Shown: positions 1 through 64,000 of the stretch, one piece after another
Numbering within the stretch: position 1 is the first letter of the stretch
How the letters are laid out: each line of letters opens with the position of its first letter
Origin: Mesorhizobium sp. M1E.F.Ca.ET.045.02.1.1
GTDB lineage: Bacteria > Pseudomonadota > Alphaproteobacteria > Rhizobiales > Rhizobiaceae
NCBI RefSeq assembly: GCF_003952485.1
Contig: NZ_CP034447.1
Span: 3,300,501-3,364,500 of the forward strand
Direction of reading: 5' to 3'
DNA length: 64,000 bases
Made by a program: the position numbers and the translations under genes
Notes under the pieces: model-generated
The model's input: only the letters and a program-made list of their open reading frames with translations
Database searches by the model: none
What the model was told of the DNA's origin: nothing

Positions 1-867
1 TGACCCGAGGCGGAGCGCTTCGGGCCTGATCCCGACAACGACTTTGGCGCCGTTCCGGGCCGCGCTCGCGTAACGGGGCGGCAACGCCAGTCGCGTGTCG
101 GTGCCGGCTATGGCAAGCTTGCCATCCTCAACCACCGCTTCCAGCACGTTCATCGCAGGCGCGCCGACGAAGCCGGCGACATAGAGGGTCGCCGGCTGGT
201 TGTAGATCTCCTCCGGCGTGCCGAGCTGTTCGATGCGGCCGTCGCGCATGACGGCGATGCGGCTCGCCAGCGTCATCGCCTCGATCTGGTCGTGCGTGAC
301 ATAGACGACCGTGGTCCGCAGCATCTCGTGCAGGCGCTTGAGCTCGGTGCGCATCTCGAGACGCAGCTTGGCGTCGAGATTGGAGAGCGGCTCGTCGAAC
401 AGGAATACCTGCGGCTTGCGCACCAGCGCCCGGCCGATGGCGACGCGCTGGCGCTGGCCGCCGGAAAGCTGGCCGGGCTTGCGGTCGAGCAGGCTTTCGA
501 TCTGCAGGAGCTTGGCTGCCTCACGCACCGCCTTGTCGCGTTCGTCCGCGGGGACTTTTCGCATCTCCAGGCCGAAGCCGATGTTGCGGCTCACGGTCAG
601 GTTTGGATAAAGCGCATAGGACTGGAAGACCATGGCGATGTCGCGGTTCTTGGGATGCACGCCGAGCACCGAGCGGCCGCCGATCAGCACGTCGCCACTG
701 GTCGCCTCGGCGAGCCCGGCAATGATGTTGAGCAAGGTCGACTTGCCGCAGCCGGACGAGCCGAGCAACACCAGGAACTCGCCACTCTCAAGCGAGATGT
801 CGATGCCTTTCAGGGTTTCGACGCTGCCGTAGCTCTTGCGGATATCGCGGATTTCAAGCGCGCTCAT
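1..867 (-). CDS. Sugar ABC transporter ATP-binding protein (UgpC/MalK family), 3' end outside window
   Basis: This is the cytoplasmic ATPase that powers a carbohydrate importer. Reading the minus strand from ATG 867, 289 codons are visible before the window edge, so the C-terminal part is missing. The frame shows Walker A GSSGCGKST, the ABC signature LSGGQRQR, Walker B VFLFDEP and the following D-loop SNLDAK. It then enters the TOBE/OB region typical of MalK/UgpC proteins (family length about 350-370 aa). Its start overlaps the end of the PfkB kinase gene by 14 bp, which makes it the last visible gene of the 5873-to-1 operon. The family call is firm. The substrate is not readable from this subunit, because such ATPases can serve several importers. 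Confidence 0.93.
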   Translation of the reverse strand, partial: MSALEIRDIRKSYGSVETLKGIDISLESGEFLVLLGSSGCGKSTLLNIIAGLAEATSGDVLIGGRSVLGVHPKNRDIAMVFQSYALYPNLTVSRNIGFGLEMRKVPADERDKAVREAAKLLQIESLLDRKPGQLSGGQRQRVAIGRALVRKPQVFLFDEPLSNLDAKLRLEMRTELKRLHEMLRTTVVYVTHDQIEAMTLASRIAVMRDGRIEQLGTPEEIYNQPATLYVAGFVGAPAMNVLEAVVEDGKLAIAGTDTRLALPPRYASAARNGAKVVVGIRPEALRLGS

Positions 868-1795
868 TGACGGCTTCCTCGAAAAGCATCGGCCCGCCAT
901 AGTCGCGGGGCAAGGTGGAGATGGCGCGTGAGGCCACCCGGATCGCGGCGGAAAGGCAGTTGGCCAGCGGCCGCTCCCGCGCCAGCGCGGCGAGGAAGGC
1001 GGCGTTGAAGACATCGCCGGCGCCGATCGTGTCGACGACTTTCACACGGGGCGCCGGGACTTCGATGAGTTGGCCGTCGGCGCCGATGGCGATCGCGCCG
1101 TCGGGCCCGCGCTTGACCACGACAGTCGCGCCCTTCCTCATTCCGTCGCGGATCTTGCGCGCGGCGTCCGCCGGACTTGCCAGCCCGGCCAGCGTCGTCG
1201 TCTCGACCTCGTTGAAGAGGGCCAACTCGCAGCGCGACAGCCAATCTCGGGTGGCGTTGCAGTTCTTCGCCGTCCAGCCGTCGATCGGCCAGCCGGTATC
1301 GAGCGCGACGGCGATATGATGCGCCTCCGCCCAGTCGAAAAAGGCGCCGTAGTCTCGGGTGAGGTCATCGGTCAGGAAGGAGCCGCAAATGAGCGCGTAG
1401 CCGCCGGAAAGCCGCTTGCCGTCGAGAACGGCAAGAACGTCGTCCAGGCTGAAGCGGGGCAGATGACCGCGTGTGGTGAAGAAAGTGCGTTCTCCGTCCG
1501 GGTGCGTCATGCCGACCGACAGCGTCGTGCCCTCCGGACGCACCGGCCATTTCTCGGCACGCGAGCCGAAAGCCTCGCGCAGCCAGCGACCGAACTGGTC
1601 GTCGCCGAGATTGGCGGCGATATCGAAATCGATGCCCAGCGCCTGCCAGGCTAGCGCTGTGTTGCCGGCCTGGCCGCCGACGCGCAGGTCGTCATGATCC
1701 ACGACGGTCTCGGTTCCCGCCTTCGGCCATGGCGCGACCGGGCCGACGATCAGGTCGACATTGACGTTGCCGATCACCGCAAGCGGCCGCATCAT
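854..1795 (-). CDS. PfkB-family carbohydrate kinase
   Basis: Cytoplasmic ATP-dependent sugar kinase of the ribokinase/PfkB fold, 313 aa, the usual family length. The N-terminal strand with NVNVDL and the glycine motif RVGGQAGNTA (about residues 38-47) form the sugar site. The C-terminal signature DTIGAGDVFNAAF (255-267) carries the anion hole and catalytic base Asp261. It lies between a SIS-domain enzyme (4 bp overlap at its start) and the ABC ATPase. The likely job is to phosphorylate the imported sugar, or sugar-amine, before the SIS enzyme acts. A fructoselysine-6-kinase-like role (FrlD) is one option and a plain ketohexokinase or ribokinase another. Substrate unproven. Confidence 0.9.
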   Translation of the reverse strand: MMRPLAVIGNVNVDLIVGPVAPWPKAGTETVVDHDDLRVGGQAGNTALAWQALGIDFDIAANLGDDQFGRWLREAFGSRAEKWPVRPEGTTLSVGMTHPDGERTFFTTRGHLPRFSLDDVLAVLDGKRLSGGYALICGSFLTDDLTRDYGAFFDWAEAHHIAVALDTGWPIDGWTAKNCNATRDWLSRCELALFNEVETTTLAGLASPADAARKIRDGMRKGATVVVKRGPDGAIAIGADGQLIEVPAPRVKVVDTIGAGDVFNAAFLAALARERPLANCLSAAIRVASRAISTLPRDYGGPMLFEEAVNERA

Positions 1796-2811
1796 TCGCT
1801 CCGCGTGATCTTGGTGGTGCGGACCGGCGTCCCGGCATTGTCGACACGGGCATCGGCGAAGGCGATCATCAGGCGCTGCGCCACCGGCAGCATGGCGAAG
1901 ATCGCCGCCAGCCCGGAGGCTGGTTTGAAAGCCAGCGTGACCGCGTCACCGACCGGCGGCTTGCCCGAGGCGTCGAAGATGATCAGCCGCGCGCCTGCCT
2001 CGACGACGGAAAGCGCCATCGCGGTGACGAGGTCGGATGTCGGATCCTCGCCGCGAAAGAGAATGACGCCGATTTTTGGACCGAGCATTTCCATCGGTCC
2101 GTGGCGAAGCTGGCCGCCTTCGAGCGAATAGCATGGCAGGCGCGACAGTTCGGTGAGGCCGAGCGCCAGCGCTTCGGCCAGCCCCTGCAGGCTGCGGCCG
2201 GAAGTGACGACGGTCGCCACCTCGTTCAGTGCCGCCAGCGCGGCGTCGATCGCGATAGCTTCCGGGGCTTCCAGCGCCGCAAGCGCTGGCGCGGGATCGT
2301 CCCCGAGCGCCGAGAGGATCGCCAGATGCAAGGCGAAGGTCACGGTCAGGCTGCGCGTCGCGGCGAAGGCAAGCTCGGTGCCGCCGGCGCCGACAAGGCA
2401 AGGAACCGTCCGGCCGAGGAAGGAGCCGGCTTCCAGCGTCAGGCCGAAGGTGTCGGCGCGCTGGCCAGGCTCAGAGAACCACCGCACCACCTCCGCGCTT
2501 TCTCCGGATTGCGAGGTGACGAGCACCGTCTTGCCGGCAAGCGGCAAGGGCTGGCCGAGCTGCTCGGACAGCGGCATCGCGATGGCATCGATGCTGTGCG
2601 CGCGATAAAGCGGCTCGACAGCGCGGGCAACCGCATGCGAGGCACCCATGCCGAGCAGGATCAGCCTGCCGTTCCGCCTGATCGAGGCCGCGACCTGGCC
2701 GGCGGCATCCTCGTTGTTCTTGAACGAGGCAAGCGCGTCCCCATGTTGGCGCGCCATCTCGCGGTCGATTGCGACAAGCCCTGCCGGTCGAGGTTTTTCC
2801 GCAGTCATCAC
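1792..2811 (-). CDS. SIS-domain sugar isomerase/deaminase-like protein (AgaS/FrlB/GlmS-C type)
   Basis: 339 aa with two sugar-isomerase (SIS) lobes. The first has GMGASH (54-59) and the phosphosugar-binding serine motif SQSGES (100-105). The second has the GlmS-like catalytic stretch GGQLRHGPME (about 230-240). Such proteins isomerise, deaminate or deglycate aldose/ketose-6-phosphate amines in the cytoplasm. No glutaminase domain is present, so it is not a GlmS synthase. It overlaps the PfkB gene by 4 bp and follows the two permeases, so it is co-transcribed with an importer and a kinase. That gene set matches fructosamine (frl) or amino-sugar (NagB-II/AgaS) catabolism. The precise substrate is inference. 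Confidence 0.85.
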   Translation of the reverse strand: MMTAEKPRPAGLVAIDREMARQHGDALASFKNNEDAAGQVAASIRRNGRLILLGMGASHAVARAVEPLYRAHSIDAIAMPLSEQLGQPLPLAGKTVLVTSQSGESAEVVRWFSEPGQRADTFGLTLEAGSFLGRTVPCLVGAGGTELAFAATRSLTVTFALHLAILSALGDDPAPALAALEAPEAIAIDAALAALNEVATVVTSGRSLQGLAEALALGLTELSRLPCYSLEGGQLRHGPMEMLGPKIGVILFRGEDPTSDLVTAMALSVVEAGARLIIFDASGKPPVGDAVTLAFKPASGLAAIFAMLPVAQRLMIAFADARVDNAGTPVRTTKITRSE

Positions 2812-2820
2812 TATCCTTTG

Positions 2821-3666
2821 TTATCCTTTCACACCGCCGCTGGTCAGGCCCGAGATCAGCGCGCGCTGCATGACGAGGCCGATCAGCACCGGCGGCAAGG
2901 CAGCGAGCACGCCGGCGGTGGCGATCAGCCCGTAGTCGGAAACGCGGCCGCCGGCGAGATCGGCGATGGCGACCGTCAAGGTCTTTGCCCGCTGGTCCGA
3001 AGTGAAGAGCAGGGCATAGAAGAACTCGTCCCAGGCCAGCAGCACGGCAAACAGCGCCGATGTCGCCACCACGGGCGCAGCCAGCGGCAAGGTCAGGATG
3101 CGCCAGGTCTGGAACAGCCCGGCGCCGTCGATCATGGCGGCGGCCTCGATCTCGCGCGGGATGGCATCGAAGCCCGATTTCATCAGCCAGGTGGTGAAGG
3201 GCGCCAGGATCGTCAGGTAGATCAGCGCCAGGCCGAAGACGTTGTTGAGCAGGCCGAGATAGGAGAGCCCCATATAGAGCGGCACGGAGAGCGCCACCGG
3301 CGGCAGCATATAGGTGGCGATCACCATGGACAGCGACCAGCCGACCGCAGGTGTGCGCGAAACTGCCCAGCCGGCCGGCACCGCAAGCAGGATGGCGGCG
3401 AGCGTCGCCATGCCCGCGACCTCGAGGCTGTTGCGCAGCGATGCGGTGAAGGCGGCGCCGGCGCTGTTTTCGACCGTCGACAAAAGTTGCGCGTAGCGGG
3501 AGAAGTCGGCGCTTTGCGGCCACCAGTGCAGCGGCTTGGCGGCGAGATCGGCCGCCGGCGAAATGCTCATGACGAAGAGCCAGACGAGCGGGGCCAGGAT
3601 CACGGCGGCAAGCAGGATGGCGCAGGCGTAGATGAAAGCTGTGAAAAGCGGGGACTTGCGTTCCAT
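2821..3666 (-). CDS. Carbohydrate ABC transporter permease (MalG/UgpE type)
   Basis: 281-aa inner-membrane permease, second of the pair. It has an N-terminal membrane segment after MERKSPLF, several further hydrophobic segments, and the EAA loop EIEAAAMIDGAGLFQTW that contacts the ATPase. The C-terminus LISGLTSGGVKG is typical of MalG/UgpE proteins. I chose ATG 3666 because it shares its A with the stop codon of the upstream permease (TGATG), a coupling arrangement, and because the MalG-type sequence starts there. An open frame in this phase continues upstream, but it runs antisense-like through the neighbouring permease in the wrong phase. Confidence 0.93.
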   Translation of the reverse strand: MERKSPLFTAFIYACAILLAAVILAPLVWLFVMSISPAADLAAKPLHWWPQSADFSRYAQLLSTVENSAGAAFTASLRNSLEVAGMATLAAILLAVPAGWAVSRTPAVGWSLSMVIATYMLPPVALSVPLYMGLSYLGLLNNVFGLALIYLTILAPFTTWLMKSGFDAIPREIEAAAMIDGAGLFQTWRILTLPLAAPVVATSALFAVLLAWDEFFYALLFTSDQRAKTLTVAIADLAGGRVSDYGLIATAGVLAALPPVLIGLVMQRALISGLTSGGVKG

Positions 3667-4550
3667 CAGGCGGCGCTCCCCGCGGTGTTCCTGACCAGCG
3701 CCGCATAGGCGACGGCAAGCGTGGTGACGAGCAAGGTGACGATCAGCGCCAGCGAGGCGCCGGAGCCGGCACGCTGGAACGAGAAGGCCTCCTGGTAAAC
3801 GAGGATCGACAGCGAGCGGGTGCTGTTGGCCGGCCCGCCGCGGGTCATCACCCAGATGATGTCGAAGACCTTGAAGGCTTCGATGGTGCGCAGCACAAGT
3901 GCCACCATCAGCGGGCCGGCAAGATAGGGCAGGATGACGAAGCGGAAGCGCGCGAAGGGACCGGCGCCGTCGACAAGTGCTGCGGCGTTGATGTCGCGCG
4001 GCACCGCCTGCAGGGCGGCGAGCGCAATGAGGGCCACCAGCGGAAAATTCTTCCAGCAATCGGCGACGATCAGCGCCGCGAGCGCCGTTCCGGGCTCGCC
4101 CAGCCAGGACCGGTAGCTGTCGATCAGATGCAGTTGCGTAAGGGCTGCGTTCAGCGCGCCATATTCGGGATTGTAGATCAGCCGCCAGAGCGTGGCGTTG
4201 ACGACGGTCGGCAGCGCCCAGGGCAGGATCATCAGTCCACGCAGCACGGTGCGGCCGCGGAATTCCTGGTTGAGCAGAAGCGCGGCAAGCACGCCGATAA
4301 CCATTTCCGCGGCAACGGAAATGACGGCGAACCAGGTGGTGGTGGTCAGCGTGCGGGTGAAGTTCGAGCTGGTCAGCATCTTCGAATAGTTGTCGATGCC
4401 GACGAAATTGCCTGCAGTGCCGACGAGCTTGGCGTCGGTGAAGGAAAGGCCAACCGTGTCGACCAGCGGCCAGCCGATGACGGCGACCATGACCACGAGA
4501 AGCGGCAGCATCAGCAGCCACGCACGGGTCGTCATCCAGGTGCCTGACAT
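3666..4550 (-). CDS. Carbohydrate ABC transporter permease (MalF/UgpA type)
   Basis: 294-aa inner-membrane permease, first of the pair. It has about six hydrophobic segments, the first directly after the basic start (MSGTWMTTRAWLLML), and an EAA-type loop DINAAALVDGAGPFARF for ATPase coupling. The binding protein gene lies upstream (84 bp gap) and the MalG-type permease overlaps its stop. It forms the heterodimeric channel with that permease. Substrate specificity cannot be read from the sequence. Confidence 0.93.
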   Translation of the reverse strand: MSGTWMTTRAWLLMLPLLVVMVAVIGWPLVDTVGLSFTDAKLVGTAGNFVGIDNYSKMLTSSNFTRTLTTTTWFAVISVAAEMVIGVLAALLLNQEFRGRTVLRGLMILPWALPTVVNATLWRLIYNPEYGALNAALTQLHLIDSYRSWLGEPGTALAALIVADCWKNFPLVALIALAALQAVPRDINAAALVDGAGPFARFRFVILPYLAGPLMVALVLRTIEAFKVFDIIWVMTRGGPANSTRSLSILVYQEAFSFQRAGSGASLALIVTLLVTTLAVAYAALVRNTAGSAA

Positions 4551-4589
4551 CGAAGGCGCCTCTCTTCCTTCATCCGATCAAGAAACAAC

Positions 4590-4620
4590 ACGGGCGGCGC
4601 TCGCGCATGAGGCCGCCCGT
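4590..4620 (-). other. Intercistronic hairpin between binding protein and permease genes
   Basis: ACGGGCGGC (4590-4598) pairs perfectly with GCCGCCCGT (4612-4620) around a 13-nt loop, directly downstream of the binding-protein stop codon. No T-tract follows in the direction of transcription. It more likely protects the upstream mRNA segment, or attenuates read-through so that binding protein exceeds permease, than acts as a full terminator. Such hairpins are common after solute-binding-protein genes. Confidence 0.6.
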
Positions 4621-4634
4621 TGAGGAACGATAGA

Positions 4635-5873
4635 TCAGAGGCCGCTGTTCTGGGCCGCCGTCTTCAGCGCGTCTTCAGGCGTCGTCTGGCCGAGCAGCGA
4701 TTCCTGGATGGCCTGCTGCAGGGCGGTCGACAGCTCCTGGTATTTCGGCGTGGTCGGACGCGGATACATCGCAGCCAGACCGCGCTTGGCGGCGGCGATC
4801 AATTCTTCCTGGCCCTTGGTCACTGCCGGATCGTCATAGGACGAGGCCCAGATCGGCAGCGAGAGCTTGGCATACTGGTTCTGCGTCGCCTGCGAGGTCA
4901 TGAACTCGATGTACTTCCAGGCTTCGTCCGGGTGCTTTGAGACAGCGGTGATGCCAAGGCCCATCGAGCCGTTGACGGCCGAGACCTCGCTGGTGCCGGC
5001 AACGCCCGGCGCCGGCACGACGCCGACCTTGCCGGCGACCTTCGAGTCCTTCGGATCGTTGGCCATGTTGTACATGTAGGTCCAGTTGAGCGCGAAGGCG
5101 GCATCGCCGTTTTCGAAGACCTTGCGGACGTCTTCTTCCAGGAATTCCTTGGAATTGGGATTGGTGAGGCCCGACTTGTAGCTGTCGACCATGTATTTCA
5201 GCGCCGAGACGCCGCCGCCGTTCTGGAAGTCCGGCTTGCCATCCTTGAGGAAATCGCCGCCATAGGCGCTGACGAGCGTGGTGTAGTCGCAGATCGCGGC
5301 TTCGGCCTGCGACCAGCTCCAGGCGATCGGCGTCTTCAGCAACCCCTTGTCCTGGATGATCTTGGCCTGCTCGCCCAGCTCTTCCCAGGTCTTCGGCGGC
5401 GCCTTGATGCCGGCCTTCTCCAGGATTTCCTTGTTGTAGAACAGGTACTTGGTGTCGAGGATCCAGGGCATGCCGTAGTATTTGCCGTCATACTGGACGG
5501 TGGTCCAGGCGCCGGGCAGCACGCCCTTCTTCATATCGTCGGTGATCTTCGACGACACGTCGACCAGCACCTTGTTGGTCGCGTATTCGGCCGGCCAGAT
5601 GACGTCGAACAAAACGACGTCGTAGCCGCCGCCCGACCCTTGCGCGAGCACGGTCTTGTCGTGCAGGCCCTCGTACGGAACGAATTCGAGATTGACCTTG
5701 ATGTCCGGATTGGCCTTGGTGAAGCCCTCGGTCATGGCGCGGACATCCGCCTCGCTGTAGGCGGCCTGGGCCATGAAGAGCGCATTCAGCGTGGTCTCGG
5801 CAAAGGCGTGCGGGACAAGCAACCCGCCAACGCAGACCGCGCCGAGAAGTGTCCTACCGATCGATTTCAGCAT
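4635..5873 (-). CDS. Extracellular sugar-binding protein of ABC transporter (family 1)
   Basis: 412-aa periplasmic solute-binding protein that delivers substrate to the two permeases. It has a classical Sec signal peptide (basic MLKSIGR, hydrophobic core, cleavage after about PHAFA). The mature part has the MalE-like pattern, including FTKANPDIKVNLEFVPYEG near the N-terminus and LGITAVSKHPDEAWKYIEFM near residue 310. The start at 5873 is preceded by GGGAG with 8-9 nt spacing. It is the first gene of the leftward operon (SBP, permease, permease, SIS, PfkB, ATPase) and faces the ROK regulator across 213 bp. Confidence 0.94.
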   Translation of the reverse strand: MLKSIGRTLLGAVCVGGLLVPHAFAETTLNALFMAQAAYSEADVRAMTEGFTKANPDIKVNLEFVPYEGLHDKTVLAQGSGGGYDVVLFDVIWPAEYATNKVLVDVSSKITDDMKKGVLPGAWTTVQYDGKYYGMPWILDTKYLFYNKEILEKAGIKAPPKTWEELGEQAKIIQDKGLLKTPIAWSWSQAEAAICDYTTLVSAYGGDFLKDGKPDFQNGGGVSALKYMVDSYKSGLTNPNSKEFLEEDVRKVFENGDAAFALNWTYMYNMANDPKDSKVAGKVGVVPAPGVAGTSEVSAVNGSMGLGITAVSKHPDEAWKYIEFMTSQATQNQYAKLSLPIWASSYDDPAVTKGQEELIAAAKRGLAAMYPRPTTPKYQELSTALQQAIQESLLGQTTPEDALKTAAQNSGL

Positions 5874-6020
5874 CTTTTTTCTCCCATTTCGACATTTGCG
5901 GGTGGCGGCGCGCGCCGCTTCTCCGAATGCTATCGCGTGTGACCGGATCTGCCGGGACGGTGGGGCGGCGAGGGCTCGGCGCCTTGCCGTCTTTTTCTCG
6001 AAACCGTACCGGTCTTCACC

Positions 6021-6045
6021 ATTAAGTCAATTCGCTTGACTTAAT
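6021..6045. promoter_or_regulatory. Palindromic operator, probably for the ROK regulator
   Basis: ATTAAGTCAA (6021-6030) and TTGACTTAAT (6036-6045) are perfect 10-bp arms around TTCGC. A further partial copy follows: TGACT and AGTCA at about 6037-6051 flank TAATT. The element lies between the divergent ABC operon and ROK gene, where autoregulatory operators of ROK repressors are found. The embedded TTGACT could also act as a -35 box. Binding is inferred from position and symmetry. Confidence 0.7.
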
Positions 6046-6086
6046 TAGTCATGCAATCCTTTAATGGAGTCAAGGGGGAAACGCAG

Positions 6087-7289
6087 GTGCACGACATCAG
6101 CCCGATCCGCGCCAAGAGCGGCACCAACCAGGAAGGGACCAGCGCGCACAACCGCCGCGTCATGATCGAGGCGCTGCGGCTCAACGGCGCGCTTTCGCGC
6201 GCCGACCTGGCGCGGGCGACCCAACTCACCAAGCAGGCGGTTTCGAACATCGTCGAGGATCTCGAACGCGACGGCCTGGTCGTGGCGCTGGACACGGTGC
6301 GCAAGGGCAGGGGGCAGCCCTTCACGCCCTACAGGCTGGTGCCCGAAGGCGCTTTCGCCATCGGCCTGCAGATCGACCGCCACCTGACACGCGTGGTGGT
6401 GGTCGATCTGGTCGGCAGCGTGATAGTGCGTGCCGAGGCCAACTTGCCGCTCGACGAGCCGTCGCCGGGTGTCCAGACCATCCTCGCTCTCATCGCACGT
6501 GTCAGGCGCGAACTGGCCGGCATCACCGAGCAGTTCGAACGGCGGCTGGTCGGTCTCGGCGTCGCCATGCCGGGGCCGTTCGGCCTGAAAGAATCCGACG
6601 ACAAATGGATGATGCCTGCCTGGCAGCAGTACCCACTGCTGGAGACGCTTGCGGCAGGCACCGGACTGAATGTCGGACTGCAGAACGATGCCGCCGCCTG
6701 CGCCACGGCGGAGCGCATCGTCGGCGCCGCGCACGGTGTCGATCACGCGGTCTGCCTCTATGTCGGCTATGGCATCGCCGCGGGGCTGATCCTGAATGGC
6801 GAGCTCTACAATGGCGGCAACGGCAATGCCGGCGAGATCGGCAGGGCGCTTTTGTCGCCGGCCGGCCCCGGCGCGACGCCACTCGAGCACCGTGCCTCGC
6901 TTGCTTCGCTCTACCAGCATCTCGGCCTCGATCCCGCCGATGCCAATCTCTACGCAAGATTGGCGGCCTTGGCTGCTGCGGATGATCCCAAGGTCCTGGG
7001 CTGGATCGAGGGTGCTGCATCCGATCTGCGCTGGAGCGTGCATCTCATCGAAACGATCTTCGATCCGCAGACCGTGATCCTCACCAGCGGTGCGCCCGAG
7101 CCTTTGGCCCGGCGCCTCCTGCAGGCCATGCATCCGCTGCTGCCGTCCATCGCCGACCGCCCCGAGCGGCGATTGCCGCGCCTGCAGCTCGGCATCACCG
7201 ATCCCTGGGCGATTGCGGTGGGCGCCGCGGCCGAGCCGATCAGCAGGGCTTTCGACCCGCGCTTCTCGGCGATCCTCAAGGCCGGATAG
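6087..7289 (+). CDS. ROK-family transcriptional regulator
   Basis: About 400-aa repressor of the ROK/NagC-Mlc family. An N-terminal winged helix (LSRADLARATQLTKQAVSNI) is followed by a sugar-kinase-like ROK domain with the GLGVAMPGP and NDAAACA motifs. The usual ROK zinc cluster (CxCGxxGC) is absent: the corresponding stretch after GNAGEIGRALL is cysteine-free. I prefer GTG 6087, preceded by AGGGGG at 8 nt. ATG 6051 is in frame but sits directly on the operator palindrome. It is divergent from the sugar ABC/SIS/PfkB operon and probably represses it until a sugar or sugar phosphate binds. Confidence 0.9.
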   Translation: MHDISPIRAKSGTNQEGTSAHNRRVMIEALRLNGALSRADLARATQLTKQAVSNIVEDLERDGLVVALDTVRKGRGQPFTPYRLVPEGAFAIGLQIDRHLTRVVVVDLVGSVIVRAEANLPLDEPSPGVQTILALIARVRRELAGITEQFERRLVGLGVAMPGPFGLKESDDKWMMPAWQQYPLLETLAAGTGLNVGLQNDAAACATAERIVGAAHGVDHAVCLYVGYGIAAGLILNGELYNGGNGNAGEIGRALLSPAGPGATPLEHRASLASLYQHLGLDPADANLYARLAALAAADDPKVLGWIEGAASDLRWSVHLIETIFDPQTVILTSGAPEPLARRLLQAMHPLLPSIADRPERRLPRLQLGITDPWAIAVGAAAEPISRAFDPRFSAILKAG

Positions 7290-8187
7290 GCGCCCCCATT
7301 TCGCCAGCCGCGGGAAAACAGGCGTCGAAAGCCGCGTCGACGATTGCGAGCTTGGCTGCCTGCACGGCCATGTATTCCTCGAAGAACTGTCGCGAGACCC
7401 ACATGACGGAATGTCCGCGCTGACCGACCCAGCCGATGCTGCCAAGCGCTTCGGCATCATGGAGCTTGCGCGCCAGATGGGTGCGCGACAGCTTCAGCCA
7501 ATGCGCGAATTCGCCGATCGAAATGACGCTGGTCGGTATCCTGTCGAGACTGGCGTCGTCCGGATCGATGCCCGCCATCAGCCAGTCCATGACGATGCCG
7601 CCGTTGTTCAGCCAGATAAACAACGAGAAGGTTTGCTCGGGCTCCCGCACCGGACCGGATGCCAGCAAGCCGTCGCAGATCAACGGCTGCAGCTTTGCCA
7701 GCACATCGGGCTGCTCGAGGAAGGTTGCCAGCCGGGTTCCGCCATCGATTCGATCGAGCGTCCTCAAATGGGCGTGAATCCAGGCGGTGAAGGTTTCAAT
7801 GGTGGCCGCGGTCACCCGCAAGGGGTGGGCACGGCCATCACCTCTGGTCGAAACATATTCGGCGATGTTGTAGTGCAGCATTTCCTTGACGAACGCCTCG
7901 GCGGTGTTGCGGCTGGCGACCGAATTGCGGCGCACGGCCTCGATGAAACGCGCCACTGTCATCTCGGTGCGGCGGTCGTCGGGGTCGCGCCTGAAATGCA
8001 AGGCGAGCCCGACATGGCCGAGCAGCCAGCGCTGCTGGGTGGCAAAGACGGCGGCAAGGCGCGGGCTGGTCTCGTAGACATGGATGAGCGCGCGCGACTG
8101 CTCCTGCACACTGCGGAGAGCTGCAGGATGACTGGCGATCTCTTCGGCGCTCAGCGGCATTTCCTGCGGCACTCCATTCGATTCCAA
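7276..8187 (-). CDS. Unassigned protein with C-terminal helix-turn-helix-like region
   Basis: 303-aa soluble protein with no signal peptide or membrane segment. I cannot name a family. The N-terminal two thirds is helical and resembles no domain I recognise. Residues near 215-265 (VISIGEFAHWLKLSRTHLAR) look like a helix-turn-helix followed by a wing with GWVGQRGHSVMWVS, so a DNA-binding role is possible. It overlaps the ROK gene tail-to-tail by 14 bp and has 281 bp of non-coding sequence upstream, so it is probably a single transcript. Confidence 0.7.
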   Translation of the reverse strand: MESNGVPQEMPLSAEEIASHPAALRSVQEQSRALIHVYETSPRLAAVFATQQRWLLGHVGLALHFRRDPDDRRTEMTVARFIEAVRRNSVASRNTAEAFVKEMLHYNIAEYVSTRGDGRAHPLRVTAATIETFTAWIHAHLRTLDRIDGGTRLATFLEQPDVLAKLQPLICDGLLASGPVREPEQTFSLFIWLNNGGIVMDWLMAGIDPDDASLDRIPTSVISIGEFAHWLKLSRTHLARKLHDAEALGSIGWVGQRGHSVMWVSRQFFEEYMAVQAAKLAIVDAAFDACFPAAGEMGAPIRP

Positions 8188-8468
8188 GCAACTGCAAATG
8201 AAGATTTATAGCCTTCGCCGGTTGTGTCCAGTTGCCGATTGGAACAACGAATGACCGCTCGGCGATTTCTTTGCCAACCCCTTGCATCGATTTGGAAAAC
8301 CCCTCCCCGGTAATTGTTGGCCAGCAGTCGTGCCTCGGATGTCTCGTGTAAGTGAGCAGGCCGGCTCCATCTTCGCGGCGCGGGCGGACGACGCCGGCCT
8401 TTGCAACTTGCGGGCCGCATCTTATCGTGGCGGCTTGAATCCATCGCCTCAGGCCGCCGAGTGAAACG

Positions 8469-9302
8469 ATGCCGAGAACGATAAGGACGCTGACCGCCGG
8501 CGAGGTGGAAACGCTCGTCGACTGGGCGGCGGGGGAGGGCTGGAATCCAGGCATCGACGACGCCGCCGCGCTGCGCGCGGCCGATCCGGAAGGGTTCATC
8601 GGCGCCTTTGCCGGCGGCGAGATGGTGGCCGGCATTTCGGCCGTCGCCTACGGCTCGGGCTTCGGCTTCATCGGCCTTTACATCTGCCGGCCCGACCGGC
8701 GCGGCGAAGGCCATGGCAAGGCGGTATGGGATGCCGGCATGGAACGGCTCGGCGACCGTATCATCGGCCTCGACGGCGTGGCCGAGCAACGGGCCAACTA
8801 CCAGCGCAAGGGGTTCGCGCCCGCCTATCAGACCGTCCGCTTCAGCGGTCGTCCGGTCGGACTGGCCGGGCGCAGCGACATCCTGCCCGTGATGGCCGCG
8901 AGCACAGCCGGGATCCTGGCTTACGACCGCCAGTGCTTCCCGGCGCCACGAGAGGCCTTCCTGCGGGAATGGCTGCAGCCGCCTCGGATTGCGCTCATGT
9001 CCGCAGGTTCGGCCGGCATTGCCGGCTTTGGCGTGGCGCGGAGATGCCGGGAGGGATTCAAGGTCGGGCCGCTGTTCGCCGACGACATGGACATAGCCCT
9101 GGCGTTGGTGGCGGAACTGGCGGGCAAAGCGGCGGGCGAAGCGCTGCATATCGACGTGCCGGCCACCCAGTTCGGATTCACCGCCATGCTTCAGGCTGCC
9201 GGCATGGTTGCGGGCTTCACCACGACCCGCATGTACAAGGGCGGCAAGCCTGGCAACGCACCGACGAAGGTTTTCGGCATCACAACGCTGGAACTGGGGT
9301 GA
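8469..9302 (+). CDS. GNAT-family N-acetyltransferase
   Basis: 277-aa cytoplasmic acetyltransferase. The N-terminal GNAT fold covers residues 1-130. The acetyl-CoA-binding motif A region reads IGLYICRPDRRGEGHGKAVW (about 67-86), with R-x-x-G-x-G/H spacing. The second half (GRSGILAYDRQCFPAP-like stretch near 150 to the end) matches the C-terminal extension of two-lobe GNAT proteins of the YitH type. The acceptor substrate is unknown. It stands alone on the plus strand, divergent from the HTH-like gene. Confidence 0.82.
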   Translation: MPRTIRTLTAGEVETLVDWAAGEGWNPGIDDAAALRAADPEGFIGAFAGGEMVAGISAVAYGSGFGFIGLYICRPDRRGEGHGKAVWDAGMERLGDRIIGLDGVAEQRANYQRKGFAPAYQTVRFSGRPVGLAGRSDILPVMAASTAGILAYDRQCFPAPREAFLREWLQPPRIALMSAGSAGIAGFGVARRCREGFKVGPLFADDMDIALALVAELAGKAAGEALHIDVPATQFGFTAMLQAAGMVAGFTTTRMYKGGKPGNAPTKVFGITTLELG

Positions 9303-9322
9303 TCCAGGGCCGAAGGACCAGA

Positions 9323-9354
9323 CCTGTTGGGATCATTGCCTGTTGGGATCATTG
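9323..9354. repeat. Perfect tandem duplication of a 16-bp unit
   Basis: CCTGTTGGGATCATTG occurs at 9323-9338 and again immediately at 9339-9354. It lies in the 133-bp gap between the GNAT gene and the first SDR gene, about 80 bp ahead of the SDR start. It could be a slippage duplication or a two-site operator. Confidence 0.85.
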
Positions 9355-9435
9355 TTTGTCCGGCGTGGTGCATGCGGCATGACTTCCGGACATGGTTGGC
9401 ATGTGCTCGCGGCGGCGTTTCGTGGAGGTTATCGA

Positions 9436-10206
9436 ATGGCTGGCAGGACGGTCCTGATCGCGGGCGGCGCCGGAGGGATGGGTTTCGCGACCGGACTTCG
9501 CCTCGCGGCAGACGGCGAGCGGATCGCGCTCGCCGACCTTCCTGGCCTCAAACTCGACGAGGCCGTGGCAAGGATTACCGCGACAGGCGCGAAAGCGATC
9601 GGCTTGCCGCTCGACATCCGCTCCGTTGCTGCCTGCCGCGAAGCGGTGGACAAAGCCCGTGAGTGGGGAGGTGGCCTGGACATTCTCGTGAACGCCGCTG
9701 GCGTCTGGCTGGAGGGGCCGGCCAGCGACGTCCAGGAAGCGCAATGGGACTTGGTGCTGGACGTCAACCTCAAGGGCGCGTTCTTCCTGATCTCGGCCGC
9801 CATTCCGCATCTGTCGGCGGCGCAAGGCGTCGTCATCAACATTGCGTCCGACGCCGGCATCGTCGGCAATAACGGCGCGGCGGTCTATTGCGCCTCCAAG
9901 GGCGGGCTGGTGCTTTTGACCAAGGCTCTCGCGCTGGAACTTGCCCCGCACGGCATCAGGGTCAACGCCGTCTGTCCCGGCGACACGGCGACGCCGATGA
10001 TCGAGTATCAGGCGAGGACCTATGGCGGAAATGACCCGGACGGTTACAAGCGGAAGCTTCTGGGGCACTACCCGCAATGGGAAAGAGCTCGCTTCATCAC
10101 CGTGGAAGAGATCGCTTCCTTCATCCACTATCTTTGCCAGCCTGGCGCGGCGCCGATCACCGGAGCGGTGCTTCCGATCGATTTCGGCGTCAGCGCCGGA
10201 TACTGA
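9436..10206 (+). CDS. SDR-family oxidoreductase
   Basis: 256-aa NAD(P)-dependent short-chain dehydrogenase. It shows the cofactor motif GGAGGMG (about residues 9-15), the NAAG strand, and the catalytic triad region with Ser in NIASDAG and YCASK (Tyr/Lys near 155-159). The acidic residue after the second strand (LADLP) suggests NAD preference. The start ATG 9436 has GGAGGT 7 nt upstream; an in-frame extension further upstream has no supporting site. A second SDR gene follows after 36 bp, so the pair is probably one operon. Substrate unknown, likely a polyol, sugar or hydroxy acid. Confidence 0.88.
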   Translation: MAGRTVLIAGGAGGMGFATGLRLAADGERIALADLPGLKLDEAVARITATGAKAIGLPLDIRSVAACREAVDKAREWGGGLDILVNAAGVWLEGPASDVQEAQWDLVLDVNLKGAFFLISAAIPHLSAAQGVVINIASDAGIVGNNGAAVYCASKGGLVLLTKALALELAPHGIRVNAVCPGDTATPMIEYQARTYGGNDPDGYKRKLLGHYPQWERARFITVEEIASFIHYLCQPGAAPITGAVLPIDFGVSAGY

Positions 10207-10242
10207 GTGGCAGGGGCATCGGCTTCGTCGCCTGGAGGGTTC

Positions 10243-11004
10243 ATGGTCGTGTTTCGCAAATCCCGCACGGCGCTGGTGACCGGCGCGGGCGCCGCCGACG
10301 GCATCGGCGTCGCCGTCGCGCGCGCTCTTGGCGAAGCCGGGCTTGCCGTCGCGATCACCGCTTCGTCGCAACGTGTCGAGCAACGCGCCGAGGAGCTGCG
10401 GGCCGACGGGCTCGACGTTCGTGCGGTCGTGGCCGACCTGACGCGCGCGGCGAATGTCGAGCGGCTATGCTCGGAGGTCTGCGAGGTCGATATCCTCGTC
10501 AACAATGCCGGGATGGGCACGGTGGCCCAGCCGGCGCTGCAGCGGCGATTTCTCGACCTCAGCGAAAGCGACTGGGACCGGGGCATCGATGTCAGCTTGA
10601 AGACCGCGTTTCTTAGCACGCGCGGATTCCTGGCCGGCATGGTTCAGCGCCGCCATGGACGCGTGGTCAACATGGCCTCGGTCACCGGACCTTACGTCTC
10701 CAATGAAGGCGATGCCGCCTACTCGGCCGCCAAGGCGGGCATGGTCGGCCTCACCCACGCGCTTGCGCTGGAGGTCGGCCGCAGCGGCGTCACCGTCAAC
10801 GCCGTGGCGCCGGGCTGGATCGCCACCGGCGCCTCGACGCCGGAAGAGCTCGTCGCCGCGCAACAAACGCCGCTTGGACGCGCCGGCACACCGCAAGAAG
10901 TCGCCGCCGCGGTCCTGTTCCTGGCCTCAGACGGGGCAAGCTACGTCAACGGCGCGGTTCTCGTCGTGGATGGCGGCAACATCCTGCAGGAGCGCAAGGG
11001 CTGA
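10243..11004 (+). CDS. SDR-family oxidoreductase
   Basis: 253-aa short-chain dehydrogenase with cofactor motif TGAGAADGIG (variant of TGxxxGIG with two inserted residues), NNAG, catalytic Ser in NMASVTG and YSAAK. The C-terminal VNGAVLVVDGG is typical of FabG-like SDRs. GGAGGG lies 4-5 nt ahead of ATG 10243. It is the second gene of an SDR pair and ends convergent with the MDR oxidoreductase, only 9 bp away. The cofactor is likely NADP, judging from SSQRVEQR after the second strand, but this is weak evidence. Substrate unknown. Confidence 0.88.
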   Translation: MVVFRKSRTALVTGAGAADGIGVAVARALGEAGLAVAITASSQRVEQRAEELRADGLDVRAVVADLTRAANVERLCSEVCEVDILVNNAGMGTVAQPALQRRFLDLSESDWDRGIDVSLKTAFLSTRGFLAGMVQRRHGRVVNMASVTGPYVSNEGDAAYSAAKAGMVGLTHALALEVGRSGVTVNAVAPGWIATGASTPEELVAAQQTPLGRAGTPQEVAAAVLFLASDGASYVNGAVLVVDGGNILQERKG

Positions 11005-11013
11005 CCACGAAGG

Positions 11014-12117
11014 TCAGCCCTCGGCCGTATCCGCCACTGCGTCCGGCACCACCACCAGCTTGCCGACGAAGTCCTTGGCCATGAAGTCTGTCTGGGCGCG
11101 GTGGAAGTCCGACAGTTTGTAAACGCCGCCGACCAGCGGCTTGATCTTCTTTTCCTCGATGTAGCGGACGATGCGGCGGAAATCCGCCCGCGTGCCCTGG
11201 CTCGAGCCGTGAAGCTGCAACTGCTTCAGATACATGGTGCGTAGATCGAGCTGCACCACCGGTCCCGCGATGGCGCCGGCGGTGGTGTAGCGGCCTTCGG
11301 GTCTGAGAATGCGCAACAGATCGTTGAAGATGGCGCCGCCGACAAGATCGGCGACCACGTCGATGGGCTGGCCGCCGGTCGCCTCGTTGACGGCGGCCGG
11401 CAGGTCGGCCACGCCGCGCGTGATCACCTTTTCGGCGCCGATGTCGAGCACGGCCTGCTCCTTGCCCTTGCCGGCGATGGCATAGGGAATGGCGCCGCGC
11501 GCCCGTGCCAACTGGACAATGCCGGAGCCGACGCCGCCGGAGGCGCCCGTGACCAGCACGCGCTCGCCGGCTCTCAAGCCCGCGCGCTCCAGCATCTGCT
11601 CGCCGGTGAGATAAGCACAGCAGAAGGTGGCCAGCTCGACATCGCTCAAGTCGGTGTCGACGACATGCGCGTTCTCGGCCGGCAGCGCCTGGTATTCGGC
11701 ATAACCGCCGTCGCGGCCATGGCCCATATAGTCGATGTCGGCCAGCGAATCGTCGTCGCGGTTGTAGATGGAGAAGTCGACCATCACCCGCTCGCCGATG
11801 CGCTCGGCGGACACACCGTCACCGACAGCGACGATCGTTCCAACCGTGTCGGTGCCCTGGATGCGCGGGAAGGTCAGCGTGTTGCCCTGCCGGCGCCAGG
11901 TCGACACCGCGGCCGCATCTTCCTCGGTGCCATAGGCGCCCTGGCGGACCCAGACGTCGGTGTTGTTCATGCCGCAGGCACTGACCTTGACCAGCACCTC
12001 GCCGGCAGCCGGCGAGGGCACCTTCACGTCGGTGCGGTAGACGAGCTTCTCCATGCCGCCATGGCCGGTGAGCTGCACGGCGGCCATGGTTGCTGGAATG
12101 GTGGGATGGGACTTCAT
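11014..12117 (-). CDS. MDR-superfamily zinc-independent alcohol dehydrogenase/quinone oxidoreductase
   Basis: 367-aa medium-chain dehydrogenase/reductase. The N-terminal GroES-like domain contains CGMNNTDVWVRQGAY; here the residues after Cys are Gly-Met-Asn-Asn, as in quinone oxidoreductases, and the structural zinc cysteines are absent. The Rossmann domain has VTGASGGVGSGIVQLA (about 194-209). The start ATG 12117 is preceded by GGAAG; a TTG five codons upstream is less likely. It is leftward and directly downstream of the ectoine transaminase region, but a palindromic repeat separates them, so it need not be part of the ectoine pathway. Confidence 0.85.
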   Translation of the reverse strand: MKSHPTIPATMAAVQLTGHGGMEKLVYRTDVKVPSPAAGEVLVKVSACGMNNTDVWVRQGAYGTEEDAAAVSTWRRQGNTLTFPRIQGTDTVGTIVAVGDGVSAERIGERVMVDFSIYNRDDDSLADIDYMGHGRDGGYAEYQALPAENAHVVDTDLSDVELATFCCAYLTGEQMLERAGLRAGERVLVTGASGGVGSGIVQLARARGAIPYAIAGKGKEQAVLDIGAEKVITRGVADLPAAVNEATGGQPIDVVADLVGGAIFNDLLRILRPEGRYTTAGAIAGPVVQLDLRTMYLKQLQLHGSSQGTRADFRRIVRYIEEKKIKPLVGGVYKLSDFHRAQTDFMAKDFVGKLVVVPDAVADTAEG

Positions 12118-12144
12118 GGATGTTACTTCCAACTGTGCAGGTCA

Positions 12145-12272
12145 GCGCTGCCCCTCACCCATACCCTCTCCCCGTGAAGAACGGGGAGAGGCGGATCGCC
12201 AGCGCTGGAGCTTGTCCCTTCTCCCCGTCTTTCACGGGGAGAAGGTGCCGGCAGGCGGATGAGGGGCAGCGC
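12145..12272. repeat. GC-rich palindromic intergenic repeat (RPE-like)
   Basis: A 128-bp unit bounded by 13-bp inverted ends, GCGCTGCCCCTCA (12145-12157) and its complement (12260-12272). Inside are two hairpins with the same core: CCTCTCCCCGT/ACGGGGAGAGG (12165-12191) and CCTTCTCCCCGT/ACGGGGAGAAGG (12217-12245). The core recurs at 19311 and 19445. It has no coding potential and looks like a non-autonomous rhizobial palindromic element. Confidence 0.85.
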
Positions 12273-12285
12273 CAAGGGTCGAAAA

Positions 12286-13665
12286 TCAGAGAGCCGAGAG
12301 CACGCTGTTCACGGCGTCGGCGGTCTTCGCCACCACAATGTCGGCCTCCTCGCGCGTCAGGCAGAGCGGCGGCGCGAAGCCGAGGATGTCGCCCTGCGGC
12401 ATGGCGCGGCCGATGACGCCGCTGGCTGCCAGCGCCGTGGCGATCTGCGGACCGACCTTCAGCGCCGGATCGAAGAAGACGCGGTCGTCGCGGTCCTTCA
12501 CGAACTCGACCGCCGCCAGCATGCCGTCGCCGCGAACCTCGCCGACATGCCTGTGGCCGCCGACGGCCTTGGCGAGCTCGGTACGGAAATAGGCGCCGGT
12601 CTCGCCGGCGTTCCTCACCAGGTCCATCTCGTCGATCAGCTCGAGATTGGCGACGCCCGCGGCAACGCAGATCGGGTGCGCAGAATAAGTCCAGCCATGG
12701 CCGAGGGAACCCAGCTTGTCGGAGCCCTTGACCAGCACCTGCCAGACCTTGTCGGAGACGATGACGCCGGAAAGCGGCGCGTAGGCGGAGGTCAGGCCCT
12801 TGGCGATGGTGATCAGGTCGGGCTTGATGCCGTAGTGGTCGGAGCCGAACATCGTGCCGAGACGGCCGAAGCCGGTCACCACCTCATCGGCGACGAGCAG
12901 CACGTCGTACTTGTTCAGCACGGCCTGGATCTTTGCCCAATAGCCGGCCGGCGGCGGCACGATGCCGCCGGTGCCGAGGATCGGCTCGCCGATGAAGGCC
13001 GCCACCGTATCCGGGCCTTCGGCGAGGATCATTTCCTCGAGCTTGTCGGCGCAATATTGCGAGAACTGCTCCTCGCTCATCGAGCGGTCGGCACGGCGGA
13101 AATAGTAGGGCGCCTCGGTGTGCATGATCGGCGCGCGCGGCAGGTCGAAGGCGTTGTGGAACAGTTCGAGCCCGGTCAGCGAACCCGTCATCACGCCCGA
13201 GCCGTGATAGCCGCGCCAGCGCGAGATGATCTTCTTCTTCTCCGGCCGTCCCAGGACGTTGTTGTAGTACCAGATCAGCTTGATGTTGGTCTCGTTGGCG
13301 TCGGAGCCGGAGAGGCCGAAATAGACCCTCGACATGCCCTTCGGCGCGCGGTCGATGATCATCTTGGCGAGCGTGATCGACGCCTCGGTGCCGTGGCCGA
13401 CATAGGCGTGGTAGTAGGCGAGGTTCTTCGCCTGGGTGGCGATCGCATCGGCGATCTTCTGGCGGCCATAGCCGACATTGACGCAATAGAGGCCGGCGAA
13501 GGCGTCGATGCTCTTCCTGCCGGTGTCGTCCCAGACGGTGACGCCTTCGCCGCCGGCCATGATGCGTGCCGGCGATTCACCGCGCGCATGCGTGCCCATA
13601 TGCGTCGAGGGATGGAAGAAGTGGTCGCGATCCCAGGCGGCGAGTTCGTTGGACCGTTCGAGCAT
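12286..13665 (-). CDS. doeD: Class III aminotransferase, probable 2,4-diaminobutyrate transaminase of ectoine degradation
   Basis: 459-aa PLP-dependent class III (omega-type) aminotransferase. Visible motifs are SGSDANET (119-126) for phosphate binding, WRGYHGS (150-156), the PLP-ring aspartate in LLVADEVVTGFGR (Asp260) and the Schiff-base lysine ITIAKG (Lys289). In the ectoine pathway the DoeD/Atf enzyme moves an amino group from 2,4-diaminobutyrate to give aspartate semialdehyde. The call rests on its position in a two-gene unit with the semialdehyde dehydrogenase, next to the Lrp regulator, enuR and ehu-eut genes, the same set as asnC-ssd-atf in Ruegeria. By sequence alone it could be any omega-amino acid or polyamine transaminase. 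Confidence 0.83.
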   Translation of the reverse strand: MLERSNELAAWDRDHFFHPSTHMGTHARGESPARIMAGGEGVTVWDDTGRKSIDAFAGLYCVNVGYGRQKIADAIATQAKNLAYYHAYVGHGTEASITLAKMIIDRAPKGMSRVYFGLSGSDANETNIKLIWYYNNVLGRPEKKKIISRWRGYHGSGVMTGSLTGLELFHNAFDLPRAPIMHTEAPYYFRRADRSMSEEQFSQYCADKLEEMILAEGPDTVAAFIGEPILGTGGIVPPPAGYWAKIQAVLNKYDVLLVADEVVTGFGRLGTMFGSDHYGIKPDLITIAKGLTSAYAPLSGVIVSDKVWQVLVKGSDKLGSLGHGWTYSAHPICVAAGVANLELIDEMDLVRNAGETGAYFRTELAKAVGGHRHVGEVRGDGMLAAVEFVKDRDDRVFFDPALKVGPQIATALAASGVIGRAMPQGDILGFAPPLCLTREEADIVVAKTADAVNSVLSAL

Positions 13666-13699
13666 GTTTTTCTCCTTGTTGGGTTCCTGTAGGGCGCGC

Positions 13700-15193
13700 T
13701 TAGGCGACGTCCAGGCAAAGGTATTTCAGATCGGTGAAGGCCTCGAGGCCGTGGCGCGAGCCTTCGCGGCCGATGCCGGACTGTTTGACGCCGCCGAACG
13801 GGATCGGCGCGCCGGTGATCTTGACCCGATTGATCGCGACCATGCCGTATTCCAGCGCGCGACCCATGCGCGCCTGCCGCGCGCCGTTCTCGGTCACGAC
13901 ATAGGCGACGAGGCCATATTCGGTGGCATTGGCGCGGGCGACAACCTCGGCTTCGTCGTCGAACGGCGTCACGGCGGCGACAGGACCGAAGGTTTCCTCA
14001 TGCATGATCAGCGCGTCGTCCGGCAAATCGACGAGCAGTGTCGGCTGGTAGAACAGCGGCCCGGCCGCATGGCGCTTGCCGCCGGACAGGCAGCGCGCGC
14101 CGCGAGCCAGCGCGTCGGCGACCTGCTCCTCCACCTTCTTGACGGCGCGCTCATGCATCAGCGGCCCGATATCGGCATCGGCGGAAAGCCCGTTGCCGGT
14201 GCGCAGACGCTCGATGCGACGGGCGAAGGCGGCGCAGAAGCGGTCGTAGATTTGGTGCTGCACATAGACGCGGTTGGCGGCCAGGCAATCCTGGCCGGAG
14301 GTGGCGAATTTCGCGTCGATCGCGATCGTCACCGCCTTGTCGATATCGGCGTCGTCGAAGACGATCAGCGGCGCGTGGCCGCCGAGCTCCATCACCAGCC
14401 GCTTCATGGTCGGCGCGCTCTGCGCGGCGATCAGCCTGCCGACTTCGGTCGAGCCGGTGAAGCTCATGGCGCGAACCCTGGCATCGGCGCACATCGCGCC
14501 GACGATCGTGCGGGCATCGCCGGTGACGACATTGAAGACGCCGGCCGGCAGTCCGGCGCGCTCGCCAAGTTCGGCTAATGCCAGCGCCGACAGCGGCGTC
14601 TCGGAGGACGGATGCGCCACCACGGTGCAGCCGGCGGCAAGCGCCGCCGCGGCCTTGCGGGTGAGCATGGCCGACGGAAAGTTCCATGGGGTGACGACAC
14701 CGACCACGCCGAGCGGCTCGCGGCGCACCGTCATCTCGGCGTTGGGCAGATGGCTGCTGACGCTTTCGGCATTGAGGCGTTTCGCTTCCTCGGCATACCA
14801 CTCGACAAAGGAGGCGGCGTAGTCGATCTCGCCAAGCGATTCCTTGAGCGGCTTGCCCTGTTCCAACGTCATCAGCAGCGCAAGGTCGTCCTTGGCGGCG
14901 ATCATCAGCTCGAACCATTTTCGCAAAATCCTGGAGCGCTCCTGCGGCAGGGCAGAGCGCCAGGCGGGCAGGGCGCGGGACGCCGCGTCGATCGCGTCGA
15001 TCGTCTGACCGGCATCGAGCGCGGCGACGAAGGCCACGGTGGAACCGGTGGCGGGATCGGTGACCTCGAAGCTCGCGGCCGAATGGCCAGCCGTCCAGTG
15101 GCCGCCGACATAGCCGAGATCGCGCAGCAGACGGCGATCGGTCAGGCGGTCCAGTGCTTCGTGGCGGTGCGGGCGTGCAAAATGCGCTGACAT
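13700..15193 (-). CDS. doeC: NAD(P)-dependent semialdehyde dehydrogenase (GabD-like), probable aspartate-semialdehyde dehydrogenase of ectoine degradation
   Basis: 497-aa aldehyde dehydrogenase of the succinate-semialdehyde class. It shows TPWNFP (Asn171), FTGSTEVG (245-252), the general base in MELGGHAP (Glu269) and nucleophile Cys303 in SGQDCLAANR. In ectoine catabolism DoeC/Ssd oxidises aspartate semialdehyde to aspartate. It is upstream of doeD (34 bp) and shares its direction, so both are probably one transcript starting in the 264-bp gap before the Lrp gene. One odd feature: the conserved cofactor-binding lysine of the KPxx motif is replaced by His194 (VVAHPSSETP). Confidence 0.85.
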   Translation of the reverse strand: MSAHFARPHRHEALDRLTDRRLLRDLGYVGGHWTAGHSAASFEVTDPATGSTVAFVAALDAGQTIDAIDAASRALPAWRSALPQERSRILRKWFELMIAAKDDLALLMTLEQGKPLKESLGEIDYAASFVEWYAEEAKRLNAESVSSHLPNAEMTVRREPLGVVGVVTPWNFPSAMLTRKAAAALAAGCTVVAHPSSETPLSALALAELGERAGLPAGVFNVVTGDARTIVGAMCADARVRAMSFTGSTEVGRLIAAQSAPTMKRLVMELGGHAPLIVFDDADIDKAVTIAIDAKFATSGQDCLAANRVYVQHQIYDRFCAAFARRIERLRTGNGLSADADIGPLMHERAVKKVEEQVADALARGARCLSGGKRHAAGPLFYQPTLLVDLPDDALIMHEETFGPVAAVTPFDDEAEVVARANATEYGLVAYVVTENGARQARMGRALEYGMVAINRVKITGAPIPFGGVKQSGIGREGSRHGLEAFTDLKYLCLDVA

Positions 15194-15272
15194 CGATATC
15201 TCCCGGTGCCTATGCGATGTGGAGAGACTAGCCGCGCGACTGAGACAGAGAGGCTGTTTCGGCAGCCGCTTG

Positions 15273-15289
15273 TAGAGAGATTGTCTCTA
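15273..15289. promoter_or_regulatory. Small palindrome upstream of doeC, candidate operator
   Basis: TAGAGA (15273-15278) and TCTCTA (15284-15289) are perfect 6-bp arms around GATTG, about 85 bp ahead of the doeC start. The surroundings are rich in GAGA/TCTC. A regulator of the doeCD unit, such as the adjacent Lrp/AsnC protein, could bind here. The assignment rests on symmetry and position only. Confidence 0.4.
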
Positions 15290-15351
15290 TTCGGAGGCAG
15301 GGCAGGACGATCTCTCTCCTAGCCTCAGACGTACGCTGCAACTGAGGCGGA

Positions 15352-15450
15352 GTCCCCCTCACCCGGATTGCCGACCGAATTGCGAAGGGCAACTGGGGGC
15401 AATCCGACCTCTCTCCGAGGGGAGAGGAGGTCGCCGCGTAGCGGCCGGAT
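15352..15450. repeat. Degenerate GC-rich palindromic repeat
   Basis: CCCCCTCACCCGG at the left is roughly mirrored by CCGGATAGGGGG at the right. Inside, GGATTGC/GCAATCC and CCTCTC/GAGAGG pair in part. It lies between the doeC promoter region and the end of the Lrp gene. It resembles the 12145 and 21650 elements in size and base content but is less symmetric, so it is probably an older copy of another subtype. Confidence 0.55.
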
Positions 15451-15457
15451 AGGGGGC

Positions 15458-15949
15458 TCACGCTTGCCCCGGCAGCAGGTCGGCGACCGGCAACACCGTC
15501 TCCTCCTTCACCGTCTTGGTGACGATGTAGGTGAAGTAACGGTCGATGCCGATCTCGCGTTCCAGCAGAGCGTCGACGAGTCGTTGATAGGCGTCGATGT
15601 CGCGCGCCATCACTTTCAGCACATAATCGACGCCGCCGCCGACCGACCAGCAGGCGACGATCTCGGGGATGTCGCGGATGACCCGCTCGAAACGGTCGAA
15701 ATCGGCTTGGCGGTGGCTCGCAAGCGTCACTTCCATCAGCACCGTCGCCACTGGCGCGATCGCGCGCATGGCGATCGAGGCGTGATAGCCGGAAACGATG
15801 CCGGCCTTCTCCAGCTTGCGCAGCCGCATCCAGCAGGGCGTCGGCGAGAGGCCGACCTTCTCGGCCAGCGCCAGCTTGGTGATGCGCCCGTCGCGCTGGA
15901 TGGCGTCCAGGATCTTGAGGTCGATCGGGTCGAGTTTCGCTGCCGCCAT
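15458..15949 (-). CDS. asnC: Lrp/AsnC-family regulator of the ectoine locus
   Basis: 163-aa regulator. The N-terminal winged helix reads LDPIDLKILDAIQRDGRI then LALAEKVGLSPTPCWMRLRK. A ligand-sensing RAM domain follows (ACWSVGGGVDYVLKV near 100-114). I chose ATG 15949, which has GGAG 5 nt upstream; ATG 15979 is in frame but has no ribosome site. The gene is divergent from enuR (83 bp apart) and precedes doeCD. Ectoine loci in Ruegeria and Halomonas carry a matching regulator (AsnC/DoeX), whose activity is linked to pathway intermediates. That role here is inferred from synteny. Confidence 0.87.
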   Translation of the reverse strand: MAAAKLDPIDLKILDAIQRDGRITKLALAEKVGLSPTPCWMRLRKLEKAGIVSGYHASIAMRAIAPVATVLMEVTLASHRQADFDRFERVIRDIPEIVACWSVGGGVDYVLKVMARDIDAYQRLVDALLEREIGIDRYFTYIVTKTVKEETVLPVADLLPGQA

Positions 15950-16018
15950 GCCGGCTCCGTTTTCTGTCCAAGACACCATGACGATGCATTATTTCGATTG
16001 TCAATTGCACTGATTTCG

Positions 16019-16042
16019 ATCTCTAATAAGTCATGACATTAT
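16019..16042. promoter_or_regulatory. Candidate EnuR operator at the enuR start
   Basis: GTCATGAC (16030-16037) is a perfect palindrome inside TAATAAGTCATGACATTA, whose ends TAAT/ATTA are also symmetric. The 13-mer GTCATGACATTAT recurs with one change (GTCATGATATTAT) at 17470-17482, ahead of ehuA. The site covers the enuR start codon at 16033, fitting autorepression and a very short or absent leader. Binding is inferred. Confidence 0.55.
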
Positions 16043-17418
16043 GGCAGCCAGATCCCGCTCTCATCCGCCGGCCGGCCTACCTTTCGCTGGCCGACCAGTT
16101 CGCGCGCGCGATCCATGACGGGCGGCTCGCCAATGGCGCTCGGCTGCCGACGCACCGACGCCTTGCGGATGACCTGAAACTTTCCGTGCAGACCGTCAGC
16201 CGCGCCTATGAGGAGCTGATTCGCCGCGGCCTGATCTCCGGCGAGATCGGACGCGGCAGCTTCGTGCAGACGCAGCGCCGCGAGCCGGATCCGCCCTACC
16301 TCCCAGAACGGTTGGGCGAGGTCATCGATCTTTCCATCCTGAAGCCGGTCTGCGAGCCGATGCATCTGGAGAAGCTGAAGCAGGCACTGGGGTGGCTCTC
16401 CGAGAACCTGCCGTCGAGCTCGGCGCTGTCGTTCCGGCCGAACATGGTGTTCCCGCGCCATCGCGCGGTGGCCGTCGAGTGGCTGAAGCTCTGCGGCCTC
16501 GAAGCGTCGCCGCAGAATATCTGCCTCACCAATGGCGCCACGGCCGGCATGACGGTGGCGCTGATGAGTGTGGCGCCACCCGGCTCGACCGTCGCCACCG
16601 AGGCGATCGGCCACCACACGCTGGTGCCGCTTGCCCGCTATCTCGGCTTCAACCTCGAAGGCCTGCCGATCGACGGCAATGGGCTCATTCCCGAGGCGCT
16701 CGACGAGGCCTGCCGTCTGTCGGACATCCGCGCCGTCTTCGTCCAGCCTTCGGTCATCAACCCGACGGCCACCTTGATGGACGCCGCCCGCCGCGAGCAG
16801 ATCGCGGCCGTCGCGCGCAAGCACGATATCGCCATCATCGAAAACGATGTGCTTGGGCCTCTGGTCGAAGGCCGGCCTCCCGCTGTCGCTGCTTTCGCGC
16901 CCGAGCGAACGCTCTACGTCACCTCATTCACCAAGATCGTCGTGCCGGGTTTGCGCATCGGTTATCTCGCCGTGCCGGACCGCTACGTCGCTGCCGTCGC
17001 CAACCGCCACCTCGTCTCGAACTGGATGGCGACGCCGATGGTGGCGGAGATTGCGACGCGCTGGGTGAGCGACGGCACGGCGATGGAGCTGGTCAAGTGG
17101 CAGCGCGGGGCGCTCAGGCGACGGCAGGAGATCGCGGCGGAAGTGCTCTCGGGCGTCGATTATCGCAGCCATCGCGACGGGCTGCATCTTTGGCTGGAGC
17201 TGCCCGGCGACCGGGCCGAGGAGAGCTTTGTCGCGCAGGCGCGCCTGCGTGGCGTGGCGATCGCGCCGGGCACGTCTTTCCGCATCGCCGACACGCCCTG
17301 GCATCCGGCCGTGCGTATCTCGCTCGGATCGACCACCGAGGGGGAACTGCGCGCGGGCTTGAGCGTTGTCGCCAAGCTCCTGCTCGGCGATCCGGAGCAT
17401 CTCCTGCTCGCCATCTGA
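16033..17418 (+). CDS. enuR: MocR/GntR-type PLP-binding regulator of ectoine catabolism
   Basis: 461-aa regulator. The N-terminal GntR winged helix covers residues 10-80 (LPTHRRLADDLKLSVQTVSRAYEEL across 38-62). An aminotransferase-fold domain holds LTNGATAGM, the substrate arginine in GLRIGY, and PLP lysine Lys301 in TSFTKIVVPG. EnuR in Ruegeria uses the equivalent lysine to bind PLP and senses the pathway intermediates alpha-acetyl-diaminobutyrate and diaminobutyrate, acting as repressor of the catabolic operon. The gene lies directly upstream of ehuABCD-eutABCDE and divergent from asnC. The start at 16033 has no clear ribosome site, and a repeated motif overlaps it. Confidence 0.9.
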   Translation: MTLWQPDPALIRRPAYLSLADQFARAIHDGRLANGARLPTHRRLADDLKLSVQTVSRAYEELIRRGLISGEIGRGSFVQTQRREPDPPYLPERLGEVIDLSILKPVCEPMHLEKLKQALGWLSENLPSSSALSFRPNMVFPRHRAVAVEWLKLCGLEASPQNICLTNGATAGMTVALMSVAPPGSTVATEAIGHHTLVPLARYLGFNLEGLPIDGNGLIPEALDEACRLSDIRAVFVQPSVINPTATLMDAARREQIAAVARKHDIAIIENDVLGPLVEGRPPAVAAFAPERTLYVTSFTKIVVPGLRIGYLAVPDRYVAAVANRHLVSNWMATPMVAEIATRWVSDGTAMELVKWQRGALRRRQEIAAEVLSGVDYRSHRDGLHLWLELPGDRAEESFVAQARLRGVAIAPGTSFRIADTPWHPAVRISLGSTTEGELRAGLSVVAKLLLGDPEHLLLAI

Positions 17419-17465
17419 TGCATAAGCGGAGCGCAGATTGCCCTGAAATTGTGCGACGCCCGAAA

Positions 17466-17500
17466 TATTGTCATGATATTATTTTCCTAATTGACATGAT
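17466..17500 (+). promoter_or_regulatory. Candidate EnuR operator/promoter of the ehu-eut operon
   Basis: AATAT and ATATT flank TGTCATG at 17464-17480, and GTCATGATATTAT (17470-17482) matches 12 of 13 bases of the motif at the enuR start. A second ACATGAT lies at 17494-17500. TTGACA at 17491-17496 could be a -35 box. The site sits in the 136-bp gap between enuR and ehuA, the natural control point for importer and catabolic genes. Confidence 0.55.
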
Positions 17501-17554
17501 TTGGAGTGTTTCGCATCGTTAAGGGCATAGGCTGCTCCAGAACGGGGAAATCTG

Positions 17555-18340
17555 TTGCCCGCGCCCATTATCAAGGTCGACGCCATTTCGAAGAGCTTCG
17601 GTACCTTCAAGGTGCTGGACGGCCTGTCGATGCAGGTCATGCCGGGCGAGAAGCTGGCGCTGATCGGTCCGTCCGGATCGGGCAAGACGACGATCCTGCG
17701 CATCCTGATGACGCTGGAGAAGATCGACGGCGGCCACATCCAGATCGACGGCGAGCAGCTCTATCACATGGAGCGCAACGGGCAGCTGCTGCCGGCCGAC
17801 GAGCGGCACCTGGCCAAGATGCGCCAGAAGATCGGCATGGTCTTCCAGCTCTTCAATCTGTTCCCGCACAAATGCGTCATAGACAACGTGACGCTGGCGC
17901 CGATGCTGACCAAGGGCGTCGCGCGCGTCGCCGCCGAAAAGCGGGCGATGGAACTGCTCGACATGGTCGGCCTGGCCGACAAGGCCAAGGCGATGCCGGC
18001 GCAGCTTTCCGGCGGCCAGAAGCAGCGCGTCGCGATCGCCAGGGCGCTGGCGCTGTCGCCCAAGATCATGCTGTTCGACGAGGTCACCTCGGCGCTCGAT
18101 CCCGAACTGGTCGAGGAGGTGCTCAACGTTATGCGCAAGCTCGCCGCCGAGACCGACATGACGATGCTTTTGGTCACCCACGAGATGGGCTTCGCCCACG
18201 ACTTCGCCGACCGGGTGCTGTTCTTCGACCGCGGCAGGATCGTCGAGGAAGGCAAGCCCGACGAGATTTTCCGCCATCCCAAGCAGGAACGCACGCAGGG
18301 CTTCCTGAAGAAGATCATCGCGGCCGGACACCGCGTCTGA
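17555..18340 (+). CDS. ehuA: Ectoine/hydroxyectoine ABC transporter ATP-binding protein
   Basis: 261-aa ATPase of the polar amino-acid importer class: Walker [10 protein letters not shown] (about 38-46), Q-loop in [12 protein letters not shown], signature LSGGQKQR, Walker [15 protein letters not shown] and switch histidine in LLVTHEMGF. It energises uptake of the osmolyte ectoine as carbon and nitrogen source. The start is TTG 17555 with GGGGA 6 nt upstream; no ATG fits. Its identity as EhuA follows from the gene order ehuA-B-C-D followed by eutABCDE, as described in Sinorhizobium meliloti. Sequence alone would say only polar amino-acid importer. Confidence 0.9.
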
Positions 18341-18447
18341 CCGCAATGCCCCAGGGGCGGTGAAGCCGTCCCGAAGACCAGAAACGGGCGGCGAGAACGC
18401 TGTCCCGAACCGAGCAAACCAAGAAGAGAGATAAGGAGTTGGGAACG

Positions 18448-19299
18448 ATGAAGAAACTTGGCATTCTGGCTGGCGTCGCCGGCCTCGCAGTGGCCGCGGT
18501 GCTGGTCGCCTCTGGTGCGCGTTCGGCCGACGACGCCAAGCTGGAGGAGCTCAAGGGGCAAGGCTTCGCCCGCGTCGCCATCGCCAATGAGCCGCCCTAC
18601 ACGGCGGTGGCCGCCGACGGCAAGGTCTCGGGCGCCGCGCCCGACGTGGCGCGCGAGATTTTCAAGCGCCTCGGCGTCAACGATATCGTTGCCTCCATCT
18701 CCGAATATGGCGCCATGATCCCCGGCCTGCAGGCCGGGCGCTTCGACGTCGTCACCGCCGGTCTGTTCATGAAGCCGGAGCGCTGCGCGGCAGTCGCCTA
18801 TTCCGAGCCGGTGCTTTGCGATGCCGAGGCGATGCTGGTGAAGAAGGGTAATCCGAAGGGCTTCAAGAGCTATGAGGACATCGCCAAGGACACGTCCGCC
18901 ACCGTCGGCGCACCTGGCGGCGGCACCGAGGAGAAGCTGGCGCTCACCGCCGGCGTGCCGCGCGACCGCGTCATCGTCGTGCCGGACGGCCAGAGCGGCC
19001 TGAAGATGGTGCAGGACGGCCGCATCGACGCCTATTCGCTCCCCGTCCTGTCGATCAACGACCTGATCAAGAAGGCCAACGATCCGAACCTCGAAGTGAT
19101 CGCGCCGGTGCAGGGCGCGCCGGTCTATTGCGACGGCGCCGCCTTCAAGAAGGGCGACGAGGCGCTGCGCGATGCCTATGACGTCGAGCTCGCCAAGATG
19201 AAGAAGTCCGGCGAGTTCGCCAAGATCATCGAGCCCTACGGCTTCTCGGCCAAGGCGGCGATGTCGACGACGCGCGAGAAGCTCTGCGCGGCGAAGTAG
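18448..19299 (+). CDS. ehuB: Ectoine/hydroxyectoine-binding periplasmic protein
   Basis: 283-aa solute-binding protein of the polar amino-acid family. The signal peptide has basic MKK, hydrophobic GILAGVAGLAVAAVLVASG and likely cleavage after GARSA. The mature part begins the family fold with FARVAIANEPPYTAV, and the FDVVTAGLFMKPERC motif follows. ATG 18448 has AAGGAG 9 nt upstream; a TTG three codons earlier is less likely. EhuB binds ectoines with high affinity and hands them to EhuCD. The gap to ehuC (228 bp) is filled by palindromic repeats. Confidence 0.9.
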   Translation: MKKLGILAGVAGLAVAAVLVASGARSADDAKLEELKGQGFARVAIANEPPYTAVAADGKVSGAAPDVAREIFKRLGVNDIVASISEYGAMIPGLQAGRFDVVTAGLFMKPERCAAVAYSEPVLCDAEAMLVKKGNPKGFKSYEDIAKDTSATVGAPGGGTEEKLALTAGVPRDRVIVVPDGQSGLKMVQDGRIDAYSLPVLSINDLIKKANDPNLEVIAPVQGAPVYCDGAAFKKGDEALRDAYDVELAKMKKSGEFAKIIEPYGFSAKAAMSTTREKLCAAK

Positions 19300-19310
19300 G
19301 CGCGACTTTT

Positions 19311-19480
19311 CCTTCTCCCCGTTCACGGGGAGAAGGTGGCCCGAAGGGCCGGATGAGGGGCGGCGCCAGCATTTCAGCGTTCGCGCTGCCCTCATCTGCC
19401 TGCCCGCCCTTCGCAGCAGCTACGCTGCAGCTTCGGAGGGTGGACAGCCTCTTCTCCCCGTGAACGGGGAGAAGAGGCTG
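19311..19480. repeat. Pair of GC-rich palindromic repeats between ehuB and ehuC
   Basis: A first perfect hairpin, CCTTCTCCCCGT-TC-ACGGGGAGAAGG, lies at 19311-19336. A second, with 17-bp arms and a 2-nt centre (CAGCCTCTTCTCCCCGT and its complement), spans 19445-19480. Between them GATGAGGG and CCCTCATC form a further inverted pair (about 19352-19359 and 19389-19396). The core equals that of the 12145 element. In RNA it would make strong hairpins that could protect the ehuB message or reduce read-through into the permeases. Confidence 0.85.
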
Positions 19481-19527
19481 TCGCGGCTGTCTCGCATAAC
19501 AGCAAACGATTGGAATTTTGAAACCCA

Positions 19528-20187
19528 ATGACCCAGTGGTCCGGCTATCTCGACCTGATATTGCAGGGAGCGCTTGTCACCATCGAGCTGACGCTGATGG
19601 GATCGGTGCTCGCGCTCGTCATGGCCTTCCTCGCCGGCATGGGCCGCGTGTCGCGTTTCTTCATCGTGCGCGCCTTGGCCACGGTCTACATCGAGTTCTT
19701 CCGCGGCACCTCGATCTTCGTGCAACTGTTCTGGGCCTATTTCGTGCTGCCCTTCGCCGGCTTGTCGCTGACGCCCTTGCAGGCTGGCGTGCTGGCGCTG
19801 GGCTTGAATGTCGGCGCCTATGCGGCGGAAGTGGTGCGCGGCGCCATCCTGTCGATCGGCCGCGAGCAGTACGAGGCCTGCACGGCGCTCAATCTCGGCC
19901 GTTGGCAAGGCATGCGCCACGTCATCCTGCCGCAGGCGCTGCTCATCATGCTGCCGACCTTCGGCAACAACGCGATCGAACTGCTCAAGGCGACGTCGGT
20001 CGTGTCGCTGATCTCGCTCGCCGACCTCACCTTCCAGGCGCAGGTGGTGCGCTCGCAGACTGGCAGCACGCTGATGCCTTTCGTTTCCGTCCTCGTCATC
20101 TATTTCGTGCTTGCGCTGATCATCTCCTGGGGCGTGCGCTCGCTGGAGCGCCGCATGGCGCGCGGCCTCGACGGAGTGCGTGTCTGA
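19528..20187 (+). CDS. ehuC: Ectoine/hydroxyectoine ABC transporter permease
   Basis: 219-aa inner-membrane permease of the HisM/GlnP type, with about five hydrophobic segments. The substrate-path motif FRGTSIFVQLFW (about 52-63) and the EAA loop EAC-TALNLGRWQGMRHVILPQA (near 113-135) are typical. It pairs with EhuD, whose start codon overlaps this stop codon (TGATG at 20185-20189). It follows the repeat-filled gap after ehuB. Confidence 0.9.
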   Translation: MTQWSGYLDLILQGALVTIELTLMGSVLALVMAFLAGMGRVSRFFIVRALATVYIEFFRGTSIFVQLFWAYFVLPFAGLSLTPLQAGVLALGLNVGAYAAEVVRGAILSIGREQYEACTALNLGRWQGMRHVILPQALLIMLPTFGNNAIELLKATSVVSLISLADLTFQAQVVRSQTGSTLMPFVSVLVIYFVLALIISWGVRSLERRMARGLDGVRV

Positions 20188-20846
20188 TGGAATGGGATTG
20201 GAATTTTGTCCGGGAGATCATGCCGACGCTGATCCAGGGCGTGAAGATCACGATCCTGGCGACGGTGCTCGGCTCGGTCCTGGCGGCGATCGTCGGCCTG
20301 GCGATAGCGCTGGCGCGGCGCTCGCCGAACCGGGCGGTGTCGCGCAGCGTCGGCTGGTTCGCCGAATTCATCCGCGGCACGCCGCTCCTGGTGCAGCTTT
20401 ACTTCATCTTCTACGTGCTGCCCGACATCGGCATCCTCTTGCCGCCGCTGGTGGCGGGCGTCATCGGGCTCGGTCTGCACTACGGCACCTATACCGCCGA
20501 GGTCTATCGCGCCGGCATCGACAATGTGCCGCGCGGCCAGTGGGAGGCCGCCAAGGCCTGCAATCTGAGCGGCCACCACACCTGGACGCATGTCATCCTG
20601 CCGCAGGCGATCCCGCCGATGATCCCGGCCCTGGCCAACTATTTCATCGCCATGTTCAAGGAGACGCCGCTGCTTTCGGCGATCACTGTGCTCGAGCTGA
20701 TGAACCAGGCCAAGAGCGTCGCCAACAGCTACTATCGCTACATCGAACCGATGACGCTGGTTGGCGCCTTCTTCCTCGTCATCAGCATCTGCTCCGTCGT
20801 ACTCTTGCGCTGGCTGGAGCACCGCTACGGCAGGATCGAAAGATGA
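20187..20846 (+). CDS. ehuD: Ectoine/hydroxyectoine ABC transporter permease
   Basis: 219-aa permease of the HisQ/GlnP type, with about five membrane segments. It has FIRGTPLLVQLYFIFY (about 65-80) and the coupling loop WEAAKACNLSGHHTWTHVILPQA. It starts inside the ehuC stop codon, and its own stop overlaps the eutA start (ATGA at 20843-20846). This ties transporter and catabolic genes into one translationally coupled unit. Confidence 0.9.
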   Translation: MEWDWNFVREIMPTLIQGVKITILATVLGSVLAAIVGLAIALARRSPNRAVSRSVGWFAEFIRGTPLLVQLYFIFYVLPDIGILLPPLVAGVIGLGLHYGTYTAEVYRAGIDNVPRGQWEAAKACNLSGHHTWTHVILPQAIPPMIPALANYFIAMFKETPLLSAITVLELMNQAKSVANSYYRYIEPMTLVGAFFLVISICSVVLLRWLEHRYGRIER

Positions 20847-21628
20847 AAGTCATGAAACCGTTGCCCGAAATCCGGCTGGCGCCGAGCCGGCCCGCCCTCG
20901 ATGCGCGTCCGCTGGAAAAACGCGTCGGCCTGATCGCCCTTGCCACCGACCATACCAGCGAGATCGACTTCCGCCGCATGGTGGCGAGCGAGCGGATCGG
21001 CGTCTATGTCGCGCGCATTCCCTATGCCAATCCGACGACGCCGGGGAATTTGCGCAAGATGCAGCCGCAGCTTTCGGCGGGCGCGGCGCTCATCCTGCCG
21101 GACGAGCCACTCGACGCCGTCTGCTACTCCTGCACCTCGGCCTCCGTGGTGATCGGCGACGCCGAGATCGAAGCCGCGATCCAGGCGGCCAAACCGAACG
21201 TTCCCGTGGTCACGCCACCCATGGCCGGCGTGCGCGGCCTGAATGCCTTCGGGGTGAAGCGCATCAGCATTCTGACCCCTTACACCATCGAGACCAGCCG
21301 GCCGATGGCGACCTATTTCGCCGCGCACGGCTTCGACATCGAGAGCTTCACCTGTCTCGGCTTCGAGGACGACCGCGAGATGGCGCGCATCAAGCCGGGC
21401 GCTCTCGTTGATCTGGCGCGCAAAGTCACCCATGCACGGGCCGATGCGCTGTTCGTTTCGTGCACGGCGCTACGCGCGGCGCTTGCCGTTCCAGGCATGG
21501 AGGAGGCGATCGGCCGCCCGGTCGTCACCAGTAACCAGGCCAGCGCCTGGAATTGCCTGCGACTCTGCGGCGACGACACACCACGGCCGGAGTTCGGCCG
21601 GCTGATGACGAAGCCGCTTGGACAGTAA
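20843..21628 (+). CDS. eutA: Ectoine utilization protein EutA, Asp/Glu racemase superfamily
   Basis: 261-aa cytoplasmic protein of the aspartate/glutamate/hydantoin racemase superfamily, close to maleate isomerase and arylmalonate decarboxylase folds. Both catalytic cysteine positions are present: Cys97 in CYSCTSAS and Cys207 in VSCTAL. EutA is found in ectoine operons of hydroxyectoine users and, with EutB and EutC, is proposed to convert hydroxyectoine-derived intermediates. The exact reaction is not settled. It starts inside the ehuD stop codon. Confidence 0.9.
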   Translation: MKVMKPLPEIRLAPSRPALDARPLEKRVGLIALATDHTSEIDFRRMVASERIGVYVARIPYANPTTPGNLRKMQPQLSAGAALILPDEPLDAVCYSCTSASVVIGDAEIEAAIQAAKPNVPVVTPPMAGVRGLNAFGVKRISILTPYTIETSRPMATYFAAHGFDIESFTCLGFEDDREMARIKPGALVDLARKVTHARADALFVSCTALRAALAVPGMEEAIGRPVVTSNQASAWNCLRLCGDDTPRPEFGRLMTKPLGQ

Positions 21629-21649
21629 AATTATGTCCTGCTTACAAGA

Positions 21650-21808
21650 GCGACCCCCTCTGGCCTGCCGGCCATCTCCCCCTCAAGGGGGGGGATTGGC
21701 TGCTGTTACGCTTTCGCCAATCATCGACGTTGCAAGAAGAGAGACAGCGTCGAAGCTGGTGATCTCCCCCCTTGAGGGGGAGATGGCCGGCAGGCCAGAG
21801 GGGGTCGC
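21650..21808. repeat. Palindromic repeat with 43-bp perfect inverted ends between eutA and eutB
   Basis: The left end 21650-21692 and right end 21766-21808 are perfect 43-bp inverted copies; the outermost sequence is GCGACCCCCTCTGGCCTGCC. The middle (21693-21765) is unrelated spacer containing TTTCGCCAATCA. A sister copy lies at 22828-22985 with the same layout and a similar spacer. No transposase is present. The right end stops 3 bp before the eutB start, and its GAGGGGG lies at ribosome-site distance. Confidence 0.92.
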
Positions 21809-21811
21809 CCG

Positions 21812-22801
21812 ATGACGCGCGCCATCGCCCTCGCGGACATACGCACCGCCCGCGAGCGTATCGCCAACAAGATTGAGCGGACGCCAACCGTCTTGTCGCA
21901 AAGCCTGTCGGATCGCGCGGGCCATCCCGTCCACCTCAAGCTGGAGCATCACCAGACCACCGGCGCGTTCAAGCTGCGCGGCGCGTCCAACGCCATCGCC
22001 GCGTTGAGCCCGCAGCAAAGATCGCGCGGCGTCGTCGCGGCGTCGACCGGCAATCACGGCCGCGCGCTTGCGCATGCCGCCAGGCTCGAAGGCATGCGCG
22101 CAGTGATCTGCATGTCGAAACTGGTGCCCGAAAACAAGCTCGACGCCATCCGCCGTCTGGGCGCGGATATCCGCATCGTCGGCAACAGCCAAGATGATGC
22201 CCAGCAGGAAGTCGACCGGCTGGTCGCGAAGGAGGGGCTGATTATGCTGCCTCCGTTCGACCATCCCGACATCATCGCCGGGCAGGGCACGCTCGGGCTG
22301 GAGATCATGGAGCAGGTCCCGGACGCAGCAAGCGTGCTTGTACCGCTCTCCGGCGGCGGATTGGCCGCGGGCGTCGCGGCGGCCGTCAAGGGTGTGAGCC
22401 CGAGCACGAAAGTTCTCGGCATCTCGATGGAGCGAGGTGCGGCGATGAAGGCGAGCCTCGATGCCGGCCGGCCGGTGCAGGTCGAGGAACTGCCGACGCT
22501 GGCGGATTCGCTCGGCGGCGGCATCGGCCTCGACAACCAACTGACCTTTGCCATGTGCCGCAGCCTGCTCGACGATGTCATCCTGCTTTCCGAGGACGAG
22601 ATCGCCGCCGGCATCCGCCATGCCTATGAGAAAGAGCGCGAGATCGTCGAGGGCGCAGGCGCCGTCGGCATCGGCGCGCTGCTTTCCGGAAAGGTGAAGG
22701 CGAAAGGCCCGACCGTCCTCATCCTCTCCGGCCGCAACATCGACATGAGCCTGCATCGCCGTATCGTCTGCGGCGAACTCATAACGGAGCACGCTGCATG
22801 A
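21812..22801 (+). CDS. eutB: Hydroxyectoine utilization dehydratase EutB (threonine dehydratase-like)
   Basis: 329-aa fold-type II PLP enzyme, like threonine/serine dehydratases. PLP lysine is Lys54 in TTGAFKLRGASNA, the AST-G-NHGRA substrate loop follows, and the phosphate-binding glycine loop is SGGGLAAG (about 177-184). EutB is thought to dehydrate the hydroxylated intermediate from hydroxyectoine so that EutC can return it to the common pathway; this is established only by analogy. The start at 21812 has GAGGGGG supplied by the right end of the palindromic repeat. The last codon is followed at once by another repeat. Confidence 0.9.
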   Translation: MTRAIALADIRTARERIANKIERTPTVLSQSLSDRAGHPVHLKLEHHQTTGAFKLRGASNAIAALSPQQRSRGVVAASTGNHGRALAHAARLEGMRAVICMSKLVPENKLDAIRRLGADIRIVGNSQDDAQQEVDRLVAKEGLIMLPPFDHPDIIAGQGTLGLEIMEQVPDAASVLVPLSGGGLAAGVAAAVKGVSPSTKVLGISMERGAAMKASLDAGRPVQVEELPTLADSLGGGIGLDNQLTFAMCRSLLDDVILLSEDEIAAGIRHAYEKEREIVEGAGAVGIGALLSGKVKAKGPTVLILSGRNIDMSLHRRIVCGELITEHAA

Positions 22802-22827
22802 AAGTTCTTCTGCGTCTAGTTCCCGCC

Positions 22828-22985
22828 CACCCCCCTCTGTCCTGCCGGACATCTCCCCCGCAGGGGGGGAGATTGGATGTCGCCATCGCTTTCGCCAATC
22901 ACCGACGTTGCAGGACAAGTGCCGTCGGCAAAGCTGCTGATCTCCCCCCTTGCGGGGGAGATGGCCGGCAGGCCAGAGGGGGGTG
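22828..22985. repeat. Second copy of the long-inverted-end palindromic repeat, between eutB and eutC
   Basis: The inverted ends are imperfect (CACCCCCCTCTG at the left, CAGAGGGGGGTG at the right), continuing through CTGCCGG, CATCTCCCCC and the complements near 22940-22975. The spacer shares the CGCTTTCGCCAATCACCGACGT stretch with the 21650 element's spacer (TTTCGCCAATCATCGACGT), so the two are copies of the same element. Short open frames running across it are not genes. Confidence 0.9.
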
Positions 22986-23033
22986 CGACGGAGCGCCTTC
23001 CTTCGCAGCGTGGGCCATCGTGGAGCGCATCGC

Positions 23034-24026
23034 ATGAGCCGCATGACCATCCTCACCGAAGCGGATCTGCGCAAGATCGTGACGCTCGATCTCGACGCCG
23101 TCGCCTGTGTCGAGAATGCTTTCCGCGCTTTGGCCACGCTGCCGGTGGCAATGCCGCCAATCTTGCGGCTCGACATTCCCGAGCATCGCGGCGAGGTCGA
23201 CGTGAAGTCCGCCTATGTGCCCGGCATCGACGGCTTCGCCATCAAGATCAGCTCCGGCTTCTTCGACAATCCGAAGCTCGGCCTGCCCAGCGGCGGCGGC
23301 ATGATGGTGCTGCTCTCGGCAAAGACCGGGGTGGTCGAAGCGCTGCTGCTCGACAATGGCTATCTGACCGATGTCCGCACCGCCGCAGCCGGCGCGGTCG
23401 CGGCCAGGTTCTTGTCGCGAGAAGACTCCACCGTGGCCGCGATCTTCGGCGCCGGTTTGCAGGCCGGCCTGCAGTTGGAGGCCTTGCGCCTTGTCAGGCC
23501 GATCGAGGAAGCCCGCATCTGGGCCCGTGACGCAGCGAAGGCCGAGGCGGCCGCCGCTCGCTTACGCGAGAAGCTGGGCATCATGGTGCGCGCCGAGCCG
23601 GATGCGGCGAAGGCGGCGGCAGAGGCCGACATCATCGTTACCACCACGCCGTCGACCGAGCCGCTGATCAAGGCCGGTTTCGTTTCCGCCGGCCAGCACA
23701 TCACCGCCATGGGGTCGGATGCCGAGCACAAAAACGAGATCGCGCCGGCGATCCTGCGCATGGCCGATCTCTATGTCGCCGACAGCGCGAAACAGACGCG
23801 GCGCCTCGGCGAGCTCCATCACGCCATCGAGGCGGGCGTGATGGCCGCCGACGCCGACGTGACCGAGCTCGGCCAGATCATCGCCGGGAAAAAGCACGGA
23901 CGACGCTCGGCCGGCGACATCACCGTCGCCGACCTCACCGGTACCGGCGTGCAGGACACTGCGATCGCCACTTTGGCCCGCGACCGCGCGCGGGCAGCCA
24001 ATGCCGGAACCGTTTTCGAAAGCTGA
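23034..24026 (+). CDS. eutC: Ectoine utilization protein EutC (ornithine cyclodeaminase/mu-crystallin family)
   Basis: 330-aa NAD-dependent protein of the ornithine cyclodeaminase/mu-crystallin family. The Rossmann motif is IFGAGLQAGLQLEAL (about 137-151), preceded by TAAAGAVAARFLSRED, and the TTTPS loop near 200 is typical. EutC is proposed to act after EutB, reducing or cyclising the hydroxyectoine-derived intermediate. ATG 23034 has GGAG 8 nt upstream. It is the third gene after the importer and is separated from eutB by a palindromic repeat. Confidence 0.9.
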   Translation: MSRMTILTEADLRKIVTLDLDAVACVENAFRALATLPVAMPPILRLDIPEHRGEVDVKSAYVPGIDGFAIKISSGFFDNPKLGLPSGGGMMVLLSAKTGVVEALLLDNGYLTDVRTAAAGAVAARFLSREDSTVAAIFGAGLQAGLQLEALRLVRPIEEARIWARDAAKAEAAAARLREKLGIMVRAEPDAAKAAAEADIIVTTTPSTEPLIKAGFVSAGQHITAMGSDAEHKNEIAPAILRMADLYVADSAKQTRRLGELHHAIEAGVMAADADVTELGQIIAGKKHGRRSAGDITVADLTGTGVQDTAIATLARDRARAANAGTVFES

Positions 24027-24065
24027 TGCCTGGCCGCGAGGCCCAACAAACGAGGACCAAGAACG

Positions 24066-25244
24066 ATGCAGCCAAACTTGAAATTCTCGCGAGGCGAATT
24101 TGCCGATCGCCTCGCCAAGACGCGGAAAGCCATGGAGGCCAAGGGGGTCGATCTGCTGATCGTCAGCGATCCCTCCAACATGGCCTGGCTGACCGGCTAT
24201 GACGGCTGGTCCTTCTATGTGCATCAGGCGGTCATCGTGCCGCCCTCGGGCGAGCCGGTCTGGTATGGCCGCGGCCAGGACGCCAACGGCGCCAAGCGCA
24301 CCGCCTATCTCGCCCACGACAACATCATCGGCTACGCTGACCATTATGTGCAGTCGACCGAGCGGCACCCGATGGACTACCTCGCGAGCGTGCTGGCAGA
24401 GCGCGGCTGGGACAAGCTGACCATCGGCGTCGAGATGGACAATTACTGGTTCTCGGCGGCCGCCTTCGCCTCGCTGCAGAAGCACCTGCCCAACGCCCGT
24501 TTCGTCGACGCCACCGCGCTGGTGAACTGGCAGCGCGCCGTGAAGAGCCCGACCGAGATCAACTACATGCGCAATGCCGCCCGCATCGTCGAGGCGATGC
24601 ACCAGCGCATCGTCGACAAGATCGAAGTCGGCATGCGCAAATGCGATCTGGTCGCCGAGATCTACGACGCCGGCACGCGCGGCGTCGAGGGCATCGGCGG
24701 CGACTATCCGGCGATCGTGCCGCTGCTACCGTCGGGCGCCGACGCTTCCGCGCCGCATCTCACCTGGGACGACAAGCCGATGAAGGCGGGCGAGGGCACG
24801 TTCTTCGAGATCGCCGGCTGCTACAACCGCTACCATTGCCCGCTGTCGCGCACGGTCTTCCTAGGCAAGCCGACGCAGGCCTTCCTCGACGCCGAGAAGG
24901 CGACGCTGGAAGGCATGGAGGCGGGCCTTGCCGCCGCGAAGCCGGGCAACGTCTGCGAGGACATCGCCAATGCCTTCTTCGCAGTGCTGAAGAAGTACGG
25001 CATCGTCAAGGACAACCGCACCGGCTACCCGATCGGCATCTCCTATCCGCCGGACTGGGGTGAGCGCACCATGAGCCTGCGCCCCGGCGACCGCACCGAG
25101 CTCAAGCCCGGCATGACCTTCCATTTCATGACGGGTCTCTGGCTTGAGACAATGGGACTAGAGATCACCGAGTCGATCCTGATCACCGAGACCGGTGTCG
25201 AGTGCCTGGCCAATGTGCCGCGCAAGCTGTTCGTGAAGGATTGA
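24066..25244 (+). CDS. eutD: Ectoine hydrolase EutD/DoeA (M24 creatinase-prolidase fold)
   Basis: 392-aa enzyme of the pita-bread M24 fold: N-terminal creatinase domain (about 10-155) and C-terminal catalytic domain (about 165-385). It opens the ectoine ring to N-acetyl-2,4-diaminobutyrate in the cytoplasm. As reported for ectoine hydrolases, the usual prolidase metal ligands are mostly missing: where prolidases have D-x-G and H residues, this sequence shows EIAGCYNRYHCPLSRT and YPIGISYPPDWGE. The position between eutC and eutE fits the ehu-eut operon. Also called DoeA in Halomonas. Confidence 0.92.
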   Translation: MQPNLKFSRGEFADRLAKTRKAMEAKGVDLLIVSDPSNMAWLTGYDGWSFYVHQAVIVPPSGEPVWYGRGQDANGAKRTAYLAHDNIIGYADHYVQSTERHPMDYLASVLAERGWDKLTIGVEMDNYWFSAAAFASLQKHLPNARFVDATALVNWQRAVKSPTEINYMRNAARIVEAMHQRIVDKIEVGMRKCDLVAEIYDAGTRGVEGIGGDYPAIVPLLPSGADASAPHLTWDDKPMKAGEGTFFEIAGCYNRYHCPLSRTVFLGKPTQAFLDAEKATLEGMEAGLAAAKPGNVCEDIANAFFAVLKKYGIVKDNRTGYPIGISYPPDWGERTMSLRPGDRTELKPGMTFHFMTGLWLETMGLEITESILITETGVECLANVPRKLFVKD

Positions 25245-25248
25245 GGCA

Positions 25249-26250
25249 ATGTCAGCTCTGCGTCCATCGCCGATCACGCCGACCGTCGCCTTCGAACGCG
25301 ACGGCGTCCAGCACGGCTTCCTGCGCTTGCCCTACAGCCGCGACGATTCCGCCTGGGGCTCGGTGATGATCCCGATCTGCGTCGTCCGCAACGGCAAGGG
25401 CTCGACGGCGCTGCTCACCGGCGGCAATCACGGCGACGAGTATGAGGGACCGCTGGCGCTCTACGAACTCGCCCGCACGCTCGATCCTAAGGATGTCTCC
25501 GGCACGGTCATCATCGTGCCGGCGATGAACTATCCGGCCTTCCGAGCCGGCACCCGCACCTCGCCGATCGACAAGGGCAACATGAACCGCAGCTTCCCCG
25601 GCCGGCCGGACGGTACGGTGACGGAGAAGATCGCCGACTATTTCCAGCGCGAATTGCTGCCGCGGGCAGACATCGTGTTCGACTTCCACTCCGGCGGAAA
25701 GACGCTGGACTTCGTGCCGTTCTGCGCCGCGCACACGCTGCTCGACAAGGCGCAGGAAGAGAAGGCCTTCGCCGCTGTCGAGGCTTTCTCGGCGCCGTTC
25801 TCGATGCGCATGACCGAGATCGACACGGTCGGCATGTATGACACGGCGGCGGAGGAGATGGGCAAGGTCTTCGTCACCACCGAGCTTGGCGGCGGCGGCA
25901 CATCACGGGCCGAGACGGTACGCATCGCCCGTCGCGGCGTGCTCAACGTGCTTCGCCACGCCGGCATCGTCGCTGGTACGATCGAGAAGGGCAGAACCCG
26001 CTGGCTCGACATGCCTTCGGGCGATTGCTTTGCCTTCGCCGAGGAGGACGGCATGATCGAGACCATGGTCGATCTCGGCGAGAAAGTGGATGAGGGCCAG
26101 GTCGTGGCGCGCATCCATTCGACAGGCCGCACCGGCGTCGCGCCGCAGGAGATCAGGGCCAGGATGTCGGGCCTGCTGGCCGCGCGTCATTTCCCGGGCC
26201 TGGTCAAGGCCGGTGATTGCGTCTCGGTGCTTGCCGTCGAGGTTGATTGA
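25249..26250 (+). CDS. eutE: N-alpha-acetyl-L-2,4-diaminobutyrate deacetylase EutE/DoeB
   Basis: 333-aa zinc deacylase of the succinylglutamate desuccinylase/aspartoacylase family. The zinc ligands are readable: GGNHGDEYEG gives His61 and Glu64, and DFHSGG gives His147. The NMNRSFPG arginine/asparagine motif (111-118) binds the substrate carboxylate. It removes acetate from the product of EutD, giving 2,4-diaminobutyrate for DoeD. It starts 4 bp after eutD and is the last gene of the operon; a strong hairpin follows. Confidence 0.92.
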   Translation: MSALRPSPITPTVAFERDGVQHGFLRLPYSRDDSAWGSVMIPICVVRNGKGSTALLTGGNHGDEYEGPLALYELARTLDPKDVSGTVIIVPAMNYPAFRAGTRTSPIDKGNMNRSFPGRPDGTVTEKIADYFQRELLPRADIVFDFHSGGKTLDFVPFCAAHTLLDKAQEEKAFAAVEAFSAPFSMRMTEIDTVGMYDTAAEEMGKVFVTTELGGGGTSRAETVRIARRGVLNVLRHAGIVAGTIEKGRTRWLDMPSGDCFAFAEEDGMIETMVDLGEKVDEGQVVARIHSTGRTGVAPQEIRARMSGLLAARHFPGLVKAGDCVSVLAVEVD

Positions 26251-26289
26251 CGCGGATCACGGCGCTCGCCGCGGTGAACGGTTCAGAAG

Positions 26290-26330
26290 CGATGTCGTAA
26301 CGCAGGTTTGATCGCCTGCGTTACGACTCG
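26290..26330. terminator. Strong hairpin between convergent eutE and fuconate dehydratase genes
   Basis: GTCGTAACGCAGG (26294-26306) pairs perfectly with CCTGCGTTACGAC (26315-26327) around an 8-nt loop. Outer GCGA/TCGC extends the stem with one bulge. Its position between two converging genes fits a bidirectional terminator, but there is no T-tract on either side. It may instead act as a 3'-end protector with Rho-dependent termination. Confidence 0.65.
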
Positions 26331-26333
26331 CAG

Positions 26334-27611
26334 TCAACCGCGATGTCGATAGGCGGCAATGGAATCCGCCTTCATCTCGATCGAGAAGCCTGGTGCCGTC
26401 GGCGGCATGTAAGCCGCGTTCTCGATGACACAGGGATCGAGGAAATGCTCATGCAGGTGATCGACATATTCGATCACGCGGTCCTGCTTGGTGCCCGAGA
26501 GGGCGACATAGTCGATCATCGACAGATGCTGGACATATTCGCACAGGCCGACGCCGCCGGCATGCGGCCAGACCGGCAAGCCGAACTTGGCCGCGATCAG
26601 AAGCACGGCCAGCACTTCGTTGAGCCCGCCCATGCGGCAGGAATCGATCTGCACGACGTCGATGGCGCCACCTGCGATGAACTGCTTGAACATGATGCGG
26701 TTCTGGCACATCTCGCCGGTCGCGACCTTGATCGGCGCCACGGCTTTGCGGATTTTCGCATGGCCGGCAACATCGTCCGGGCTGGTCGGTTCCTCGATGA
26801 AGAAGGGCTTGGCGAAGGCGAGGTCGGTGAGCCAGTCGATCGCCTGGTCGACCTCCCAGACCTGGTTCGCGTCGATCATCAGGTAGCGGTCCGGGCCGAT
26901 CACCTCGCGGGCGATCCTGAGGCGGCGGATGTCGTCGGCGCGGTCGCGGCCGACCTTCAGCTTGATGTGGTCAAAACCCTGGTCGACCGCTTCCTGGCAG
27001 AGCCGCCGCAGCTTGTCGTCGGGATAGCCGAGCCAGCCGGCCGAGGTGGTATAGCAGGCATAACCTTCGCGCTCGAGCGTGGCGATACGCTCGGCCTTGC
27101 CGGCTTCGGCCTTCTTCAGGATCTCCAGCGCCTCGACCGGCGTGATCGCATCGGTGAGGTAGCGGAAGTCGACGATCTTGACGGTCTCTTCCGGGCTCAT
27201 CCCGGCGACCAGCCGCCAGACCGGCTTGCCGGCTTCCTTCGCCCACAGGTCCCAGACCGCATTGACGACCGCGCCGACCGCAAGATGCATGGCGCCCTTG
27301 TCCGGGCCGATCCAGCGCAGCTGGCTGTCGCCGGTCACGTGGTGCCAGAAACGGCCGGGGTCCTCCTTGACCCAGCAGAGGTCGAGCCCGACGACCAGAT
27401 GGCGCAGCGCTTCGATCGCCGCGCAGCAGATCTCGTTGCCGCGGCCGATGGTGAAGGTGAGCCCATGGCCCTTCAACGACGGGACGTCGGTGTCGAGGAT
27501 GACATAGGCCGCGGAGTAGTCCGGGTCGGGGTTCATCGCGTCCGACCCGTCGAGGCTTTGCGACGTCGGAAAGCGCAGGTCGAAGGTGCGAAGATCGGTA
27601 ATGCGTGTCAT
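26334..27611 (-). CDS. fucD: L-fuconate dehydratase (enolase superfamily)
   Basis: 425-aa enolase-superfamily dehydratase. It converts L-fuconate to 2-keto-3-deoxy-L-fuconate. The catalytic and metal residues line up with those of characterised L-fuconate dehydratases: Lys217/Lys219 in HIKLKVG, Asp247 in MIDANQ, Glu273 in FIEEP, Glu300 in ATGEM and His350 in WPHAGG. The length also matches. The start is ATG 27611 (MTRITDLRTFD); an open extension upstream runs antisense into the SDR gene and is not real. It follows the SDR gene by 13 bp in a leftward operon. Confidence for fuconate is good, but related acid sugars could be accepted. Confidence 0.9.
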   Translation of the reverse strand: MTRITDLRTFDLRFPTSQSLDGSDAMNPDPDYSAAYVILDTDVPSLKGHGLTFTIGRGNEICCAAIEALRHLVVGLDLCWVKEDPGRFWHHVTGDSQLRWIGPDKGAMHLAVGAVVNAVWDLWAKEAGKPVWRLVAGMSPEETVKIVDFRYLTDAITPVEALEILKKAEAGKAERIATLEREGYACYTTSAGWLGYPDDKLRRLCQEAVDQGFDHIKLKVGRDRADDIRRLRIAREVIGPDRYLMIDANQVWEVDQAIDWLTDLAFAKPFFIEEPTSPDDVAGHAKIRKAVAPIKVATGEMCQNRIMFKQFIAGGAIDVVQIDSCRMGGLNEVLAVLLIAAKFGLPVWPHAGGVGLCEYVQHLSMIDYVALSGTKQDRVIEYVDHLHEHFLDPCVIENAAYMPPTAPGFSIEMKADSIAAYRHRG

Positions 27612-27624
27612 GCTCAGTGCCTCA

Positions 27625-28356
27625 TCAGATCGACCAGCCGCCGTCGATATTATAGGCCTGTCCGGTCGTGTAAGTCGCGCCGGCGAGATAGACGGCGAGA
27701 TCGGCGATCTCTTCAGCCGTGCCCAGCCTTCCCATCGGCTGACGGGCGATGAAGGCGGCGCGGGCGGCCTCATAGTCGCCCTGCGCGCGCATGCGGCTTT
27801 CGAGCGACGGACTCTCCACCGTGCCGGGGCAGACCGCGTTGCAGCGGATTCCCCTGGCGACATAATCGGCGGCGATCGACTTGGTCAGGCCGATCACGGC
27901 CGCCTTGGTCACGCCATAGGCGAAGCGGTTGGGCACGCCCTTCGGCGCGCCCGCGACCGAGGCCATGTTAATGATGGCGCCATCGCCGCGCTCCAGCATG
28001 CCGGGCAGCACGGCGCGGATGGTGCGGATCATGGCGCGCACATTGAGATTGAAGGCGAAGTCGAGGTCCTCGTCCTTCATCTCGAGGATCGAACCGGAAT
28101 GGACGAAGCCGGCGCAGTTGAACAGCACGTCGACGCGGCCGATCTCGGCGAAGGCGGCCCTCACGGCCTCGTCGTTCAGCACGTCGAGCTTGCGGGTCTT
28201 GACGCCGGGCATCTTGCCGAGCTCGGGCAGAACCGCCTCGTTGATGTCGGTGGCGTGGACGATTGCGCCGGCCTTGGCGAAGGCAAGCGCGCTTGCCCGA
28301 CCGATGCCCTGCGCCGCCGCGGTAACGACAACGACCTTGCCCGTCAGATCAGCCAT
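27625..28356 (-). CDS. SDR dehydrogenase, probable 2-keto-3-deoxy-L-fuconate dehydrogenase
   Basis: 243-aa NAD-dependent SDR with TAAAQGIGRA cofactor motif (12-21), acidic Asp after strand two (HATDINEA, NAD preference), NCAG, catalytic Ser in NMASVAG and YGVTK. The overall pattern, including KTRKLDVLND and SPSLESRMRAQGDYEAAR, is that of the BDH2-like SDRs that oxidise 2-keto-3-deoxy-L-fuconate in the non-phosphorylated L-fucose pathway. It sits directly upstream of fucD. Confidence 0.85.
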   Translation of the reverse strand: MADLTGKVVVVTAAAQGIGRASALAFAKAGAIVHATDINEAVLPELGKMPGVKTRKLDVLNDEAVRAAFAEIGRVDVLFNCAGFVHSGSILEMKDEDLDFAFNLNVRAMIRTIRAVLPGMLERGDGAIINMASVAGAPKGVPNRFAYGVTKAAVIGLTKSIAADYVARGIRCNAVCPGTVESPSLESRMRAQGDYEAARAAFIARQPMGRLGTAEEIADLAVYLAGATYTTGQAYNIDGGWSI

Positions 28357-28376
28357 GTTGTTTTTGTCTCCGTCGT

Positions 28377-28829
28377 TCAGCCGAGTCGGGGACGCCGCTC
28401 GACGATGTAGATGTGATCGGCGGCGAGTACGACTTCGTCGCGCTGGTTGATGACCTCGACGCGTTCGATGACGCGCCCTGAGTCCAGTCGTTTCGGATCG
28501 TTCTCCTTCGCGGCGATCGTCGTGCGCGTGCGGATCGTGTCGCCGATGAACACCGGCTTGATGAAGCGCAGCCTGTCATAGCCATAGGAGAAGGCGACCG
28601 GGTTGATGACGGTTGCCGTGAGGCCGACGCCGACCGAGAACACCAGCGTGCCATGGGCGATGCGCTGGCCGAAGGGCGTCGTCTTCATGAACTCGGCGTC
28701 CATATGATGCGGGAAGAAATCGCCGGTGTGTCCGGCATGGACGACGAAGTCCGTCTCGGTGATCGTGCGGCCGCCGGTGAGCCGCGACGAGCCGATCTCA
28801 TAGTCTTCGAAATAGGTGACCTGTTCCAT
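28377..28829 (-). CDS. MaoC-family hot-dog dehydratase-like protein
   Basis: 150-aa single hot-dog protein. The MaoC hydratase-2 motif is largely intact: [15 protein letters not shown], giving the Asp and His expected for hydration of enoyl-CoA, followed by [12 protein letters not shown]. The segment [20 protein letters not shown] near 80-99 is almost identical to the second MaoC protein at 39978-40529. I chose ATG 28829 ([11 protein letters not shown]); upstream codons have no family similarity. It lies in the sugar operon between a Gfo/Idh oxidoreductase and the SDR, where a CoA-ester step is not part of the textbook L-fucose route. Confidence 0.85.
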
Positions 28830-28836
28830 CTCGTCC

Positions 28837-29910
28837 CTACGGCTTTTCCGCGAGCGGCGTCGCCGGTGCGGCGCTCGATTTATAGGCGGCCTCCACCAAC
28901 GCCATCGTATTCCAGGCATCTTCGACGGAGCTGACTAGCTCGTTGTCTTCCCCGGACGCGAAGCGCTGGACATTGGCCATGCGCCCGACAAAGGCGTCGG
29001 GGAACCATTCGCCGGTGAGCGGCACGCTGACCCAGTCGGATCCACCTTTGGGATAGATCTCCAGCACATCGGGCTCGCCGCGAGGATAGTCGAGATTGAG
29101 TCCGAGCTTGACATAGGCAGCGCCCTCGGTGCCGCAGATGCGGAACTCGCAGGCCTGGTGCCGGCGTCCGAATTTGTGATCGTGGTTGATCGAGAGCGCA
29201 CAGCGCACCGTGTCGCCATAGTCGAGGATGGCGCTGGTGCGGGTCTGCGCGACCTTGTGATTGGGATGGCCGAGCGTTTTGGCGTGGACCCCCTTGGGGT
29301 CGCCGAGGAGCTGTCGGATCAGGTCGAGGTAATGGATCGAATGCATGGCGATCTCGACGCGCGGCGCCTTGAGCAGGAATTCCCAGAGCTGCCACGGCGT
29401 GGCAAGCGCCAGCCAGGCGTCGAAGTCGACGACCTCGCCCAGCCAGCCCTTGGCGATCGCGTCCTTCAGCGCCAGCATCATCGGCGCGAAGCGCAGTTGG
29501 AAATTGACCGCAGCCTTGAGTTTCTTGGCGCGGCAGATTTCGAGGATCTCGGTTGCCTCGCCGAGATAGTTGCCCATCGGCTTCTGGATCAATGCGACCG
29601 CACCATCGGGCAGGGCCTTCAGGACCTCGGCGTGCCGGCCGGGCGGCGTTGCGAGATCGAAGATCGCGTCCTTGACAGCGGCCGCCTCGCCCACCGAGCG
29701 GAACGCCGTCACGCCCCACTTCTCAGCCAGTTTTCCGGATTTGGCATGGTCGGGATCGTAGAGGCCGGCAACTGGAAAGCCGGCCTTGCGATAGGCCGGC
29801 AAGTGCGCGTCGCCAACGATCGAGCCGGCGCCGAAGGTTACAATCGGACGCGGCTTCGCAGGCGCTGGCCAGGATTGCGCCAGCAATCGAGGGTCGAAGG
29901 CGTCAGTCAT
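28837..29910 (-). CDS. Gfo/Idh/MocA-family oxidoreductase
   Basis: 357-aa NAD(P)-dependent sugar or polyol dehydrogenase. The N-terminal Rossmann fold begins with [17 protein letters not shown] (about 24-40), and a C-terminal alpha/beta substrate domain follows. The family's EKP motif appears as IQKPMG, with Gln in place of Glu. A His pair in [13 protein letters not shown] matches the catalytic region. I chose ATG 29910, which overlaps the mutarotase stop by 8 bp; ATG 29925 is also possible, neither having a strong ribosome site. In this operon it may oxidise the free sugar or a side intermediate. Confidence 0.85.
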
Positions 29911-30232
29911 GGTGGAAGACTTCATCCATCATCGCCCACCATTCGCCCTCCTGCCTGGTCGGCAAGGGCTCCTGGCAAGGCATGCAGACCGCCCACCATT
30001 CCTGGGTCTTCGGGTCGGCGGCCATCTTGGCCATGTCGGCGGCATAATCGGTGCCGTGATATTCGAAATAGGAGAACAGCAGGTTCTCCGGACGCTTGAG
30101 ATAGATCGAGTAGTTCTTGATGTTGCAGGCCGAGATCATCTTGAGCACGTCCGGCCACACAGCGGCGTGCAGGCGCACATATTCGTCGACCTTCTCCGGC
30201 TTCAGGCCGAGCACCATGCCCATGCGCTGCAT
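29903..30232 (-). CDS. L-rhamnose/L-fucose mutarotase family protein (RhaM-like)
   Basis: 109-aa protein of the RhaM (DUF718) family, the usual length. It interconverts sugar anomers so that the right one is available to the next enzyme. The catalytic His22 in VRLHAAVWPDVL, the Tyr in KNYSIYL and the paired tryptophans in TQEWWAVC match the family. It starts 1 bp after the end of the preceding enolase-superfamily gene and overlaps the Gfo/Idh gene. In an L-fucose-type locus it probably serves L-fucose or another 6-deoxyhexose. Confidence 0.88.
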   Translation of the reverse strand: MQRMGMVLGLKPEKVDEYVRLHAAVWPDVLKMISACNIKNYSIYLKRPENLLFSYFEYHGTDYAADMAKMAADPKTQEWWAVCMPCQEPLPTRQEGEWWAMMDEVFHHD

Positions 30233-30233
30233 C

Positions 30234-31355
30234 TCAATTTCTCCGTTCGGTGATGGTCACGTTGAATTCGGCGATGCTGCGCGCCTTGAGCGCATCGAAA
30301 TCCCAGTCGATGCCGAGGCCCGGCTCGCTTGGGGCCAGCGCATGGCCGTTTTCGATCACCATCTTCTTGCCCGTCAACTCATCCAGCTGCGGAATGTACT
30401 CGACATATTTGCCGTTCGGCACCGCGCAGGCCAGGCTGACATGCAGTTCCATCAGGAAATGCGGGCAGACAGGCATGTCGAAGGCCTCCGCCATATGCGC
30501 CACCTTCAGCCACGGCGTGATGCCGCCGATGCGGCCGACATCGACCTGGACGATGTTGCAGCCGCCCTTCTGCATATATTCGCGGAAATGGCGGATCGAA
30601 TAAAGCGACTCGCCGACGGCCACCGGCGTCGCGGTCGAATTCGACAGCCGCACATGGCCGTCGATGTCGTCGGCGGGCAGCGGCTCCTCGATCCAGGCGA
30701 GATCGAGATCGCGCAAGCGCTCGGCGCGCCGGATGGCTTCATCGACGGTAAAACCCTGATTGCAGTCGGTCATGATCTCGTAGCCGTCGCCGACGGCCTT
30801 GCGCACGGCCGAAAGCCGGGCGAAATCCTCCGAACCGTGCGGCTTGCCGATCTTGACCTTGGAGCCCGTGAAGCCTTTCGCCTTGGCGGCCAGGGCATCC
30901 TCGACAAGTGCGGCCGTCTCGAGGTGCAGCCAGCCGCCTTCGGTGGTGTAGAGCGGACAGCGGTCCTTGGCGCCGCCGGCGAGTTTCCAGAGCGGCAGGT
31001 TCTGCTTCCTCGCTCGCAGGTCCCAGAGCGCGGTGTCGATTGCCGCGAGCGTGATTGCCGTGATGGCGCCGATGGTGGTGGCGTGGGTGGCGAATTCGAG
31101 ATCGTGCCAGATGGCCTCGATCCGGTCGGCGTCCTCACCGATAAGGCGCGGCGCGAGGTGATCGGCCAGAAGCCGCATCACCGAAGAACCGCCGGTGCCG
31201 ATCGTGTAGGAATAGCCCATGCCGACCGCGCCGTCGGCGTCGGTGATGGTGACGATCGGAGTTTCCTGGCTGACGAAACTCTGGATCGCGTCGGTGCGCT
31301 TCACCTTCGGCACCAGATCGACCATTGCAAGCTCGACTTTCTCGATCTTGGCCAT
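30234..31355 (-). CDS. Mandelate racemase/muconate lactonizing enzyme family protein (second acid-sugar dehydratase?)
   Basis: 373-aa enolase-superfamily enzyme, distinct from FucD. Catalytic features: KxK in SKVKIGKP (Lys166/Lys168), metal ligands Asp197 with Asn199 in DCNQ, Glu223 in WIEEP and Glu249 in VGES, Asp272 in VQVDVGRIGG, and His299 in CPHF. The DxG...H dyad places it near acid-sugar dehydratases or racemases, but I cannot name its substrate. It follows the ATPase gene by 2 bp and precedes the mutarotase, so it is inside the transporter operon. It may process a stereo-isomer such as L-galactonate or D-arabinonate. Confidence 0.85.
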   Translation of the reverse strand: MAKIEKVELAMVDLVPKVKRTDAIQSFVSQETPIVTITDADGAVGMGYSYTIGTGGSSVMRLLADHLAPRLIGEDADRIEAIWHDLEFATHATTIGAITAITLAAIDTALWDLRARKQNLPLWKLAGGAKDRCPLYTTEGGWLHLETAALVEDALAAKAKGFTGSKVKIGKPHGSEDFARLSAVRKAVGDGYEIMTDCNQGFTVDEAIRRAERLRDLDLAWIEEPLPADDIDGHVRLSNSTATPVAVGESLYSIRHFREYMQKGGCNIVQVDVGRIGGITPWLKVAHMAEAFDMPVCPHFLMELHVSLACAVPNGKYVEYIPQLDELTGKKMVIENGHALAPSEPGLGIDWDFDALKARSIAEFNVTITERRN

Positions 31356-31357
31356 CG

Positions 31358-32455
31358 TCAGCTCCTCAAGGATTTGCCGGTTTCCGCGGAAAACAGATGC
31401 GCCTGCGACAGGTCGAAGCTCATGGCGACGCGGTCGCCGGCCTTCAACGGCCTGGGGTTCAGCATGCGCGAGACCCAGTCGCGGCGATCGAATTCGGCGA
31501 ACACCAGCGTTTCGTTGCCGAGCGGCTCCGTCACCGTCACCGGCAGCTCAATCTGATGGACATCGGCGGCGTCACCCGAATGCAGGCCGTGGCCTGCTGG
31601 ATAGAGGTCGTCGGGACGCAGGCCGAAAATCACCTTGTCGCCGGCGCTGACCCTAGCCTTGAAACGGCCGGGCAGCGGCAGGCTCTGGCCGCCGGCGAAA
31701 ACGACCTTGCCGTCGTCAACGGTCGCCTCCTGCAGGTTCATCGGCGGCGAGCCGATGAAGCCCGCGACGAAGCGCGTGGCCGGCCGCTGGAAGACTTCAT
31801 CCGGCGTGCCGACCTGCTCGATATAGCCGTCGCGCATGATGACGATGCGGTCGGCGAGAGTCATCGCCTCGACCTGGTCGTGCGTGACATAGATGACCGT
31901 GGATTTCACCTTGGCATGCAGCTTCTTGATCTCGGTGCGCATCTGGGTGCGCAGCTTGGCGTCGAGATTGCTGAGCGGCTCGTCGAACAGGAAGACGTCC
32001 GGGTCGCGCACGATGGCGCGGCCCATGGCGACGCGCTGGCGCTGGCCGCCGGAAAGCTGCGAGGGGCGGCGCTCCAGCAGCGCGTCGAGGCCGAGAATGG
32101 CCGAGGCCTCGGCGACGCGGCGGGCCATCTCCTCCTTCGGCGCGCCGGCGATCTTCAACGAGAAGCCGAGATTCTCGCGCACTGTCATATGCGGATAAAG
32201 CGCGTAGGACTGGAACACCATCGAGATGTTGCGCGAGCGCGGCGGCAGGTCGTTGACGATGCGGTCGCCGATCTCGATCGTGCCGCCGGAGATGTCCTCG
32301 AGACCGGCGATCATGCGCAGCGTGGTCGACTTGCCGCAGCCCGACGGCCCGACCAGCGCGATGAACTCGCGGTCGGCGACATCGAGGTCGATGCCGTGCA
32401 CGATCTCCATGTTGCCGTAACGCTTGGTGAGTTTCTTGAGCGAGACAATCGCCAT
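31358..32455 (-). CDS. Sugar ABC transporter ATP-binding protein (UgpC/MalK family)
   Basis: 365-aa ATPase: Walker A GPSGCGKST (about 37-45), Q-loop MVFQSYALYPHM, signature LSGGQRQR, Walker B VFLFDEPLSNLDAK and H-loop YVTHDQVEAM. A C-terminal TOBE/OB domain follows (residues 240-360). It energises import through the two permeases just upstream (4 bp gap). The sequence is similar throughout its first half to the ATPase at the left window edge, as is usual for this family. Confidence 0.94.
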   Translation of the reverse strand: MAIVSLKKLTKRYGNMEIVHGIDLDVADREFIALVGPSGCGKSTTLRMIAGLEDISGGTIEIGDRIVNDLPPRSRNISMVFQSYALYPHMTVRENLGFSLKIAGAPKEEMARRVAEASAILGLDALLERRPSQLSGGQRQRVAMGRAIVRDPDVFLFDEPLSNLDAKLRTQMRTEIKKLHAKVKSTVIYVTHDQVEAMTLADRIVIMRDGYIEQVGTPDEVFQRPATRFVAGFIGSPPMNLQEATVDDGKVVFAGGQSLPLPGRFKARVSAGDKVIFGLRPDDLYPAGHGLHSGDAADVHQIELPVTVTEPLGNETLVFAEFDRRDWVSRMLNPRPLKAGDRVAMSFDLSQAHLFSAETGKSLRS

Positions 32456-32459
32456 CGGA

Positions 32460-33329
32460 TCAACCTTTCACCGCGCCGGAGGTCAGGCCGCCGACGAGGT
32501 GCTTCTGCACGATGAAAGTGAGGATAAGCGCCGGAATGATCATCACCACGGCCAGCGCGCACATGCCGCGCCAGTCGATGGTGAATTCGGCGGTGTAATC
32601 GAGCAGCCCGACGGGCAGCGTCTTCGAATTGATCGAGCGCGTGAGCTGCGAAGCCAGCGCGAACTCGTTCCAGGAGGTGAGGAAGGCGAAGATGCCGGCC
32701 GACGCGATCCCCGGTCCGGCCAGTGGAAACTCGACCTGCCAGAAGGCCTGCCAGCGCGTGCAGCCGTCGATCTGCGCCGCCTCGGCGAGGTCCTTCGGCA
32801 CCTGGCGGAAGAAGCCGTCGATCAGCCAGATGGTGAAGGGCACGTTGAGCGCGACGTAGGCCAGGATCAGGCCGAAATGCGTGTCGATGATGTCGAGCCG
32901 GGCGTAGACGAAGAACAGCGGCAACGACAGCGCGATGCCGGGCACGGTGCGCGTCAGCATCAGGCCGAGGAACATCGCCGACTTGCCGCGGAAGCGGTAG
33001 CGGGCGAAGGCGTAGCCGCCGGCCATGCCGATGGCGATGGCAATGACGGTCGACGTCACCGAGATGATCAGCGAGTTGCGGAAATAATCGAGGACCGGGA
33101 TGCCGCCCTTGCCGACGCCGCTGAACATGGCGATGTAGGCATCGAGCGAGACTTGCTGCGGGATCCAGACCGGCGGCTTGGCTAGGATCTCGACCGTCGG
33201 CCGCAGGGACGACAGCACGATCCAGACGCCGGGCAGGCAGATCAAAAGCATGGCGAGGAACAGGCCGACGCGATGGGCGACGACGCCAGCGCGGCGCTTC
33301 AGGCGGGCGGATGCGTTGGCGTCCATCAT
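32460..33329 (-). CDS. Carbohydrate ABC transporter permease (MalG type)
   Basis: 289-aa inner-membrane permease with about six hydrophobic segments, coupling loop DLAEAAQIDGCTRWQAF and C-terminus LVGGLTSGAVKG typical of MalG proteins. The start is the ATG at 33329, inside the upstream stop codon (TGATG), with GGAG 5 nt before it; two GTG codons just upstream are less likely. It pairs with the MalF-type permease encoded before it. Confidence 0.93.
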   Translation of the reverse strand: MMDANASARLKRRAGVVAHRVGLFLAMLLICLPGVWIVLSSLRPTVEILAKPPVWIPQQVSLDAYIAMFSGVGKGGIPVLDYFRNSLIISVTSTVIAIAIGMAGGYAFARYRFRGKSAMFLGLMLTRTVPGIALSLPLFFVYARLDIIDTHFGLILAYVALNVPFTIWLIDGFFRQVPKDLAEAAQIDGCTRWQAFWQVEFPLAGPGIASAGIFAFLTSWNEFALASQLTRSINSKTLPVGLLDYTAEFTIDWRGMCALAVVMIIPALILTFIVQKHLVGGLTSGAVKG

Positions 33330-34225
33330 CACCACTCCGCGCCGATCTGGGTGCGCGCCGCGGCGAGCTTTTTGAAGAAATAGACGGTGAAGACGATCGA
33401 CAGCAGGATCGAAAAATAGGCCATCGCGTTGGCGACACCCATGCGCGCGTCGCTATAGGCGGTGCGCGCCACCAGCGTCCACAACAGTTCCGTGCGGCCG
33501 GCCGGGCCGCCATCCGTCATGATCTTGACGATGTCGTAGGCGCGCGCGACGTCGAGCGAGCGGATGGTCATGGCGATATAGGCAAACGGCATGATGAAGG
33601 GCCAGGTCACATAGCGGAAGGTCTGCCACGGCGTGCAGCCATCGACTCGCGCCGCCTCGACCGGCTCCTTCGGCATGGCGAGCAGGCCGGCGAGGATCAG
33701 GATCGCGAAGATCGAGGTCGACGACCAGATCTCGGCAATCGAAATTGCGATGAAGGCAAGGTGGCCTTCGATCAGCCACGGGATGGCGTCCTGCGTCAGG
33801 CCGAGCGACTGCAGCGCGTTGTTCACCAACCCGATATTGTCGTTGAACATGAACTTGAACTGGAAGCCGACCAGGATCGGCGAGAACATCATCGGGAACA
33901 TCATGATGGTGCGCAGCAGCCGCTGGCCGCGGCTGGCCTTCTCGACCAGCAGCGCAAGGCCGAGCCCCAGCAGCATCTCGAGATTGAGCGCGATGGTGAG
34001 CAAGAGCACGGTGCGGCCGAAGGCCCACCAGAAATTCGCGTTGGACAGGATGTTGCGATAGTTGCGCAGCCCGATGAAGGTGAAGAAGGTTTCCGGCCGC
34101 GTCAGCCTGAACGGCGTGAAGCTGGAATAGAAAGACAGGCAGAGCGGCACGACCACCACTGCCGCCAGCACGAGCACGGCCGGCAGCAGAAGAAGGGTTG
34201 GCGCGGAAAGCCGCTTGGCAGTCAT
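33329..34225 (-). CDS. Carbohydrate ABC transporter permease (MalF type)
   Basis: 298-aa inner-membrane permease with an N-terminal membrane segment (LLLLPAVLVLAAVVVVPL), about six in all, and the EAA loop EPVEAARVDGCTPWQTF. I chose ATG 34225 (MTAKRLSAP), with TTGGAA upstream, over an in-frame TTG four codons earlier. A 211-bp gap with hairpin repeats separates it from the binding protein gene, matching the layout of the other sugar operon in this window. Confidence 0.93.
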   Translation of the reverse strand: MTAKRLSAPTLLLLPAVLVLAAVVVVPLCLSFYSSFTPFRLTRPETFFTFIGLRNYRNILSNANFWWAFGRTVLLLTIALNLEMLLGLGLALLVEKASRGQRLLRTIMMFPMMFSPILVGFQFKFMFNDNIGLVNNALQSLGLTQDAIPWLIEGHLAFIAISIAEIWSSTSIFAILILAGLLAMPKEPVEAARVDGCTPWQTFRYVTWPFIMPFAYIAMTIRSLDVARAYDIVKIMTDGGPAGRTELLWTLVARTAYSDARMGVANAMAYFSILLSIVFTVYFFKKLAAARTQIGAEW

Positions 34226-34330
34226 GCAATGTTCCAAAGATGGTAGTGCTGCTGGCGATCCGTGTCGCGGCCGGCCGCATCGGTCAAAGCGGCGCCGGTC
34301 GCGAGGACCGGCGCCGCGGGGAGGATGGCG

Positions 34331-34437
34331 CTTAAAGCGAGTCGCTTCGAAACGAACTCCAAGCGACGCGCTTTAAGCCTTTGTTCTGATGCATGTCGTC
34401 CACCCAAAACCGCTGCGCACTTTTGGGCGACATGCAT
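34331..34437. repeat. Two inverted-repeat hairpins between binding protein and permease genes
   Basis: First, GCTTAAAGCG...TCGCTT near 34329-34346 pairs imperfectly with AAGCGACGCGCTTTAAGC (34361-34378). Second, ATGCATGTCG (34389-34398) pairs with CGACATGCAT (34428-34437), with inner CCCAAAA/TTTTGGG; its last base is the first base of the binding protein's stop codon (minus-strand TAA at 34439-34437). A close copy of the second element lies at 36744-36788. These are mobile-type intergenic repeats that in RNA would form a 3' hairpin after the binding protein cistron. Confidence 0.82.
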
Positions 34438-35747
34438 TAGAGCTTGCCCGCGTCCTCGAGGATCTGCGTCGCCTTGGCGGCCGCGTCGTCGAGCGCCTGC
34501 TTGGAGGTCTTGTCGCCGAGGATGGCGGCCTGCAGCTCCGGATAGACGGCGTTGGAGATCTCGATCCACTCCGGCGTCTGCGGCACCGGGAAGGCGTTCT
34601 TGGCGGCTTCCTGGAAGGCCTGCAGCACTTCGGTCTTGTAAGGATCGGACTTCGCCTGATCGAGGTCCCATTCCCAGACCTTGGTGCGGGTGGGCAGCGG
34701 GCCGGCCGCGGCTTCCAGCCTCTGGCTGTCCTCATTGGTCAGCCACCAGACGAGCGAGGCAGCGGCTTCCTTGTCGGCGCAGTTCTCGGTCACCGAGAAG
34801 CCATGCGCACCGGACCAGCCGGAGCGCTTGCCGGACGAGCCCTTGGGCTGGACCTTGACGCCGACATTGCCGGCGACCTTGGACGACTTCGCGTCGTTGA
34901 AGAAGCCGGCCCAGCCCGGCCAGTCGAGGTTGATCGCCACGGTGCCAGACGCGAAGCCCTGGCCGAGGTCATCCCAAAGATAATTGGTCGTGCCGGCGGG
35001 CACGGCCTTGGCCTTGTAGAGCTTGACGAACCAGTCGAGCGCCTTGACGCCGGCCTCGGAGTTGAAGGCCGGCTTGCCGTCCTTGTCGAGATATTCGCCG
35101 CCATCGGCAATCAGCATCTCGTAGAAGCGGCCGTTGATCGCCTCTTCCTTGCCGGCATATTGCGTGCCGTAGAAGTCGGGCGGGCTGGCGAAGAATTCCG
35201 CCTGCTGGGCCATCTCGTCGAACGTGTCCGGGGGCGCGAGGTCCTCGCCGTACTTCTCCTTGTAGGCCTTCTTCTTGGCTTCGTCCTGATAGAGGCTCTT
35301 CTGGTAGTAGAGCGCCGAGACGTCGAACTGCGCGCGCGGCAGCATCACCAGCTTGCCATCCAGCGTTCCGGCCGCGATGTTGGCAGGCACGAAGGCATCG
35401 ATCTCCTCCTTCGGCAGCAGCTTGGCGAGATCGGTGTAGATGCCCGGATATTGCGGCGCGAACGAGGTGTGGTTGGAGCCGACGCACCAGGTGATCGAGT
35501 TGGAGGCAATATCCGACTTGATCTCCTTGTCGAGATCGAAGTGGTTCTTCTTGGAGATGACGTTGACCTTGGCACCGGTCGCCTTCTCCCACTCGCCGAT
35601 ACGCTCGTAGAGCTTCTCGTATTGCTGGCCGCCAATCAGCTTGGCGTCGACGGTGACGCCGGGAAACTTGCCCGGCAGATCGGCCGCGAATGCCGCGCCC
35701 GATGCCATGAGCAATGCGCCGGCGACGCCGGAAAGCAGTCTGTTCAT
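34437..35747 (-). CDS. Periplasmic sugar-binding protein of ABC transporter
   Basis: 436-aa solute-binding protein (family 1). The Sec signal peptide is MNRLLSGVAGALLMASGAAFAA, with cleavage near AFA-A. The mature start FPGVTVDAKLIGGQQYEKL and the C-terminal ELQAAILGDKTSKQALDDAA are typical. ATG 35747 has GGAGG 6 nt upstream; an open extension to 35813 is promoter DNA. It is the first gene of the leftward operon that continues into permeases, ATPase, dehydratases and SDR, and is divergent from the IclR gene (158 bp). Probable substrate: L-fucose or a related deoxy/acid sugar, by context. Confidence 0.92.
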   Translation of the reverse strand: MNRLLSGVAGALLMASGAAFAADLPGKFPGVTVDAKLIGGQQYEKLYERIGEWEKATGAKVNVISKKNHFDLDKEIKSDIASNSITWCVGSNHTSFAPQYPGIYTDLAKLLPKEEIDAFVPANIAAGTLDGKLVMLPRAQFDVSALYYQKSLYQDEAKKKAYKEKYGEDLAPPDTFDEMAQQAEFFASPPDFYGTQYAGKEEAINGRFYEMLIADGGEYLDKDGKPAFNSEAGVKALDWFVKLYKAKAVPAGTTNYLWDDLGQGFASGTVAINLDWPGWAGFFNDAKSSKVAGNVGVKVQPKGSSGKRSGWSGAHGFSVTENCADKEAAASLVWWLTNEDSQRLEAAAGPLPTRTKVWEWDLDQAKSDPYKTEVLQAFQEAAKNAFPVPQTPEWIEISNAVYPELQAAILGDKTSKQALDDAAAKATQILEDAGKL

Positions 35748-35905
35748 GAATATCCTCCCTGGACGGCCGACAGCCGTCGTGATCTGAAGCTCAGCAGCTT
35801 CATTCATATGCAAACAAAATATTCATAAGTCGTCAAGCCGAAACTGCTTTCCAACGATGGCGCTCTTGCGTATATGAAGATGAAAATTCACCAGAGGGGC
35901 ATCCG
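35748..35905. promoter_or_regulatory. Divergent promoter region between sugar operon and IclR regulator
   Basis: This 158-bp stretch is clearly richer in A+T than its surroundings. It holds CATTCATATG and ATATTCATAAG (about 35801-35828) and, nearer the IclR gene, GCGTATATGAAGATG (about 35870-35884). The repeated TTCATA/TATGAA half-sites in both directions are candidate IclR operators. Similar TTCACATATGA appears at 40632-40642 ahead of the MaoC/CoA-transferase operon, which suggests a shared regulator. This is inference from sequence similarity only. Confidence 0.45.
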
Positions 35906-36691
35906 GTGCAGGACGACGAAGAAGACCGCTATCGCGCGCCGGCTCTGGACAAAGGGCTGGACATCCTGGAGCTGTTGGCAAGCGTCGACGGCGGCCTGAC
36001 CCAGGCCGAGATCGCCAAGCGGCTCGACCGCAGCCCGAACGAGTTCTACCGGATGCTCGACCGGCTGGTGAAGCGCGGCTACGTCACACGCCCCGACGGC
36101 GACCGCTATTCGCTGACGCTGAAGCTCTTCGGGCTCGGCCAGTTGCATGCGCCGGTGCGCAGGCTGGTCTCCTACGCCACCTCGATCATGCGCGAACTGG
36201 CCGAGACGTCGTGGCAGGCGAACCAGCTCGTGGTGTTCGATCGTGGCAGCGCGGTCGTCATCGCCCAGCAGGAAGCGCCGCGATACTGGGGTATCTCGAT
36301 CCGCGTCGGCTCGCATATCAGCCTGTTCGACACCGGGTCGGGACATGTCCTGCTGGCGTTCCGCTCGCCGGAAGAGCGCGAGATGATGATCGCCGAGCAC
36401 TTGCGCAGCAACGAGGAGATGAAGCTGTCGCCCGACTTCTTCGCCCGCCTCGACCAGGTGCGCGACCGCGGCTATGAGATGATGGCTTCGCTGCAGACGG
36501 CCGGCGTCTACAATCTGTCAGCGCCGGTGCTCGGTCCCGACGGCCGCGGCATCGCCGCGCTCACCATACCCTACATCACCCTGGTCAACGCGCCGTCCGC
36601 GCCCGATATCACCAGGACCATCACGCTGCTCCAGGCCGCCGCCGCCCGTCTGTCGCAACTCGCCGGATCGGATGTGCGGCCAAAGGGATAA
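35906..36691 (+). CDS. IclR-family transcriptional regulator
   Basis: 261-aa regulator. The N-terminal winged helix reads ALDKGLDILELLASVDGGLT then QAEIAKRLDRSPNEFYRMLD (about 12-52). The C-terminal effector domain holds GSHISLFDTGSGHVLLAF (about 129-146). The start is GTG 35906 with AGAGGGG 6 nt upstream. It is divergent from the sugar ABC/dehydratase operon and upstream of the lactonase gene, so it probably controls both. The effector is unknown, likely a pathway keto acid or the sugar. Confidence 0.9.
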   Translation: MQDDEEDRYRAPALDKGLDILELLASVDGGLTQAEIAKRLDRSPNEFYRMLDRLVKRGYVTRPDGDRYSLTLKLFGLGQLHAPVRRLVSYATSIMRELAETSWQANQLVVFDRGSAVVIAQQEAPRYWGISIRVGSHISLFDTGSGHVLLAFRSPEEREMMIAEHLRSNEEMKLSPDFFARLDQVRDRGYEMMASLQTAGVYNLSAPVLGPDGRGIAALTIPYITLVNAPSAPDITRTITLLQAAAARLSQLAGSDVRPKG

Positions 36692-36743
36692 TTCTTATTT
36701 GAATGATGAATTCTCCCGTGAGATGATCGAATCCAGGGTTTTG

Positions 36744-36788
36744 ATGCATGTCACCCAAAACCGCTGCACACTTTTGGATGACATGCAT
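36744..36788. repeat. Hairpin repeat, second copy of the ATGCATGTC element
   Basis: ATGCATGTCA (36744-36753) and TGACATGCAT (36779-36788) are perfect 10-bp arms with inner CCCAAAA and TTTTGGA. The loop CCGCTGCACAC matches that of the 34389-34437 element with one change. It lies between the IclR gene and the lactonase gene, 20 bp before the lactonase start, and may weaken read-through or hide part of the leader. Confidence 0.85.
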
Positions 36789-36808
36789 AAGCGACAAGGG
36801 AGGAAGCC

Positions 36809-37645
36809 ATGATCGTCGACACGCACCTGCATCTCATCGACAAGGCGGCGCTGCGCTACCCTTGGCTGTCCGGCGTGCCGGCGCTCGACCGCAACTTCTC
36901 CCACGATGAATATGCCACCGAGGCGCGCCGCGCGGGCATAGAGCAGGCGCTGCATATGGAGGTCGATGTCGACCCGGCCGATATCGAGGCCGAGACGGCT
37001 CACGTCGAAGGACAGTCGAAGAAGCCCGGCAGCCTGGTGCGGGGCGCGATCGTCTCGTGCCGGCCGGAAGAGGCCGGTTTCGCCGCCTGGCTGGACAAGG
37101 TGAAAGCCGATCCTTTCGTGAAGGGTTTTCGCCGCGTGCTGCATGTCGTGCCCGACGACGTTTCCGAGGGCGCGCTTTTTCGCGAAAACATCAAGCGTAT
37201 CGCCGGCAGCGGACTGACGTTCGATCTCTGCGTCCTGCCGAGGCAGATGATGCAGGCCATTGCGCTCGTCGATCTGGCGCCGGACGTGCAGTTCGTCCTC
37301 GATCATTGCGGCGTGCCCGACATCAAGGGCAAGGCCGAGCACCCCTGGCGCGAGCAGATAGCCGCGATCGCGCGGCGCCCCAATGTCGTCGGCAAGATCT
37401 CCGGCGTCGTCGCCTATGCCGATCCCGCGACCTGGACCGCCGAGACGCTGCGGCCCTATGTCGAGCACACCATCGCAAGCTTCGGCTGGGACCGCGTCGT
37501 GTGGGGCAGTGACTGGCCCGTGTGCACCTTGGGCGGCGGGCTGCTCGGCTGGGTGGCGGCGACACACGCGCTCATTGCCGGCGCGAGCGAGGCCGAGCGC
37601 GCGAAGCTTTTGTCCGGCAACGCGAAGAAACTCTGGCGGCTGTAA
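36809..37645 (+). CDS. Amidohydrolase-family lactonase, probable L-fuconolactonase
   Basis: 278-aa TIM-barrel amidohydrolase of the COG3618 type, which hydrolyses sugar lactones. The N-terminal metal motif is VDTHLHL (His6/His8), followed by DHCGVPDIKG (about 171-180) and the C-terminal VWGSDWPVC, whose Asp is the conserved catalytic residue. The expected reaction is L-fucono-lactone to L-fuconate, the step before FucD. It follows the IclR gene on the plus strand, opposite the main sugar operon, and has AGGGAGG upstream. Confidence 0.87.
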   Translation: MIVDTHLHLIDKAALRYPWLSGVPALDRNFSHDEYATEARRAGIEQALHMEVDVDPADIEAETAHVEGQSKKPGSLVRGAIVSCRPEEAGFAAWLDKVKADPFVKGFRRVLHVVPDDVSEGALFRENIKRIAGSGLTFDLCVLPRQMMQAIALVDLAPDVQFVLDHCGVPDIKGKAEHPWREQIAAIARRPNVVGKISGVVAYADPATWTAETLRPYVEHTIASFGWDRVVWGSDWPVCTLGGGLLGWVAATHALIAGASEAERAKLLSGNAKKLWRL

Positions 37646-37669
37646 GCCCAGCGCCGATGCGCGAATGTA

Positions 37670-38815
37670 TTAGTCGGCCGCAACGGCGGGCGCGAAACTC
37701 TCCCGGAACAGGCGGTTGATGTCGGCGACGACCCGGCGCCCATCCTGCCGGCCGGCTAGGCCCTCGTTGAGGCAGTCGGACGCGGCCTGCTGGAACGCCA
37801 TGTAGCCGTCATGGCGCGGGCGTACCCAGGCGCCCTCGAGCGTTGCCCGCGTGCGGCGATAGAAATCGCCGGTCGCGGCGTTGACGGCCGCGTCCTCCCA
37901 GGCGGCGGCATGGCCGGGCTGGCCGCCGGCGGCGGCGTAGGGACCGCGCTGCACCTCGCCGCTGGCGATCCAGTAGGCGAAGTCGATCGCTTCCTTGCTG
38001 GCAGTGGAGAAAGCCGAGACGGCGATGCCGGTGCCGCCGAGAGCGGAACCGACCGGGCCGTCAGTGCCCACGGACGGCATGTCGCTGAAAAAAAGCTGGT
38101 TCGGACGGAACCCGGCTTTCGCATAGGGCACGTAGCCATAGATCAGCGGTGCGCAGGCGATGCGCGAGCCGGCTTCCGCCATCTTTTCGAACACCGCGAT
38201 CGGATCCATCGTCAGGCATTCGGGATCGACGAGCGCCGAGATCTCACGCAGCATTTCGAAGACGGTTTCGCCGGTCTCGGGATCGACCAGATCGCCCGGG
38301 CCTTCGACGGCGCACGGCCGGCCAAGATCGGCGGCTAAAGTGAAGAAGCACATCAGCGAGTGCGGCGGCCTGAGCGGCAGGAGCACGCAGCCCTGCTCGA
38401 CAAGCTCCAGCACTTCGGTCCAGATCGTCGGCGCGGCCTCGATCAGATCGGGCCGCCAGGCCTGCACTTGGCTGGCGGCGTCGATCGGAAAGGCCCATTG
38501 CCGTCCCCGCCAGGCGTAGCTTGGATAGGATCGACCGACGCTTGCCTTGGCCAGCGCTTCGCGCTCCGCCTCGCGGCCCGGAACGTCGAGCGGCGCCAGG
38601 CACTTCTCGGCGGTGATCTGGCCGACATGCGGATGATCGATGACGATCAGGTCATAGGCGCGGGCGAGTTCCTCGACCGAGAAAGATTCGAAATCCTGCA
38701 GCGAGCGCTTCTCCCATTCGATCGAAATGCCGGTCTTTTCCTGCCACAGCCTGGAGCAGGCAACCATCGGATCGTAGCCGCGCGGATGGTTCCAGGTCAT
38801 GCCTTTCAACGACAT
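37670..38815 (-). CDS. Solute-binding-protein-like protein without signal peptide
   Basis: 381 aa that read as a family-1 extracellular solute-binding protein: TWNHPRGYDPMVACSRLW at the start, WRGRQWAFPIDAASQVQAWR near 105-125, and LGGTGIAVSAFSTASKEAIDF near 260-280, the last matching the hinge/helix motif of sugar-binding proteins. No hydrophobic signal segment precedes MSLKGMTW, and none is reachable from the in-frame GTG just upstream, which overlaps the CoA-transferase stop. It is the last gene of a MaoC/CoA-transferase operon and has no permease next to it. It may be cytoplasmic and bind a pathway metabolite. Function unknown. Confidence 0.78.
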   Translation of the reverse strand: MSLKGMTWNHPRGYDPMVACSRLWQEKTGISIEWEKRSLQDFESFSVEELARAYDLIVIDHPHVGQITAEKCLAPLDVPGREAEREALAKASVGRSYPSYAWRGRQWAFPIDAASQVQAWRPDLIEAAPTIWTEVLELVEQGCVLLPLRPPHSLMCFFTLAADLGRPCAVEGPGDLVDPETGETVFEMLREISALVDPECLTMDPIAVFEKMAEAGSRIACAPLIYGYVPYAKAGFRPNQLFFSDMPSVGTDGPVGSALGGTGIAVSAFSTASKEAIDFAYWIASGEVQRGPYAAAGGQPGHAAAWEDAAVNAATGDFYRRTRATLEGAWVRPRHDGYMAFQQAASDCLNEGLAGRQDGRRVVADINRLFRESFAPAVAAD

Positions 38816-38820
38816 GCCAC

Positions 38821-39978
38821 TCACAGGCCGAACTCCTTGCGGATCTTGTCGCTGTGCTCGCCGACGCGCGGCGCCGCCCGCTCGACCTTGGCGCGCACGC
38901 CGTCGATCCGCAGCGGCGACCGGGTCGTGTCGATCGTCACCCCATCCTCGCGCGTCACGGTCTGCAGCAGGTCGAGCGCCTTGAAGCCGTCGCTCTCCAG
39001 CATCTCCCTCCAGTTCAGCACCTTCGCGCACCAGATATCGGCCGGCTCGAGGATCGCCAGCCATTCATCGACCGCTTTCTGCGCGATGCGCTGGGCGATG
39101 ATCGCCTTGATCTCGTCGCGCGCGGTGAACCAGGTCGACGGCTGGTCGAGGTAGGGCGCCAGCGCCTCGATCTCGAGCAGGTCGGCCAGTTTAGGGATCG
39201 GCGTCATGGCGATCGCCAGGAAACCGTCCTTGGCCGGATAGACGCCGTAGGGCGCCGCCAGATAGGCATGGGCGCTGCGGAAGGACGAACGGCGCGGCAG
39301 CCGCCGTCCGTCGTTGAGATGTGTCGTCAGAACCTCGAACTGGAAGTCGATCAGCGCCTCGAACAGGCTGGTCTCGACATGGCCGCCTTCGCCGGTGATG
39401 CCGCGCCGGACAAGTGCTGCGAGGATGCCCTGCGCGCAGGCGGCACCCGCCAGCATGTCGGCGATTGCCAGACCGAACGGCACCGGACCCTGATCCTCGT
39501 CGCCGTTCAGCCACATCACGCCGGAGCGCGCCTGGGCGAGCAGATCCTGGCCTGGACGTTTCACCCAAGGGCCTTCCTCGCCATAGCCGCTGATCGAGGC
39601 ATAGACCAGCCGCGGGTTGAGCGAGCGCACATGCTCATAGTCGAGGCCGAGCCGCTCGATGATGCCTGGCCGGAAATTCTGGATCAGCACATCCGCTTTG
39701 CCGAGCAGGCCGCGGAGCGCGGCAAGGTCCGCTTCGTTCTTCAGATCGACGGCAAAGCTCTCCTTGGCGCGGTTGATGGCGTGGAAGATGGTGGAATCGC
39801 CGCCGATCTCGGTGTCGCTGAGATAGAGCCTGCGGGACAGGTCGCCGCCATCCGGACGCTCGATCTTGATGACGCGCGCGCCGAGGTCGAGCAGTCTCAG
39901 CGAGCAGTAAGGTCCCGACAGGAACTGGCTCATGTCGACGACGACAAGGCCGGACAGCGGCAGGTCGGCGGCCATCAT
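38821..39978 (-). CDS. CaiB/BaiF-family (class III) CoA-transferase
   Basis: 385-aa class III CoA-transferase that moves CoA between carboxylic acids through an aspartyl-anhydride intermediate. The expected catalytic Asp145 sits in RPGQDLLAQARSGVM, and the N-terminal LVVVDMSQFLSGPY and RVIKIERPDGGD motifs are typical. The start ATG 39978 lies in the MaoC stop codon (TGATG). Partner acids are unknown. Together with a MaoC hydratase-like protein it suggests activation and hydration of an unsaturated or branched acid. Confidence 0.9.
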   Translation of the reverse strand: MMAADLPLSGLVVVDMSQFLSGPYCSLRLLDLGARVIKIERPDGGDLSRRLYLSDTEIGGDSTIFHAINRAKESFAVDLKNEADLAALRGLLGKADVLIQNFRPGIIERLGLDYEHVRSLNPRLVYASISGYGEEGPWVKRPGQDLLAQARSGVMWLNGDEDQGPVPFGLAIADMLAGAACAQGILAALVRRGITGEGGHVETSLFEALIDFQFEVLTTHLNDGRRLPRRSSFRSAHAYLAAPYGVYPAKDGFLAIAMTPIPKLADLLEIEALAPYLDQPSTWFTARDEIKAIIAQRIAQKAVDEWLAILEPADIWCAKVLNWREMLESDGFKALDLLQTVTREDGVTIDTTRSPLRIDGVRAKVERAAPRVGEHSDKIRKEFGL

Positions 39979-40529
39979 CACTTCTCCGTCTTGCCGGCGA
40001 AGTCGGCCGGGTTCTTGTATTTCACCGTCTGAAGGTGCTCGCAGTAGAGCACCAGCTCGCCTTCGCCCTTGAAGACTTCGTAGCTGGCGCGGATCAGCCC
40101 CATGTCCTTGTAGCGGGGCTTTTTCTCCATGTTGGTGCGGATCGAATAGATGGTGTCGCCGATGAAGACCGGCTTGATGAAGCGGAGCTTGTCGTAGCCG
40201 TAGGAAAAGGCGTTGACGCAATTGGTCGCGACGAGGCCGAGCCCGGCGGAGAAGACGAACGCGCCGGCCACCAGACGCCTGCCGAAAATGCCTTCGCGCT
40301 CGGCGAACATCTGGTCCTGCACGTAAGGGTGGATGTCGAGCACCAGGGTGTTGAAGAGATGGCTGTCGCCTTCGGCCATGGTGCGCCGGAGCGAGCGGAT
40401 TTTCTGGCCGACCGGCCAATCCTCATACAACCAGTTTTCGGCGTTCCACACCGGCAGTTCGGCGTGATCGGCCGGCATGTCGGAAGGGCGGGTCGAAGCG
40501 ACGCCGACGGTGGGTGGGAAGCTGGTCAT
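39978..40529 (-). CDS. MaoC-family protein, second copy
   Basis: About 183 aa. A hot-dog fold is suggested by [18 protein letters not shown] and [20 protein letters not shown] (about 120-139), the latter almost identical to the MaoC protein at 28377-28829. The usual hydratase motif is altered: [20 protein letters not shown] replaces the compact GDxNPxH form. I chose ATG 40529 (MTSFPPTVG), with AGGA upstream; the open frame continues further but has promoter-like composition. It is the first gene of the MaoC, CoA-transferase, SBP-like operon. Confidence 0.82.
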
Positions 40530-40951
40530 TATCCTGTTCGTCCGCTGCCGGAGAATAGGCCGCGCCGTCCGGGCAGGCCGGAGCCGGGGCGCGATCGATC
40601 CTCCCATCAATCTTCTCTTGTGAAGATTATATTCACATATGAGATTTCGGTACAAGCGGAGTCGAACAGAAATTTTGGCCACACGGTCGAACCGAGAGTG
40701 AAACATGTGCGCGGGGCACAACGTTGCTCCCGGCCATTCCCTGTTGGCTGCCTGCGGCCCGACAGAGCCAGCTACGTCAACCCTCTTGGGTTGTAGAATT
40801 TGGAGGATCGGTTGTAGCGGAGGAGCACTGCGCGGTGTCGTGAAATATGGCCAATAAAATTGGCCCCGAAGGTGGTGTAATTCGTTAGTAATCGATCGTC
40901 AGGATAATATGGACCTCGATCACATCGAGTGACTTTTTTCTTGAGACGATT
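40530..40951. other. 422-bp divergent intergenic region
   Basis: No gene is visible. Near 40610-40645 lies an A+T-rich stretch with GTGAAGATTATATTCAC, an inverted pair GTGAA/TTCAC suitable as an operator for the leftward MaoC operon. Near the plus-strand gene, CTCGAT-CAC-ATCGAG (40915-40929) is followed by TTTTTT at 40934-40939, a weak terminator-like structure just ahead of the start at 40952. The rest has no feature I can support. Confidence 0.5.
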
Positions 40952-41836
40952 ATGGCGGTTCTTGGTGCATTCCCTTCCGGTGTCGGCTGCCGGCCCTTCG
41001 ATGAGGGGGACTGGGAAGGCGTGGCGGATTGCCTGCGCAGGGGCTTTCCGGAACGCAGCCGCAGCTATTGGATCGAGGCGCTGACCCGCCTGTCGCGTCG
41101 GCCCGCGGTCGCCGATTTCCCTCGATATGGTTTTGTCCTCGAGAAGTCGGGCAAGATCGTCGGCGCCGTGCTCACGCTCTATGCCAGGCACAGGGGCGTG
41201 GACGGCGACGAAATCCGCTGCAATCTCTCGAGCTGGTCGGTGGACGCGGAGTTCCGGCCCTATGCCAGCCGGATGATCGCGACGGTCATTGCGCGCAAGG
41301 ACGTTGTCTATACCAATATTTCCCCGTCACCCGGGACATTGAAACTCAACAAGGCGTTCGGCTTTCGCCTGTTTTCCGGCGGACAGGTCGCCTTCCTCCC
41401 CGTCCTGAATGCGATGCCGCGCCAGGACCGCGTGCTGGAAGTCCGTTCGGATCTCGCCGAAATGGCTGAGCTCACCGACAATGAAAGATACATACTCCTG
41501 GAGCATGCGGCGCTGGGCTGCCTGTCGCTGATCTGCGTTTGCGACGGTGTGGCGCTGCCCATTGTGCTGAAGCCGCGCCGGATTTTGCATGGCCTTATTC
41601 CGTGCTGCCAGGTCGTCTACTGCCGCTCCCACGCGGATCTGCTCCGGTGCGCCGGGGCCGTGGGGCGCTTTCTCCTGCGGCGCGGCAAGTTGCTTTGCCT
41701 CGTCGATGCCATGGGCCCGATTGCCGGACTGTTCGGCAGGTATTTTCCCAACAAGGGACTGAAATATTTCAAGGGTCCGAGATCGCCCTTGCCGGGAGAC
41801 CTGACATTCACCGAGATGGTGCTGTTCGGCTCGTGA
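40952..41836 (+). CDS. GNAT-like acyltransferase-fold protein at the edge of the polysaccharide locus
   Basis: 294 aa, no signal peptide. The first half is GNAT-like (CRPFDEGDWEGVADCLRRGF, then FVLEKSGKIVGAVLTLY near 62-78), with a weak acetyl-CoA loop in SVDAEFRPYASRMIATVI. The second half (about 165-294) has no domain I recognise. It is tail-to-tail with the polymerase gene (21 bp). Related two-part proteins occur in exopolysaccharide loci and may acylate or sense a cell-surface component. Function not established. Confidence 0.68.
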   Translation: MAVLGAFPSGVGCRPFDEGDWEGVADCLRRGFPERSRSYWIEALTRLSRRPAVADFPRYGFVLEKSGKIVGAVLTLYARHRGVDGDEIRCNLSSWSVDAEFRPYASRMIATVIARKDVVYTNISPSPGTLKLNKAFGFRLFSGGQVAFLPVLNAMPRQDRVLEVRSDLAEMAELTDNERYILLEHAALGCLSLICVCDGVALPIVLKPRRILHGLIPCCQVVYCRSHADLLRCAGAVGRFLLRRGKLLCLVDAMGPIAGLFGRYFPNKGLKYFKGPRSPLPGDLTFTEMVLFGS

Positions 41837-41857
41837 AGGAATCGCGAAGCGGCTGAA

Positions 41858-43381
41858 TCAGTCGGGCAAACCAACCCTCGCCGCCGCGGCCATGCGCCAG
41901 CGTGTTCCGAGCGACACGCCCACGAGCAAAAGGCAGAAGGCGAGGGCGAGAGGGGAGTAGAACGCCTCCTCCTGCAGCACGGCGTTGGCCGAGATGGTGG
42001 CGATGCCGACAAAACCGAACAGGAAATCCGGGTCGCCGGTTTCGATGAGCTGCCGGCGCAGCGCCACCAGCAGCGCCGCCAGGAAGCCGAAGAACACCAG
42101 GCTGCCCACGCCCATCTGGTAAAGCATGACGCCAACCGCGCTCTCGACCGGCACGGAGGCCGCTCCCTCGGCCTGAGCGCTTTGCCAGTTGAGATTGATG
42201 CTCGTGCTCGACAGGTTGCCGCCGAGCCCCAGCCCTTGCCCCAGCGGGTCGGCCAGGAAGTCGCGCATGCCGGCGATCAGGCCGAGGACGTGATAGTCGC
42301 CATGTGTTGCACCGTAGCCGATCGCCGCGGTTGTCCAGACCACGGCCAAACCTATGACGGCCGTAAGCGCCAGACCGGCACGGGAGGGCTTGTAGATCAG
42401 CCGCGCGGCAATCGCGACGAAAAGCATGAACGTCGCTCCCTTGGAGCCGATGACGAGCAAGAGCGGCAAGGCCGCGACAGGCAGCAACCATCGTCCTCTG
42501 AACAGGAGCCAGGCCGAAATGATGCTCAAGGCGTAAGCATAGCTGATCGGATGGAAGTTCGGGCCGCCGATGCGAAAGACGCTCGGCAGGATGTCGTTGA
42601 ACAGCGGCGTGTTGAAGAAGGTCGTGGTCATCACGTCTTCGATCCCACGATAAACGAAACCCGTTTCCTTCAGCGCCTGCTCCCACACACCTGTCTCGAC
42701 CTGCCGCGATATGCTGCGCTCGACGTAAAGGTCGCCGTGGAAGAGGCCGAGGAAATCCATGGTGAAGATCAGTTCGGCGTAGCCATAGATGATCGCGCCG
42801 GCGCCGAGCCAGAGCATGCTCTTGCGCAGATCGACGGGATAAAGGCTGGCGGCGAGGGCCGCGATGTGAAAGCAGGCGAGCGGTGTGATCGTGTTGCGGA
42901 AATAGACGACCGCGTCCTTGGGGCCGCCATGCACGACGCCGAGGGCGAAATAGAAGCAAACCGTTCCGCAAAGCACCATGCTCAGCAGCAGCCACGGGCG
43001 CAATTCGGTCAGCGCGCGGACACGGTGCTGAAACGAGGCGGCCAGGAAGATGCCGAACGCCGTCATCAGGATGATGAAGTTGGTGCCGCGCAGCGCATCG
43101 AATGTGTCGTTGTCGGGAATGTAAGGGGTGAACCAGGCGACCACGAGGTTCTGGTAGAGGAAGGCGCAGATGATCAGCACGGGGACGCCCGAAGGCATTG
43201 CGTTTGCAAGGATCAGCGTCAGCACGAAGGTCGCAGCAACCCCGAACGGCGTCCAGACGGCAAAGGAGGAGACGGCGAGCGCTACGACAAGCAAGGCGGT
43301 GCCGACATGCAGCAGGGCTTCGGGCGTGTCACGGCCCGGCACGCCCAGGCTGGCGGGCGAATAGGCCTGCGTCGTGCTCAT
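41858..43381 (-). CDS. Polysaccharide polymerase/O-antigen ligase-like membrane protein (Wzy type)
   Basis: 507-aa integral membrane protein with roughly ten to twelve hydrophobic segments (for example LLVVALAVSSFAVWTPFGVA and WLLPVAALPLLLVIGSKGAT). A long periplasmic loop lies about 205-275 (HGDLYVERSISRQVETGVW to FRIGGPNFHP), the layout of Wzy polymerases and WaaL ligases. IGSKGATFMLF resembles the conserved motif of O-antigen ligase-family proteins. It would link repeat units at the periplasmic face, together with the Wzx flippase at 46984 and the co-polymerase at 44584. Confidence 0.82.
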   Translation of the reverse strand: MSTTQAYSPASLGVPGRDTPEALLHVGTALLVVALAVSSFAVWTPFGVAATFVLTLILANAMPSGVPVLIICAFLYQNLVVAWFTPYIPDNDTFDALRGTNFIILMTAFGIFLAASFQHRVRALTELRPWLLLSMVLCGTVCFYFALGVVHGGPKDAVVYFRNTITPLACFHIAALAASLYPVDLRKSMLWLGAGAIIYGYAELIFTMDFLGLFHGDLYVERSISRQVETGVWEQALKETGFVYRGIEDVMTTTFFNTPLFNDILPSVFRIGGPNFHPISYAYALSIISAWLLFRGRWLLPVAALPLLLVIGSKGATFMLFVAIAARLIYKPSRAGLALTAVIGLAVVWTTAAIGYGATHGDYHVLGLIAGMRDFLADPLGQGLGLGGNLSSTSINLNWQSAQAEGAASVPVESAVGVMLYQMGVGSLVFFGFLAALLVALRRQLIETGDPDFLFGFVGIATISANAVLQEEAFYSPLALAFCLLLVGVSLGTRWRMAAAARVGLPD

Positions 43382-43453
43382 CGGCGGCCCGATCCGGTCG
43401 TTGCTCGCCGCGGCAAGTGGTTATGGCGCCTTTCGTTCACGTCCGTTTCCCGC

Positions 43454-44563
43454 TTAACCTCCAAGGAGCGCGGCGATCATCGAGCGGTCGAATCCTTCGA
43501 TACTCCGCCTGTCCCTGATGAAGCCGAAACCCTGATCGAGCTCCCAATAAGTCCATGCCACATGGTTCGCCTCCGCCGCCATGCGCACGGTGCGCACCCA
43601 GGACGCGCGGCTTTCGGGATCCACACAGAAATTGAGCACACCGAATTCGTTCAGCATGACCGGGCAATCGTGGTTCGCGGACCAGCGCGCCAGATCGACA
43701 AAATCCGCGGCGATCCGCGCCTCTGTCCATGGCGACGACAGTTCGTCTTCAACGAGGTTGGTGGCCTCTTCATCGCCGGCCGATCGAAGCTTGGAGAGAA
43801 GCTGGCGGACCGCCGTCATTTCGCTGCTCGCGGGAAAGGGCAGGTTTGCGATGCGGGCGAGCGGCGACGCATCCCAGTTCTCGCACTGATGGGTGAAGGC
43901 CATAGGCGCGTAATAGTGGACGGCGGCAATCTGGTTGTCGTCGGCGAGCGGCGGCGTGTCGGCGATTTCCCAGATACCCTGAAACCGTGCCGGTCCCCAG
44001 ACCAGTGTGTGCAGCGGACAGCTTGCTCGCAGTGTCGCGGCGATCCGTTCGCGCAGCGCCAGCCATGCGCTCCGTTCCATGGGTGGCTCGTTGAGCAGCT
44101 CCGGATAGACCGATTCCGCCGGCAGATCGGCGACGACGACACGCAGCGCCGTCCAAGCCTGAAGCACGCGTCCGCCCGCGGCGTCGGGATCGCTCCGGAA
44201 GGCTGCCACCAGTTCGCCCGAGGGATGCATGTCGAGGAGAACGGAAAAGCCGAGCCCGACAAGGTCCCTGATCCCGTTCTGGATGCGGCGAAGCGTTGCC
44301 GGGTCGCCGCTGGAGACGAGATCGCCGTTTACCGGCAGCCGGATCGTTTCGAACCCCGCCTGGCGCAGCTTTTCAAGCGTGGCCGTGGAGGGGGCAAGTC
44401 CACCATCACGGTCGAGCCATCCGGGAAGGTTGAAGCCGCGCGACGGGACGCGGGCATCGGTGGTCGCCAGCGCGGCTGACCGTGGCAGAGGGCAGGTGGC
44501 GAGAACGGCTCCGGCGGCAAGAGCCAGCGCATGTCGGCGTGACACCTTGAGCGGCGATGTCAT
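43454..44563 (-). CDS. Glycoside hydrolase family 5-like glycanase, exported
   Basis: 369-aa cellulase-like hydrolase. The N-terminus has VSRRHALALAAGAVLATCPL, a twin-arginine-like or Sec signal with cleavage near ALA. The TIM barrel shows the GH5 catalytic pair: acid/base Glu159 in LLNEPP and nucleophile Glu306 in VMLNEFG, plus HYY at 217-219 and GFNLPGWLD at the barrel start. It could trim or release the polysaccharide made by this locus. It lies between the polymerase and the co-polymerase gene, all leftward. Confidence 0.85.
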   Translation of the reverse strand: MTSPLKVSRRHALALAAGAVLATCPLPRSAALATTDARVPSRGFNLPGWLDRDGGLAPSTATLEKLRQAGFETIRLPVNGDLVSSGDPATLRRIQNGIRDLVGLGFSVLLDMHPSGELVAAFRSDPDAAGGRVLQAWTALRVVVADLPAESVYPELLNEPPMERSAWLALRERIAATLRASCPLHTLVWGPARFQGIWEIADTPPLADDNQIAAVHYYAPMAFTHQCENWDASPLARIANLPFPASSEMTAVRQLLSKLRSAGDEEATNLVEDELSSPWTEARIAADFVDLARWSANHDCPVMLNEFGVLNFCVDPESRASWVRTVRMAAEANHVAWTYWELDQGFGFIRDRRSIEGFDRSMIAALLGG

Positions 44564-44583
44564 CGATCCACCGCCTCCATGGC

Positions 44584-46743
44584 TTATCCCCGGGCAGCAG
44601 AGCTGCGGCGCTGTTCGTCCACCGCTCGCGGACCGTCGACCGCTCCGACCGGCCGGACGCCGTCCGGCGCGACGACGAGAGTGGCGCTGCGGCCGATCTG
44701 GCCGGCGCCGAATTGCTGCGCAAGCAGCTTGGCGGCGTCCGAAGCCTGCTCGGACGGACCGAGCGCAAGAAGGGCAAGATCGGCTTTGGCGAAGAGTTCA
44801 GGATTCCAGCCGTTCTCGTTGAACGAAGGCGCGATCACGAGCACGAAATCGAATGCGCTCCCGGCCTCGGCCAGAATGCCGCGGAACGTGTTGCGATCCG
44901 CAACGCCAGGGCCTTTCCCCGCCACGGAGCCGCACACTACCGTCTGCAGACCGGTCGCGCCGTCGATGAACAATCCGGCTCCTTCCGTCGTCGAGCTGGA
45001 CAGATGATCGCCAATCTCCACCACCAGCACATTCTGATCGGCCCGTTGCATGCCGATGCCCAGCATCGCGCCCGCGATCCTCGCCTCGAAGCTGCTGCGG
45101 ATCGAAGATACGAGGATGACAAAGGGTTTGCCATGGTCGTTGAGGTGCAGGACCATCTGCCGCATGATCTTCAGGACGTCTAGCGAAAGCGTTTCGTTTC
45201 CGGTCTGGAAAAGCTGCTTCCTGATCGCCTTGATGTTGGAATAGGCGGTCCCGCCGGCAACGCCAGGCAGACGGTATTCGCCGAAATTGGCCGGCATCGG
45301 CAACGGCCGGGGGCTGGCGGGCGCGTTGTCCTTGCTGTCCACGGCCGGCTCCGGCGCGACATGCTTCGGCGCCTGCGGATGCTCTTCCGGCTGCGGGATC
45401 GGACCAAGCGCCAGCGCGAGGCCGCATCCGGCGAGAAGCCCCAGAACGGCGCTCACCAGGAGAAGCAGGACCGGCTTCGGCCATGTCGGCTGTACAGGCG
45501 GCGAGGCGACGCCGATCTTGCGCGCCTCGGAGGTCTGCACGCCCTGCATCTGGGAGGTTTCCTGGGCGCGCTTGAGGTAGTCGTCGAGCACGGCGCGCGC
45601 GGCCTGCGCCTTGGATTCCAGTTGCCGCAACTGCACCTGCGCGATGTTCGAGTTCGTGGACTGCTGACGCAGGGCTTCGAGCTTGTCCTGCAGCTTGCCG
45701 ACATTCTGCACGGCAAGATCATAGTTGGCCTTCAGCTGCTGCCTTATCCGGTCGGCCTCGGCGGCCATGAGCCGCTTCAACCGCTCCAGTTCGGACTGAA
45801 GCCGTCCGATGGTCGGGTGACGCGGCCCGTACATGGTTTGCAGGCTGGCAAGCTCGGTGGCGCGCTGGTTGTAGTCGTCGCGCAATTTGATGGCGGAGGT
45901 CGAGGTAAGAATGTCCGCAAGCTTGGCGAGCCCGGCCGGCGAATTGCCAGCCGCCAGCGCCTGGTTGTATCGGTCCTTGGCCTGATCGGCGTCGCCCTGG
46001 GCGGCTATCATCTGCGCCGTGAGCTGATCGAGCTGCGACTGCAGCGTGCCGCCATCCGTCGAATTGACGATGTTGTGTTTCGTCTTGAAATCCTCGACCG
46101 CCCGCTCGGCGTCGCTGACATCCTTCTGCAGGCCCGAGATCCTGTCCGTCAGCAAGGTGTTCACGTCGCTGTTGGCGGTCTCGCGTTCTCCGACGAGGCC
46201 CGCCCGGTACTGATCGACGATGGCGTTGGCGATGCGCGCGGCCTTCTCCGGCGACGGCGATGTGAAGCTGACATTGATGACGTAGGTAAGTCCCTCGCGC
46301 TCCACCGAAACCTTGCTCTGGAAGCGCTTGAAGGCGGCATCCTGCGCCGAGTTCGCGCCGGCTCCGAACAGCGACAGCAGACGCGACACCGGGCCGACGC
46401 CGGCGAACTCCGGGTCGCTGCCGAGCTTCTGGTTCTTGAAAACCGCGCCCAGCAGGTCCGGCGATTGAATGACGAAGACCTGGCTGGCGATGGCGGCGCT
46501 GTCGGACCCGATCCCCGGAAGCACGTTGTTGAAATTGGTCGCGCGTGTGTCGCGGGGGTCGATCAGTATCGAGGCCGTCGCGGTATAGCTTGGTTTCGTC
46601 ACCGCAAGATAGGAAAGCGCGAGCAGCAATGCCGCGCCGGCGATGGCAAGCACCATCAAGCGCCGCGCCCAAAGAATGGCCCACACGGCACCTATGTCGA
46701 ACAGCGGCGGAAGAGTGCGCTCGTCGATCCTGGCTGGCTTCAT
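44584..46743 (-). CDS. Polysaccharide co-polymerase (Wzz/ExoP type) with degenerate kinase domain
   Basis: 719 aa. An N-terminal cytoplasmic tail leads to a membrane helix (VLAIAGAALLLALSYLAV, 31-48), a Wzz domain (about 50-160) and periplasmic coiled coils (about 195-400). A second helix follows (LLLLVSAVLGLLAGCGLALAL, 426-446), then a proline-rich linker and a BY-kinase-like domain (500-700). The expected Walker A is lost: residues 546-557 read SSIRSSFEARIA, lacking the G-x-G-K-S/T lysine. No tyrosine-rich tail is present. It should still govern chain length and export. The start is ATG 46743. Confidence 0.87.
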   Translation of the reverse strand: MKPARIDERTLPPLFDIGAVWAILWARRLMVLAIAGAALLLALSYLAVTKPSYTATASILIDPRDTRATNFNNVLPGIGSDSAAIASQVFVIQSPDLLGAVFKNQKLGSDPEFAGVGPVSRLLSLFGAGANSAQDAAFKRFQSKVSVEREGLTYVINVSFTSPSPEKAARIANAIVDQYRAGLVGERETANSDVNTLLTDRISGLQKDVSDAERAVEDFKTKHNIVNSTDGGTLQSQLDQLTAQMIAAQGDADQAKDRYNQALAAGNSPAGLAKLADILTSTSAIKLRDDYNQRATELASLQTMYGPRHPTIGRLQSELERLKRLMAAEADRIRQQLKANYDLAVQNVGKLQDKLEALRQQSTNSNIAQVQLRQLESKAQAARAVLDDYLKRAQETSQMQGVQTSEARKIGVASPPVQPTWPKPVLLLLVSAVLGLLAGCGLALALGPIPQPEEHPQAPKHVAPEPAVDSKDNAPASPRPLPMPANFGEYRLPGVAGGTAYSNIKAIRKQLFQTGNETLSLDVLKIMRQMVLHLNDHGKPFVILVSSIRSSFEARIAGAMLGIGMQRADQNVLVVEIGDHLSSSTTEGAGLFIDGATGLQTVVCGSVAGKGPGVADRNTFRGILAEAGSAFDFVLVIAPSFNENGWNPELFAKADLALLALGPSEQASDAAKLLAQQFGAGQIGRSATLVVAPDGVRPVGAVDGPRAVDEQRRSSAARG

Positions 46744-46983
46744 CAATGTTCCTCGCGCGGAGCCGCGACCTAACGACCTCACTCGTCTCCACATTATTAA
46801 GGATTATCGTTAGCCATCCGTTAAGGGTGGCGGCGTGACGATGAGTTCGGCTTGGGCGCCGCCGGTAACCATGCGAAGCGTTCGCACTGGCGCGGTTGCG
46901 GCATTTTGCTTATGCAGGATCGGGTTTTGAGCGTCGTCGTAGGTGCTGGGTAGGCCCATCGCCGATCGTCTCAGGAGGCGACG
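46744..46983. promoter_or_regulatory. Divergent promoter region of the polysaccharide locus
   Basis: 240 bp between the co-polymerase and flippase genes. An A+T-rich block near 46790-46818 (CATTATTAAGGATTATCG, then TTAGCCATCCGTTAAGG) could hold promoters or bind a Ros/MucR-type regulator. TTAAGG occurs twice (46797-46802 and 46822-46827). AGGAGG at 46973-46978 is the ribosome site of the TTG-started flippase gene. No further structure is seen. Confidence 0.45.
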
Positions 46984-48396
46984 TTGAAGGACAATACAGG
47001 GAACCGTGAGGCCGCCCAGGGGGCAGCGGCCAGCCCGGCGACCGACATGCGCATGTCGATCACAGCCCTTGCCAAGAGCGGCGCCGTGGCCGGCATCATC
47101 AAGCTGGCCAGCGCGGGCTTGTCCTTCCTCATGTTCGTGGCCGTGGCGATGGTGACGGACGAACGGGAGTTCGGCCTTTACAGCGCGACCTACGCCGGCG
47201 CGAGCCTGGTCTCTTTCTTCGCTTCGGTGGGCCAGCAAAGCACCGTGCTTAGGTTCTGGCCCCAATATGCCGGACTGGGCGATCTCGCCTCGGCTCATGG
47301 GCTGATGGCCCGCGCCATTCTCGTCGCGCTGGCCGGGCTGGTTGCCACCAGCCTGCTTATAGTCGTGGTGGGATTCCTGCCCTTCATCGGCAGGGGAACG
47401 CCGGAATGGCTCCCATTGTGCGTGGCGGCCGCGGTGCTGTCCTTCTCGCTCGGCTGGTCGGAGTTTACCTCCGGCGCTTTTCGGGCCAAGAACGCGCTCA
47501 TATCCGGCTTGTTGCCGCGGGACATCATCTGGCGCGCGGCGACGATCGGCACCGTTCTCGTTTTGCATTTCATGCATGTGAAGATGGACGCGATTGCAGC
47601 GACCTACCTGACGGCGCTGCTGCTCGTCCTCTCGGTCGTCCCGCAAACATTCATCCTGGTGCGCGACACGATGCGGGCCGATCGCGGCGGTCTCACGGAA
47701 GGGCAAAAGCAGGAATTCAAGACCGTGACGCTCGGCCTGTGGGGCGTCACCTCGCTGCCGCCCGCGCTCGGCCAGGTCAGCACCCTGCTGGTGGCGATGA
47801 TCCTGGGGCCGGAGGCCGCCGGCGCAATCTTCGTGGCGGATCGGACCACGCGTTTCGTGACGCTTGCGCTCAACGGTATCAACCAGGCGCTGGCGCCGCA
47901 GATATCGGCTGCCTTCTACAGCGGCGACAGGGCTCACGTGCAGCGCATCACCAGCCTCGCCGCCCTTGGCGGCTCGGCCATTGCGCTGTGCGTGCTGGCA
48001 TCCTTCTGGATATTCGGCAACTTGATCCTGTCCATCTTCAATCCGGCCTATGCGACGCCGACCATGAGGGCGACGCTCGTCATCTTCGGCATAGGGGCGA
48101 CGTTCGGCACCGCCTGTGGCCCGATCGAAATCCTGCTGCAGTTGACCGGCCTCCAGCATGCGCTGTTCAAGGTGCTTGTCGTCGTCAACATCATCGGGCT
48201 TTGCGTGACCGCGGTGGCAACCTACTACCTCGGATCCGTGGGCGCGGCGCTGGCCATTGCCGGGACCGTCATCGCCTGGACGTCCTTTGGGGTGTTGATC
48301 GCCCGGCGCAGAATCGGCATCAACCCGTCGATCCTTGGTCTGTCCCTGAACGGGGTCGGACTGTTGCCGCATGCCCTTCTGAGGGGACGCACGTGA
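46984..48396 (+). CDS. Oligosaccharide flippase (Wzx type)
   Basis: 470-aa multi-spanning membrane protein of the polysaccharide flippase (MOP) superfamily, with about 12-14 hydrophobic segments. The first is AGIIKLASAGLSFLMFVAVAM, followed by ATYAGASLVSFFASVGQQ, a typical flippase pattern. It would turn lipid-linked repeat units to the periplasm. The start is TTG 46984 with a perfect AGGAGG 5 nt upstream. Its stop overlaps the start of the next glycosyltransferase gene (GTGA at 48393-48396). Confidence 0.87.
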   Translation: MKDNTGNREAAQGAAASPATDMRMSITALAKSGAVAGIIKLASAGLSFLMFVAVAMVTDEREFGLYSATYAGASLVSFFASVGQQSTVLRFWPQYAGLGDLASAHGLMARAILVALAGLVATSLLIVVVGFLPFIGRGTPEWLPLCVAAAVLSFSLGWSEFTSGAFRAKNALISGLLPRDIIWRAATIGTVLVLHFMHVKMDAIAATYLTALLLVLSVVPQTFILVRDTMRADRGGLTEGQKQEFKTVTLGLWGVTSLPPALGQVSTLLVAMILGPEAAGAIFVADRTTRFVTLALNGINQALAPQISAAFYSGDRAHVQRITSLAALGGSAIALCVLASFWIFGNLILSIFNPAYATPTMRATLVIFGIGATFGTACGPIEILLQLTGLQHALFKVLVVVNIIGLCVTAVATYYLGSVGAALAIAGTVIAWTSFGVLIARRRIGINPSILGLSLNGVGLLPHALLRGRT

Positions 48397-49487
48397 AGAT
48401 CGTCCAGGTGCAGACCCAGGCCGAGGCCGCGGGCGCGCAACGCATCTCCGACATGGTGGGCGAAGGATTGCGGGCGCGCGGGCATGAGGTGCGCACCGTC
48501 TTCATGTACCGGAAGACCGAAGCCTACGACAGCGATCCGAACGCGGATTTCGTCCTCAAGGAGCGCCCGCGCGGATTGCCGGGACAGATACGGGCAACCG
48601 TCGGCCTGGCGCGATATCTGCGCGCGGCACGCCCCGACGCCGTCATCACCTATCAGCACTACGGCAATATCTTCGGCACGGTCGGCGCCCGGCTGGCCGG
48701 CGTCAGGCACGTCGTCGCAAATCAGAGCGGCGCCCCGCACAGCAAGGGCGTGATGGGTCTTCTGTCGCAGATCGACAAGCTGATGGGCATGGTCGGCCTC
48801 TACCAGGCCAATGTCGTCAATTCCGGCTGGACGGAGGCGCAGTTCGATCGCTATCCACAATCCTATCGGCAGCGTCTCCACCGCATTGACCACGGCGTTC
48901 CCGTGCCGGGCGGGGAATTCGACAAGGCGGCCGCGCGTGCCGCCTTCGGCCTGCCGCAGGGCGTGTGGCTGGCCGTCTCATCGGGCCGGCTGACACGGAC
49001 GAAGAACCAGATCGCCCTTGTCGGGGCGCTCGACCAACTGCCCGAGGTGCACGTCGCGCTCGCCGGCGCCGGGCCGGAGCGCGAGGCGCTCGTTGCCTTT
49101 GCCGAAAGCCACGGCGTGGCGAATCGCTTGCATCTCGTCGGCGAGGTTCCGCCGGCGCGCATCTTCGAATTCCTCGCGGCCGGCGACGCCTACGCCTTTC
49201 CGTCGATGACGGAGACCTTTGGCCTCGCCTGCGTCGAGGCGGCCATTTCAGGCCTGCCGATCGTGGCCAGCAACCTCGACGTCATGCGCGAGGTGCTGAC
49301 GGCGGAGGACGGCTCACCCGCCGCGCTGTTCGTCGAAGCCAACGCCGCCGGCATGGCCAGCGGGCTCGCCGACCTGTTCGCGCGGCCAGAATCCAAGGCC
49401 AGGCTTTCGGCGGCGGGGCGGCGGCTGCGGGACAAATATTCGCCGGCCAGGATGTGCGCCGGCTACGAGGCGCTACTTCTTGGCTGA
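48393..49487 (+). CDS. Glycosyltransferase family 4
   Basis: 364-aa GT-B glycosyltransferase. The N-terminal domain begins MKIVQVQTQAEAAGAQRISDM. The C-terminal nucleotide-sugar domain has SSGRLTRTKNQIALVGAL (about 190-207), GAGPEREAL, and the GT4 E-x7-E motif in PSMTETFGLACVEAA. It adds a sugar to the growing repeat unit in the cytoplasm. The start is GTG 48393, with GAGGGG 6 nt upstream, inside the flippase stop codon. It is tail-to-tail with the next gene (15 bp overlap). Confidence 0.9.
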   Translation: MKIVQVQTQAEAAGAQRISDMVGEGLRARGHEVRTVFMYRKTEAYDSDPNADFVLKERPRGLPGQIRATVGLARYLRAARPDAVITYQHYGNIFGTVGARLAGVRHVVANQSGAPHSKGVMGLLSQIDKLMGMVGLYQANVVNSGWTEAQFDRYPQSYRQRLHRIDHGVPVPGGEFDKAAARAAFGLPQGVWLAVSSGRLTRTKNQIALVGALDQLPEVHVALAGAGPEREALVAFAESHGVANRLHLVGEVPPARIFEFLAAGDAYAFPSMTETFGLACVEAAISGLPIVASNLDVMREVLTAEDGSPAALFVEANAAGMASGLADLFARPESKARLSAAGRRLRDKYSPARMCAGYEALLLG

Positions 49488-50948
49488 TCGCTTCCGCACG
49501 GCCGCAATCCCGTCGATCACCTCCAGGCGGCCGGCCCGATTGAGCGTGTGGATCTTCGGATAGGGCCAATCGCCGGCCGCATCGATTGATCGGGGGGGCG
49601 AGAGCCGCACCATCCGCTCGTCGAGTTGCAGCAGCTCGCACAGGCCAAGCCCGCCGCCATAGCCCAGGGTTCCGTCCTGGACCGGAAGGAGGACGCTGCC
49701 CCCGCGGTCGAGGACGAAGGCTCCGCCTGGGCGAGCCATGCGATGGTCGATCAGGATCGGGTTCGCCGGATGTGGCCGCCATGGGCCGGCGAGCGCGGGA
49801 GCGGAGAAAACCACCAGCGTGTCGGAAGTGCTTCCGTGGCCATCCCGATCCGTGGCGAACAGCCAGAGCATGCCTTCATGCTCGAACAAGGTGGCGTCGG
49901 AAATCTCGCCTTCGACCAGCACGGCCTCGGCTATCCAACCGTCCGGGAAACCCGAGGCGCGATAGAGCGTGAGCTTGCCGCTGGCGCTCGCTTCCGGCAG
50001 CATCCAGATCACGCCGTCGCGCTCGAACACCTGCGGGTAGGAAAGGTGGTGCGCTTCCTCCAGCACGACCCGCGGCGCACCGGGAATGCCGTCCGCATCG
50101 AAGGGAACAACGGAGATCACCGCCTTGCCGGTCGCGTGCGGATAATCTTCCACGAAGACGAAGGGCTGATCACGCCACCAAAAGGGGAAAGGATCGGCAT
50201 AGAAATGATCGCCCTGGTCGGGCAGCACCGACCAGCCGGTGCCGAGCTTGCCCGTGTCGGCGACGCCCGGTGCATCAGTGAAGCGGTAGCCTACCCGCCA
50301 GTGCGCATGGCGGAAGCGTGCGCGCCGAAGCGCTTCCCGGCCCAGCCGTGGCAGTGCTGCGCCGAGATAGGCGGATGTGAACCGGCCTCGCTCACCAAGA
50401 CCATGGGTTTCGGTGATTGCCTCGCGTGGCAGCCGGTCGGCGGCGAACGCGCGAGCGACCGATTGAACCAGGGTGACGGCCCGGGCGAACACGTCCTCGG
50501 TGCCGAGTGCGGTGGATTCGCGCTTGTCGACCATCGGCCGCGCCAGGCCCACCACCGTCTTTTTGTCGAGGACGGCCTCGATCACCGGCAGCCTGCCGGC
50601 CGCGACGGCGATTGCGGCCGAGAGATCGGCGCTGGATCCATCGAAGCGAAGGCCGATGGTCGGAACGTCCGATGGGGCCGCGTCGCCGGCAAGGTCGAGC
50701 CTCAGCGCAGCGGGGCGCTTGCCGGGTCGGGCCTGGATTGCTTGCACTGCGGAGCCGAGAAGAGGGCCGCGCCGGCGGAAAAGACGTTGCTCGAACTGGA
50801 AGGCGGCTTTTGCCGTGGCCGGCCAGCTTGCCGGCCCGGGCTGATGCGCAACCGCGACATCGTGGCCGTCCGCCTCCAGCCGCTCTATGGCGACCTGCTG
50901 CCAACGGCGCGGCGCCGATTGCGGAACGATGACCTCGATCGCCAGCAT
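49473..50948 (-). CDS. GIPC glucosaminyltransferase-like protein (beta-propeller-like C-terminus)
   Basis: 491 aa. The N-terminal 200 residues resemble formyl-transferase-like sugar enzymes only loosely. The C-terminal 280 residues match the glucosamine inositolphosphorylceramide transferase-like domain seen in bacterial polysaccharide loci, with repeated beta-propeller-like blades: YADPFPFWWRDQPFVFVEDY, SYPQVFERDGVIWMLPEA, and FEHEGMLWLFATDRDGHG. The enzyme activity in bacteria is unproven. It could transfer a sugar or bind polysaccharide. It is a single leftward gene inside the locus. Confidence 0.72.
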   Translation of the reverse strand: MLAIEVIVPQSAPRRWQQVAIERLEADGHDVAVAHQPGPASWPATAKAAFQFEQRLFRRRGPLLGSAVQAIQARPGKRPAALRLDLAGDAAPSDVPTIGLRFDGSSADLSAAIAVAAGRLPVIEAVLDKKTVVGLARPMVDKRESTALGTEDVFARAVTLVQSVARAFAADRLPREAITETHGLGERGRFTSAYLGAALPRLGREALRRARFRHAHWRVGYRFTDAPGVADTGKLGTGWSVLPDQGDHFYADPFPFWWRDQPFVFVEDYPHATGKAVISVVPFDADGIPGAPRVVLEEAHHLSYPQVFERDGVIWMLPEASASGKLTLYRASGFPDGWIAEAVLVEGEISDATLFEHEGMLWLFATDRDGHGSTSDTLVVFSAPALAGPWRPHPANPILIDHRMARPGGAFVLDRGGSVLLPVQDGTLGYGGGLGLCELLQLDERMVRLSPPRSIDAAGDWPYPKIHTLNRAGRLEVIDGIAAVRKRSAKK

Positions 50949-51250
50949 GTCTTGCCGTCCGCGTCTATTTTCTAATCGGGTTTTCGTAGTTCCGATAATG
51001 AGGAGCGAAAGACTAGCTTAAAAATGCTTACATCCGGGTTACACGCAAAGTCCAACTTCGACTTTGACGTCCACGGCGAAAATTCTTGACTTGCGATCCC
51101 GAACCGGCCGAGGGCCATGCGCCCGGCCGCTTTTGCAACGCAACATTAGCATTTTACGCATATACCAAGATTCCAACAATCCCGGCGACCGATCTTGACC
51201 TGAAACGCAAGACGTCGTCGATAGGCCGCTGTCCAGCCGGTTCGGATCAC
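50949..51250. other. 302-bp A+T-richer intergenic region
   Basis: It separates two divergent genes and is poorer in G+C than the rest (for example CTAGCTTAAAAATGCTTACA near 51013-51032). CTTGACTTGCG near 51087 resembles a -35 box. An open frame from 51086 runs in phase into the next gene, but its first 55 codons have no family similarity and lack a ribosome site. I see no repeat or RNA gene. Confidence 0.4.
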
Positions 51251-52408
51251 ATGTTTGAAGTCACTGCCGAGGATGCGTTCGATTTCCGTTCGACGGAATA
51301 CGCCGAGCTCTTCGCCAATTCGGCGGCGACCGCTTTTCAGCATCCCATATGGCTCGCGCAACTGTATGAGAGGATCGTGCGGCAAGGCGCCGCCACGCCG
51401 CTGATCATCGTCGTACGCGTGCGTGCGAGCGGGAAGCTTGCGATGGTCCTGCCGCTGGTGAGGCGCCGGTACACGCTGCTGAAGGTGGTGGAATTCGCGG
51501 ATATGCGGGTTTCCGACTATGTGTCGCCGGTCGCCGACGAGGAGACCTTCTCACGCATCCTGGCCGACAGCCGCGCAGTCGCAGCAATCCGCAAGCATCT
51601 GCGGCCATACGATCTCTTGCGCATCGGCAAGCTCGCGGATCGCTCGTTGGCGATGGAACGCTTGCTTGGCATCGACAAGCGCGACAGCATGGGCATGAGC
51701 GCCTATTCCAGCAAGCTGGAGCCGACATTCGCCGGCTGGCGTGAGCATCGGCTGGACCAGTCGTATCGCAAGGAGCTCGACAAGAAGTCGCGGCAGCTCA
51801 ACCGGATGGGGGAGGCGCGCTTCGAATGCGTGGACGGCCCGGCCGCCATCCGCACAACATTCGATGCGCTCAGGCTCTATCGCGGCAAACGCTTCGACGG
51901 CAGCAACGGTCCCGCCGACCTTCTGCAACTGCCCTCCTATTTCGATTTCTACCTGGCCGTGGCCAATGAGGGATGCGGCGGCTTCGCCCGCACCTATGCA
52001 TTCTGGATGAACGGCCGGCCGATCGCCGGCGCGCTCGGGCTCGAGCACCGTGGCTCGCTCCTGGTCATTCTCGGCGGCTTCGACGAGGCCGGCTACAGGA
52101 AGCAGTCGATCGGCAGCCTGATGTTCGAGCAGATCGCCCGCGACTGTATCGAGCGCGGCGACCATCACCTCGATTTCACCATCGGCGACGAACCCTACAA
52201 GCGCATCTTCGGCGGACGGCCCTCACCGATGTGGCAAATCTACCGGGCGGGGAGTCCGCTCGGCTACGCGGCGCATATGACGGTGGAGAAAATGCCGGCA
52301 ACCAAGGTGCTGGCGCGGCGCATCCTGGAGGCCGCGCATGTCAAGAAGGCCAAGCCTTCTCCCATCATGGTTCCGTCGGCCTCCGATGAGGCCGCCGAAT
52401 CTTCCTGA
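51251..52408 (+). CDS. GNAT/FemAB-like acyltransferase (CelD/BcsL type)
   Basis: 385-aa cytoplasmic protein. The central part has the tandem GNAT-like pattern of polysaccharide-locus acetyltransferases: YRKELDKKSRQLNRMGEARF (about 176-195), YAFWMNGRPIAGALGLEH (about 251-268), and a helix GYRKQSIGSLMFEQIARDCI, then LDFTIGDEPYKRIFG. It probably attaches an acyl group to a sugar or nucleotide-sugar. I chose ATG 51251 because similarity begins there. It stands alone on the plus strand. Confidence 0.8.
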   Translation: MFEVTAEDAFDFRSTEYAELFANSAATAFQHPIWLAQLYERIVRQGAATPLIIVVRVRASGKLAMVLPLVRRRYTLLKVVEFADMRVSDYVSPVADEETFSRILADSRAVAAIRKHLRPYDLLRIGKLADRSLAMERLLGIDKRDSMGMSAYSSKLEPTFAGWREHRLDQSYRKELDKKSRQLNRMGEARFECVDGPAAIRTTFDALRLYRGKRFDGSNGPADLLQLPSYFDFYLAVANEGCGGFARTYAFWMNGRPIAGALGLEHRGSLLVILGGFDEAGYRKQSIGSLMFEQIARDCIERGDHHLDFTIGDEPYKRIFGGRPSPMWQIYRAGSPLGYAAHMTVEKMPATKVLARRILEAAHVKKAKPSPIMVPSASDEAAESS

Positions 52409-52512
52409 GTAAGATCGTAGCCGCAAAGCCTCGAGGCGTCACGCATCCGAACGTCCATCGCGCGTTGACGGACGCGATTGTCGAGCGCCGGCCCTGGACG
52501 GTGGCGGTGCGA

Positions 52513-53739
52513 TCAACCGACGGCTTCTACGCTCGGTCGCTTGAGGCCGCGCAGCCTCGCGGCAAAGCTCGGGCTCACCTTGTCGATCTCATACAGGATG
52601 CGGCGGCGGCTGAAGTGGACTTGCCGGCGCGCGCGCCAGCGCAGGTCGGTGTCGATGGTCAGACTGCGGCGGAAATTCGCCAGTTGGAGCGCGTGTTCGT
52701 CCATCGCCAGCTTCGCCGGATCGTCGTAGAAAGCGGCGATCTTCGCCGCCGCCATGCCGGGCGTGGCCATCCATTGCGGCACATGCACCATGCATAACCG
52801 TTCCACATCGGTGAGCAGCCGGCTGACGCCCGTTCCGGCGGCCGGACAGGATGTCTGGTAGGCATCGCCTATCAGGACCACGCCGTCGCGTTTGCAATTC
52901 TCGGCAACGGTGATGTCGGTGAGCCAGCTCGAGACACGGTCGATGACTTCGAAATCGCCGAAGGTGTTGATCAGTCCTGGAAGCGTTTCGATGAGCGTTT
53001 CCCGGGGACGGTCGCGCAGCGCCTTGACCCACGGGTCGGTGTGCTCCCGGAAAACAAAGAGATTGGCGCGGGTAACGTCCCCGGCCGGGAAAAAGTTCAG
53101 GTAATCGATCCCGTCCGAGACGCGTTCACCGTAATAGGTCAGCGCAGGGTGCCTGAAGGCGCTCGCGCCCGCCGGACGGACATTGAAGCCGAAGGTCAAC
53201 GATTGCCGCTGGTGGATGGACCGGCGCTCGATACCCACATCGCGCCGCAGGATGTCACCCATGCCCGTGGCGAGCACGAGGAGGCGCGCCGTCACATCTT
53301 CTTGCCCGATGATCGACACGCGCTGCCGCTCGGGGCCAGCCTCCACTCCGCTCACCCGGCCGGCGACGAAGCGTACGGTCTTAGGCAGTTCGGCGCGCAT
53401 CGCGGCGACGAGGTCGTCGTAGAAAATGCCGTAGTGGCAGGCGCGCGTGCGGTCGAGCACCCGTCCCTTGCGCATATTGACGATCTCGTCGAATGCCGCG
53501 GCCGCCGCCGAAAGGCTGTCCAGCAGACCGATTCGGCGCAATTTGTCGATCTGGTCGCCGGCGATCTTCTCGACGCGGAACTCGCGCGGAAAAACGGGAT
53601 AGCGATCGATCAGCGTGACGTGGTAGCCGGACCGCCCAAGCAGGGTCGCGGCAAGCGTGCCTGAGAGCCCGCCGCCGACGATGGCGATCTCCGTATCGGT
53701 TCCTGCCGGCAGCGGACGGAGCGAGTTTTCGGCGGTCAT
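52513..53739 (-). CDS. FAD-dependent oxidoreductase (group A flavoprotein-like)
   Basis: 408-aa flavoprotein. The N-terminal dinucleotide motif is IAIVGGGLSGTLAATLLGRS (18-37) with acidic LIDR following. The second FAD motif is VVLIGDAYQTSCPAAGTGVS (about 315-334), as in p-hydroxybenzoate hydroxylase and halogenase-like enzymes. A monooxygenase or reductase role is likely; the substrate is unknown. Its start overlaps the stop of the WecG-type gene (ATGA at 53736-53739), so the two are coupled. A flavoprotein is unusual in this setting and may modify a lipid carrier or sugar. Confidence 0.85.
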   Translation of the reverse strand: MTAENSLRPLPAGTDTEIAIVGGGLSGTLAATLLGRSGYHVTLIDRYPVFPREFRVEKIAGDQIDKLRRIGLLDSLSAAAAAFDEIVNMRKGRVLDRTRACHYGIFYDDLVAAMRAELPKTVRFVAGRVSGVEAGPERQRVSIIGQEDVTARLLVLATGMGDILRRDVGIERRSIHQRQSLTFGFNVRPAGASAFRHPALTYYGERVSDGIDYLNFFPAGDVTRANLFVFREHTDPWVKALRDRPRETLIETLPGLINTFGDFEVIDRVSSWLTDITVAENCKRDGVVLIGDAYQTSCPAAGTGVSRLLTDVERLCMVHVPQWMATPGMAAAKIAAFYDDPAKLAMDEHALQLANFRRSLTIDTDLRWRARRQVHFSRRRILYEIDKVSPSFAARLRGLKRPSVEAVG

Positions 53740-54698
53740 TGCGAATACCTCAACAGGGCATAGAGAGCGCGGGGATTGGTGGTGAAATAGCGCCAGAAGA
53801 GCCGGCGCGGCTCCATCAGCATGCGCCAGAGCCATTCGAAGCCGGCCTTCTGGACCCAGAGCGGCGCGCGTCGGACCTTGCCGCCAAGATGGTCGAAAAG
53901 GCCGCCGGATGTCTTGATGACCCCGACATTCGAGAGGCGCGACCCGAAGTCGCGCACAAAGATCTGCTCGCGCGGCACGCCGAGGCCGAGCCACAATATG
54001 TCCGGAGCGAGCGCGTCGATTTCATCGAGCTTCTTCTCGAGCGCTTCGCCGGCGAGATAGCCGTGGCTGTGGCCGACGATGCGCAGGCGCGGGTAACTGG
54101 CCTGGATCGCCGCCACGGCCTTGCCGTTCTCGGCCTCCGTGGATCCCAGCAGATAGAAGGTTGCCGCCTCGTTCTCGGCGAGCTTTGCCACGTCGTGGAA
54201 CAGATCGGTGGTGGCCACCCGTTCCGGCAGCGGCGTGCGGCACAAAAGGCGCGAAGCGAGAACAAGCGGCTGGCCGTCGGCGAAGATCTGGTCGGCTTCG
54301 CGAAAGAGGGCGGCTATCTCGGACTTGGCGCGCGCCTGGGCGATGACCTCGCCGTTGGCGGAGGTGAAATAATACGGACGGCTGCCGTGCCGGTGTTGGC
54401 GCGCCGCCGCGATCATCAGGCGGGCGGCGCCCTGCCGGTCGATCACGGTGATGGGCAGCCCGCCAAGCTGCACCGTCGGCAATGCAAGCACGTCCTGCCG
54501 GGATGGCGCTGCCTCCAGCTTCGCCACGGCGCTCACGCTCGTGTGCCCGGTCGAAGTCTGAGGCGGCAACCGAGGAAAATGAGAGGTCTCATGGTTCGCA
54601 GGCGTCACACGTTGGCTGGAATGGAGCGGATCCGGTGCGCCGGTCGTAGCGCCCTCTTGTTCAAAATCTCTTTTTGAACTTTCTAAAACTTTTCGCAT
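53736..54698 (-). CDS. WecG/TagA/CpsF-family glycosyltransferase (GT26)
   Basis: 320 aa. The N-terminal 70 residues are low-complexity and unlike the family, so a later start is possible. The conserved part begins near LGGLPITVIDRQGAARLM (about 78-95). It has the GT26 features FTSANGEVIAQA, the catalytic-site aspartate in IFADGQPLV and the C-terminal GLGVPREQIFV, GGLFDHLGGKVRRAP and GFEWLWRMLMEPRRLFWRY. Such enzymes transfer an N-acetylmannosaminuronate or glucose-type residue onto a lipid-linked primer. It precedes the flavoprotein gene. The A+T-rich region upstream is probably its promoter. Confidence 0.88.
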   Translation of the reverse strand: MRKVLESSKRDFEQEGATTGAPDPLHSSQRVTPANHETSHFPRLPPQTSTGHTSVSAVAKLEAAPSRQDVLALPTVQLGGLPITVIDRQGAARLMIAAARQHRHGSRPYYFTSANGEVIAQARAKSEIAALFREADQIFADGQPLVLASRLLCRTPLPERVATTDLFHDVAKLAENEAATFYLLGSTEAENGKAVAAIQASYPRLRIVGHSHGYLAGEALEKKLDEIDALAPDILWLGLGVPREQIFVRDFGSRLSNVGVIKTSGGLFDHLGGKVRRAPLWVQKAGFEWLWRMLMEPRRLFWRYFTTNPRALYALLRYSQ

Positions 54699-55059
54699 AG
54701 GAGAATTCGCCCCACTCCCCGATATTCAAACTACCCCCTTCATTGCCACCATAAGTAAAAAAAACAAAAAGTTAAGTGATATGTTAATAATTAGTTAATG
54801 TGTAAATTTTGAATCTAATTTTGTACTAATTGAATTCTCGCGACCGCAACTGCAGCTTACTTTTTGCAGATTTGAAGTTGAATTTTTCAGGTGCAAAGTC
54901 GTGACACGGTTGTCGCCGATTGCGGCCAATGGGGCGACTGGTTTCACCGGCGGAAGATCAGTGCGTCCGGGTGCGGACGTGAGCGGCCCACCGATCCTCG
55001 TCAACTGCATCCGCGGGAGGGCTGCTGCTTTGCGGCAGCGGCGCGTTCCCGGCAGCCTG
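54699..55059. promoter_or_regulatory. A+T-rich upstream region of the wecG-type gene
   Basis: 361 bp without a gene. From about 54745 to 54840 the DNA is strongly A+T-rich, with poly-A (AAAAAAAACAAAAAG near 54758-54772) and TTAATAATTAGTTAATGTG near 54784-54802, in sharp contrast to the GC-rich neighbourhood. Such tracts bend DNA and are favoured by xenogeneic or Ros/MucR-type silencers that control rhizobial exopolysaccharide genes. The half beyond 54900 is GC-rich and carries no feature I can name. Confidence 0.5.
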
Positions 55060-55291
55060 TCACATGATGCAGAAGGTCTTGTAGGCATCCACCGCGCTCT
55101 CGTAGTCCCAGAGCTCGTCGGTGGAGCAGTCGCCCCAGCCTTCCTTCTCGCCGCCCGCGGACAGCGAAGGATCGCGCCCGCGAAAAATAGTTGGCGAGGT
55201 GGGCAACGATGTGCGTTGCGCCTGCCTGACGGGCAAACCGGAAATTGTCGGGCGTCAGCGACTCCCGGTAGAGGCCAAGGCCGATCTTCAT
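55060..55291 (-). pseudogene. Truncated, frameshifted sugar-acid dehydratase remnant (TIM-barrel, mannonate dehydratase-like)
   Basis: From ATG 55291 the minus strand reads MKIGLGLYRESLTPDNFRFA, then RQAGATHIVAHLANYF, an N-terminus like that of xylose-isomerase-like TIM-barrel or mannonate-dehydratase proteins. After ANYF the frame breaks. Removing one T from the tttt run restores RGRDPSLSAGGEKEGWGDC and TDELWDYESAVDAYKTFCIM, followed by TGA at 55060. So about 76 codons of one coherent protein remain, with one frameshift and loss of the rest. It lies 4 bp from the end of the SDR gene, where a full-length copy would have been the next operon gene. The family assignment is moderate; the broken frame is seen directly. 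Confidence 0.75.
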
Positions 55292-55295
55292 GGTC

Positions 55296-56081
55296 CTACT
55301 TCACGCCGATGCCGGCGGTCAGGCCGCCGTCTATTTTGTAGTCCGCGCCGGTGCAGAAGCCGGCTTTCGACGAGCACAGAAAGGCGATGAGCTCCGCCAC
55401 TTCCTCCGGTTCGCCGATGCGACCAAGCGGATGGGCGGCGCCGAAGCGCCTGTAGGCCTCCTCGACATCGGCATCGCTGCCGCTTTCACCGCGCGCGGCC
55501 TTCTCGAGAATCGGCGTGCGGATCGAGCCCGGGCTGACCGAATTGACGCGGACGCCGGCCGCCGCGTAGTCGAGCGCCAGCGAACGCGTCAGCGTGTGGA
55601 TGGCGCCCTTGGTCGTGGCGTAGGCGGCGACATTCTGCTGGCAGGCGAAACCCTGCACCGAGGCGACATTGACGATGGCGCCGCCGCCACGCTTGATCAT
55701 CTCGGGGATGCCGAAATGCGCCGTCAGGTAGATCGAGCCGACATTGACCGTCATCGCCTTGTTCCAGGTGTCGAAATCGGTGCTGGTCGCGGTTCCGTAC
55801 GGATGGACTGCCGCCGAATTGACGATGACATCAAGGCCGCCGAAGCGCTCGACGCCGGCCGCGACGGCGTCGCGGACCTGGTCGGAAACGGAGACGTCAG
55901 TGTCGATGACCAGCGCGCCGGCTTCGCAGCTTTCCAGTTCGGCCCTCATCGCGGCATTCGCCGCGCGGTCGATGCCGCAGGCGACGATCGCGGCACCCCC
56001 CGCCGCGAGGCGTCTGGCGGTTGCGAGGCCAATTCCGGTCGTCCCCGTCACCAGGACCACCTTGCCGTCGAAATCCTTCAT
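55296..56081 (-). CDS. SDR-family oxidoreductase, possibly D-mannonate/D-fructuronate oxidoreductase
   Basis: 261-aa SDR with cofactor motif VTGTTGIGLA (one residue shorter than the common TGxxxGIG spacing), NSAA in place of NNAG, catalytic Ser in NVASVQG and YATTK. GIDRAAN after strand two suggests NAD. ATG 56081 has AAGGAG 8 nt upstream. It follows the GntR gene by 13 bp and faces uxuA. In several bacteria an SDR replaces UxuB for fructuronate/mannonate interconversion, which would complement UxuA here; this is inference. Confidence 0.82.
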   Translation of the reverse strand: MKDFDGKVVLVTGTTGIGLATARRLAAGGAAIVACGIDRAANAAMRAELESCEAGALVIDTDVSVSDQVRDAVAAGVERFGGLDVIVNSAAVHPYGTATSTDFDTWNKAMTVNVGSIYLTAHFGIPEMIKRGGGAIVNVASVQGFACQQNVAAYATTKGAIHTLTRSLALDYAAAGVRVNSVSPGSIRTPILEKAARGESGSDADVEEAYRRFGAAHPLGRIGEPEEVAELIAFLCSSKAGFCTGADYKIDGGLTAGIGVK

Positions 56082-56094
56082 TGCGGGAACTCCT

Positions 56095-56832
56095 TCAGTC
56101 ACTGTCGGAAGCCGGTTCTTCCGGCAGGAATCGCAGGGCGAAATCGAGGTGGCGGCTCATCAGGTAGGCGTAGGCCAGCCTGTCGCGCGCGCGCAGCGCA
56201 GCGATGATTTCGTCATGCGCGGCGCGGGTGTCGGCCAGCACCGGACGCATTTCCTTGCCGATAGTCATGATCCGCAGGATCACCGGGGAAAGGAAGGAGT
56301 AGATGTCCGTCAGCATGCGATTGTCCGCCAACGCGACCAGCGCCATGTGGAAATTGAAATCGTTCTCGGCGGCTTCCTCGATCGAGCGGCTCTCGACGAT
56401 CCGGGCATTGATCTCGTCGAGCGCCTCGATCTGCTCGTTCGTGGCATGGAGCACGATGTGGTCGCCGATGCCGACTTCGATGATGCGCCTGAAACCCTGG
56501 ATGTCGGCGAAGGACGAGCGCGAGACATCCATGTGCGCGGCGAAGAAATTCTGGATCGCGATGCTTTGCCCGTCGGCCAGGACGGCGCCGACGCGGGGCT
56601 TTGGCTCGATCAGCCCATAGGTCCGAATGGTGCGCAACGCCTCGCGCACCGTGTTGCGGCTGGCGCCGGTGATCTCGCTGAGCTCGCGCTCCGTCGGCAG
56701 CACGTCGCCGACATTGAGCTGCCGCGCGCGGATGAGGTCGAGGATCCGCCCGGCCGCGGTATCGACCGCGGACCTGCCGCCGGCGCGGCGGGCGACGGCA
56801 TTGTCCCGCACGGCCTGAGAGTTTTCCGACAT
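56095..56832 (-). CDS. GntR/FadR-family regulator of hexuronate genes (UxuR/ExuR type)
   Basis: 245-aa regulator. The N-terminal GntR winged helix has LNVGDVLPTERELSEITGAS and NTVREALRTIRTYGLIE. The helical FCD effector domain carries the metal-binding residues typical of the group, in DFNFHMALV and AAHDEIIAALRARD. ATG 56832 has AGGAG upstream. It is divergent from uxuA, and two perfect copies of a 12-bp motif lie between them, so it probably represses both transcripts and responds to a hexuronate such as fructuronate. Confidence 0.9.
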   Translation of the reverse strand: MSENSQAVRDNAVARRAGGRSAVDTAAGRILDLIRARQLNVGDVLPTERELSEITGASRNTVREALRTIRTYGLIEPKPRVGAVLADGQSIAIQNFFAAHMDVSRSSFADIQGFRRIIEVGIGDHIVLHATNEQIEALDEINARIVESRSIEEAAENDFNFHMALVALADNRMLTDIYSFLSPVILRIMTIGKEMRPVLADTRAAHDEIIAALRARDRLAYAYLMSRHLDFALRFLPEEPASDSD

Positions 56833-56843
56833 CCATTCTCCTA

Positions 56844-56986
56844 ATTGTTGGACCAGAATATCGTATGATTTGGGGGAAAACAATCTGATTCGGACCTGCT
56901 TCGTCGAATTTCGCAGGAATTTGTGAGGCGTTTGTCCCTTAGCGGGCGTCGGATTTTTAATTTGACTCTCATTGTGGTCCAACAAT
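56844..56986. promoter_or_regulatory. Paired GntR operators in the regulator-uxuA divergent promoter
   Basis: ATTGTTGGACCA (56844-56855) and its exact inverse TGGTCCAACAAT (56975-56986) flank the region. Both are near the start of the gene they face: 12 bp before the regulator start and 34 bp before uxuA. The core TTGGACCA/TGGTCCAA fits the GntR/FadR-type operator pattern T-GG-CC-A. Each probably blocks one of the two divergent promoters. Confidence 0.7.
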
Positions 56987-57019
56987 AAGTTGTCGCTCTC
57001 TCGAAGAAGGAAAGCGACG

Positions 57020-58204
57020 ATGGAACAGTGCTGGCGCTGGTATGGCGCGGACGATCCGGTGACACTCGATCATGTCAAGCAGGCGGGTGCGACCGGCGTC
57101 GTCTCGGCCCTGCACGACATCTATGATGGACGCGCCTGGCCGCTGGAAAACATCCTGGAGCGCAAGCGGATCATCGAGGCGGCGGGGCTGACCTGGTCGG
57201 TCGTCGAGAGCATTCCCGTCCACAACTCGATCAAGATCGGCTCGCCGGAACGGTCCCGCTATGTCGGCTTCTACAAGGACACGATCCGCGCGCTCGCCAA
57301 GGCCGGCATCGCGACGATCTGCTACAATTTCATGCCGGTGGTCGACTGGACCCGCACGGATCTGGCCTATCGCCTTCCGACCACCGGTTATGCGTTGCGC
57401 TTCGACGCGATCGATTTCGCGGCTTACGACCTGTTCGTGCTGAAGCGCAGCAATGCCGAGGCCGGCTACACGTCCGCCCGCATCGCCGAGGCGCAATCGC
57501 GGCTGAAGGAACTCGGCGACGAGAAGATCGACAGGATCGAGCGCAACCTCATCGCCGGCCTGCCCGCCACCGAGCGCAGCTACAACCGCGACAGCTTTCG
57601 CGAGGCGCTGGCCGAATACGATTCGATCGGGCCGAGGGAATTGCGCGACAACCTCGCCTGGTTTCTGCGCGAGATCATTCCGGTGGCCGAACAGGAAGGG
57701 GTGCGCATGTGCATCCATCCCGACGATCCGCCCTTCTCGCTTTACGGCCTGCCGCGCATCGTTTCGACCGCCGAGGATGCGCGCTTTATCCTGGCCGCCG
57801 TCGACAGCCCGGCCAACGGGCTGACGTTCTGCACCGGCTCCTATGGCACGCGCGCCGACAACGACATCGTCGCCATGGTCAAGGAATTCGCCGGCCGCAT
57901 CCATTTCGTCCATCTGCGCAACGTCACCATCGAGGATGACGGCTCGTTCCACGAGGCCGAGCATCTCGAGGGCGGCACCGACATGGCGCATGTCATCCTT
58001 GCGCTGATGCAAGAGGAGGCGCGCCGCCGGAAGGAAGGCCGTGCCGACTGGCGCATTCCGATGCGGCCGGATCATGGACATCTGCTCGCCGACGACATCG
58101 GCAAGACCAGGATCAATCCCGGCTACTCGCTGATCGGCCGGCTGAAGGGCCTTGCCGAACTGCGCGGCATCATGCGGGCCGTCGAGCGGTTTGGGTTGGC
58201 TTGA
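57020..58204 (+). CDS. uxuA: Mannonate dehydratase
   Basis: 394 aa, the same length as Escherichia coli UxuA. It dehydrates D-mannonate to 2-keto-3-deoxy-D-gluconate in glucuronate breakdown. The start [20 protein letters not shown] and the following [12 protein letters not shown] match the family closely. [18 protein letters not shown] (about 231-248) and IHFVHLRNV (about 295-303) hold the metal-binding His/Asp, and RPDHGHLL (about 354-361) the C-terminal site. ATG 57020 has AAGGA 8 nt upstream; the open frame further upstream covers the operator. Divergent from the GntR regulator. Confidence 0.95.
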
Positions 58205-58381
58205 GTCCGGGGAGACTGAGCGGCTTGGTTAACGTTGAAGCCAGCAATCTATTTGAGATCGCGGAGAGAATTTTGCTAGCGGAGGTCCGCCACCGCCGGA
58301 CCCCGGTTGGAAGAGCCCGGCGGCTACCGAGCTCGCCGACTCTGGCGGCGAATTCGCGTGCTCTTTCGACGACGCTTCGGC
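58205..58381. other. 177-bp convergent intergenic region
   Basis: It separates uxuA from the leftward amino-acid transporter operon. Short inverted stretches are present (for example GGTCCGCCACCGCCGGACC at 58284-58302, with a 7-bp pairing GGTCCGC/CCGGACC that is imperfect). A small hairpin terminator is possible, but there is no T-tract. No gene is visible. Confidence 0.35.
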
Positions 58382-59074
58382 TCAGGTCCGCACTCTCAGC
58401 GCCCGTTCCAGCCTATCGGCAATCTGCGTGACGATATAGGCAATCACCATGTAGATCACGACGGCAATCACGAAGGCTTCGAGGTAGTAATAATTCAGCG
58501 CCGCGGTCAACTGGGACTGGGCGAAGATATCGACAACCTCGATGGCGAACCCGAGGGAAAGCGCCTTCATGATGACCATCATGGAGGTCGTGAGGTCGGG
58601 AATTGCCGTAAGGGTCACCTGGGGAAATAGGATCCGTCGGAACAGTTGGCCGCTTGTATAGCCCAGCGAATGGGCGGCGTCTGATTGACCGGTATCGAAG
58701 GCGTTCAGGGCTCCCTTGATGATCTCCGCTTGGAACGCCGCGACACAGCCGGTCACTGCAATGACAAGGATTATCCAGTTGGGCGTTTCGTGGGCGTTGA
58801 AGTTGATCCCGAGCAACGAGAGCAGGAACTGGAATGCCAGGGGCAGACCGAAATAGGCGAGGAAAATCACGATGACCATCGGAACGCCCTTGAAGACGAC
58901 CTTGTAAGCCATGATGAACTCCCGCAGTACCGGGACCCGTCTATATTCGACGAGTGCAAAAATGCTGCCGACTATCGTCGACAAGACGAAAATCATGAAA
59001 GCCATGCCGAGCGTTACGGGTACGGCGCCCAGAATTTCCTGCGAGTCCTGGAGTAGAATATCGGTATCAAACAC
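58382..59074 (-). CDS. Polar amino-acid ABC transporter permease
   Basis: 230-aa inner-membrane permease of the HisM/GlnP type with about five hydrophobic segments. The coupling loop QSDAAHSLGYTSGQLFRRIL (near 129-148) and FKGVPMVIVIFLAYF (about 62-76) are typical. It is the last gene of a leftward operon and follows its partner permease by 17 bp. By eye its codons are less GC-biased than those of the genes to the left, so the operon may have a separate origin. Substrate unknown. Confidence 0.9.
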   Translation of the reverse strand: MFDTDILLQDSQEILGAVPVTLGMAFMIFVLSTIVGSIFALVEYRRVPVLREFIMAYKVVFKGVPMVIVIFLAYFGLPLAFQFLLSLLGINFNAHETPNWIILVIAVTGCVAAFQAEIIKGALNAFDTGQSDAAHSLGYTSGQLFRRILFPQVTLTAIPDLTTSMMVIMKALSLGFAIEVVDIFAQSQLTAALNYYYLEAFVIAVVIYMVIAYIVTQIADRLERALRVRT

Positions 59075-59091
59075 GGTCGAATGCCCTTACG

Positions 59092-59808
59092 TCAGGCGCT
59101 CGCGATGAGCGCGTTCTTGATCTGAGCCGTGGTCGTCGCCTCCGGTGCCTGCATCGGTGAGCGAAGCTCGAAGAACCGCACGATGAGCCACGCGATCAGG
59201 CACATCAGCGAATAGATGACCGCCAGGACGAGGTAGGTTTCGAACTGGTACTGGTTATAGTCGCGCTCCATGATCAAGTGCGCGGTCGCCATCACGTCCG
59301 CCGCCCCGATATACATGACCAGCGCAACGTTATGGATCAGGTAGATGATGGAGTTTCCATAGCCTGGCAACGCGAAGTGCACCGCCTGCGGGCCCACGAC
59401 GCGAGCGATCTTCTGGCGGAAGGTGTATCCTAGACTGTCTGCCGCATCATGCTGGCCGCGATCGACGGCCAGGTATGCGGGCCGCATGACTTCCGACAGA
59501 TATCCCCCATGGTAAAAGCTCAGCCCCACCATTGCAGCGACCGTCGGTGAGAAAAAATCTGCGGAACCGAACAGGGCCACCAATAGGGGAAGCCCGTAGA
59601 ACGCGACGAACAACTGGAGGACGACGGGAACACTCCGGGCATAAGACACGTAGATGTCGGTCAGGTGGCTGACCACCGGTATCCTGCGAACCCGGAGTGT
59701 TGTCGCGACGAGAGCCAGGCAAAAGCCGACCAACATGGCCGTGAACGTGATGGCGAGCGTCAGCGGCAACGCCGAGAGCAACTCGGGAATCATAGCAGAA
59801 ACATCCAC
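59092..59808 (-). CDS. Polar amino-acid ABC transporter permease
   Basis: 238-aa inner-membrane permease, partner of the previous one, with about five hydrophobic segments. YARSVPVVLQLFVAFYGLPL (about 55-74) corresponds to the conserved RGTPxxVQL region, and QHDAADSLGYTFRQKIARVV (near 119-138) is the coupling loop. It lies 66 bp downstream of the binding protein gene. The C-terminal tail after about residue 215 is hydrophilic. Confidence 0.9.
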   Translation of the reverse strand: MDVSAMIPELLSALPLTLAITFTAMLVGFCLALVATTLRVRRIPVVSHLTDIYVSYARSVPVVLQLFVAFYGLPLLVALFGSADFFSPTVAAMVGLSFYHGGYLSEVMRPAYLAVDRGQHDAADSLGYTFRQKIARVVGPQAVHFALPGYGNSIIYLIHNVALVMYIGAADVMATAHLIMERDYNQYQFETYLVLAVIYSLMCLIAWLIVRFFELRSPMQAPEATTTAQIKNALIASA

Positions 59809-59874
59809 TTTGAAACACTCCTTCTTGCAATTCAGCCTTGCCGCTGACTAACAAACCTAGTCGTAGACGCCCTG

Positions 59875-60702
59875 TTATTTCATGTACTGGACGATGCCCT
59901 CGCCGAACCATTTCTGCGAGAGCTTTTCGATCGTACCGTCGTCTTTCAATTCCTTAAGAACCTTGCTCATATCGTCAGCCAGAACCTTGTTTTCATCTGA
60001 CCTGTGAATGAGCATGTAGGTGTTGTTGCTAAAGACTGGCTCGGACGCCACGATATCGAGCTTCTTTTCCTCGATGACGGTCTGCTCCCCCAGATTCGAA
60101 GGCAGGACCAGTGCGTCGAACTTGCCGTTCTGAACTTCGTCCAGACGGTTCGGGTACGGGATGCCCGCGCTCGATGCCGTCACGTCGAGCTTGTATTGCG
60201 GGTTCTCTTTCTGCCAGTTCATGATGAACTTGTAGGTTCCCCCGCCAGCCGTGGTCGGAACGATTCTCTTGCCGACCAGATCTTTCATTTCCTTGATGCC
60301 GCTGCCTTTTTTGCTGTAGATCTTCATCAGGCTGGCACCCATAGGGCTCTCCGGAATGAAGAACTGTTTGGCGCGCTCGGGGGACTTGTAGTAGCCACCG
60401 ACCGCGATGTCGTACTTGCCTGTGGCGAGGCCGGTTTCCTGCGCTATGTCCGAGACGCCTTCCATCTCGAACTTGTATTGCGGCAGCTTGGCGTTGATTG
60501 CCCTCAGGAGATCGGGCTCATAGCCTTGTGGTTCGACGCCGATCGCGCCCCACGCCAGCGGCTTGGATTCTGCCGACGTGGCGATCTTGATCGTCCGGAC
60601 CGTCTCACCGTGGCTGATCCCCGCGGTTGCAAGGGCAATTGCGATGCCGCCGGCAACAGTCAGGGCAGCGCGACGGGAAAAATTGGATGTGATTGCAGAC
60701 AT
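59875..60702 (-). CDS. Polar amino-acid-type periplasmic binding protein
   Basis: 275-aa solute-binding protein of the polar amino-acid family. The N-terminus FSRRAALTVAGGIAIALATA looks like a twin-arginine or Sec signal, with cleavage near SHG. The mature fold shows GYEPDLLRAINAKLP (about 58-72), KYDIAVGGYYKSPERAKQF and GKRIVPTTAGGGTYKFI. The ligand is unknown; the neighbouring flavin monooxygenase and CMD-fold proteins hint at an unusual nitrogen or sulfur compound. It precedes the permeases and follows the ATPase gene by 24 bp. Confidence 0.9.
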   Translation of the reverse strand: MSAITSNFSRRAALTVAGGIAIALATAGISHGETVRTIKIATSAESKPLAWGAIGVEPQGYEPDLLRAINAKLPQYKFEMEGVSDIAQETGLATGKYDIAVGGYYKSPERAKQFFIPESPMGASLMKIYSKKGSGIKEMKDLVGKRIVPTTAGGGTYKFIMNWQKENPQYKLDVTASSAGIPYPNRLDEVQNGKFDALVLPSNLGEQTVIEEKKLDIVASEPVFSNNTYMLIHRSDENKVLADDMSKVLKELKDDGTIEKLSQKWFGEGIVQYMK

Positions 60703-60726
60703 TTCTTAGGTTCCCTTCTCGTTGAG

Positions 60727-61467
60727 TTATTGAAAAGCGAGTTCTGACTGCAGGAATTGAGCAAGTCGTGGGCTGGAAGGCGCATCGAAGATCTCAGCCG
60801 GACTGCCGTCGGCGGCAACCACGCCACGATCCATGAAGACGATCCGGTTCGAGATGTTCTTTGCGAACTGCATCTCGTGGGTCACAAGCAACGAAGTGAT
60901 CCCTGACGACGTGACATCCTTGATCACCTTCAGAACTTCACCGACGAGCTCAGGATCCAGTGATGACGTGGGTTCATCGAAGAGCATCACGTCGGGACGA
61001 ACCGCCAGCGCACGCGCGATGCCGGTGCGTTGGAGCTGGCCGCCCGACAGCTGGGAAGGATAGCTGTCCCGCTTCGCCGAGAGACCGACCCGGTCAAGCT
61101 CTCGCAGCGCGATTTCACGCGCCTCGTCCGCGGACTTGCGCTGCACGACGACAAGCGGATCCATCACGTTCTGGAGGACTGTCATATTCTTGAAGACATT
61201 GAATTGCTGAAAGACCATCGCTGTCCGGAGCCGGATCGCCTGGACAGCGGTCTTGTCGGCGCGCTGGTAGTCCATCCGAATCTGGTCGAATGCGATGGTT
61301 CCTGACGACGGCTTGGCCAGGTAGTTAATGCATTTCAGCAGCGTGGTCTTGCCGGTCCCGCTCGGGCCGATGATTGACACCACGTCTCCGCGTTGCACCG
61401 AAAGATTGACGCCGTTCAGGACCTGGGTGCTTCCGTAGGACAGCCTGATATCTCTGAGTTCGAGCAT
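60727..61467 (-). CDS. Polar amino-acid ABC transporter ATP-binding protein
   Basis: 246-aa ATPase of the GlnQ/HisP type: Walker A GPSGTGKTT (about 34-42), Q-loop MVFQQFNVFKNM, signature LSGGQLQRTGIARAL, Walker B VMLFDEPTSSLDPE and switch motif LLVTHEMQFAK. I chose ATG 61467 (MLELRDIRLSYG), where the family starts; the ribosome site is weak. An open frame continues upstream but lacks family similarity. It is the first transporter gene of the operon, downstream of a small coupled ORF and the CMD genes. Confidence 0.92.
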   Translation of the reverse strand: MLELRDIRLSYGSTQVLNGVNLSVQRGDVVSIIGPSGTGKTTLLKCINYLAKPSSGTIAFDQIRMDYQRADKTAVQAIRLRTAMVFQQFNVFKNMTVLQNVMDPLVVVQRKSADEAREIALRELDRVGLSAKRDSYPSQLSGGQLQRTGIARALAVRPDVMLFDEPTSSLDPELVGEVLKVIKDVTSSGITSLLVTHEMQFAKNISNRIVFMDRGVVAADGSPAEIFDAPSSPRLAQFLQSELAFQ

Positions 61468-61484
61468 TTCTGATTGGTGTTCCT

Positions 61485-61637
61485 TTATTTCGTGCGCGAG
61501 GGGCCGACGGCCAGACGATCGCCATGCGGCCAGGAATTCCTGCGCATCAGTTCCCCTTTTCTTGTCATCAGCTGCCGGGTCGGCCGGCTTTTGTTGGCGG
61601 CATCCAGCCCGATGGTGGTGACGATATGCGACTTCAT
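61485..61637 (-). CDS. Possible small protein, 50 aa, ATGA-coupled to the CMD gene
   Basis: From ATG 61637 the minus strand reads MKSHIVTTIGLDAANKSRPT and on to a TAA at 61485 (50 residues, basic, no membrane segment). Its start overlaps the stop of the AhpD-like gene exactly (ATGA at 61634-61637), and it fills most of the gap before the ATPase gene. Overlap and size are consistent with a real coupled cistron, but I recognise no family and a chance frame cannot be excluded. Confidence 0.4.
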   Translation of the reverse strand: MKSHIVTTIGLDAANKSRPTRQLMTRKGELMRRNSWPHGDRLAVGPSRTK

Positions 61638-62200
61638 TTCCCGGCCTCCGCATGGCCGAGAACGTGCATCAGCCGGTTTGCCCAGCCGAAGATCGATATG
61701 GCGTGGATCAGGTCGATGATTTCGGCATCATCCATTCCGACAGATCGAAGCGAGGCGATATCATCCGCCGTCGCTTCCGACGGCGCCGCCGACAGTCGGC
61801 GGGCAAAGCTGTAGATTGCCGCATCGCGCGGCCCAAGGTTTTCGGTTTTGTCGAGGTACAGCGCAGTGACCACGTCATCGCTCTTGGTCAGCTCCGCATG
61901 CCGGCGAGCGTGAACGACGGCACAGAATTTGCAGCCGTTGATCATCGACGCGCCTAACGCGCCAAGTTCGCGATCGGGGCGGGCAAGTCCGCCTTCGACA
62001 TACATAATGGCGTTGAACAGGATCGTGCGGGCAAGATAGCTTTCGGGATCATGTACGAGGGTGCGCACATATTCCGAAACTTTCTTGGCAGAGGGCGTGA
62101 CCTTCATCGCTTCGAGCTGCTCCGGCGTGGCCTCGGATAGCTCGACCGGTGCGATGTAGGGATGCCAATTCAGAGGCTTCAGGCGAACCGAGGAAATCAT
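61634..62200 (-). CDS. AhpD-like/carboxymuconolactone decarboxylase-family peroxidase-related protein
   Basis: 188-aa all-helical CMD-fold protein. The redox site is intact: INGCKFCAVVHARRH gives Cys90, Cys93 and His97, with the upstream Glu79 proton relay of AhpD-like proteins. It probably reduces hydroperoxides or transfers thiol redox equivalents. Its start overlaps the stop of the next CMD gene by 4 bp (ATGA at 62197-62200), and it precedes the small ORF and the ABC importer. Possibly it detoxifies peroxides generated by the flavin monooxygenase next door. Confidence 0.88.
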   Translation of the reverse strand: MISSVRLKPLNWHPYIAPVELSEATPEQLEAMKVTPSAKKVSEYVRTLVHDPESYLARTILFNAIMYVEGGLARPDRELGALGASMINGCKFCAVVHARRHAELTKSDDVVTALYLDKTENLGPRDAAIYSFARRLSAAPSEATADDIASLRSVGMDDAEIIDLIHAISIFGWANRLMHVLGHAEAGK

Positions 62201-62679
62201 ACCGACCTCATCAATCGCAGGCCGGTCGCAACCCGGGTCTGGAAGTTTGCGAAGGCAATCAGTTCGGAGAGCGCGACGATCTGAGGGTTGTTCAATCCGG
62301 CCTGCGCCAGCAGCACGATGTGACTCGCCTCTGCTTTTTTCGGCGTCAGCGTGATCAGGTCGACATGCTTGGCGATGGTCGCCAATGGCTCCTCAAGATC
62401 CGTTTCGCCTCGAGCCAAGGCCAGAAGCTGCTCCGTCGGACCGAACTGAGCCAGCTGCACATCATATTCAGCCATCAGGACCGGATCGGCATTCAGGGCG
62501 GCCATGCGACGGGCCAGAGCAACCCGCAAATTCGGCGCCAGCCCTTGGTCATTTGCCGGACGCATTACAGAAAGGCGACATTCCTCAGCCCCTTGCACGA
62601 ATTCGGGTCGAAACCGCCGCGCAGCGAAAAGGGCATCTTCCGGCGAAAGACCGGCGGCCTTATCCATTGCGTCGATCAC
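62197..62679 (-). CDS. CMD-domain protein without catalytic cysteines
   Basis: 160 aa, helical, resembling the CMD-domain partner proteins found beside AhpD-like enzymes. TLTPKKAEASHIVLLAQAGL then NNPQIVALSELIAFANFQTR (about 103-142) is the CMD helix pair. The CxxC motif is absent, so it may be a structural or substrate-binding partner. The start is GTG 62679 with AAGGAGG 7 nt upstream, inside the monooxygenase stop codon (GTGA); an ATG four codons later is the alternative. Confidence 0.78.
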   Translation of the reverse strand: MIDAMDKAAGLSPEDALFAARRFRPEFVQGAEECRLSVMRPANDQGLAPNLRVALARRMAALNADPVLMAEYDVQLAQFGPTEQLLALARGETDLEEPLATIAKHVDLITLTPKKAEASHIVLLAQAGLNNPQIVALSELIAFANFQTRVATGLRLMRSV

Positions 62680-64000
62680 TGCACGGCCTCCTTCTGCAGC
62701 AGAGGTGTTGAATCGGCCCATTCGTCACCCAGAAGTTCGGGGGTGTCGTAAGCGATCAGATTGGCGAAGTGGGTTTCGACATCTTCCGCAAAGAGCGATG
62801 CGGTAATGCCCCGGACGAGACGGTCGGCACCGGCGCTGACGGCTGGGATATCGCCGGACACCTTCCCATGAGTCAGCATGGCGGCATCGTTGAAGCAGTG
62901 GATATGCGCCAGCATCGGGTAGGAGCCGGGAATGCGTTCGCGAAACTCGAAAGCTGGACCGAGGTCCGGCGCCTCCGACATACCTGGACGCGGCGGTCCC
63001 ATATCCGATGTGTATCGACCATCCGACCAGGTCCGGATATAGGGGGCGAGAGCTGCAAATTCGGGGCGGTCGCTGAAGTCGTTCGAAAAGCCGGTTGCCG
63101 CGATCAGGAAATCGTAGCGCATTGCCCCTTGTGTGGTTTCGACCACAAGGCCTCCGGCATCTTCCTTTATTGCGACGATGCCACAGTCGAGGAAGAACCG
63201 CGCATTCGGGTGGCGAGACACGCGAAGCGTCGAAGAACGCGGCGGCGGCGTCTGGGTCGAGGCAGTATAGTCGAAGAATTTCCATTTCCAGGCGTCGGGC
63301 AGGTGATAGATACCGTGCACGACTCCCTGGCTGCCGATGCCGGTCAGCTTATTGATGCGCGGCATTTCCTTGCGCCGGATCAACATGTCGACAGAACCGG
63401 CGCCCGCCTCGAGCGCCGTTGCGGCATTGTCCATGGAAGAGGCGCCGGCGCCGATCACCGCCAAACGCTTGCCTTTCAGCGCATCGAAATCGATGTCGTC
63501 GGCAGAATGGGCCCAATAGGTGCGATCGATGCCCTTGAGGAAATCGGGCACGGCAAAACCGCCGAGGCCGGACCGGCCAGTGGCCAGAACGAGATGGCGG
63601 GTCAGAACCAGGCCCGTTTCCGCGCCTTCGACATCGATCGCAATCAAATCATCGACAGGCGCGACGCCGGTCATGCGCACGCTGTTTCGCACCGGCAGGG
63701 CAAGAACCTTGCGGTACCAGACCAGATAATCCATCCACTGGCCCCTGGGGATCTTGTCCAGTGACCGCCAGGCCTCAACACCCCATTGCGCGGTGAACCA
63801 GGCGCGGAAGGTCAACTGCGGCAGACCAAGGGAGGGGCCGTTCAGGGTCTTCGGCGAGCGCAGCGTCTGCATGCGCGCAAACGTCACCCATGGACCTTCG
63901 AGTCCAGCCGGAGCGGCATCATAGGCGACGACATTGGTGATCCCGGTCAGGACAAGCTTTGCCGTGGCGGCAAGTCCGCACATGCCGGCGCCAATAACAA
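62676..64000 (-). CDS. Flavin-containing NAD(P)H-dependent monooxygenase-like protein, 5' end outside window
   Basis: At least 441 codons are visible; the gene enters from beyond the right edge. The first visible residues VIGAGMCGLAATAKL belong to the N-terminal FAD-binding glycine motif, so only a few residues are missing. A second Rossmann motif VIGAGASSMDNAATALEAG (about 175-195) binds NAD(P)H. LVLATGRSGLGG and FLIAATGFSNDFSDRPEF are the ATG motifs of group B flavoprotein monooxygenases. The substrate is unknown. It is first in the leftward unit with two CMD proteins, the small ORF and the importer. Confidence 0.88.
   Translation of the reverse strand, partial: VIGAGMCGLAATAKLVLTGITNVVAYDAAPAGLEGPWVTFARMQTLRSPKTLNGPSLGLPQLTFRAWFTAQWGVEAWRSLDKIPRGQWMDYLVWYRKVLALPVRNSVRMTGVAPVDDLIAIDVEGAETGLVLTRHLVLATGRSGLGGFAVPDFLKGIDRTYWAHSADDIDFDALKGKRLAVIGAGASSMDNAATALEAGAGSVDMLIRRKEMPRINKLTGIGSQGVVHGIYHLPDAWKWKFFDYTASTQTPPPRSSTLRVSRHPNARFFLDCGIVAIKEDAGGLVVETTQGAMRYDFLIAATGFSNDFSDRPEFAALAPYIRTWSDGRYTSDMGPPRPGMSEAPDLGPAFEFRERIPGSYPMLAHIHCFNDAAMLTHGKVSGDIPAVSAGADRLVRGITASLFAEDVETHFANLIAYDTPELLGDEWADSTPLLQKEAVQ

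Follow-up and report, generated by a model that had tools for sequence, protein, structure and literature searches.

A solute-binding protein homologue without an export signal, paired with a family III CoA-transferase in sugar-catabolic gene clusters

What might a solute-binding protein (SBP) homologue that seems to stay in the cytoplasm be doing beside genes for acyl-CoA enzymes? The question is raised by a minus-strand operon of three genes in a 64,000-nucleotide stretch of Mesorhizobium sp. M1E.F.Ca.ET.045.02.1.1 (contig NZ_CP034447.1), the whole of which we call the window. The operon codes for a MaoC/hot-dog protein with non-canonical active-site positions (39978..40529, minus strand), a family III (CaiB/BaiF) CoA-transferase (CoAT; 38821..39978, minus strand; CoA_transf_3, 2.7e-101 over residues 8-376), and a cytosolic SBP-fold protein, SBPcyt (37670..38824, minus strand; SBP_bac_8, 3e-12).

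The operon and its sugar-catabolic neighbourhood

An earlier sequence-only reading of this DNA described three tightly coupled genes. The TGATG junction that it gave for MaoC and CoAT is present in the sequence, but the 5-bp gap that it placed between CoAT and SBPcyt is probably no gap. In 78 of 80 relatives on genome contigs the CoAT stop is overlapped by a start codon belonging to the SBP frame (70 as GTGA, seven as ATGA, and one as TTGA), which makes overlapping start and stop codons the likelier arrangement here too. SBPcyt probably begins with the GTG at 38824, which runs into the CoAT stop as GTGA, rather than at the ATG 38815 called earlier, and would probably be three residues longer than called, with the N-terminus MSGMSLKG.

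Nor is the operon the self-contained unit proposed in that reading, which missed an adjoining catabolic cluster of the L-fucose type (26.3-37.6 kb of the window). That cluster, which includes an ABC transporter and an exported SBP of its own, is conserved along with the operon. Next to SBPcyt, and adjoining the operon in most related loci, is an amidohydrolase resembling L-fucono-1,5-lactonase (36809..37645, plus strand; NF052480, 4e-25, below the family cut-off), followed by an IclR-family regulator (35906..36691, plus strand). The remaining genes are on the minus strand, and the first of them code for the exported SBP (34437..35813, start codon uncertain and likely nearer 35747), whose relatives are annotated as extracellular or sugar SBPs, two ABC permeases (32460..34237), and a UgpC-type ABC ATPase (31358..32455; NF008653, 1.3e-146, above the cut-off). 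The claim that no permease or ATPase is adjacent is thus true locally, but fails once the lactonase-like and IclR genes are passed. Of the 80 related loci, 64 have this exported SBP in the fetched flank, and some of the other 16 are cut short by contig edges.

The catabolic part of the cluster comprises an enolase-superfamily enzyme of the mandelate racemase/muconate lactonizing group (30234..31355; best PDB match 3,6-anhydro-alpha-L-galactonate cycloisomerase, 8.7e-73), an L-rhamnose-mutarotase-like protein (29903..30232; TIGR02625, 1.9e-13, below the cut-off), a Gfo/Idh/MocA oxidoreductase (28837..29925; 72% identical to an annotated relative), a second hot-dog hydratase, MaoC2 (28377..28829), an SDR dehydrogenase (27625..28356), and an L-fuconate dehydratase (26334..27611; PDB 2hne, an L-fuconate dehydratase, 5.4e-166; 4ip4, 2.5e-223), an enzyme expected of an L-fucose oxidative cluster. 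With the oxidative L-fucose pathway (lactonase, L-fuconate dehydratase, and dehydrogenase) the cluster shares the fuconate dehydratase and the lactonase-like enzyme; it differs in the additional CoAT, two MaoC proteins, and SBPcyt, and in that a tblastn search of the window found no FAH-type hydrolase. Three FAA_hydrolase genes occur elsewhere in the genome.

MaoC-type enoyl-CoA hydratases depend on a catalytic Asp/His pair. The operon MaoC matches the hot-dog MaoC profile (Pfam MaoC_dehydratas, 1.3e-11) and retains the Asp, but the catalytic His is replaced by Val and a further His by Ala in 86 of 86 sequences, whereas MaoC2 preserves the canonical D, H, and H in 68 of 68 (the window included in both counts). 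The cluster thereby pairs one canonical Asp/His MaoC with one lacking the pair, a pattern like that of the heteromeric MaoC hydratases HadAB and ChsH1/ChsH2. The operon MaoC is also the inconstant member of the set: in several lineages a different hydratase (ECH) takes its place or it was not found. We accordingly rejected a closed three-gene unit; the core of the operon is the pair of CoAT and SBPcyt.

A binding-protein fold without an export signal

SBPcyt displays an SBP sequence profile not only in its Pfam match but also in PDB profile matches to LpqY (1.9e-17) and 1eu8 (3e-16), whereas its AlphaFold model is weak (pLDDT 65.5, pTM 0.60, from an input alignment of 51 sequences of which the other 50 are 72-92% identical to the window's SBPcyt), too weak for pocket work or a test of the fold. 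Genes for such proteins are labelled "extracellular solute-binding protein" or similar in annotated records. The earlier claim that the protein has no signal peptide is borne out across the family: a hydrophobic N-terminus is seen in none of 157 SBPcyt homologues, as against 73 of 82 exported SBPs of the same loci scored in the same way, by a hydrophobicity test rather than SignalP, with alternative in-frame starts as far as 45 codons upstream tried as well (the scoring also has eight rows of a second family, SBPx, described below, among which one gene appears twice, as L154 and L209). Homologues with clear signal peptides, which that reading had named as evidence against itself, were looked for and none was met among the 157. 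In the loci inspected, a conserved motif, L(K/R)G(M/L)TWxHPRG, lies about 12 residues or fewer from a plausible start codon. An ordinary exported SBP with a mis-assigned start, the reading suggested by the family name and by homology to transporter SBPs, was rejected as very improbable given the position of this motif, the uniformly non-hydrophobic N-termini even from upstream starts, the start codon lying over the CoAT stop in nearly all relatives, and a neighbouring transporter that already has an exported SBP of its own.

Pairing of SBPcyt with the CoA-transferase

Within the window's phylum and family, a same-strand CoAT lies at most 200 bp away for 67 of 78 SBPcyt homologues sampled (the window's own included), and for a further eight it is in the cluster without being strictly adjacent. 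Adjacency was counted over sets of 80, 61, and 14 genes, and then for the other 17 of the 78 places, where it was taken from coordinates; two fragment matches in G797:C1 were omitted, and L180 was scored as lacking CoAT on a 3.4-kb contig that stops 386 bp past the gene. All 80 genome-contig loci, which are mostly Mesorhizobium and so not independent, likewise have a same-strand CoAT no more than 200 bp away, and among 14 plasmid-borne SBPcyt genes 11 adjoin CoAT, two are more than 200 bp off (L088, L100), and one has none (L097). Given five CoA_transf_3 genes at E <= 1e-10 in a 7.35-Mb genome, we estimate chance adjacency at about 0.1-0.2% per gene; the association is more than chance. It also holds in reverse, SBPcyt being next door to seven of seven close CoAT orthologues (at least 86% identity, 21 genomes, the window's CoAT among the seven). 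The presumed catalytic Asp, in the ADMLAG column, is kept in 91 of 91 SBP-linked CoATs and aligns with an Asp in four PDB relatives; we take it to correspond to Asp169 of Frc. A sister CoAT clade also occurs in sugar clusters, where the sequence examined, whether 1.5-kb flanks or a fetched region, showed no SBPcyt (tree of 95 chosen sequences, midpoint-rooted and read without support values).

The pair might be linked only indirectly, with SBPcyt and CoAT serving the same sugar pathway without contact and SBPcyt acting as a carrier or buffer of a reactive intermediate. The eight clusters shared without strict adjacency and the occurrence of SBPcyt in a Microvirga sugar-acid cluster with no CoAT in view are consistent with this. 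However, start-stop overlaps are found in both gene orders (28 with CoAT first and 10 with SBP first, among 61), and the distances of the two proteins correlate (r = 0.85 over 91 pairs) more closely than those of SBPcyt and the ABC ATPase: for the 34 pairs whose locus also supplies an ABC ATPase, the SBP-CoAT correlation is 0.83 and the SBP-ATPase correlation 0.50. The 91 pairs were dereplicated from 144, excluding those with no same-strand CoAT within about 1 kb and leaving out L088, L160, L161, L163, L165, L209, and L210. We regard a purely indirect link as improbable. No SBP-CoAT fusion was noticed, open frames of up to 703 aa occurring that were not taken one by one; in all 80 genome-contig loci the two genes are out of frame with each other.

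The sequence-only reading would have been undermined had SBPcyt always been found with permeases and never with CoAT; instead, CoAT is its constant neighbour and the transporter genes vary. The ABC transporter conserved near SBPcyt carries its own exported SBP, while SBPcyt is genetically tied to CoAT. The same constancy bears on whether SBPcyt is a cytosolic metabolite sensor controlling a regulator (IclR, LacI, GntR) or the transporter. Some cytosolic signalling proteins do sense through an SBP domain (PMC9602780), and IclR or LacI genes are often near, in some loci directly adjoining SBPcyt. Yet the nearby regulators vary (IclR, LacI, GntR, MarR, TetR), and the start-stop coupling goes to CoAT, making a sensor role quite unlikely.

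The SBPcyt-CoAT pairing extends to Streptomyces, Persicobacter, and Rufibacter, and is carried on plasmids of Streptomyces and Bacteroidota; viral homologues were found in none of 22 stretches. The second signal-less family, SBPx, is encoded immediately behind CoAT in Persicobacter and Rufibacter. In Croceibacterium and two further genomes of its class, and in a haloarchaeon carrying alpha-L-fucosidase, SBPx and CoAT belong to one cluster, though they do not adjoin in either Croceibacterium or the haloarchaeon. A 17-kb stretch of Rufibacter contains neighbouring genes for SBPcyt, CoAT, CoAT, SBPx, Gfo/Idh, MaoC2, and RhaT, and neither an aldolase nor an enolase-type dehydratase is annotated in it (the gene table being incomplete). 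Conversely, SBPcyt occurs in sugar-acid clusters of Microvirga and L162/L241 with no CoAT in view, and at L170 SBPcyt is kept and CoAT lost, so SBPcyt can be useful alone.

A possible role in CoA-dependent sugar-acid breakdown

SBPcyt resembles the trehalose/maltose-type SBPs (LpqY, 1eu8; SBP_bac_8) in profile fold family, and its D60, G261, and R332 align with the trehalose-binding D80, G334, and R404 of LpqY; at the sequence level, several sugar-SBP ligand positions are retained. It differs in having no signal peptide and apparently no permease partner of its own, in its coupling to CoAT, in an Ala throughout the family at the position of LpqY Asn134, and in an invariant Arg between the first strand and first helix, which would suit an anionic ligand. 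SBPx also has this Arg, a match that is tentative because it falls in the opening column of the profile alignments, whereas the exported SBP has Gln.

Binding-protein folds have elsewhere turned catalyst, as in chorismate dehydratase MqnA and others, and SBPcyt might itself be an enzyme supplying a missing dehydration, isomerisation, or cleavage of a sugar acid or CoA ester. Its numerous invariant residues of polar or aromatic type (W8, R12, W34, D55, D60, D112, Q289, R332), clusters with few other candidate enzymes such as that of Rufibacter, and its presence without CoAT in Microvirga, L162, and L170 are all in keeping with catalysis. On the other hand, several canonical sugar-binding positions are kept as expected of a binder, we recognised no catalytic signature, and an enzymatic role alone would leave unexplained why SBPcyt is coupled to CoAT whichever gene comes first; we judge it unlikely.

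That SBPcyt and CoAT are partners in one pathway is well supported. The earlier proposal of a cytoplasmic binding-protein fold tied functionally to acyl-CoA enzymes survives; as to the roles it offered (sensor, carrier, adaptor, or recruited enzyme), the gene pattern points to a dedicated CoAT partner. We propose, with confidence about evenly balanced, that SBPcyt is a sugar-binding protein descended from ABC transporters that lost export and became the dedicated cytosolic partner of a family III CoAT acting on sugar acids. The physical complex, its ligand, the reaction, and the order of steps are what we infer. L-fucose or a related sugar would enter via the neighbouring ABC transporter, be oxidised to a lactone, and be opened to the sugar acid; the two-lobed cleft of SBPcyt may bind this acid or its CoA ester, holding it for CoAT, which would form the CoA thioester with its Asp. 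A hydratase could then remove or add water at the beta carbon, a role for MaoC2, perhaps with the operon MaoC as a non-catalytic partner, and one that ECH might fill in other clusters.

CaiB and CaiD act in much this manner on carnitine. Their module, a CoA-transferase plus an enoyl-CoA hydratase acting on a beta-hydroxy acid, is matched here by clusters that combine a family III CoAT with ECH or MaoC as the hydratase; the present CoAT differs in lying within sugar clusters and in its company of a cytosolic SBP. With a conventional fuconate dehydratase already in the cluster, it is not obvious why a CoA route would be needed. In titles and abstract openings, with subscription journals and preprints outside the scope, we found no description of the SBPcyt-CoAT pair.

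The recurrence of the pair in sugar-breakdown clusters of very different microbes hints at an undescribed route of sugar degradation. More tentatively, sugar-binding proteins of transporters may have been taken into the cytosol at least twice, as SBPcyt and SBPx, to become substrate-holding subunits of CoAT in an undescribed CoA-thioester route for deoxysugars or sugar acids common to Proteobacteria, Bacteroidota, Actinomycetota, and haloarchaea. If true, this would be a new use for a very common bacterial fold, the presentation of substrate to a cytosolic enzyme instead of a transporter, within a CoA-dependent sugar-acid pathway hidden by a misleading extracellular label; the sets of genes involved are compact, and ordinary soil bacteria would serve for testing them.

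Genetic coupling of a binding-protein homologue to a CoA-transferase

The operon lies at 37670..40529, where the sequence-only reading had placed it, in a genome of 7.35 Mb whose closest named relatives belong to Mesorhizobium, and comprises three genes on the minus strand coding for a MaoC protein (40529-39978), a family III CoA-transferase (CoAT; 39978-38821), and a signal-less homologue of the solute-binding proteins (SBPcyt; 38815-37670, likelier from a GTG at 38824). The tight coupling claimed for these genes also holds. The CoAT and SBPcyt genes are probably joined even more tightly than was stated, since 78 of 80 relatives show an SBP-frame start codon that overlaps the stop codon of CoAT. 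Among 61 loci, CoAT is the first gene of the pair in 37 and the second in 13, with start-stop overlaps in both orders (28/61 CoAT-first, 10/61 SBP-first). A gene divergent from and upstream of the operon (40952-41836, plus strand) shows no Pfam match and is found among the 80 relatives only in L004-L009, L014, L029, and L078.

At E <= 1e-30, SBPcyt is present in 18/398 genomes of the window's phylum and 53/199 of its family, its own genome being counted in both, and a single-sequence search of the class recovered matches in 6/289 genomes at E <= 1e-20. A same-strand CoAT occurs within 200 bp of 67 of the 78 complete SBPcyt genes from the phylum and family genomes (50/61 + 17/17, with the window's own gene among the 17). 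Four further genes have a CoAT close by, four divergent ones have a same-strand CoAT ~6.3-6.6 kb away together with ECH and SDR genes, and three show no CoAT in view, viz., L162, L170, which has lost the gene, and L180, which lies at a contig end. In L170 (G732:C17:8000-21000), the SDR and SBPcyt genes adjoin with no CoAT match between them, and the rest of the cluster type is present. CoAT is likewise adjacent in 80/80 related contig loci, all of them close relatives. The pair also occurs on annotated plasmids of Streptomyces, Pseudosulfitobacter, and Croceibacterium, and of the Bacteroidota Persicobacter and Rufibacter. Microvirga departs most clearly from this pattern: its SBPcyt gene overlaps one resembling mannonate dehydratase, and neither the incomplete gene table of a 50-kb stretch nor tblastn over 19 kb shows a CoAT.

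The distances of SBP and CoAT correlate across 91 dereplicated pairs (r = 0.846). Where the locus also encodes a UgpC-type ATPase (34 pairs), the coefficient is 0.830 for SBP-CoAT, against 0.500 for SBP-ATPase and 0.585 for CoAT-ATPase, all three values being inflated by shared ancestry. In the CoAT tree, read without support values, the SBP-linked CoATs form two groups, neither of which includes the four further CoATs that the window's genome encodes. No SBPcyt was found beside the sister CoAT group from sugar clusters in the stretches seen; loci of this clade from Mesorhizobium relatives (L226, L232, L233, L235, L236, L243) are sugar-type clusters, mostly beside LacI.

Predicted location and pocket of SBPcyt

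In the loci inspected, the first conserved SBPcyt motif, L(K/R)G(M/L)TWxHPRG, lies ~12 residues or fewer from a plausible start codon. We scored the highest mean Kyte-Doolittle hydropathy of any 10 residues within the first 40 (cut-off >=2.0), allowing in-frame starts up to 45 codons upstream and up to 7 codons downstream of the match. The sequence-only reading's claim that SBPcyt has no signal peptide was borne out by this crude test, which is not SignalP: 0/157 SBPcyt genes, about half of them from close Mesorhizobium relatives, reach the cut-off versus 73/82 exported SBPs of the same loci (70/82 with the nearest start only), a positive control that behaves as expected. SBPcyt is hence predicted to be cytosolic.

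By its Pfam and PDB profile matches, SBPcyt belongs with the trehalose/maltose-type sugar SBPs. When aligned to the trehalose-binding LpqY, with ligand residues D80, G334, R404, and Asn134 as given in PMC7949145, its D60, G261, and R332 are counterparts of the first three and Ala114 replaces Asn134; all four are invariant across 27 diverse members. R12, which lies after the first strand and before the first helix, is also invariant. In profile alignments it stands opposite an invariant Arg10 of SBPx, a second signal-less SBP family, and a Gln in the exported SBP that serves the neighboring transporter; since both alignments begin at this column, the match is tentative. The AlphaFold model is poor (pLDDT 65.5, pTM 0.60, alignment of 51 sequences), and its use was limited to the N-terminal strand and helix. 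The aligned residues suggest a ligand that is sugar-like and probably anionic.

Sugar genes, two MaoC proteins, and a second SBP family

By its gene content, the neighboring cluster at 26.3-37.6 kb is of the L-fucose type, encoding an L-fuconate dehydratase (PDB 2hne, 5.4e-166), an SDR, a second hot-dog protein (MaoC2), Gfo/Idh, a mutarotase-like protein, a second enolase-superfamily enzyme, an ABC transporter, IclR, and a fuconolactonase-like amidohydrolase. The homologous transporter of S. meliloti is reportedly linked to L-fucose. The exported SBP of the cluster is near the operon in 64/80 relatives, and the wider cluster also occurs on annotated plasmids. This SBP (34440-35747, minus strand) has no Pfam match at E < 0.01, though its relatives carry SBP annotations. 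In many relatives, SBPcyt and the lactonase are separated by an additional ~4.6 kb or more (L012, L013, L015, L016, L018, L020-L023, L025, and others; L185, L200, L202, L204, L205), which in the fetched loci weakly matches ribose-type ABC ATPases and permeases (33-42% identity). At 24066-26250 (plus strand), an M24 peptidase/creatinase-like gene is followed by one for an AstE/AspA-type deacylase, an arrangement similar to the DoeA/DoeB pair of ectoine degradation. The sugar genes differ in other SBPcyt-CoAT clusters (aldose epimerase, sugar isomerase, ECH, FAH), indicating that the module is not bound to a single sugar.

The operon MaoC (39978-40529) retains the Asp of the active site, with Val and Ala replacing the canonical hydratase His in 86/86 homologues; MaoC2 (28377-28829, minus strand) retains the Asp and both His in 68/68, classes being assigned by best match and the window included in both counts. 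Given the loss of both His, the operon MaoC alone is probably not a conventional hydratase and may plausibly form a heteromer with MaoC2.

SBPx is only distantly akin to SBPcyt (hhalign 98.5%, 16% identity) and is rare (2/398 genomes of the phylum and five plasmid records); the same hydrophobicity test detected an export signal in 0/8 rows, representing seven distinct genes. The gene order is SBPcyt-CoAT-CoAT-SBPx in Persicobacter and SBPcyt-CoAT-CoAT-SBPx-Gfo/Idh-MaoC2-RhaT in Rufibacter, while in Croceibacterium and two other genomes of the window's class SBPx and CoAT share a cluster but are separated by MaoC2 and ABC genes. In the haloarchaeon Halostagnicola, SBPx lies two genes from a CoAT on the opposite strand, in a cluster that also encodes an AMP-binding enzyme, MaoC2, Gfo/Idh, rhamnose mutarotase, an amidohydrolase, and an alpha-L-fucosidase.

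A possible role in CoA-dependent sugar-acid breakdown

CoA-transferase/hydratase modules are already known; among the matches listed from the open-access literature, none describes an SBP paired with a CoA-transferase or a CoA-dependent sugar-acid degradation of this type. Cytosolic proteins matched by SBP profiles are a known class (PMC9602780). What is established is the genetic coupling, the cytosolic location as judged by sequence, and the retention of family residues. That SBPcyt is an enzyme in its own right appears unlikely, a sensory function is more doubtful still, and a carrier making no contact with CoAT is the least probable of these. The reading we favor, at about an even chance, is that SBPcyt would hold a sugar acid for the CoA-transferase, with a hydratase then acting on the resulting CoA thioester.
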